DNA from: a virus
Virus record (IMG/VR): IMGVR_UViG_3300022687_000027
Span: 1 to 28,422 of that record
Length of the DNA stretch: 28,422 nucleotides
Reading direction: 5' to 3' (one strand)
The notes beneath the pieces were generated by a model. That model saw only the letters and a program-made list of their open reading frames with translations, did no database searches and was not told where the DNA came from. Below are positions 1 through 28,422 of the stretch, piece by piece (position 1 is the first letter of the stretch; each line of letters opens with the position of its first letter). The translations under genes were made by a program, and so were the position numbers.

Positions 1-1659
1 TCACGCGAGACGGCAGAGTCGTTCCTGGTCCTGCCAGTCGAGGGGCAGCGTGACGGTCATGAGATGCTGAAGTGTGATCTCCGGAGCAAGTCTGCCGTTG
101 GCGATGGCGCGCTGGATCCGGGGCGACAGGAACGCAAGCTGGCTCCGGGTCCGGATATAAACGTCGTGATGCCCGGCATCGCGGGCGATGTCGCCGAGCG
201 GCACGCCGTCCCGAAGTGCCGCTGTCCAGAGATGGGCATCCCGGAGCGTTCGGAGCAAGACCGCGTCCGGGGCCGCAGGCGTGTCGCCGACGACAAGCTT
301 TGCCTCGACGCCACGGCGGCGCAGCTGAGTTTCCCGGCTTATCTGCTCGATGCCTTCGGTGATGTCATCGGCGAGGATGCCGAGCTCCGCAGCCAGGCAA
401 TCGCGCTCCAATGTGAGCGACAGGGTTTGCGGACCGATGGATCCGCTGGCCAGGAGATCGCGCAGCACTTCCCGCTGGTCCGTTCGCACCCGGTCTGCGA
501 GGCGCCGGGCCCTGGCCATGATCTCATGCTGTCCCCCAAGTTCCGGCGACCTCAGCAAGCGGTGTTCGCAAATCGCCGCATCCAGACGATCGGCGATCAG
601 ATCGGCGACGAGGGTTTCCAGCCTGACGGCCGGCAGGCGCCATGCGGAAGGATCCGGTCCGCCGGAGATCAGGCGATTGGAGACATAGTAGCGATGCCGT
701 CGGCCGGACTTGACTGAGTGGGTGGGTGTCAGCCGGTCACCGGTCTCGTCGCGAAGCTTGCCGATCAGCAACGCCGTTTCGCCTCTTGCGCGCTGCCCTC
801 TCTGTCGACGCGCGCCGAGCTGAAGCCGGGCCTGTACGCGATCCCAAAGGTCCTGATCGAGGATTGCCGGATGGCGGCCCGGCCAAACTTGGTCCTTGTG
901 TCGGATGCGACCAAGGTAGACGGGGTTGGTCAGGATGTGATGTATCTGCCCCACCGAAAGCTCACGGCCGCCCTGGATGCGCCCGGATTTGAAGTGGTGG
1001 CGCTTCGAGCGCAGGCCTACATTCGACGCAGCGCTCGCGACTTCGGCCAGGTTGCCGTACCGGTCGTAGAGGTTGAACAAGGCCCGCACCGTCTCCGCTT
1101 CCGGCACGTTAATGACGAGTTCCCGCGTGTTCGGATCGGGATGCGGATCGTAGCCCAGCGGTGGCACGCCCCCCATCCAGAGCCCCTGCTTCTTGGAGGC
1201 CGCGATCTTGTCGCGAATGCGTTCCGCCGTCACCTCGCGTTCGAACTGGGCGAAGGACAGAAGCACGTTGAGGGTGAGACGGCCCATCGAGGTGGCCGTG
1301 TTGAAGGCCTGGGTCACGGAGACGAAGGAGCACCCCGCGGCATCGAGGCGTTCGACGAGACGGGCGAAGTCGGCGAGCGAGCGGGTCAGCCGATCGATCT
1401 TGTAGACCACGACCATGGCGATGCGGCCCGCGTCGATCTCGGAGAGCAGCCGGGCGAGGGCGGGACGTTCGAGCGTACCACCGGATACACCGCCGTCGTC
1501 GAAACGGCCCTGCGCAAGGTACCAGCCTTCGTGTTTCTGGCTGGCGACGTAGGCGGCACAGGCCTCGTACTGGGCATCGAGCGAGTTGAACTCCTGCTCG
1601 AGACCCTCGTCGGAGGATTTGCGTGTGTAGATCGCGCAACGGATCCTAGGCTTCGTCAT
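1..1659 (-). CDS. Large serine recombinase (recombinase family protein)
   Basis: This is a 552-aa site-specific serine recombinase that should catalyse integration, excision or inversion through a covalent 5'-phosphoserine intermediate. The resolvase domain occupies about residues 5-150. It includes the Y-x-R-x-S motif near residues 11-15, with Ser15 the likely nucleophile, and a later YKIDRLTRS helix. A Recombinase domain and zinc-ribbon-like region follow to about residue 330, then a long helical C-terminus. The start at 1659 was chosen because its ATG overlaps the TGA of the upstream DUF2924 gene by four bases; the open frame extends upstream to 1812 but that part is DUF2924 in another frame. 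The stop is at positions 3-1. The protein looks complete, unlike its truncated relative at 9937-11031. Confidence 0.93.
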   Translation of the reverse strand: MTKPRIRCAIYTRKSSDEGLEQEFNSLDAQYEACAAYVASQKHEGWYLAQGRFDDGGVSGGTLERPALARLLSEIDAGRIAMVVVYKIDRLTRSLADFARLVERLDAAGCSFVSVTQAFNTATSMGRLTLNVLLSFAQFEREVTAERIRDKIAASKKQGLWMGGVPPLGYDPHPDPNTRELVINVPEAETVRALFNLYDRYGNLAEVASAASNVGLRSKRHHFKSGRIQGGRELSVGQIHHILTNPVYLGRIRHKDQVWPGRHPAILDQDLWDRVQARLQLGARRQRGQRARGETALLIGKLRDETGDRLTPTHSVKSGRRHRYYVSNRLISGGPDPSAWRLPAVRLETLVADLIADRLDAAICEHRLLRSPELGGQHEIMARARRLADRVRTDQREVLRDLLASGSIGPQTLSLTLERDCLAAELGILADDITEGIEQISRETQLRRRGVEAKLVVGDTPAAPDAVLLRTLRDAHLWTAALRDGVPLGDIARDAGHHDVYIRTRSQLAFLSPRIQRAIANGRLAPEITLQHLMTVTLPLDWQDQERLCRLA

Positions 1660-2063
1660 GGTTGATGTCCCCAATCGGCTCCGAAGAACCGGGGTCCTGA
1701 CCAACGCGCGCCGGTGATGGCGCGGGCCACCGCCGAAAGTGAGCGATAGGTCCCGCCCTGCCAACGATATCCCGCGTCGACGATGTCGACGACATGCGTG
1801 ATCCCGTTCCATTCGCGCAGGAGCCGCCCGCCGGGGGCAGGGCCGGCAGCGGACGCCTTGCCAGCCAGCTGGCGTTCAAGATTCCTGACGAACCCTTTCG
1901 GCAGCCCACCCATACGGCGGGCCTGGACTTCGAAGGCGAGCAAACGTCGAAGAAAAGGCTGGCTGATGCCTTTCGGCACCGGCGTTTTGAAGACTTGATC
2001 CCAGGCGGCGCAGAGCGCCGCCCGGTTCATGGCTTCGATCTCGGCGACTGTCGGCAGGTTCAT
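1656..2063 (-). CDS. DUF2924 family protein
   Basis: This 135-aa basic protein matches DUF2924, a family found almost always immediately upstream of large serine recombinases in alphaproteobacteria. The N-terminal part (about residues 1-70) carries the typical pattern of an LPTV...IEAM start, a W-x-x-VF segment and a helical R-x-LLAFE-x-QAR segment. The C-terminal part holds the G-x-x-Y-x-SLSAVA-x-x-ITG-x-RWSGPRFF motif, a small domain I take to be nucleic-acid binding. The ATG at 2063 overlaps the stop of the DUF3489 gene, and its own TGA overlaps the recombinase ATG, so the three genes are translationally coupled. The role is unknown; I infer an accessory factor for the recombinase. Confidence 0.85.
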   Translation of the reverse strand: MNLPTVAEIEAMNRAALCAAWDQVFKTPVPKGISQPFLRRLLAFEVQARRMGGLPKGFVRNLERQLAGKASAAGPAPGGRLLREWNGITHVVDIVDAGYRWQGGTYRSLSAVARAITGARWSGPRFFGADWGHQP

Positions 2064-2302
2064 GTCGACTCCGCCGCCGCGGTCACACGATACGTGCCGC
2101 CGACGCCGCCGGCTTTGGACGGTGTCAGGTCGATGACATGGCCGGCCTTGCGCAGCCCGCAGATCGCAGCCCGCACCGAATGCGACTGCCAGCCGGTGGC
2201 ATCCTGAAGGGCGGCGAGATCGGCGCCTGACTTGCGTGAAACCAGGCGCAGGACGATCGCGGACTTGGTCTCGCGCGGTGCAGTTCTGGTCTTCTTGGAC
2301 AT
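2060..2302 (-). CDS. DUF3489 family protein
   Basis: This 80-aa protein matches DUF3489. A lysine-rich N-terminus precedes a winged-helix-like core with the family pattern A-x-LQDATGWQ-H-S-VR-A-I-GLRKAGH. It ends in a short beta-hairpin-like tail with GGVGGTYRV. A strong Shine-Dalgarno (GAGGAGA) lies six to seven bases before the ATG at 2302. It is the first gene of a coupled operon with DUF2924 and the recombinase. A DNA-binding accessory or regulatory role is inferred from the helix-turn-helix appearance and position; no function is established for the family that I can name. Confidence 0.82.
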   Translation of the reverse strand: MSKKTRTAPRETKSAIVLRLVSRKSGADLAALQDATGWQSHSVRAAICGLRKAGHVIDLTPSKAGGVGGTYRVTAAAEST

Positions 2303-2634
2303 TGTGGTCTCCTCGGTTGAAATACGGCCGACTCCGTGCCGGTCCTACCGAGGCGCGCCCGGACTGCGAACCGGGCTTGGGGTCAGTGACGCTCTGTTCG
2401 GCGGCGAAGTCCAGTCCCAAAACCGAGACAAATGAGTCCTTGAAATGACTCACAAAATTGGCCCGCTACAGGGGGATTGAGCGATCCAGGCAAAGCCACT
2501 TCATTGCGCTTGTCAACCTAAGTATATGAAAAAAATATAAAAGTATTGCGCGCTCCATCTTTCCAGAGTACCAACAGGTACATACCCGCTGCCCAATAGA
2601 GTGCGGCGGTCGATCACACGTTCCGAAATGGGGC
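2303..2634. promoter_or_regulatory. Divergent intergenic region between recombinase and methyltransferase operons
   Basis: About 330 bases separate the leftward DUF3489 operon from the rightward methyltransferase operon. On the minus strand a TTGACA box lies at 2516-2511, with a weak -10 match (TTGCCT) 17 bases further at 2493-2488. An inverted repeat, TGAGTC-N8-GACTCA, occupies 2433-2452 and could be an operator. A short AT-rich patch at about 2519-2545 may serve the rightward promoter. No convincing gene is present. Confidence 0.35.
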
Positions 2635-4215
2635 ATGGCGATGATCGGCTGTCTGGCTCATTTGGTTGAGGAGCACCCGAACAGCTCAAGCCTGCCTTTC
2701 TCGGACCAACCCGAGGGAGGCTTAGCTTTGGACGACGACCCCAAGACCCCGACCGAAAATGACGAACTTGCAGGTGCCTCGGGGCAGGACAAAACCGTTC
2801 TGCCCGAGACACCACCTGCTGTTGCGACCGGAGACGGTCTACCGTCATTGTCATACGGAAAGAATGACCTCTTTCCAGAAATAGCAATCCTATGGCTCGC
2901 GCTGAACCTTATCCAGGCTTCGCCGCGCCGTGTGCGACGTGGTCTCGAAAAGCAGATCAAGGGCGTTGCTCGGTCAATCGAGGCCTATGGGTTCCGCGTG
3001 CCGATTCTCGTGCGCACCAGATCGGACGGCAAAGGATACGATGTGGTCGACGGGCACGCGCGCCTTGAAGCCGCGAAACGTCTGGGTGCCCAAGCGATCC
3101 CCTGTATCCTGGTCGACGACCTCTCCGACGTTCAGATCCGTCGGATGTCCCTGTCGCTCAACAAGCTTCAGGAGACCGGCGATTGGGACTTCGCGGCGCT
3201 GCAACTGGAAATCAACGAGATTATCGAGATCAGCGGAGACGTTGAAATCCCTGGCTTCGAGTTGCCCGAAATCGAAGCGATGCAGTTCGGCGGGAGCAAT
3301 TCCGAAGACCCAGATCCTGCCGACGACGTCTCGGAGTTGATCGATCTCGACGCGCCCGTTGTGTCGCGGTTCGGATGTATCTGGCTTCTCGGAGACCATG
3401 TGCTTGTCTGCGGGTCGGCCAGGGACGGGGCATCGCTTGCCGAAATCCTGGGCGGAACTCTGGCGGATGTCGTGTTCATCGACCCGCCGTATAATGTTCG
3501 TATCAGCGGCAATGCACGGAGCTCAGCCGCCGGTTTCCAGGAGTTTGCCGAGGCGTCAGGCGAGATGTCGCGCGCCGAGTTCATCAGTTTCCTGGTCGAA
3601 GCGCTCAAAAACCTGGCAGCCTTGCTCAGGCCGGGTGCCGTCCTCTTTGTCTGCATGGACTGGCGCCATGTCGGCGAGATGACTGCAGCATTGGATGCCC
3701 TCAAGCTGGATCTCCTGAATATCTGTGTCTGGGTCAAGACGCGGCCCGGCATGGGCAGCCTATATCGCAGCCAGCACGAGCTGGTCTTCGTCGCCCGAAA
3801 AGGCGGCGCCGGGCACATCAATAACATCCAGCTCGGAAAGCATGGCCGGAACCGCACGAATGTCTGGCCATATGCCGGCGCCACAGGAGGGCGTGCCGAT
3901 CCGGATGATGACTTTGGCGAGCATCCCACCGTCAAGCCGATCCGCATGGTCATGGAGGCACTGCTCGACGTGACAGAGCCGGGAGATCTGGTCGTCGACT
4001 CGTTCCTCGGCTCCGGCACCACGCTTCTGGCCGCCGAGCGCACACGACGGCGCTGCGTCGGGGTCGAGATCGAGCCGCGATACGTCGATCTCGCGATCCG
4101 CCGCTGGCAGCAGATAACCGGCGGGCAGGCTATCCATGCCGAGAGGGGCGAGACCTTCGACGCAATTGCTGCAACCAGCGGTCAGCGTGCCTCCGAAGAC
4201 GGGGAGGATTTCTGA
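2635..4215 (+). CDS. ParB-domain DNA methyltransferase (DPPY type)
   Basis: This protein of up to 526 aa should methylate adenine N6 or cytosine N4. An acidic low-complexity N-terminus (about 1-75) precedes a ParB/Srx-like domain (about 85-165) with DGHARLEAAKRLG. A beta-class methyltransferase domain follows, with catalytic DPPY (FIDPPYN, near residue 283) before the AdoMet-binding DSFLGSGTT motif near residue 460. Motif II is intact (GVEIEPRYVDLA), in contrast to the second methyltransferase of the window. The first ATG at 2635 lacks a clear Shine-Dalgarno. An in-frame TTG at 2728 is preceded by GGGAGG with seven-base spacing and is a credible alternative that skips 31 residues. The stop overlaps the next ATG (TGATG), so it is coupled to the DUF5681 gene. 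Confidence 0.88.
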   Translation: MAMIGCLAHLVEEHPNSSSLPFSDQPEGGLALDDDPKTPTENDELAGASGQDKTVLPETPPAVATGDGLPSLSYGKNDLFPEIAILWLALNLIQASPRRVRRGLEKQIKGVARSIEAYGFRVPILVRTRSDGKGYDVVDGHARLEAAKRLGAQAIPCILVDDLSDVQIRRMSLSLNKLQETGDWDFAALQLEINEIIEISGDVEIPGFELPEIEAMQFGGSNSEDPDPADDVSELIDLDAPVVSRFGCIWLLGDHVLVCGSARDGASLAEILGGTLADVVFIDPPYNVRISGNARSSAAGFQEFAEASGEMSRAEFISFLVEALKNLAALLRPGAVLFVCMDWRHVGEMTAALDALKLDLLNICVWVKTRPGMGSLYRSQHELVFVARKGGAGHINNIQLGKHGRNRTNVWPYAGATGGRADPDDDFGEHPTVKPIRMVMEALLDVTEPGDLVVDSFLGSGTTLLAAERTRRRCVGVEIEPRYVDLAIRRWQQITGGQAIHAERGETFDAIAATSGQRASEDGEDF

Positions 4216-4649
4216 TGGCCAAGAAAAAAGGTCGCGGCGACTACGATGTTGGCTTCGGCAAGGCGCCGATGCATTCCAGGTGGCCAAAAGGCCAATCCGG
4301 CAACCCCAGTGGCAAGCGGAAAGGTGCGCCGTCGCTCAAGATGGCCATACGCCGGGAACTCGAGGCGCAAATCGCGATATCGGACAACGGCACGCACCTT
4401 GAGGTGACCAAGATGGAGGCGCTTGCCAAACGGCTTGTAGCCGATGCGCTCTCCGGGAAACCCCGCATGCTCACGGAGCTTCTCCGCCAGATCAACATTC
4501 ACCTCTCTGAACCAGGCGAGGGAGACGCGTCTTTGCCGGCAAGCGAGGAAGATGCGGCTCTGCTGCTGGACTACGTGCGCCGCGTAACCGGGCAGGACGA
4601 AACAGCCGAAAGGGAGGGTAAAAATGAACCACCGTCCGACGAATTCTGA
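4215..4649 (+). CDS. DUF5681 domain protein
   Basis: This is a 144-aa basic protein whose first 40 residues carry the DUF5681 hallmark, a W-P-KGQSGNP-GKRKG motif. A helical region follows (about 45-105), then an acidic tail. GGGGAGGA lies six bases before the ATG, and the ATG shares one base with the methyltransferase stop. It overlaps the terminase gene by 26 bases. The family has no established function that I know. Its size, basic N-terminus and place directly before a TerL-type gene resemble a small terminase or DNA-adaptor subunit. That is inference from position only. Confidence 0.8.
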   Translation: MAKKKGRGDYDVGFGKAPMHSRWPKGQSGNPSGKRKGAPSLKMAIRRELEAQIAISDNGTHLEVTKMEALAKRLVADALSGKPRMLTELLRQINIHLSEPGEGDASLPASEEDAALLLDYVRRVTGQDETAEREGKNEPPSDEF

Positions 4650-6090
4650 GGTCTACGCCCTCATTCGCAAGGATTTCCAGTCGTTTGTCATGAAAGTCTT
4701 CGAGACCGTGAGTCTTGGTGAGGATTTCCTTCCGAACTGGCACATCGTCGCAATCGTCTGGCACATCGAAATGGTCTTGAGGGGCGATACCCGGAACCTG
4801 ATGGTCAATGTTCCGCCGCGAACGCTGAAGTCCGTTATCGTTTCGGTTGCCTTGCCCGCGTTCCTCCTCGGTCACGATCCAACACTGAGAATCTTCGTAG
4901 TTTCTCACAGCCTGGATCTGGCAGCTGATCTCCATGCCGCGTTCCGCAAGGTGGTGGAGTCCGAATGGTACAAGGCGGCGTTTCCGACCATGGCACCGGC
5001 GGCCGACAAGGAGACGGAATTGGTCTACCGGACGAGTCAGGGTGGTCAGCGCAAGGCGTTCTCTGTCGAAAGCAAGATCACGGGGCAGGGGGCGCACTAT
5101 ATTATCCTCGACGACCCGCAGGACGCCTCGGACGCGCTCAACGAGCAGGCGCTCGATAAGATCAACCGCTGGATCGCGGAAGTTTTGATGGGTCGTTTCA
5201 ACAAGGGCGCAGAGGCCATCATGATCTTGGTCATGCAGCGCCTGGCGATCAATGATGCGTCAGCGTTCTTGCGGGAGATCGCGAACTGGACCGAACTGAA
5301 GCTGCCGGCGGTGGCCGAAGAAGACATCCGTGTGCCGATCGGCCCGGGAAAACTGCACCTGTTCGCCAAGGGTGATCTGCTTCATCCCGACCTTCTCACG
5401 CTTGATTACCTTGAGAGCCGGAAACGGGCGATGGGAGCGGCTGCCTACAGCGCACAGTATCAACAGGCGCCTTTGCCTGCCGGGGGTGGGTGCATCGACG
5501 TGGGTCTATTCCGGCGTTACGCTGCGCCGCCCAGGACTTGGGACACCCGGTTTCTCAGTATTGATGCTGCCTCGGGATCTGACTCGCTTTCATACTCCGT
5601 CATCCAGCACTGGCAGATCAGTGATTGGCGTATCTACCTCCTGGGATCATGGCGGGGTCATTGGGCCTTCCCAGATTTGCGCAAGTACGCGATCGCGTTA
5701 CGCGAGAAGTTGCGGGCGGACTTCTTCTTGATTGAATACGCATCGAATGGCCAGGCCTTGGCCCAAGAACTGCGGTCGTACTATCCGAGAGAAGTGGTTG
5801 GGCACCTTGTTCAAACTTTCATACCGAGGCAGTCAAAGGAGGTGCGTATGGACCAGGCGATGGTGCCAACCGAGGCCGGCAAGGTGTACCTTCCAAGAGA
5901 TGCTGAATGGCTGCCGGCCCTAATCAACGAATTGCGCGCTTTCCCAAACGGCGCAAACGACGATCAGGTTGATGCGCTCTCGCAAGCGCTTTGGTTTTTC
6001 CACCGGAAGTTTCAGAACAATTATCACAATCCGGAGTTTCAAAAGCGGTCGCGGGTTATCGCGCCTCGGACGACCAGCCGCCGGCGATAG
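4624..6090 (+). CDS. Terminase large subunit-like ATPase/nuclease
   Basis: This 488-aa protein resembles phage terminase large subunits, which cut and pump DNA into capsids. The N-terminal ATPase half has a PPRTLKS P-loop near residue 65, a Walker B-like YIILDDP near residue 160 and a coupling segment ILVMQRL near 200. The C-terminal RNase H-like nuclease half shows FLSIDAAS near 315, a LIEYASNG strand near 370 and the closing NDDQVDAL acidic motif near 443. A strong Shine-Dalgarno (GGGAGGG) precedes the ATG at 4624. Both halves look intact. No portal, capsid or tail genes accompany it; the element ends about 70 bases downstream. It may therefore serve something other than a resident phage, or be an orphan packaging remnant. 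Confidence 0.87.
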   Translation: MNHRPTNSEVYALIRKDFQSFVMKVFETVSLGEDFLPNWHIVAIVWHIEMVLRGDTRNLMVNVPPRTLKSVIVSVALPAFLLGHDPTLRIFVVSHSLDLAADLHAAFRKVVESEWYKAAFPTMAPAADKETELVYRTSQGGQRKAFSVESKITGQGAHYIILDDPQDASDALNEQALDKINRWIAEVLMGRFNKGAEAIMILVMQRLAINDASAFLREIANWTELKLPAVAEEDIRVPIGPGKLHLFAKGDLLHPDLLTLDYLESRKRAMGAAAYSAQYQQAPLPAGGGCIDVGLFRRYAAPPRTWDTRFLSIDAASGSDSLSYSVIQHWQISDWRIYLLGSWRGHWAFPDLRKYAIALREKLRADFFLIEYASNGQALAQELRSYYPREVVGHLVQTFIPRQSKEVRMDQAMVPTEAGKVYLPRDAEWLPALINELRAFPNGANDDQVDALSQALWFFHRKFQNNYHNPEFQKRSRVIAPRTTSRRR

Positions 6091-6155
6091 CCTCAATGCT
6101 ACCCCAGAAAGCAGAAAATATATCATAAATACAAATATTTATATGAAATCGCTCC

Positions 6156-6183
6156 GAGAGTTCGAATCCCGTTTCCTCCGCCA
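6156..6183 (+). other. tRNA-Ser 3' end fragment (likely att site)
   Basis: The bases read as the T-loop TTCGAAT, the 3' side of a T-stem (CCCGT), the acceptor strand TTCCTCC, a discriminator G and CCA. Acceptor TTCCTCCG is typical of tRNA-Ser. No matching 5' tRNA half precedes it, and the 5' T-stem bases do not pair well, so this is only the 3' end. Such duplicated 3' ends are left when an element integrates into a tRNA gene; the intact copy should lie left of the window on the same strand. Confidence 0.75.
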
Positions 6184-6640
6184 TTATCCCCATTGCGAAC
6201 CAGTGACACCGCCCTCATGAGGACCGATTTTTCCGTGTTATCAAAAGGGTTTGCGGGAACCGACCAAACCTTATAGACGCGCTGCCAGGCTGAAGTTGGG
6301 CTCAGAATGGCCCTCAGTCTCAGTTTGGGCGAACCTCGACCGTTTCGGTTCGGTCCTTTTTTAACCTGACTTTTCAATGACCTGCCTCTAAACCCCGCCA
6401 AAACCCAAACGCGCGTTTCGAACGATATCGATGGCAACATTGACAGAACCCGCAGTAGGCGGGTTGCGCGGGATGCCAACGTAAACAGGCGGATTTCTTG
6501 GGTGAGTTCGCTGCCCCTCGCGCTAAGGAAAACATACGTGAATTGAAACTGAGCCAATGCTCAGGGCGGGCGGAAACGACTTTGAGGCGGTCGGCCTTGT
6601 CGCCATTCAACTCCACTGCAAAGGTTCAGCCGAATGGAGC
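6184..6640. other. Intergenic stretch with no recognisable gene
   Basis: About 450 bases lie between the tRNA-Ser fragment and the end of the first dehydrogenase gene. Short open frames exist on both strands but none resembles a known protein. One minus-strand frame that crosses the tRNA fragment ends in a GGGNGIRT-like peptide, a common false translation of tRNA-Ser tails. A short GC hairpin (GACCG-N8-CGGTC) followed by a run of six T at about 6346-6364 could terminate rightward transcription. Confidence 0.4.
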
Positions 6641-7453
6641 TCAGCCGCTCATCAGCTTTTTGATACTCCCGATGAAACTCGCATCATCCTGATCCTTCCG
6701 TTCATCCAAGAGCTTCTCCGCGTCCGCTCCGGCACGGAAGCGCAAACGGTCTCCGGTGTCGTTGGCTGCGTCCCAGATGACCTCGGCCACCGTTTCAGGC
6801 GCGGAGGGATTTGACGCCAGCTTGCCGAACAGGCGACCCATGGCCTCGGCGGTCGGCGCATAGTCCGAAAGGCTTTCATCCATCGCGAAGTCGAAGGAGC
6901 TGCCACCGAAGTTCGTCTTGATCATACCGGGTTCAACGATCCGCACTCGAATGCCGAGGGGTTCAAGTTCGTAGTGCAGCGCCTCTGAAAGGCCTTCGAC
7001 CGCAAACTTGGTGCCATGGTAGAGCGTGCCGAGCGGAAAAGTGATCTGCCCGCCGATGGATGAGATATTGATGATCGTGCCCGACCGGTTCTGGCGCATA
7101 TGGGGCAGGACCGCCTTGGTCACCTCCAGCAGCCCGATCACGTTGGTGTCGAACTGGCGACGGATACGGTCCATCGTGAATGCCTCGAGCGCACCATAGG
7201 CGCCGTAGCCTGCGTTGTTCAGCAGCACGTCAATCTTGCCGAAGCGGTCGATGCCCGCCGACACAGCCGCCGGGATCGATGCTGCATCGGTCACGTCGAG
7301 CCGGACCACGGCCACGTTGTCCAAAACGGCGAGCGCGTCACCCTTGGATGGGTCTCGCATCGTGGCGATCACGTTCCAACCGTTTCTCTGAAAGTGTCGG
7401 GCCGTCGCTTCGCCGATGCCGGATGAGGCCCCTGTGATCAGAATGGTTTGCAT
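6641..7453 (-). CDS. Short-chain dehydrogenase/reductase (SDR), first copy
   Basis: This 270-aa classical SDR is a soluble NAD(P)-dependent oxidoreductase. The Rossmann glycine motif TGASSGIG is at residues 7-14, an NNAG motif at 79-82, the active-site serine near 132 and the catalytic pair Tyr145/Lys149 (YHGTK). A basic residue after the second strand (TMRDP) suggests an NADPH preference. GAGGAGA precedes the ATG at 7453. The gap to the upstream SDR gene is ten bases, so the two are co-transcribed. The substrate cannot be read from sequence. Expression is probably controlled by the divergent AraC-family protein at 8497. Confidence 0.92.
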   Translation of the reverse strand: MQTILITGASSGIGEATARHFQRNGWNVIATMRDPSKGDALAVLDNVAVVRLDVTDAASIPAAVSAGIDRFGKIDVLLNNAGYGAYGALEAFTMDRIRRQFDTNVIGLLEVTKAVLPHMRQNRSGTIINISSIGGQITFPLGTLYHGTKFAVEGLSEALHYELEPLGIRVRIVEPGMIKTNFGGSSFDFAMDESLSDYAPTAEAMGRLFGKLASNPSAPETVAEVIWDAANDTGDRLRFRAGADAEKLLDERKDQDDASFIGSIKKLMSG

Positions 7454-7463
7454 GTCTGTCTCC

Positions 7464-8333
7464 TCATGCGTTCAGGTCGAGCATCTCAGCGATGCCAAAG
7501 TTGGTCAGGACGGTGCGGGTGACATCATGGAGCACATCGTTGTAGCGCTCGATCTCGGGGCCGACGCCGACATGGTCTACGACAGTGCGAAAGGGCTTTT
7601 GCCCAAACGGCATGTCCAGAAGGGCTGCGACCGTTTCTGCGATCCGCTCTGGTCGCTGCATTGGCGTCGCCTCGAGCATCTGGGCCAGCCCGGCATTGGA
7701 CATCGCGGGCACGGCGGCAAAGTCGCCGTATTCAGCCTCGCGCGCTGCGTCGTTCGGCGCCACCAGGCCGTCGAAGAACGCTGTCGGCATGGCCCCAGGT
7801 TCGATGATGCAGGACTCGATTCCGAAACCGGAAAGCTCGGTCCGATAGCATTCGACGATGGCTTCCAGCGCCCATTTCGACGCAGAATAGGTGCCGTAAA
7901 ACGGGGTCGCAATTCGCCCAATGAGGCTGGAGGTATAGAGCACGGTTCCCCGGCCTTGCGCCCGCATGTGCGGGAGGGCTGCCCGCATGACCCGCTGAAC
8001 ACCCATGACATTCACGTCGAATACGTGCGCCATGTCGTCCGGGGACATAAGCTCCTGAATGCCGTAAGAACCGATCCCGGCGTTGTTGAACAGGATGTCG
8101 AGCCCGCCCAGTTGCGAAATCGCATCGTCAACACCGCGTTCGGTGCTAGCCGCGTCGGTCACATCCATCTCGACGATTTTTGCGCCTGCGGCCTCAAGCT
8201 CGGCGACAGTCGTGGCGTTCTTTCCGCTGCGACTGCGCACACTTCCGGCAACGGCATAGCCCCTTGCCAGAAGAGCCAGCGCCGTGGGCTTGCCGAAACC
8301 GCCGGCGGTGCCGGTAATAAGAACTTTTTTCAT
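7464..8333 (-). CDS. Short-chain dehydrogenase/reductase (SDR), second copy
   Basis: This 289-aa classical SDR is the first gene of a two-gene leftward operon. The cofactor motif is a variant, TGTAGGFG at residues 7-14. NNAG is at 83-86, the active-site serine near 136 and YSASK gives Tyr149/Lys153. AAGGA lies eight bases before the ATG at 8333. It is clearly related to its downstream neighbour but not a recent duplicate: the two differ through most of their length. SDR genes divergent from an AraC regulator are a common cassette for aldehyde or ketone handling, but the substrate here is unknown. Confidence 0.92.
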   Translation of the reverse strand: MKKVLITGTAGGFGKPTALALLARGYAVAGSVRSRSGKNATTVAELEAAGAKIVEMDVTDAASTERGVDDAISQLGGLDILFNNAGIGSYGIQELMSPDDMAHVFDVNVMGVQRVMRAALPHMRAQGRGTVLYTSSLIGRIATPFYGTYSASKWALEAIVECYRTELSGFGIESCIIEPGAMPTAFFDGLVAPNDAAREAEYGDFAAVPAMSNAGLAQMLEATPMQRPERIAETVAALLDMPFGQKPFRTVVDHVGVGPEIERYNDVLHDVTRTVLTNFGIAEMLDLNA

Positions 8334-8496
8334 CTTTGCGATCCTTCATATCGATACAGACACGATATTCAGGGAAGGCGTGGCAATCTTTCTGATTTGT
8401 CCGGGTTTCTTGCACGATACTCCAGAAGTCGCATATTTCGGTAAGTTATTGATCCTTTGCGTGCTATGGCTTCGGGGCAGAGAAACGGGGGCGGCC
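8334..8496. promoter_or_regulatory. Divergent SDR/AraC control region
   Basis: The 163 bases between the SDR operon and the AraC gene hold an inverted repeat, ATATCG-N9-CGATAT, at 8348-8368, immediately upstream of the SDR start. It is a plausible binding site for the divergent regulator. No convincing -35/-10 pair was identified. Confidence 0.4.
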
Positions 8497-9387
8497 ATGA
8501 TACCTGAAACATTGCTGAATCGCGTGTCATCGATCCTCGATCACTCGGGGGTGCAGCAGGGCGCGCTGTTTCATGAGGACAGCGGGACACACCTGTTGCG
8601 CCATGAGGCTCCCACGGGCCAGAATGCGACCGTCTATCGCCCGTTGCTCTGCCTCATCCTGCAAGGCGCGAAGGACGTCGCAACCGGCGCGAAAATATTG
8701 ACCGTCAGCGCCCGGCAATCCCTGATCGTCAGTCATGCCTTGCCGGTCCTGTCCCGGATCACCCAAGCGACGCCCGAGACCCCTTACATCGCGCTCGTCT
8801 TCCCCCTTGATCTGGATCTGCTCCGATCTCTGGCACCATCGGTGTTGCCGTCGTCTGACAGCAGGCCCTCGGATCCGTTTTCGATTCATCTGTGCAATAC
8901 GGATGAAGAGATCGAAGACGCTTTGCGGCGCTATCTCGGTCAATGCGAAACCGACGCCGCGCGGCGCCTGTTGGCGCCGATCACCGCCCGCGAAATCCAC
9001 GCTAGACTGTTGATGGGGCCGCATGGCGAGACACTGCACAAGCTGCTTTGGCACGAAAGCACGGCCAGCCGCATTTTCCAGGCTACGCGGGATATCCAGA
9101 CCCATCTTGCCAAGGCGATTGTTGTCACGGACCTCGCTCGGGGCGTCGGCATGAGCAGTTCGGCCTTTTTCGAGCAATTCAAGGCCGTTACCGGCACCTC
9201 TCCGCTGCAATATCAAAAAGACCTGCGCCTGCTGCGTGCCCGAGATGAGCTTCAGACATCCAGCGCTAAAGTGTCAGAGATTGCATTCGGGGTCGGATAC
9301 GAAAGCTCGGCGCAGTTTTCGAGGGAGTACTCCCGCAAATTTGGCCGGTCACCACGGCAAGACCGGACCCTCGAGCCAGTTGCGTGA
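8497..9387 (+). CDS. AraC-family transcriptional regulator
   Basis: This 296-aa regulator has an N-terminal AraC-type sensing domain (AraC_N, about residues 15-165) and two C-terminal helix-turn-helix units (about 200-292). The second HTH carries the classic SEIAFGVGYES-x-FSREY-x-KFG-x-SP-signature. The open frame runs upstream to 8284, but the conserved protein begins at the ATG at 8497; upstream residues overlap the SDR promoter region and look non-coding. It diverges from the two SDR genes and most likely activates them, possibly through the inverted repeat at 8348-8368. This pairing is inferred from layout. The inducer is unknown. Confidence 0.9.
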   Translation: MIPETLLNRVSSILDHSGVQQGALFHEDSGTHLLRHEAPTGQNATVYRPLLCLILQGAKDVATGAKILTVSARQSLIVSHALPVLSRITQATPETPYIALVFPLDLDLLRSLAPSVLPSSDSRPSDPFSIHLCNTDEEIEDALRRYLGQCETDAARRLLAPITAREIHARLLMGPHGETLHKLLWHESTASRIFQATRDIQTHLAKAIVVTDLARGVGMSSSAFFEQFKAVTGTSPLQYQKDLRLLRARDELQTSSAKVSEIAFGVGYESSAQFSREYSRKFGRSPRQDRTLEPVA

Positions 9388-9556
9388 CGCCGTTTTGGTC
9401 CCGACCTGGCGTCAGATCTCGAAAGGCTGCAATCAAATTTTCGGCAAGCATGGTCTCGGAACTGACATCTGGCCACATTTATCGGCAGCCCGACTCTCCA
9501 TGGATAACTGGCGTTTTCGCCCCCCTGCTTTTGTCCGGACCCTAAGTTGCTAAACC

Positions 9557-9940
9557 TCAATCGAAAACCCTTTCCGGCTGCTCTACCCACGGCAGCTCCG
9601 CCACACCGCAGAGGTCGAAGATCGACAGCACCGTGGGTTCGCGTCGCAGGACCAACCGTTCGAGCACCGATGGCGAGAGCCATGCCAGCCGGATCACACG
9701 GCTGACATAGCGGTCGGAGATGCCTTCCTCTCTGGCGAGATCGGCGATGGTGTTGACGTCGCCGCGCTCGAGCCTGTGCCGCCAAGCCCACGCGCGGCCG
9801 ATCGCGCGCAGCAGGCGGGCATCCTGGCCGCGATCCATGGCAATCACGATCTCCTTGGGCGGCAGAATGCGTGGGCGGCCGCCGCGATTGCGCATGGTGA
9901 GGGGGATGTGGACGCGGAGGGTTTCGGGCTCTGCCATCAC
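9557..9940 (-). CDS. HTH protein linked to the recombinase module
   Basis: This 127-aa protein has a KorB/ParB-like helix-turn-helix at about residues 55-90, with IADLAREEGISDRYVSRVIRLA. Proteins of this kind are usual partners immediately downstream of DUF2924-linked serine recombinases; the function is not established. The GTG at 9940 overlaps the recombinase stop by four bases (GTGA), and an ATG follows directly at 9937. The C-terminus ends in a tryptophan/glutamine-containing PWVEQPERVF segment. The gene itself looks complete although its upstream partner is broken. A role in DNA binding at the recombination site or in regulation of the operon is inferred. Confidence 0.8.
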   Translation of the reverse strand: MMAEPETLRVHIPLTMRNRGGRPRILPPKEIVIAMDRGQDARLLRAIGRAWAWRHRLERGDVNTIADLAREEGISDRYVSRVIRLAWLSPSVLERLVLRREPTVLSIFDLCGVAELPWVEQPERVFD

Positions 9941-11031
9941 GCCACCTCCGACTTGGCTGGGGCCATAAGGGCGGCAATCGCGCCCAAGCCCTCATGTCGG
10001 AGATCGACCGCTAGCCCGGCGTCGCTGGCGGTGACTCGCGCCACCAGAAGCCTGACCACGCGCGCCTGCTCGGCCGGGATCAGCGCCTTCCACATGTCGT
10101 CGAACTGGGCGAGCGACGCGCTGATCGCTGCCTCGCCAAGGTCAGGCCGATCCTTTCGCAGGGTCCGCGATACCCGCGCGGCAACCTCCGGCGTGCGTAG
10201 CAGGCGGCGGATTTCACCAACCACGGCATCCTCGACCATGCCACCGGGCAGCCGCTGCGGGCCTCGGATCTCGGCCTTGGGCCGTTTCTTGATCGCGTCC
10301 ATCGAGACGTAATAGCGATAGCGCCGCGTGCCTTTCTTGGTGTGGTGCGGGGTCATCGCGACGCCGGTTTCGGTGAAGATCAGCCCGCGCAGCAGCGCCG
10401 GTGAGGGTTCCTTGGCAACGGCAACCCGTTTGACGCGGTTGTTCGCTATTACATGATGGACGTCGTCCCACAGTGTCTCGTCGATGATCGCGTCGTGTTC
10501 GCCGGGATAGGCCGTGCCCTTGTGCACAGCGAGGCCGCGATAGACCTTGTTGTGCAGGGTCTTGAGCAGCGAGGTCTTGTCGTAAGGTCTACCGGTCTTG
10601 GTCAGGATCGCGCGTGCGTCCAATTCGCGGATCACCTCCGCCGTCGAACTGGACCGGGCGTAGAGCGTGAAGATCGTCCGCACCGTCTCGGCCTCGCCCG
10701 GGTCCACGATCAACTTGCGGTCCTTCACGTTATAACCCAGCGGCACCGGCCCGCCCATCCAGATGCCCTTCTTGCGCGACGCAGCGACCTTGTCGCGGAT
10801 CCGCTCGCCGATCACCTCGCGCTCGAACTGAGCAAAGCTGAGCAGGATGTTCAGTGTCAGACGCCCCATGGACGTCGTGGTGTTGAAGGATTGTGTGACG
10901 GACACGAAGGTGACGCCGTGCTTGTCGAAAATCTCGACCAGCTTGGAGAAATCCATCAACGCGCGGCTGAGGCGATCGATCTTGTAGACGACGACGATGT
11001 CGATCAGCCCGTCCTCGATGTCGGCGATCAA
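9937..11031 (-). pseudogene. Truncated large serine recombinase (N-terminal catalytic segment deleted)
   Basis: Recognisable recombinase sequence begins at a LIADIEDGLID segment near 11031 and continues through VVVYKIDRLSR, the recombinase domain, a degenerate zinc-ribbon region and the C-terminus to the stop at 9937. The missing piece is roughly the first 80-90 residues, which should hold the Y-x-R-x-S catalytic serine. Upstream of 11031 the frame is a shadow of DUF2924, which is read in another frame there. A single deletion that removed the end of DUF2924 and the start of the recombinase explains both truncations. The remaining open frame could still be translated from an internal start, but catalysis is not expected. 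Confidence 0.85.
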
Positions 11032-11242
11032 GGGCCAGTTCCTGGATCCGATACCCCAGCCGCAGCTCGAGGTTCTGGCGGCTGGTGTTTGGCGCGGGCG
11101 CGTCAAAGATCGCCGCCCATTTCTCGCGCAGCTCCGGCACGGTCATCGCCTTCAGCGCGACCAGGTCCGCTAGGACAGCGTGGCCCTGCGCAGGGCCAAG
11201 GCCCGTTCTCTTTCCTACTGATTTCATTTTGATTTTCGTCAT
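11032..11242 (-). pseudogene. DUF2924 fragment (C-terminal part deleted)
   Basis: About 70 N-terminal residues of a DUF2924 protein are present. They include MTVPELREKWAAIF and RQNLELRLGYRIQELA, the conserved helices of the family. The sequence then breaks off at about 11032, where recombinase sequence begins in a different frame. The open frame continues to 10730 only as out-of-frame recombinase. The ATG at 11242 overlaps the stop of the small upstream gene by four bases. Compared with the intact DUF2924 at 1656-2063, the C-terminal SLSAVA...GPRFF domain is gone. Confidence 0.85.
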
Positions 11243-11460
11243 TCGTCCTCTCCAACTCGGGTTCGCAACTGGTGACGACGACGGCGAACAAGGGCGAGGA
11301 TGTCCAGCGAACTGTCTCCGTCGTTCGCAGAATTCTCGGTTATTCTCGGAGGGTTGGCGCGATCCACGGCTGCAGCGAGGATCCGGGCGAGTTCTACCAA
11401 ACGCTCATCGGTGGTGAGCTTGTCAGGCGAAGGGGCGAAATTGACGTCGGTATCGGTCAT
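11239..11460 (-). CDS. Small conserved-looking protein of the integration module
   Basis: This 73-aa acidic protein lies immediately upstream of the DUF2924 remnant and is coupled to it by an ATGA overlap. The central segment DERLVELARILAAAVDRA is predicted helical; the C-terminus is basic (ALVRRRRHQLR). Short proteins of this type often precede DUF2924 in recombinase operons, but I know no function. A weak GAGG lies about ten bases before the ATG. The coupling to a recognisable gene is the main reason to accept it. Confidence 0.65.
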   Translation of the reverse strand: MTDTDVNFAPSPDKLTTDERLVELARILAAAVDRANPPRITENSANDGDSSLDILALVRRRRHQLRTRVGEDE

Positions 11461-11646
11461 GGCGGGCGAACCTCAGGAGCTGTTTTGTCCTGTGGTGGCC
11501 GCGATGCGAAATGGATTTCAAGTTAAAACAATGGGTTGTCGTAATGTGTCGAAATTGAGCGCAATGGATCGGGTCCGCAAATTTGTCAGATCAAAGTGTT
11601 CTGGCGGCTGCCATTTATCGGATTGGATTCCGTCGATCAGTACTTA

Positions 11647-13599
11647 TCAATCGGAGGAACCGCTTATCCACTCGAGGGGGATCAGGGCTTTTCCGCCTCG
11701 CCACTTCTCGACGATGGCATCTTGGTACCATTCCTGTTCGATGTCGGCGTGCTCGGTCACAATGATCTGCAGTTCTGGCGCAAGATCCGCAGCGACGTCC
11801 CGGAGCAGCTCGAACAATCGGATGACTGCGGAGCGATCAGAATCTTCAAGGTCCGCGATTGAGCGGTCGTTGGCATTATCCTCCGGGAAGTAGACTTGCG
11901 AAGGCTGGTCTAGAACTAGGATACCAGGAACAGGACGGTCATGGCGAACAAACCAGTTGTGCAAAGCAAGATGCGCAATAACGTGGCAGCCCAGATGGTT
12001 CTCACCACTTCCCATCCGGCTCATTGGGATTAGCCTACCGTCCACATCAGCAACGACTTGCAGTTTGCGAATGTCGAGTCGGTGCGGATGTCCACCCCAC
12101 TCCAACCTCAATCTTTCTGCCCATTTGGTCAAACGGCCACCAATCACCGAAAGGATCGAGTCAATGCGCTCGGAGATGCTGTCCTCTGAGAGTTCTGCTT
12201 CGAGACCGTCGATCTCCCCGCGCAACCGTTCGATTTCCGTACGCAGGCCCGACGTATCTGAAGCGCGCGGCAAGGTCTCGAGGAACAGGCTAATGCGTCC
12301 GAGCACATGGGCCCGACGGGACGCTGTGTCACGAAGTTCTGCCAGTCGCTCATCAGAGCGGTTGAGCGCGTCAAGAGATTGTTTCGTTTCAATGAGGCCT
12401 CGCCGCGTGTCAGCGATCTTAGTCTCCTGCTCCAAGATGACCGCTTCTAGGCCAGGTGTTCGTCGTGAGACGCGCTGAAGCTGTTCAGCGGCCCGAGCCA
12501 TCTCTGTTCGCAGACGGTCGACTGTTGGCACGGCGTCAGGGGTCGATTGTTCACAAAGTGGACAATGAGCTTGGTCGCCCGAATCGAAAAGCCCGAGGCT
12601 CGAGAGACGCGCCACTTGTTCTCCAGCTTCTCGAGAAAAGCTCGAACCGCCGGCGCGCAAGGCCCGCATTTGTTCTAGTTCATCCTCTTGGCGTTGTAGG
12701 AGCGTGCGCAGCTGCGTCCGCTGTCTGTTCAGGCGGTCCAATTCAGTCTGCTCGGGCTGCTGCTCGTAGGCTCGTGACTGTTCTTCAGGATCACCGAGGG
12801 CGGCACTCCTCAAGGCTTCTACCGCCTCATCGAATTTCTCTGAGGCGATTTCACCGTCCAAAAGGCCAATGTCACGGGCCTCTGTCAAAAGAGTCGATGC
12901 TGGGCCTCCGCCGATATCGGACATTGCCTCCGCCTGAGCGAGGCTGCGTTCTGCAGTTCGAAGGCTACGTCTCCGTTCTGTTAGTAACTTCTTCTTCGCA
13001 ACGTCATCGTCAGCGACTGCACCAAGGAAGTAGGGCAACGTGTCTACTATGGCCTGTCGTATCCAGTTATCGGCCGCGCCGTCGAAGAGCACTTCCTTGC
13101 GGGCAATAACGTCTTGGGGCTGGAAAGCGAAAGACAGAGCATGGCTGAACTTCGCGACGAGTGGATCGCGGGTTTGACCCGGCAAGGGGTCGTGCCTGTT
13201 CGCTCCTATGCCCACAACCGATCCGAGGCGCGCCATAATCGTCTCGATGTTAGTAGTGGCTTCAAGGTCGCTCGCGTCCGGTAGCACAACTTCTTCGCCG
13301 ACGGAGTAGAACGCGGCATTTGTGGTGGCTCTATTTGGCGCCGGTGCTTGTCGTGCCACGAAATGCTGCTCAGATCCGGCGATGAGGCGCAAACCGTACC
13401 ACGATACGTTCCCCCTAATTACGCCCTCTGGTACATCGCACTCGCCGCTGCCAAGGCAATAATCGATAATTGGAATAAGGGCCGACTTGCCGGTGCGTGA
13501 TGCACCAGTGACGATGTTCAGCGCCCCAGTCTCGAATGACACGACCCGACGCTGCCCTTTATGGGAATACAATACGATGTCGAGGATCTGCATTGTCAT
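11647..13599 (-). CDS. ABC-3C system ATPase, DUF3732 family
   Basis: This 650-aa SMC/Rad50-like ATPase is the motor component of an ABC-three-component (ABC-3C) system, a class of predicted anti-invader systems. Walker A (GASRTGKS) is at residues 32-39. A long charged coiled coil spans about 200-480, interrupted by CPLC (Cys346, Cys349), which recalls the Rad50 zinc hook. The ABC signature is SGENHLG at 531-537, Walker B is GILVLDQPSQ at 559-568 and a switch histidine sits in VTEHAD near 617. The residue after the Walker B aspartate is Gln, not the usual Glu; as I recall this DQPSQ form is usual for DUF3732. The ATG at 13599 overlaps the preceding stop (ATGA). It is the last gene of the three-gene operon. 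Confidence 0.88.
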   Translation of the reverse strand: MTMQILDIVLYSHKGQRRVVSFETGALNIVTGASRTGKSALIPIIDYCLGSGECDVPEGVIRGNVSWYGLRLIAGSEQHFVARQAPAPNRATTNAAFYSVGEEVVLPDASDLEATTNIETIMARLGSVVGIGANRHDPLPGQTRDPLVAKFSHALSFAFQPQDVIARKEVLFDGAADNWIRQAIVDTLPYFLGAVADDDVAKKKLLTERRRSLRTAERSLAQAEAMSDIGGGPASTLLTEARDIGLLDGEIASEKFDEAVEALRSAALGDPEEQSRAYEQQPEQTELDRLNRQRTQLRTLLQRQEDELEQMRALRAGGSSFSREAGEQVARLSSLGLFDSGDQAHCPLCEQSTPDAVPTVDRLRTEMARAAEQLQRVSRRTPGLEAVILEQETKIADTRRGLIETKQSLDALNRSDERLAELRDTASRRAHVLGRISLFLETLPRASDTSGLRTEIERLRGEIDGLEAELSEDSISERIDSILSVIGGRLTKWAERLRLEWGGHPHRLDIRKLQVVADVDGRLIPMSRMGSGENHLGCHVIAHLALHNWFVRHDRPVPGILVLDQPSQVYFPEDNANDRSIADLEDSDRSAVIRLFELLRDVAADLAPELQIIVTEHADIEQEWYQDAIVEKWRGGKALIPLEWISGSSD

Positions 13600-14096
13600 G
13601 GTGCCACTCCCCACAGCGCCATAATTGTTTCGCTCTGTCCGGCACCTGCGAACCAGCGCCCGACGAAACGTGCCCTCTTCAAACAATCCTTAACCTCGTC
13701 CGTCGTTTCTCGTTCGAAAGACGCCATTGGACGGGGCCGTTGTCTGGATTGGATACCTTCATGGTCCACGTTGAGGAGCCCCTCGCGACACCCGAAGAGC
13801 AGCCCGCTTTTCACCAGTGGCACGAGGGCTGTGGCTCGCTGCGCGAACCCTACGAGAGCGCGTGGATGCGCGCCGAGCCAAGCTGCAAGAGACGTACGCT
13901 TTGAACTCGGAAGGAGGGTTCTAGTTGGCCGGTGCAGAACAGTAGGCAATGCAATGAAGGATAGGGAATAAGGCAAATCCCTGCCACTCTCCGCCCTATG
14001 GCCGTCGGCGCAGGACCATAGCAGCGTAGCAAGAAAGGCGGGATTTAGCAGTCTCGCCTCCTCCATCGGTTGATCGCTCCAAGCCAGCAAACTCAT
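13596..14096 (-). CDS. ABC-3C middle component
   Basis: This 166-aa protein sits between the nuclease-like protein and the DUF3732 ATPase and has the features of the ABC-3C middle component: an N-terminal EEARLLNPAF segment, a central FIALPTVLHRPTR segment and a helical LVPLVKSGLLFG region. These proteins are thought to bridge ATPase and effector. Overlaps of four bases at both ends (ATGA) show strict translational coupling. The start at 14096 was taken because it makes that overlap; the open frame continues upstream only as a shadow of the neighbouring gene. The assignment relies on context plus recognisable family pattern. Confidence 0.78.
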   Translation of the reverse strand: MSLLAWSDQPMEEARLLNPAFLATLLWSCADGHRAESGRDLPYSLSFIALPTVLHRPTRTLLPSSKRTSLAAWLGAHPRALVGFAQRATALVPLVKSGLLFGCREGLLNVDHEGIQSRQRPRPMASFERETTDEVKDCLKRARFVGRWFAGAGQSETIMALWGVAP

Positions 14097-15319
14097 GGGG
14101 CCGCCTCCGGTAAAAGGAGGTGCTTCAGTCGCTCCCGAAACTGAGGATGCCAACCGATTCTCATTTCATCCGCTAGCATGTGCAGCGATCCGCGCGTCAG
14201 GCTCCGCTCAGACACTCTGGACCGGATTGGAAGATCAGCATCCTCTGCCCATTTGCACAATCGCTGCGCTGCCTGCCGGGAGATGTTCTCTGCTGCATCG
14301 GTGCCTATTTCGTCAGCCATTTGATCAAATACGATTGACCATTCTTCCGTGAGGCGTCGTTCGTAACGTTTCAATTCTCCTAATTCGAGCAAGTCTTCGC
14401 GCACCCAGCGCGAACGTTGTGCGAAAGCTCGATAGAAATCCTGAACTGCTCTAAAGATGCGTCTATGATTGACGCCACTAAGTTCCAGCTGCTGTACAAA
14501 CGGGCTGCTAGCATACTCACTCAGGCCCACCTCAACACCAAAGATTTCTTCGTCGACCGGTAATGCCTCCTGATGGAACTGATCGCGCAGATCATCTAGT
14601 TTGAGTTGCAACTCGCCGCTGGCGATTGGATCTGCCATCGGGCTCCGCAGCTGTCTGACGGCGCGATTATACCACCAACCTTCTAGCCTTGTCAGAAGCG
14701 CTTCTCGATGTTGCGGCCGTGCCGCCGACCATATTTCTCGGCGCAGTTCTTGATCCAAGTCGGTGATGTCCGCCATGCCCGGCAGTATCAGAATAGCCGA
14801 GGCCAAAGCGACTCTCTCCGCCTCATCTAGGCTTCGGAACAGCCCGTATCCGACGGAGTTTGTGGCGTTCCCGGAAGTTGTCGCCGTAGCGAGCAGTGAT
14901 CTGACGGCGGCCACAACATCTCGGTCTTGATCCCGCGCTCTAAGGTACGACGCAGCAGATCCTTCACCTACTTGGGCCGTCGTAACGAGAAAGAGTTGTG
15001 AATCGTCAGGGATCGCGCCGCTAGCGCGGCCCTCGATCCAGACACGCAGCGTTTTCCAAAGATCGGTGCTGGCATCAGTCAGGTTGGCCGCGTTGGCCCG
15101 ATGATGCTTCAGCTGCAGTAGCTCTAACGGGGATCCCTGTTGGTCAAAGACGACATCATCAAGCGTCTCGAGAAATACTGAGAAAGTCCGATCTTCGCTG
15201 AGCTTTTGGAGGGCCTGCAGCAGTGCAAACCGCGCCTGGTAAAGATAGCCCAAGGCGGGATCCGCAGCTGAAAACGCTGTCATGCTCGATGCAGGATCTG
15301 GTGCGTCACCCTCACTCAT
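14093..15319 (-). CDS. ABC-3C C-terminal-domain protein with nuclease-like N-terminus
   Basis: This 408-aa protein is the first gene of the ABC-3C operon. Residues 24-37 (GYLYQARFALLQAL), then Glu51 and Asp54/Asp55 (LETLDDV) and Gln69-x-Lys71 (LLQLKHH), reproduce the G-x-x-YQ ... E-x-x-DD ... Q-x-K pattern of Cap4/DUF4297-type PD-(D/E)xK DNA endonucleases. Residues about 180-400 are helical and probably form the domain that docks on the middle component or ATPase. I infer that it is the effector that cleaves DNA on activation. There is no clear Shine-Dalgarno before the ATG at 15319. A possible 59-aa frame just upstream overlaps its start by eight bases and might provide coupling. Confidence 0.75.
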   Translation of the reverse strand: MSEGDAPDPASSMTAFSAADPALGYLYQARFALLQALQKLSEDRTFSVFLETLDDVVFDQQGSPLELLQLKHHRANAANLTDASTDLWKTLRVWIEGRASGAIPDDSQLFLVTTAQVGEGSAASYLRARDQDRDVVAAVRSLLATATTSGNATNSVGYGLFRSLDEAERVALASAILILPGMADITDLDQELRREIWSAARPQHREALLTRLEGWWYNRAVRQLRSPMADPIASGELQLKLDDLRDQFHQEALPVDEEIFGVEVGLSEYASSPFVQQLELSGVNHRRIFRAVQDFYRAFAQRSRWVREDLLELGELKRYERRLTEEWSIVFDQMADEIGTDAAENISRQAAQRLCKWAEDADLPIRSRVSERSLTRGSLHMLADEMRIGWHPQFRERLKHLLLPEAAP

Positions 15320-15491
15320 CGAGTTGTTTCAATATGGTACTTGAACGGTACAATAGGATATTCTCTTGGCGTTGGTTCAATTGATGTATGAAAACCATTT
15401 CTGATCGGAAAATCCAAGCTTTAGATGGCTGATCTATTGTCAAATCCGCCGGTGGCGGGCTTGCATCGTCGATCTGGCGAAACTTGATCAT
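15312..15491 (-). CDS. Possible small upstream ORF before the ABC-3C operon
   Basis: A 59-aa frame begins at an ATG at 15491 and ends eight bases inside the start of the nuclease-like gene. It lies in the gap downstream of the repressor gene. It has no family resemblance and its composition is unremarkable. It also contains a TTGACA box on the minus strand (15443-15438), so the stretch may be a promoter region and not a gene. I list it because the overlap could couple translation to a gene that lacks its own ribosome site. The alternative that it is non-coding is about equally likely. Confidence 0.25.
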   Translation of the reverse strand: MIKFRQIDDASPPPADLTIDQPSKAWIFRSEMVFIHQLNQRQENILLYRSSTILKQLDE

Positions 15492-15492
15492 G

Positions 15493-16170
15493 TCAGATCT
15501 CCCTCGCAAACCAGCGAATGCGGCCGATGATGTGGATCTCTTCGGCACTGCGTTCATAGGGACTGTAGAAACCGTTGTCCGAGATCACCCGGACGGCGGG
15601 CGGCTCGCTGTTGGGGACATGCTCGAGCCGCTTGGCCACTAACCCCATGCCGTCATCCAAAACGAAGATCCCCGGCGGGTTCGGCGCGCGGCGGGTCATG
15701 TCCACAAGCACGGTGTCGCCGTCCAGCAGGGTCGGCGCCATGCTGTCGCCTTCTACATGCATGATGCGCAGTTGCGAGGGACTGGCCTTGAGGCTGCCCT
15801 TTATCCAGGAGCGGCGGAAATGATAGGCGCGGCCCGGCGTGTCGTGATCCTCTGTCACCACGGCGCCACCGCCCATAGAGGGGCGCGGACTGGCATGTGT
15901 GATCGCCACGAATGTCTCGTCGGGGTTTTCGATGAAAGGCGGCTCGCCCTCTACCTCGCCGATGCCGTGGATCAGCCATTCCCGCTCGACCTTCAGCACG
16001 CGGGCGACCCCTTCGAGCTTGTCAATGCCCGGGCGCGCAGAGCGGCCGCGCAGGATGTCATAGACGAAGGATCGATTGACCCCGGCCATCTCTGCGACAT
16101 GGGCAGGACTGAGTCCGAGTTGCTGAGCGCGGGCACGGAGGCGGTCGGAGAGCGTGTGGTGCTCGGTCAT
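15493..16170 (-). CDS. CI-like phage repressor (XRE HTH plus S24 peptidase)
   Basis: This 225-aa repressor has an XRE helix-turn-helix at about residues 8-62 (SPAHVAEMAGVNRSFVYDIL) and a C-terminal S24/LexA-like domain. The Ser-Lys dyad is visible as Ser143 in EGDSMAPTL and Lys180 in LVAKRLE. Such proteins hold a prophage silent and are inactivated by self-cleavage after DNA damage. The start at 16170 is preceded by GGGGAAA; the upstream in-frame extension runs through the promoter region and is rejected. It diverges from the early operon and lies upstream of the ABC-3C genes on the same strand, so its transcript could extend into them. Confidence 0.92.
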   Translation of the reverse strand: MTEHHTLSDRLRARAQQLGLSPAHVAEMAGVNRSFVYDILRGRSARPGIDKLEGVARVLKVEREWLIHGIGEVEGEPPFIENPDETFVAITHASPRPSMGGGAVVTEDHDTPGRAYHFRRSWIKGSLKASPSQLRIMHVEGDSMAPTLLDGDTVLVDMTRRAPNPPGIFVLDDGMGLVAKRLEHVPNSEPPAVRVISDNGFYSPYERSAEEIHIIGRIRWFAREI

Positions 16171-16278
16171 GTTTTCCCCAAGGGGCTGTGGATTAAATAG
16201 GATAAAACAGGATTGATTGGAGCGCGTCAAGGATTTAGAACAAACCCTAAACACTCAATTGCAGGAATCGGGGGTCGA
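16171..16278. promoter_or_regulatory. Repressor/early divergent promoters and operators
   Basis: On the plus strand TTGATT (16213-16218), a 17-base spacer and TAGAAC (16236-16241) form an early promoter. On the minus strand TTGACG (16230-16225), a 17-base spacer and TTTTAT (16207-16202) form a repressor promoter; the two overlap. A palindrome TTTAG-N8-CTAAA (16234-16251) covers the early -10 box. GGAT recurs at 16190, 16200, 16210 and 16231, spaced 10, 10 and 21 bases, that is in helical phase. This looks like the lysogeny operator. Confidence 0.6.
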
Positions 16279-16962
16279 ATGGAGATCGAGAAGGCGTATT
16301 TTACTCTGCCGGAGATCCTCGACCGCTGGGCGATCTCGCAGGCCGACCTGATCTATCTGGCGGAGAACGACAAGCTGCGGCTTTCGGTGCGTGTATTCGG
16401 CATCCCGCTGGAGCTGGGCGACTACGAGGAGACCGATGGGGGCGAACACTTCCGAATTCCGATCGAGCAACGCCATTATAGCGGTTTGCTTGAGCTCCAT
16501 GCCCGGGATGTGTTCCAGCTATTCCGGGCCGCTGAGTTGACAGTGAGCGACTTCCGTACGCCCCGGTCGGACTATGCCTCGATCTGGGGAGATCGCGATG
16601 GCGTGCCTCTTACCACTGAGGATTTGCTGCTAAGGCGCGAGGAACGTGACCGTTTCGAAGCCGAGACAGAGTTCTCCGGCGCAGAGACCGGGCCGCAGCT
16701 TCCCGTCTTCAGCGCATCAGCTGACTACTACGAGGTGCGCTGCGGCGGGCACCAGTTCCGTCTGGGCCCGATCCAGGCGCTGGTTGTCCGCGCACTGCAT
16801 GAGGCTGCGCGCCGTGGTGAGAACTGGCAGAGCGGCAAGGTCATCCTGTCAACGGCGGGATCAAAGAGCCTGAAGATGTCCGATGTGTTCAAATCGCAGA
16901 AGCAGTGGCGCTCGCTGATCGAATCGAACGGTCGCGGCAACTACCGTCTGAACTGCGGTTGA
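16279..16962 (+). CDS. Unknown phage early protein
   Basis: This 227-aa protein is the first gene transcribed rightward from the early promoter. The N-terminus (TLPEILDRWAISQADLIYLAEND, about 8-30) resembles a MerR/excisionase-type helix-turn-helix that is followed by a beta-rich stretch. Residues about 145-227 form a second unit, with HQFRLGPIQALVVRALHEAARRG and a DVFKSQKQWRSLI segment, which reads like a winged-helix domain. A GGGGG run lies four bases before the ATG at 16279, which was preferred over an upstream start inside the operator. I do not recognise a named family. A DNA-binding early regulator is the likely role. Confidence 0.75.
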   Translation: MEIEKAYFTLPEILDRWAISQADLIYLAENDKLRLSVRVFGIPLELGDYEETDGGEHFRIPIEQRHYSGLLELHARDVFQLFRAAELTVSDFRTPRSDYASIWGDRDGVPLTTEDLLLRREERDRFEAETEFSGAETGPQLPVFSASADYYEVRCGGHQFRLGPIQALVVRALHEAARRGENWQSGKVILSTAGSKSLKMSDVFKSQKQWRSLIESNGRGNYRLNCG

Positions 16963-17177
16963 TTCCGGTCCGTCCCGTTCGAGCGAGTGCGTCCCTCCGG
17001 CTCCACAGTGGGATGCGCAGGGGGATGAGAGTGGGATGACAATCCCCCGCCACGGCGTTCGCCGCTGAGTTGCAAGGCCCAATCTGATCCCCCTCCGCAT
17101 CCCACTTCGATCCTGACGACATCCCACAGAAGGATTTTGCATCCTCCTCCCAACGCAGCGAGCGACAGGAGACGAAG
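16963..17177. repeat. Symmetric GTGGGATG octamer cluster with long inverted repeat
   Basis: A 20-base arm at 17007-17026 pairs with 17087-17106, with 19 of 20 positions complementary (a single C/G difference). The octamer GTGGGATG occurs at 17008 and 17031 in the plus orientation and as CATCCCAC at 17098 and 17120, so two copies on each side face each other. ATCCCCC at 17042 also pairs with GGGGGAT at 17020. The arrangement sits just upstream of an excisionase-like HTH gene and holds no gene of its own. It is a candidate operator, replication origin or recombination site. Confidence 0.7.
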
Positions 17178-17387
17178 ATGCAACTCAAACACCTCAATCA
17201 GAAAGAATTGGCCCGGCGGTGGAACATCTCGCACCGCACATTGGAGCGGTGGCGGTGGGCCGGTGAAGGCCCGCAGTTCATGAAGCTGGGCGGCCGTGTG
17301 GTTTACCGCATGGAGGATATCATCGCCTTCGAGCAGGACCAGCTGCGCCACAGCACTGGCGCTGATGTGCATGCGGGTGCCGCATGA
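17178..17387 (+). CDS. Excisionase-like HTH protein
   Basis: This 69-aa protein of the MerR/AlpA/excisionase-like fold (HTH_17 type) shows LNQKELARRWNISHRTLERWRWAGEGP, then a wing with MKLGGRVVYRMEDI. Such proteins bind DNA in phage and plasmid regulatory or excision complexes. AGGAGA lies six bases before the ATG at 17178. The octamer cluster immediately upstream is a plausible binding site. Its stop overlaps the next start (ATGA). An Xis or an early-gene activator role is possible; sequence alone does not decide. Confidence 0.82.
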   Translation: MQLKHLNQKELARRWNISHRTLERWRWAGEGPQFMKLGGRVVYRMEDIIAFEQDQLRHSTGADVHAGAA

Positions 17388-17743
17388 TGGTCCGCCTTGA
17401 TGATTTCGCAGCCGACCGGGTGGTGCCGTTCTGCGTCGCTGGCGGCCTGGACGAAGTCGGTCTCTGCGCATGGATCGCGCAGGCCGAACCCGGCGAGACG
17501 CTGATTTATCACCGCGGGTTTCTGGCAGTCGATGCCACGGCCGTTTTGTCGAAACTGCCTGCGGACCGTCAACGCGCATTGCGCCAGGTCGCGGCCGCCG
17601 CCCTTCGCGCCGCTGAGCAGAACCTTGTCCACCTCGTCCAGGCGCGGATTGGCCCCGACCAGTTCGCCTACATCGCCGTCGCCCGGCCCAAACCCCGATC
17701 CAGCGGTGCCGCCCTGTCGGTCCGCCTGCTCGAGGCTGCGTGA
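17384..17743 (+). CDS. Unknown phage protein in the early operon
   Basis: This 119-aa protein is coupled to the HTH gene by a four-base overlap at an ATGATG start (17384 or 17387). Residues about 15-70 have an alternating pattern with GETLIYHRGFLAVD. A helix follows (QVAAAALRAAEQNLVHLVQAR), then a strand FAYIAVARP near the C-terminus. No catalytic motif is visible. I do not recognise the family. Its place between the HTH gene and the recombination genes suggests an early accessory protein. Confidence 0.75.
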   Translation: MMVRLDDFAADRVVPFCVAGGLDEVGLCAWIAQAEPGETLIYHRGFLAVDATAVLSKLPADRQRALRQVAAAALRAAEQNLVHLVQARIGPDQFAYIAVARPKPRSSGAALSVRLLEAA

Positions 17744-17787
17744 TGCGCGCCTTCCAATCCTTTTTCACCGATCACGGAGACCAGTTC

Positions 17788-18276
17788 ATGCCATTCCCCG
17801 AGAATACCCCAACGCCGGACGATCTGCCGTCCCTCAGCGCAGCCGAAATCGCGGCCCTGCCGGTCGAGTTGCTGGCAATCCTGCAGCGCGAGATCGACGA
17901 GCGCCTGACGCGTGACAAGGCGGCCAAGACCCGTTTTGATGCTGGACTGGCAGTCCGCTATGCCACCCGCGCCGCTGAGGAACGGCAGGTTTCGGGCAAA
18001 GACACCGGCACAGTCCGCTTTGATGATGGCGATTTCACCGTGGTCGTTGATCTGCCGAAGCGGGTGGATTGGGATCAGGACCGGCTGGCCGCCATGGTGG
18101 CGCGGATCGAGGATGCCGGGGATGATCCGGCCGAATATGTGGATCTCGCCTACAAGGTGCCAGAGCGCAAATACGCCGCCTGGCCCGAGGCCATCCGGCA
18201 GGGTTTCGAGCCCGCACGCACCGTCCGGCCCGGCACGCTGAAGGTCGAGATCGTCCCGCAGGGGGGCGATCAATGA
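17788..18276 (+). CDS. Unknown acidic phage protein
   Basis: This 162-aa protein starts at the ATG at 17788, which has GGAG eight bases upstream. The frame is open from a GTG/ATG at 17740/17743 that overlaps the previous stop, so an N-terminal extension of 15-16 residues is possible. A helical stretch (LSAAEIAALPVELLAILQREIDERL) leads to a conserved-looking DDGDFTVVVDLPKRVDWDQDRLAAMV segment and a DPAEYVDLAYKVPERKYAAWP segment. The stop overlaps the Sak4-like gene by four bases. Coupling to a recombinase-type ATPase suggests a partner in DNA recombination, but no function can be assigned. Confidence 0.78.
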   Translation: MPFPENTPTPDDLPSLSAAEIAALPVELLAILQREIDERLTRDKAAKTRFDAGLAVRYATRAAEERQVSGKDTGTVRFDDGDFTVVVDLPKRVDWDQDRLAAMVARIEDAGDDPAEYVDLAYKVPERKYAAWPEAIRQGFEPARTVRPGTLKVEIVPQGGDQ

Positions 18277-19148
18277 GCCTCCCCATCATCAGCGCCGACC
18301 AGCGGCTGGCCGAGCCGCGCGGCATCAAGGGCTGCATCTTCGGGAAAAGTGGAATTGGGAAAACCTCCCTTCTGTGGACCCTCGATCCCGAGCGCACGCT
18401 ATTCATGGATCTCGAAGCGGGTGATCTCGCCATCGAGGGCTGGGCGGGCGACAGCATCCGGCCACGCACATGGACGGAATGCCGGGATTTCGCGGTGTTC
18501 ATCGGTGGGCCCAACCCGGCGCTACGCGATGAGCAGCCTTACAGCCCGGCGCATTATACCGCCGTCTGCGACCGCTTTGGGGATCCGGCAGCACTCGATC
18601 GCTACGACACCATCTTCGTGGACTCGATCACTGTGGCGGGTCGGCTGTGCTTCGGGTGGTGCAAGGGCCAGCCCGAAGCGCTGTCGGAGAAGACCGGCAA
18701 GCCGGATGTGCGTGGCGCTTACGGCCTGCATGGCCGTGAGATGATCGGCTGGCTCACGCATCTGCAGCACACGCGGGCCAAGAATGTCTGGTTCGTTGGG
18801 ATTCTCGACGAGAAGCTTGACGACTTCAATCGCAAGATATTCCAGCCGCAGATCGACGGCTCCAAGACCGGGCTCGAGCTGCCGGGGATCGTCGATGAGG
18901 TGATCACCATGGCGGAGTTGAAGGCCGATGGCGGCGATCCGTATCGCGCCTTCGTCTGCCAGACGATCAATTCATGGGGCTTCCCGGCCAAGGACCGCTC
19001 TGGCCGCCTCGAAAAGGTAGAAGAACCTCATCTCGGCCGACTGATGGCGAAGATCCGGACGCTTGCGTCCCAAGCGACCGACCGGCTGACCTACGCCCCG
19101 CCGCCCACCGAACCGGCTGCCACCGACCAATCCCAACCACAATCCTGA
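18273..19148 (+). CDS. Sak4-like AAA ATPase (phage recombination protein)
   Basis: This 291-aa RecA-fold ATPase has Walker A GKSGIGKTSL at about residues 24-33, an acidic motif FMDLEAGD near 45 and Walker B TIFVDSI near 110-116. This short RecA-like core without the longer RecA C-terminal domain matches the Sak4/AAA_24 group of phage single-strand annealing or strand-exchange proteins. A proline-rich tail ends the protein. The ATG overlaps the previous stop (ATGA) and follows a GGGGGGCGA site. The next gene encodes an SSB-like protein, the partner such ATPases usually have. Confidence 0.82.
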   Translation: MSLPIISADQRLAEPRGIKGCIFGKSGIGKTSLLWTLDPERTLFMDLEAGDLAIEGWAGDSIRPRTWTECRDFAVFIGGPNPALRDEQPYSPAHYTAVCDRFGDPAALDRYDTIFVDSITVAGRLCFGWCKGQPEALSEKTGKPDVRGAYGLHGREMIGWLTHLQHTRAKNVWFVGILDEKLDDFNRKIFQPQIDGSKTGLELPGIVDEVITMAELKADGGDPYRAFVCQTINSWGFPAKDRSGRLEKVEEPHLGRLMAKIRTLASQATDRLTYAPPPTEPAATDQSQPQS

Positions 19149-19168
19149 TCAGAAAAAGGAGGTTCCCC

Positions 19169-19762
19169 ATGGGTTCCTGGAACGACTTCAACGACGCGCA
19201 GAGCAACACCAACCTCATCCCAAAGGGCACGCTGGCCAAGGTGCGCCTGACCATCCGTCCCGGCGGTTTCGATGATGCCTCGCAAGGCTGGACCGGCGGT
19301 TATGCCACGCGCGGCTCGACCGGTGCCGTCTATCTCAACAGTGAGTTCACCGTGACCGAGGGTCCGTATGCCCGGCGCAAGATCTTCACGCTGATTGGCC
19401 TCTACAGCCCCAAGGGGCCGGACTGGACCAACATGGGCCGCAGCCTGGTGCGCGGCATGCTGAACTCGGCCCGCGGGATTTCCGACAAGGACATGTCGGC
19501 GGAAGCTCAGGCTGCGCGGCGCATCAGCGGCTTTGCCGATCTGGACGGGATCGAGTTCATCGCCCGTATCGATATCGGCACTGATGCCAGCGGTGACGAC
19601 AAGAACGAGATCCGCAGTGCGGTCACGCCTGACCATCGCGATTATGCGCAGGTCATGGGCGCAGCACCGTCGACGGGTCTTCAACAACCCGCCGCCACTT
19701 CCGCACCCACGCCGCAACCTGCCGCCGCACCTGTGCCGGGTCGCCCGGCATGGGCGCAGTAA
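19169..19762 (+). CDS. Probable phage single-stranded DNA-binding protein
   Basis: This 197-aa protein has a beta-rich N-terminal domain (about 1-125) and a Pro/Ala/Gln-rich tail ending in RPAWAQ. The layout of a start like MGSWNDFNDA, a segment for strand-rich binding (GAVYLNSEFTVTEGPYARRKIF) and a disordered tail resembles DUF669/SSB-like phage proteins. The assignment is mainly from position between a Sak4-like ATPase and a helicase. An exceptional Shine-Dalgarno (AAAGGAGG, six bases before the ATG at 19169) implies high expression, as expected of an SSB. The open frame continues upstream but overlaps the Sak4 gene. Confidence 0.65.
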   Translation: MGSWNDFNDAQSNTNLIPKGTLAKVRLTIRPGGFDDASQGWTGGYATRGSTGAVYLNSEFTVTEGPYARRKIFTLIGLYSPKGPDWTNMGRSLVRGMLNSARGISDKDMSAEAQAARRISGFADLDGIEFIARIDIGTDASGDDKNEIRSAVTPDHRDYAQVMGAAPSTGLQQPAATSAPTPQPAAAPVPGRPAWAQ

Positions 19763-19773
19763 GGGGCCGCGCC

Positions 19774-21444
19774 ATGCGCCTTCGTCCGCGCCAGAGCCTC
19801 TTCGTGGAGCGCAGCCTCGCTGCGCTCTGCGATCACGGCAACACGCTCAGCATCGCCTCGACCGGCTTCGGCAAGACGATCGCGCTGTCCGCAGTGGTCG
19901 CGCGCTCCATTGAGGGCAGCGAGGCCAAGGCCTGCATTCTCGCCCATCGCGACGAGCTGACGTCGCAGAACCGCACCAAGTTTGGCCGGGTCGCGCCCGA
20001 GATCACGACCTCGGTCGTCGATGCCGGGAGCAAGGACTGGGCCGGTCAGGCGACCTTCGCCATGGTGCCAACGCTGACCCGTCCCGGCAATCTCAAGGAG
20101 ATGCCCGCACTCGATTTGCTGGTGATCGACGAGGCGCACCACGCGGTCGCCGACAGCTATAGGCGGATCATCGACCACGCGCGCAGCGCCAATCCCGACT
20201 GCCGGATCTTCGGCGTCACCGCCACGCCGAATCGGGGCGATCGCAAAGGTCTGCGCGAGATTTTCGACAATGTGGGCGACCAGGTCCGGCTGGGCGAGTT
20301 GATCGCATCAGGCCATCTCGTCCCGCCGCGCACCTTCATCATCGACGTCGGGGTGCAGGACGAACTGCGGTCTGTCCGTAAGACGATGTCGGATTTCGAC
20401 ATGAACGAAGTGGCGGGCATCATGAACCGCGCGCCGGTCACCGATGAGGTGATCCGGCACTGGCGCGAGAAAGCCAGCGATCGGCCCACGGTCGTCTTCT
20501 GCTCCACCGTCGCCCATGCTGAGAATGTCGCCGCGGCTTTCAATGAAGCGGACATTTCGGCGGCCGTCATCCATGGCGATCTGGACAGGGCAACCCGGCG
20601 CAGGGTCCTCTCTGCTTATGCCTCGGGCGAGATCCGCGTCATCGTCAACGTCGCCGTGCTCATTGAAGGCTGGGACCACCCGCCCACCTCTTGTGTCGTC
20701 CTGCTGAGGCCAAGCTCCTACAAATCCACCATGATCCAGATGATCGGCCGTGGTCTGCGCACGGTCGATCCGGAGGAATACCCGGGGCTAGTAAAGACTG
20801 ACTGCATGGTACTGGATTTCGGGACGTCGAGCCTGTCGCATGGCACGCTGGAACAGGATGTCGACCTGGACGGCCGCGATCCGGTGCCCGGGCCAGCCCC
20901 AAGCAAGATTTGCCCTGAATGCGAGGCGCAGATCCCGATCGCTGTCACCGAATGCCCGTTCTGCGGCGCCGACCTGTCGCGGGAGGGTTCCGCACCGATC
21001 GACAGTTTCATCATGTCCGAGATCGACCTGCTGAAACGCTCCAGTTTCGCATGGGTTGACCTCTTCGGCGACGATGCGGCCCTGATGGCCAACGGGTTCA
21101 ACGCATGGGGCGGGATATTCTTCCTCGCGGGCCGTTGGCACGCCGTCGGCGGCGGCAAAGGTCAGGCGTCCCGACTGCTGGGCGTAGGCGAACGGCCAGT
21201 CTGTCTCGCACAAGCGGACGACTGGCTGAACACCCATGAGACCGACGAGAGCGCCTTCAAATCGAAGAGCTGGTTGAAACAGGCCGCGACCGAAAAGCAG
21301 CTGCAATATCTGCCGCCCGAGTGGCGCCATGACTTCGGTCTGACCCGCTACCGTGCCTCTGCGCTGATGACCTTCAAATTCAACAAGCGCGATATCCGAC
21401 AGTTGGTCGGCCGGGCTGCTCCGTCCCTCCGTAGGGCCGCGTGA
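19774..21444 (+). CDS. SF2 DEAD/DEAH-box helicase
   Basis: This 556-aa superfamily 2 helicase has motif I ASTGFGKT at residues 28-35, motif II DEAH at 119-122, motif III VTATP near 155 and C-terminal motif VI QMIGRGLR near 325. A four-cysteine zinc ribbon (CPEC...CPFC) follows at about 379-400, then a C-terminal domain of about 150 residues. This architecture resembles RadD-type repair helicases and many phage replication helicases. GGGG precedes the ATG at 19774; an alternative start at 19750 overlaps the SSB-like gene. It probably unwinds or remodels recombination and replication intermediates. Confidence 0.9.
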   Translation: MRLRPRQSLFVERSLAALCDHGNTLSIASTGFGKTIALSAVVARSIEGSEAKACILAHRDELTSQNRTKFGRVAPEITTSVVDAGSKDWAGQATFAMVPTLTRPGNLKEMPALDLLVIDEAHHAVADSYRRIIDHARSANPDCRIFGVTATPNRGDRKGLREIFDNVGDQVRLGELIASGHLVPPRTFIIDVGVQDELRSVRKTMSDFDMNEVAGIMNRAPVTDEVIRHWREKASDRPTVVFCSTVAHAENVAAAFNEADISAAVIHGDLDRATRRRVLSAYASGEIRVIVNVAVLIEGWDHPPTSCVVLLRPSSYKSTMIQMIGRGLRTVDPEEYPGLVKTDCMVLDFGTSSLSHGTLEQDVDLDGRDPVPGPAPSKICPECEAQIPIAVTECPFCGADLSREGSAPIDSFIMSEIDLLKRSSFAWVDLFGDDAALMANGFNAWGGIFFLAGRWHAVGGGKGQASRLLGVGERPVCLAQADDWLNTHETDESAFKSKSWLKQAATEKQLQYLPPEWRHDFGLTRYRASALMTFKFNKRDIRQLVGRAAPSLRRAA

Positions 21445-21869
21445 GCCATGTCGCGCAAATCCCATCCCCGGCCGAACCGGCTTCGGATTGCCCGGGCTTT
21501 GACCGCCTCTGGCATCCGCGCGGCACGCTCTGCGCAGTCTGCATGTCCCGCACCCGTGGCTTCGGCTGGTTCGATCCGCACCGGCCACGCGGCAAACGCA
21601 CATATCGCTGGTTCTGCTCAATGGGCTGCCAGGCGGATTTCACACTGAAAGCTCGGAAAGGATTGAGCATGGCCGATTTTACTAAAGAGGAAACGCAGGC
21701 GCTGCCCGCCGTGATGCGCGCACTCGCCCCCGAGATGGAGCGCATCGGCTGGGACCGGCCGCTGGCCCAACTGACGCAGAACGACATGCACAGATTGATT
21801 GCCGTCACCATCGAGGCGTTCCGCGTCAAGATGGCGGAGATTGCGCTCGAAGATGAGATTCCTTTCTGA
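21441..21869 (+). CDS. DUF6511-type zinc-binding phage protein
   Basis: This 142-aa protein has a treble-clef-like zinc site made of CAVC (Cys31, Cys34) and FCSMGC (Cys59, Cys63), followed by a helical C-terminal half. The RGFGWFDP segment between the cysteine pairs fits what I recall of DUF6511, a phage-associated family of unknown function. The GTG at 21441 overlaps the helicase stop (GTGA) and the stop overlaps the nuclease start, so it is locked into the recombination operon. An ATG at 21669 is possible but would lose the zinc site. Confidence 0.75.
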   Translation: MSHVAQIPSPAEPASDCPGFDRLWHPRGTLCAVCMSRTRGFGWFDPHRPRGKRTYRWFCSMGCQADFTLKARKGLSMADFTKEETQALPAVMRALAPEMERIGWDRPLAQLTQNDMHRLIAVTIEAFRVKMAEIALEDEIPF

Positions 21870-22627
21870 TGCTGGATTTCAATCACCGCGCATCTACGGC
21901 CGAGCGGATCAACGCGCTGGTCGACGCAGCTCTCATCGCCGAACGTGAGGCCACGCCGCCCCGGACCTATCTTGGTGCGTCCCGCCTGGGACATGCCTGC
22001 GAACGCGCACTGCAATTCGAGTTTGCCTGTGCGCCAAAGGATGAAGGCGCAGATTTCAGCGGGCAGACGTTGCGGATCTTCGCGATTGGTCATCAGCTCG
22101 AGGATCTGGCGATCCGCTGGCTGCGCGCGGCCGGGATCGATCTGGTCACCCAAAAATGCGATGGGGGTCAGTTCGGCTTCTCCATCGCGGGCGGTCGCAT
22201 CCGCGGCCATGTCGACGGGATCATCGCTGATGCCCCGGCAGCGCTTGGCATGCGCGTGCCCGCGCTCTGGGAGTGCAAGACCATGAACGCGAAGAATTGG
22301 CGGGCCTGCGTCAAGGACGGGGTCACTGTCTCCAAGCCCGTCTATGCCGCCCAGATCGCGATCTACCAGGCCTACATGGAGCCCTCAGTGCCGGGGATTT
22401 CGGCCGCACCTGCGCTGTTCACCGCGATCAACAAGGACACCGCCGAGCTGCACCATGAATTGGTGCCCTTCGATGCCGATCTCGCGCAGCGCATGTCCGA
22501 CCGCGCCGTGAGGATCCTGCAGGCCACAGACGCAGGTGATCTGCTGCCCCGCATCGCCGCCAACCGCGATTTCTTCGAATGCCGGTTCTGCGCTCATGCC
22601 GAGCGGTGTTGGGGGCTGGCTGCGTGA
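21869..22627 (+). CDS. Cas4-like PD-(D/E)xK nuclease
   Basis: This 252-aa RecB/Cas4-type exonuclease has catalytic residues His75 (IGHQLED), Asp116 (GHVDGI) and Glu135/Lys137 (WECKTM). One N-terminal cysteine (Cys44, HACERAL) and three near the end (Cys238, Cys241, Cys247) reproduce the four-cysteine iron-sulfur arrangement of Cas4 and AddB. Nucleases of this kind resect DNA ends for phage recombination. The ATG shares a base with the DUF6511 stop. There is no CRISPR array or other cas gene here, so a CRISPR role is not supported. Confidence 0.88.
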   Translation: MLDFNHRASTAERINALVDAALIAEREATPPRTYLGASRLGHACERALQFEFACAPKDEGADFSGQTLRIFAIGHQLEDLAIRWLRAAGIDLVTQKCDGGQFGFSIAGGRIRGHVDGIIADAPAALGMRVPALWECKTMNAKNWRACVKDGVTVSKPVYAAQIAIYQAYMEPSVPGISAAPALFTAINKDTAELHHELVPFDADLAQRMSDRAVRILQATDAGDLLPRIAANRDFFECRFCAHAERCWGLAA

Positions 22628-25026
22628 CCGATGAGCCCACCGAACCATCCGACAGCGAGCAGGACACACCGATGCGCGACGACATGACGCCAGATACGCC
22701 CAAAGAAAACATCGTCCATTTCAATCCGTGGCGCGACTTCAACGACGCGGCCCCGCAAATCGACGTATTCGGCGACGAGCCCGATCCCGAGCAGATCGCC
22801 CAGTTCATGCAAGTCGTCTTCGGCTATTGCGATGGTCTAATCCCGGTCCGCAGTTTCATCGACAAGGGTCAGGGCATCGATGGCCGCCCGCATAACATCT
22901 GGTTGGAAGCGGATCAGGCCGCCCAAGAGAAGATGGCGACCTTCGCCACATGGGCCTCACGCGAGGGGGCGGCAGTCTACGTGATCCCTGGCACCGTGGC
23001 CGCGCCCGGTCAGGCCAAGGCCGCGGAAATCCTGCAGATGCAGACCATAGTGGTCGATCTCGACACCGGCGACATTGCCGCCAAGCGCGCCCATCTGGAG
23101 CGCCATCTCGGCGCACCGACCATGGTGGTTGAGAGCGGTGGTGTGACACCCGAAGGGCAGCGGAAAGCGCACGTCTGGTGGGCGCTGACCGAGCCTGCCG
23201 AGGGCGATGACATTCGATGTGTCTGCCGTCTGCGCGGTGACATTGCGGCCAAGGTGGGCGGCGACATGCATTTTCGCTCGGCCCACCAGCCGATCCGGGT
23301 GGCAGGCAGCGTGTATTACAAGAACAGCCTCAAGACGCAGGTACGCATCGTCGAACTGAATGCAGAACGCGAACGCGATCTGGCGGAGTTCATCGAGGCC
23401 GTGACCGACATGCCGCCCGCGCCGGGGGTGTCTCTGCAGCCCGAGTTCACGCATCCCGACAAACCGGCGATGGACGATGTGCTGGTGACCCCTGTGCGCG
23501 AGGGGGCGCAGGACGATTGGTCCCGCTTCGAGGGGGCATCAGCCGCGATCGGCCATTTCATCCGCATGGTCCACGAAGGCCGGATGACAAAGGACGAGGG
23601 CTGGGAAGGCATCTGCGGCTACAACGCCGCGATGCTGCGGCCCCAGTGGCCGGTCGAACGGTTGAAGCGCGAGTCCGAGCGGCTCTGGAACCGGCATGTC
23701 GAGAAATACGGCTCGCCGCTGATCCGGCTGGAGTCCGGCCCACCGGGGCCAGTGGAGATGCCCGCCTTCACGCTCGGCGCGCTGCTGGACGACCAGAGCC
23801 CAATGCCGCAGGACATCATTGCGCCACGTGTGCTGACGCCAGGCGGACTGCTGGTGCTGGGTGGCGCGCCCAAGGTCGGCAAGAGCGATCTGCTGATCTC
23901 ATGGCTCGTCCACATGGCTGCAGGCGTGCCATTCCTCGGCTTCACGCCGCCACGGCCGCTGCGGGTCTTCTATCTGCAGGCGGAGATCCAGTATCATTAT
24001 TTGCGGGAACGGCTGAAGCAGATTGCCCTGCCGCCAGAGGTGTTGGCCGCCGCGCGCGATACCTTCGTCGCCACACCCAAGCTGAAGATGCTGCTCGACA
24101 ATGAGGGCAGCGTGCGGGTTGCCCGCGCAGTCCAGACGGCTTTCCCCGATGCGCCGCCCGACATCCTCTGCGTCGACCCGATCCGTAACCTTTTTGACGG
24201 CGGTCCCGATGGGGGTGGCGAAAACGACAACACCGCCATGATGTTCTTCCTGAAGGAACGGGTTGAGGTGCTGCGCGACCATATCGACCCCGACTGCGGA
24301 GTCATTCTGATTCATCACACCAAGAAGCTCAGCAAGCAGCAGGTGAAGGACGATCCCTTCCTCGCGCTCTCCGGCGCCAGCGCGCTGCGCGGGTTCTACA
24401 CCTCCGGCCTGATCCTGCACCGGCCCGACGAGGAATGCTCGCAACGAAAGCTGGAGATCGAACTCCGGAACGGTCCTGCTTTGCCGCCAAAAATGATCGA
24501 CAAGGTCGGGGGCCAATGGGTCGAGATCAACCCGATAAACGAACGGCTGGTGCGCCAGGAAGTTGGCGCGAAGCATGATGCCGAGCGGGATCGCAAGCGC
24601 GATGTCATTGTCGGCATTTTGTTCGAAGAAGCAGCTGAGGGCCGTCTGTATACGACAATGCAGTTCGCCGAAAAGTTCGAAAACAAGGGCGGTCTGGGCA
24701 GTAAATACACGATCAGGGAACGCCTCAGTGTTCTCGCCACGAAGGGTTTCGTGAAATTCCTGCGGAACGGAATCGCGTTCGGCTACCCGGTGGTGCGGTC
24801 ACGGTTTGGCTATCTGGCTGTCGAAGGCATGCAATTCGGTGCCGAGCAGTCCGTCGATCCTGAGACCGGAGAAGTGCTGGAAATCGCCCGTCCTGTGCTC
24901 CCGAGCCACTATAAATGCCCGCAATCCGGGGTCTGCCTGCAAGTCGAAAACCCCTCGGTTTGGGTCTACCCGATGGCAGGCAAAGACGACGGTAAAACAG
25001 GCCCAACTCCTAAGAGTGAGGCCTAA
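22624..25026 (+). CDS. Primase-helicase (AEP-like primase fused to RepA/DnaB-like ATPase)
   Basis: This 800-aa replication protein has an N-terminal half (about 80-260) resembling archaeo-eukaryotic/RepB-type primases, with VVDLDTG at 143-149 (Asp145, Asp147), HVWWAL near 183 and a later RVAGSVYYK segment. The C-terminal half is a RepA/AAA_25-type ATPase with Walker A GGAPKVGKS near 413-421, Walker B ILCVDP near 514 and ILIHHTKK near 565. A winged-helix-like region and a proline-rich tail follow. The GTG at 22624 overlaps the nuclease stop (GTGA); an ATG at 22672 is an alternative. It probably primes and unwinds prophage DNA. Repeats that begin inside its last codons may be its origin. Confidence 0.85.
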   Translation: MTDEPTEPSDSEQDTPMRDDMTPDTPKENIVHFNPWRDFNDAAPQIDVFGDEPDPEQIAQFMQVVFGYCDGLIPVRSFIDKGQGIDGRPHNIWLEADQAAQEKMATFATWASREGAAVYVIPGTVAAPGQAKAAEILQMQTIVVDLDTGDIAAKRAHLERHLGAPTMVVESGGVTPEGQRKAHVWWALTEPAEGDDIRCVCRLRGDIAAKVGGDMHFRSAHQPIRVAGSVYYKNSLKTQVRIVELNAERERDLAEFIEAVTDMPPAPGVSLQPEFTHPDKPAMDDVLVTPVREGAQDDWSRFEGASAAIGHFIRMVHEGRMTKDEGWEGICGYNAAMLRPQWPVERLKRESERLWNRHVEKYGSPLIRLESGPPGPVEMPAFTLGALLDDQSPMPQDIIAPRVLTPGGLLVLGGAPKVGKSDLLISWLVHMAAGVPFLGFTPPRPLRVFYLQAEIQYHYLRERLKQIALPPEVLAAARDTFVATPKLKMLLDNEGSVRVARAVQTAFPDAPPDILCVDPIRNLFDGGPDGGGENDNTAMMFFLKERVEVLRDHIDPDCGVILIHHTKKLSKQQVKDDPFLALSGASALRGFYTSGLILHRPDEECSQRKLEIELRNGPALPPKMIDKVGGQWVEINPINERLVRQEVGAKHDAERDRKRDVIVGILFEEAAEGRLYTTMQFAEKFENKGGLGSKYTIRERLSVLATKGFVKFLRNGIAFGYPVVRSRFGYLAVEGMQFGAEQSVDPETGEVLEIARPVLPSHYKCPQSGVCLQVENPSVWVYPMAGKDDGKTGPTPKSEA

Positions 25027-25233
25027 CTCCTATGTCCTCACCAACTCCTCAATCAATGAAAACAATGACTTGCGCGCCGCGAGGAGTTTGGGGGCTAACT
25101 CCTCCCTCGCTCGTCGCGGATCCTGATTTTCAATTTGAGATCAGCCTCTTACCCGTATCAGAGGAGTTAGGTGTGAAACCCCCATACTACGTATGGGGAG
25201 GCCAACCGGCAGGTTTGGCCTCTCCTCCCATAC
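25003..25233. repeat. CTAACTCCT repeat cluster with nested hairpins
   Basis: The heptamer AACTCCT occurs at 25005, 25025, 25043 and 25097 and inverted (AGGAGTT) at 25082 and 25162. Three of these extend to CTAACTCCT (25023, 25095 and the inverted 25161 copy). Next comes a perfect palindrome CCCCATAC-N3-GTATGGGG (25180-25198), whose right arm starts a second hairpin, GAGGCCAA-N9-TTGGCCTC (25198-25222), itself flanked by CCCATAC at 25227. The array starts in the last codons of the primase-helicase gene. The stretch 25027-25365 holds no convincing gene. It may be the prophage replication origin. Confidence 0.65.
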
Positions 25234-25365
25234 GTCGAGGGGTATCCGCGCGCGCGGGTTTTGACGCTCCCTGCACATCCCGATCCGACGACGGCGGCCC
25301 GTACCGCCAAGCACATGACCACCGTCGTCTTCCACCCCCGCAGCCAACCCGAAAAGGAGACCACG

Positions 25366-25902
25366 ATGGCTGAAGCGACTCTGACCACCAGGATGCAGGA
25401 GGCAATCCCCGATCTGCCGCCTGCCTTCCGCGCCGACCGCACATTGCTCGCGCTCGATCTCGGCACGACCACAGGCTGGGCCCTGCATGGCACCGATGGG
25501 CTGATCACCAGCGGCACCGTGTCCTTCCGCCCCGGCCGGTTTGACGGCGGCGGCATGCGCTACCTGCGCTTCAGCAACTGGCTGGGCGAGTTGGATCGGC
25601 TGTCCGGGCCGATCGCTGCCATCTGGTTCGAGGAAGTCCGCCGCCACGCGGGCACCGACGCGGCCCACGTCTATGGAGGTCTGATGGCCACCCTGACCGT
25701 ATGGGCCGAGATGCGCGGTGTGCCCTACGAGGGCGTGCCCGTCGGCACCATCAAGCGGTTCGCCACTGGCAAGGGCAACTCCAACAAGGACGCCATGATT
25801 GCCGCTGCCCGGGCGCGCGGTTTCAGCCCGGCTGATGACAACGAGGCGGACGCCATCGCGATCCTGTTCTGGGCGCTGGAGACCAAGGGGGGCATGCAAT
25901 GA
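25366..25902 (+). CDS. RuvC-like Holliday junction resolvase
   Basis: This 178-aa RNase H-fold endonuclease carries the RuvC catalytic set: Asp31 in LALDLGTTTGW, Glu89/Glu90 in IWFEEVRRH and Asp157/Asp158 with Asp162 in PADDNEADA. It should cut Holliday or branched DNA late in prophage replication. AAAAGGAGA lies just before the ATG at 25366; an upstream in-frame ATG at 25315 has no such site. The gene follows the hairpin cluster and is coupled to the next small gene by an ATGA overlap. Confidence 0.87.
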   Translation: MAEATLTTRMQEAIPDLPPAFRADRTLLALDLGTTTGWALHGTDGLITSGTVSFRPGRFDGGGMRYLRFSNWLGELDRLSGPIAAIWFEEVRRHAGTDAAHVYGGLMATLTVWAEMRGVPYEGVPVGTIKRFATGKGNSNKDAMIAAARARGFSPADDNEADAIAILFWALETKGGMQ

Positions 25903-26105
25903 GCGGTATGCGGTTCGTACCCAAAGGCTATGGCGGGCATCGCCGCAGCCCCGACGAGGTGAAACGGGATGGCTGGCAGGAGCAAGGCCTGCTGGCCGTT
26001 GCCATCGACGATCACCGCCTGACCTGGCCGGAACGGGAGTTGGTCCGGCAACTCGGCGAGAAATTGTACGGGCAGTGCCCGCGAGATCGAGAGGTGTCGC
26101 AATGA
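25899..26105 (+). CDS. Small unknown phage protein
   Basis: This 68-aa protein overlaps the resolvase stop and the DUF6362 start by four bases at each end, so it is part of a coupled run. It has a basic glycine-rich N-terminus (PKGYGGHRRSPDE) and a helix (LTWPERELVRQLGEKLYG). No motif is recognised. The tight coupling on both sides is the evidence that it is real. Confidence 0.7.
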   Translation: MSGMRFVPKGYGGHRRSPDEVKRDGWQEQGLLAVAIDDHRLTWPERELVRQLGEKLYGQCPRDREVSQ

Positions 26106-26530
26106 CGGACTGGACACCCAAGTTGGTCGAAGAGCGGCTCACTGAGGCCGCCTTCGTTCTGAAGCGCCTGCCTGAACCGCGCAGGCAAGGCTACTTCAGC
26201 ACTTGGCCCGAGATGGTCTACAGCTTCGCCGACAAGGTGGGCCAGGAGCCGAAGCCCATGCGCGTGCTGCCCTCACCGCAGGCGATCAGCCGGATGGAGG
26301 AGACGCTGACCTGGACCGCCTGCCTCGAGCCCATCGATGGCAAGATCGTCTGGATGAAGGCGCATGGTGAACGCTGGAAGGAGATCTGCTGGGCGGTCGG
26401 TTTGCAGCGTTCAGCAGCCCACCAGCACTGGCAATTCGGGATTTCTGTCATCGCACTGACCCTCAACAGACGACGGTTCAACCGCAACTTGTCGAAGCGC
26501 CGCGTGATCGAACTGGCCGCTGGCGCGTAA
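26102..26530 (+). CDS. DUF6362 family phage protein
   Basis: This 142-aa protein matches DUF6362, a Rhodobacterales phage family, through WTPKLVEERLTEAAFVL at the start, GYFSTWPEM near residue 38 and ISRMEETL near 62. The C-terminal GERWKEICWAVGLQRSAAHQHW (about 83-105) resembles a sigma-factor-like helix-turn-helix. In related prophages it sits at the end of the early region, which suggests a late-gene regulator. That role is inferred from position and fold. The repeat array immediately downstream is a possible target. Confidence 0.82.
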   Translation: MTDWTPKLVEERLTEAAFVLKRLPEPRRQGYFSTWPEMVYSFADKVGQEPKPMRVLPSPQAISRMEETLTWTACLEPIDGKIVWMKAHGERWKEICWAVGLQRSAAHQHWQFGISVIALTLNRRRFNRNLSKRRVIELAAGA

Positions 26531-26948
26531 GCGCCCGCAGCCACTAGGAAAGTGTCCGGCGGACAGTTTTCGATGAGACAGAAAGCCCGGCTGGGGGTTA
26601 GAAGAGGGATATACTCGGGAGAGGCGCGCGCGGGACGGCCTGCGCCGCTGGACCCCGGGGTCCACCGAGGGGTCCAGCCGGGGTCCAAGAGGCTAACCCA
26701 CAGACTTTACGGGTCCTTCCTGGTCACAAACGTATACGGGCGGGCGAAGCGCGCAATATCGCCAGCGACAGGGCTGGTTTTTTGGGAAGCCACCCCGGCG
26801 GGCATCCACCCGCGACCTGCTGAAAACCATAATAAAACAAACTCTTGGACCCGGACACGTCAGGTGGCCGCTGGACCCTTTGCAGAGTCCAGGCTGGCTG
26901 CCGGTGTCCTGAGTCCAGGGGTCCACCCCATTGAGGCGAACCGACATC
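26531..26948. repeat. GGGTCCA repeat array between DUF6362 and the methyltransferase gene
   Basis: The heptamer GGGTCCA or its complement TGGACCC occurs exactly at 26649, 26658, 26670, 26681, 26846, 26872 and 26919, with further near matches at 26711, 26885 and 26911. The first two copies form a perfect 14-base palindrome (GGACCCC/GGGGTCC) at 26650-26663. Open frames through the region have repetitive, gene-unlike composition. I read it as regulatory DNA or a packaging or replication signal. Confidence 0.65.
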
Positions 26949-28250
26949 ATGACGCTGAGCTTTGCCCCGGACGCGATTGAGACCTGGCCGCTGGCCAAGC
27001 TCCAGCCTTATGCGAAAAACGCTAAGGCGCATGGCGCAGACCAGGTTGCGAAGATCGCCGCCAGCATGGCGGAGTTCGGCTGGACTGTGCCGTGCCTCGT
27101 CGCCGATGACGGAGAACTGATCGCGGGCCATGGTCGGGTCCTGGCGGCGACGCAGCTCGGGCTGACCGAGGCCCCAGTGATCGTGCTGGGCCATCTGACC
27201 GACGCGCAACGCCGGGCCTATCGCATCGCTGACAACAAGCTGACGGAACTCGGGACCTGGGATGAGGCGCTTCTTTCGGCCGAACTGAACGACCTGCTGG
27301 CCGAGGACTACGATCTGTCCCTTATCGGTTTCGATGACGCTGAACTCGAGGCCCTGCTGACCGGAGAGGTCGCCCCTGAAATCACCTCCCGCGAGGGCGA
27401 GGACGATGTTCCGGAGGCACCTGAAGTTCCGATCAGTCGGCCAGGGGATCTCTGGGTGCTGGGCAAGCATCGGCTGCTCTGCGGTGACGCCACCGTGGCC
27501 ACCGACGTCGAGCGTCTGCTGGGTGATGTGAAGCCGCTCCTGATGGTGACCGATCCGCCCTATGGCGTCGAATACGATCCCGGCTGGCGGAACAAGGCCG
27601 GTGCCGCCACGACCATGCGCACTGGCAAGGTGCTGAACGACGACCGCGCTGACTGGCGCGAGGCCTGGGCGTTGTTCCCCGGCGACGTCGCTTATGTCTG
27701 GCACGGCGCGCTGCATGCGACGACGGTTGCCGACAGCCTGATTGCCTCAGGCTTCAACATCCGATCGCAGATCATCTGGGCCAAGGATCGCTTGGTGCTG
27801 AGCCGCGGTGATTATCACTGGCAGCACGAGCCGTGCCTCTATGCCGTGAAGAAAACTGGCAAGGGCCATTGGGCGGGTGATCGCAAGCAGACCACGCTCT
27901 GGCAGATCGCCAACAAGGATCAGGACGCCGAAACCGTGCACGGTACCCAGAAGCCCGTCGAATGCATGCGTCGACCCATCCTGAACAACTCAAGCCCGGG
28001 TCAAGCGGTCTACGAGCCCTTCATGGGGTCTGGCACCACGCTGATCGCGGCTGAGACAACGGGCCGGGTCGCCATCGTCCTGTTCCTGCTGTCGATCCGT
28101 CGCTCAGGCGAAAGCGTCGGTCGCATCGCTGAACGCCTAGATATCACGGAGAAGGCCAATGAAATCCAACGCCGGATGCTGGACGCGGCGGCTCGCCGTC
28201 CTCGTAATCGCGATGAGCTGGTTGACCGGATGCGCGACGGTGGGTTTTGA
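26949..28250 (+). CDS. ParB-domain DNA methyltransferase fused to an i-spanin C-terminus
   Basis: This is a 433-aa open frame. Residues 10-135 form a ParB-like domain (ELIAGHGRVLAA at 56-67). Residues 165-375 form a beta-class methyltransferase with DPPY at 202-205 and the AdoMet motif EPFMGSGTT at 356-364. After GRVA (372-375) the expected motif II (acidic residue, then Y-VD-A-RRW) is missing. A hydrophobic run (IVLFLLSI) and an amphipathic ERLDITEKANEIQRRMLDAAARRP segment follow, ending in RDELVDRMRDGGF. That tail is typical of Rz-type i-spanins. A deletion that joined two phage genes in frame at about 28071 is the simplest explanation. Methyltransferase activity is doubtful. GAGG lies upstream of the ATG at 26949. 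Confidence 0.82.
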   Translation: MTLSFAPDAIETWPLAKLQPYAKNAKAHGADQVAKIAASMAEFGWTVPCLVADDGELIAGHGRVLAATQLGLTEAPVIVLGHLTDAQRRAYRIADNKLTELGTWDEALLSAELNDLLAEDYDLSLIGFDDAELEALLTGEVAPEITSREGEDDVPEAPEVPISRPGDLWVLGKHRLLCGDATVATDVERLLGDVKPLLMVTDPPYGVEYDPGWRNKAGAATTMRTGKVLNDDRADWREAWALFPGDVAYVWHGALHATTVADSLIASGFNIRSQIIWAKDRLVLSRGDYHWQHEPCLYAVKKTGKGHWAGDRKQTTLWQIANKDQDAETVHGTQKPVECMRRPILNNSSPGQAVYEPFMGSGTTLIAAETTGRVAIVLFLLSIRRSGESVGRIAERLDITEKANEIQRRMLDAAARRPRNRDELVDRMRDGGF

Positions 28251-28422
28251 GGCAGTCGGCGTGGCGGCATGCCCGCCGGTCGTGGAATATAGTCGGGAGT
28301 TTCAGGCGCAGGCGGCTGAGGAATTGTCGATGCTGCCGGAAGGATCGACCGTCGTCGAGATGATGGGCGATTATGCTGTCTTGCGGCAGCAAGTGCGGAC
28401 CTGCAATGTCGAATCGGGATAA
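28159..28422 (+). CDS. Rz1-like o-spanin lipoprotein
   Basis: This 87-aa protein has a basic N-terminus, a hydrophobic core (LAVLVIAMSW) and the lipobox LTGC at residues 22-25, so Cys25 should be acylated and the mature protein anchored to the outer membrane. Its first 92 bases overlap the spanin-like tail of the preceding frame in a different frame, the classic overlapping Rz/Rz1 arrangement of phage lysis genes. The stop is the last codon of the window. Its inner-membrane partner has apparently lost its own N-terminus through the fusion upstream. Confidence 0.75.
   Translation: MKSNAGCWTRRLAVLVIAMSWLTGCATVGFEAVGVAACPPVVEYSREFQAQAAEELSMLPEGSTVVEMMGDYAVLRQQVRTCNVESG

Follow-up and report, generated by a model that had tools for sequence, protein, structure and literature searches.

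A terminase is taken as a diagnostic sign of a virus. The stretch of DNA analysed here, referred to as the window, is an IMG/VR virus record of 28,422 bp, yet it holds a packaging motor of the large terminase (TerL) type without shell genes. The motor is the third gene of a triad, preceded by a ParB-type DNA methyltransferase (MTase) and a DUF5681 protein. What such a motor does without a shell was the question addressed. If it is kept under selection, it would be a defence enzyme assembled from phage components or, alternatively, a minimal satellite. Either outcome would change how terminase matches in bacterial genomes are annotated. A preliminary description of the window had offered both a satellite and a repurposed nuclease; both readings are kept here, and the repurposed nuclease is weighed higher.

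Gene content of the window

The features of the window are listed in Table 1. The three coupled genes of the preliminary description (a ParB-domain MTase, a DUF5681 protein and a complete TerL) were recovered as open reading frames, with Pfam and PHROG in agreement. They form an overlapping operon, in which the MTase and DUF5681 genes share position 4215 and the DUF5681 and TerL genes share 26 nt. The neighbouring serine recombinase operon was said to be intact, and Resolvase, Recombinase, DUF2924 and DUF3489 were all matched by Pfam. The stop codon of the recombinase occupies positions 1-3, exactly where the record starts, so the left junction lies outside the view.

A tRNA-derived junction just after TerL had also been proposed. 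The 3'-end fragment of a tRNA-Ser is located there, 67 bp behind the TerL stop codon, and no whole tRNA was detected in the window by ARAGORN. Two SDR genes follow the fragment on the right, together with an AraC regulator gene; this segment and a Peteryoungia plasmid are 79% identical along 2.6 kb. The phage-like genes at 17.7-28.4 kb form a separate region, past the SDR/AraC genes and a second recombinase.

Table 1. Features of the triad island in the window
Feature	Positions	Strand	Evidence
Serine recombinase, large serine integrase type	1..1632 (longer ORF to 1812)	-	Pfam Resolvase E 3.9e-36, Recombinase E 1.8e-13
DUF2924 protein, recombinase operon	1656..2063	-	Pfam DUF2924 E 1.2e-35; recurs beside recombinase
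DUF3489 protein, recombinase operon	2060..2302	-	Pfam DUF3489 E 1e-19; recurs
ParB-N DNA methyltransferase, beta-class N6A/N4C type	2635..4215	+	Pfam N6_N4_Mtase E 2.6e-32, ParB_N E 5.8e-10
DUF5681 protein, small putative DNA-binding partner	4215..4649	+	Pfam DUF5681 E 1.1e-20
TerL-like ATPase/nuclease, stand-alone	4624..6090	+	phrog_38 E 2.6e-90, Terminase_6C E 4.2e-7
tRNA-Ser 3'-end fragment, presumed right attachment junction	6158..6183	+	By inspection, 21/26 against the 3' end of the L016 tRNA-Ser(GGA)

Recurrence, shell genes and mobility modules

A genome scan with an alignment of three TerLs returned 80 loci. When the six window proteins were searched by tblastn, nearly all of these loci showed the MTase, DUF5681 and TerL genes with the same order and orientation. 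Full triads were present at 73 loci, mostly in Alphaproteobacteria and usually with overlapping genes, and members also occurred in Geothrix, Elusimicrobiales and gut Alphaproteobacteria. The closest relative was Silicimonas algicola, with a TerL identity of 63% and an identical six-gene arrangement; its recombinase (locus L016) is 68% identical to that of the window. Across 385 alphaproteobacterial species drawn evenly (the even draw; TerL threshold E <= 1e-60), TerL was detected in 31 species at 39 places, and 30 of these places, in 23 species, were triads. Among 80 relatives from IMG/VR, the 8 with at least 34% identity were all triads on contigs of at most 7.5 kb, and none of the remaining 72 was a triad. 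No published description of such a cassette was found in the open-access literature searched, and searches of open-licence papers on DUF5681 and stand-alone terminases gave nothing relevant.

The module had been described as stand-alone, without structural genes, and this holds far past the window, in the genomes, the even draw and the IMG/VR relatives. The portal family PF04860 was encoded in 23 of the 43 carrier genomes and the capsid family PF05065 in about as many. In one genome (1/43; L033) both lay less than 20 kb from the triad, at 7-9 kb and past the recombinase, which does not agree with homologues that always occur inside full prophages. The control phage was the sole source of matches to the Pkon1-type portal family PF13264. 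When 1,850 ORFs from around the loci were clustered de novo, no structural gene recurred in triad loci. Within 10 kb, no portal, capsid, scaffold, replication or helper-hijack gene (such as one for capsid sizing or regulation) was recurrent, and an HTH_3 protein was present in some loci. By tblastn, no portal accompanied any of the 26 triads fetched from the even draw, while TerLs without triad partners were directly followed by one in 4 of 9 cases.

The ends of the island bear on the satellite reading. Here, the triad would be part of a capsid-less phage satellite, a tRNA-integrated island whose DUF5681 (small-terminase-like) and TerL proteins package its DNA into helper procapsids upon infection by a helper phage, and the MTase would mark the packaging site or protect the DNA. 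We regard this as rather unlikely, and several observations are consistent with it. In L016, a tRNA-Ser gene lies at one end of a six-gene element of 6.37 kb and a partial copy of the tRNA 3' end at the other, and the window holds the right junction. The tRNA-Ser(GGA) of L016 (5062-5151) precedes the recombinase, and the imperfect 3'-end copy after TerL matches at 21/26 positions, compared to a shuffled maximum of 15. In many other loci a tRNA also adjoins the 3' end of the recombinase (tRNA-Ser, Gln, Val, Glu, Pro, Met or Ala), and the flanking genes generally differ between loci. Exact or fuzzy far-side repeats of tRNA 3' ends outside L016 were no better than shuffles. Because the far-side repeat is clear in L016 alone, exact ends are assigned to that locus and no other. 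The Sphingomonas locus L065 ends on the right where two relatives do, some 8 kb from the tRNA; no clean empty site was found in this genus, and the same tRNA was occupied by other islands.

A 5.4-kb scaffold with the order recombinase-DUF2924-MTase-DUF5681-TerL, deposited as 'Bacteriophage sp.' from Mexican faecal samples, also accords with a satellite, as its source fits a study of filtered, DNase-treated particles; the sample was probably particle-enriched, the link being made by description only.

The mobility modules point in the other direction. When a window-type recombinase was near, it was divergent on the left in 9 loci, as in the window, and colinear on the right in 27. A second module, in which two ParB-like proteins follow a different serine recombinase, was found at L035, L058, L077 and L150. 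A count of 33 triads as recombinase-less was rejected, since these four loci carry the recombinase-ParB-ParB module. Neither module was within reach of 25 triads, some of which were situated amid ordinary metabolic genes. The triad is a mobile cassette that is not bound to one mobility module. For a satellite, the same cassette on two unrelated modules, the 25 triads with neither of them, and neighbourhoods in which portal, capsid, scaffold and replication genes do not recur are all unfavourable. A gene that precedes the MTase at some loci, provisionally termed X, was dropped as a candidate member because it comprised several unrelated families.

Conservation, co-inheritance and loss of the triad genes

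The catalytic motifs had been judged intact in the window, and the same was observed among its relatives. TerL scored above the cut-off for TIGR01630. Its residues R66, K69, D163, D164, Q205 and R206 were invariant in 73 relatives, and the nuclease residues D314, E371, D447 and D450 were kept in 73/73 triads. These TerL residues were also intact in 33 loci without a window-type recombinase, and a TerL that stays intact in recombinase-poor lineages counts against a satellite. Purifying selection on TerL was further indicated by pairwise dN/dS values of about 0.04-0.18 where dS was measurable, including pairs without a window-type recombinase (L024/L036, 0.12; L070/L087, 0.18).

The predicted TerL fold is a two-domain terminase (pLDDT 92), with the PhiV-1 and T4 gp17 terminases as the best PDB matches. 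The solved relatives of TerL are all packaging motors, which counts against a restriction-modification-like reading. In a TerL tree from a quick search with a small phage set, which is compatible with more than one origin, a branch with SH-aLRT 99 set 81 chromosomal sequences apart from the tested phage sequences, 10 in number. Nested among the 81 were three phage-like loci (L053, L062 and L074) that have neither MTase nor DUF5681.

TerL and DUF5681 derive from phage packaging genes, and this descent is what decayed prophages would explain, if they happened to retain the start of a late operon. Such an origin is very improbable. The same three genes recur at 73 loci where active sites are intact and dN/dS is low, the 81 chromosomal TerLs (the three phage-like loci included) stand apart from the 10 phage TerLs, and random loss would not retain exactly these genes. 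A decayed-prophage origin was therefore rejected on selection and recurrence.

In the MTase, the motif order is DPPY before FLGSG. The catalytic Asp of motif IV was present in 63/65 relatives and the motif-I glycines in 65/65. The nearest NCBIfam model was CcrM-like, below the cut-off, and the best PADLOC match was a type II MTase. ParB-type MTases are found in phages too, and this counts against the restriction-modification-like reading.

The DUF5681 protein has a conserved segment, KGxSGNPxGRPKG. Its AF2 model (pLDDT 82) had no clear match in the PDB and is still compatible with a small-terminase fold. In the viral contig L003, DUF5681 lies directly 5' of TerL, with portal and head genes downstream, and it thus takes the small-terminase position there. 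This location suits a satellite. It also counts against the restriction-modification-like reading, as DUF5681 and TerL may still be a working packaging pair. In a felixounavirus, DUF5681 is apart from the terminase.

The MTase and TerL are co-inherited. Their distances correlated with r 0.77, and in the deduplicated set the TerL-MTase correlation was 0.66 versus 0.48 for TerL and recombinase.

Gene loss was followed with a DUF5681 search of the 385 genomes of the even draw, which recovered the 30 triads. Intact MTase-DUF5681 pairs without such a TerL were present in six cases (L251, L253, L255, L256, L258 and L259), and in L249 the pair was accompanied by a TerL of another family, phrog_2. No DUF5681-TerL pair without an MTase was detected in the even draw (zero in 385 species). 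In the wider set, L063 combines a truncated MTase with an intact TerL, and in two metagenome-assembled genomes (L083 and L090) frame-broken MTases stand beside intact TerLs; these broken MTases count against the restriction-modification-like reading. With few cases, the loss asymmetry leans toward restriction-modification. Some MTase-DUF5681 pairs may represent a lineage that never had this TerL. TerL-less MTase-DUF5681 islands could also be satellites that carry a small terminase only. L258, a bounded tRNA-recombinase-MTase-DUF5681 island without TerL, is counted against the satellite reading.

Proposed role and relation to known systems

Defence genes adjoin the triad or sit between TerL and the recombinase. 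These neighbours are a handful of loci picked by eye, without a background comparison: DruE/DpdE at 165 bp downstream in L058, SIR2-HerA and PDC-S41 in L021, MzaB in L025, an E1-like protein in L035, and a type II restriction-modification pair of a C5 MTase and a FokI-like endonuclease in L082. Cargo between TerL and the recombinase is also a habit of satellites, and in some islands it is consistent with that reading.

The same neighbours, together with an intact motor under selection without structural genes, are compatible with an interference module. In that case, DUF5681 and TerL would compete with the motor that an infecting phage uses for packaging, or misdirect it, while the host chromosome would be shielded by the MTase. 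We consider this improbable, as strict linkage to an MTase is not specifically predicted by it.

The repurposed nuclease was ranked above the satellite for three reasons: the triad travels with at least two unrelated mobility modules or with none, defence genes adjoin it, and the even draw contained MTase-DUF5681 pairs without this TerL and no MTase-less DUF5681-TerL pairs. Strict MTase linkage and retention where no recombinase was found nearby speak for a restriction-modification-like role, as do the change of module and the defence neighbours. The pattern suggests that a packaging motor was reused, and its task is most likely the cutting of unmarked foreign DNA. We thus tentatively read the triad as a portable cassette of restriction-modification-like type, assembled from components of phage packaging, with a likelihood just under one half. 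The broader statement is somewhat more doubtful: the triad could represent an undescribed restriction-modification-like defence class, in which DUF5681 guides a TerL translocating nuclease and a ParB-type MTase licenses it; this class would be carried on several kinds of serine-recombinase island, mostly in Alphaproteobacteria and also in other phyla.

In the proposed mechanism, the triad of the window would be carried by a serine-recombinase island of about 6.2-6.4 kb that integrates at a tRNA gene. The MTase would mark its own recognition sites on host and island DNA. DUF5681 would act as the DNA-recognition or loading subunit, in the fashion of a small terminase. TerL, as a translocating ATPase with an RNase-H-fold nuclease, would be loaded on unmarked incoming DNA and cut it. 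The arrangement makes a question testable, namely whether a terminase serves as a restriction nuclease when it is paired with a methyltransferase.

This putative cassette resembles type I/II restriction-modification systems in that a single operon encodes an MTase, an ATP-dependent translocase/nuclease and a small putative DNA-binding protein, in that the nuclease arm may be lost more often than the MTase, and in occurring on mobile islands beside other defence genes. In contrast, its motor-nuclease is a TerL with an RNase-H fold instead of an SF2 HsdR or type II endonuclease. Neither TerL nor DUF5681 is matched by a PADLOC model, and the restriction role of the triad is putative.

PICI, cf-PICI and P4-like satellites are likewise small islands with a tRNA attachment site, terminase-type genes and variable defence cargo. 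Unlike them, the triad island has TerL with a putative small subunit and no recurrent capsid, scaffold, replication or regulator gene within 10 kb, and many copies of the triad are without either recombinase module.

Prophages that encode terminase phrog_38 and MTase phrog_498 share the protein families of the triad, whereas triads are without portal, capsid and tail genes. They further differ by the supported branch between chromosomal and phage TerLs, with its three nested phage-like loci, and by the short triad contigs that make up the closer IMG/VR relatives.

SCC-type cassettes, which are mobilized by Ccr serine recombinases, are serine-recombinase islands as well, and the window recombinase matches the CcrB model below the cut-off. 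The triad islands differ from them in their tRNA attachment sites, their DUF2924/DUF3489 partners and their cargo.

Cassette variants and broken methyltransferase frames

Among the alphaproteobacterial loci of the even draw, L258 and L249 carried the MTase-DUF5681 gene order without the cassette-type TerL. At L258, a tandem pair of DUF5681 genes (8513-9621) was located downstream of the MTase, the second copy carrying an additional C-terminal region, and TerL was absent after these genes. L258 may be related to the cassette but free of TerL. At L249, the TerL slot after MTase-DUF5681 was filled by a phrog_2 TerL (7573-8922), which belongs to a different family, and no phage structural genes were recognised near it.

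The triad loci L083 and L090, both from metagenome-assembled genomes, are near-identical gut elements in which the MTase frame breaks at differing positions. TerL was intact beside the frame-broken MTase in both elements. These breaks could be due to phase variation or to assembly error.

Repeats in the Silicimonas algicola element

The six-gene element of S. algicola (L016) contains repeated TTCCCTGC / GCAGGGAAT motifs at 5152-5470, between the tRNA and the recombinase. These repeats are possibly recombinase binding sites.

Genes to the right of the triad

Features of the window to the right of the triad
Feature	Position	Strand	Remark
Two SDR oxidoreductases and AraC regulator	6641-9387		
Second serine recombinase	9937-11106		Adjoins phage-like region
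DUF3732 SMC-like ATPase	11647-13686		DUF3732 model match
408-aa protein	After the ATPase; pair spans 11647-15319		
Phage-like replication region	17740-28250	+	Separate from triad

For the second serine recombinase, the Resolvase match begins no earlier than position 55; thus, the N-terminal part of this protein seems to have been lost or frame-shifted. The ATPase and the 408-aa protein presumably resemble ABC-three-component defence systems, with DUF3732 alone being profile-tested.

The phage-like region encodes a Sak4-like annealing protein, a DNA helicase, a Cas4-type exonuclease, a primase/helicase, a RuvC-like resolvase, and the second ParB-type MTase of the window. It is interrupted by the contig end, and its late genes may lie beyond position 28422. 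The SDR/SDR/AraC segment displayed 79% DNA identity to a Peteryoungia plasmid, and part of it was also common to Ruegeria and Phaeobacter plasmids.
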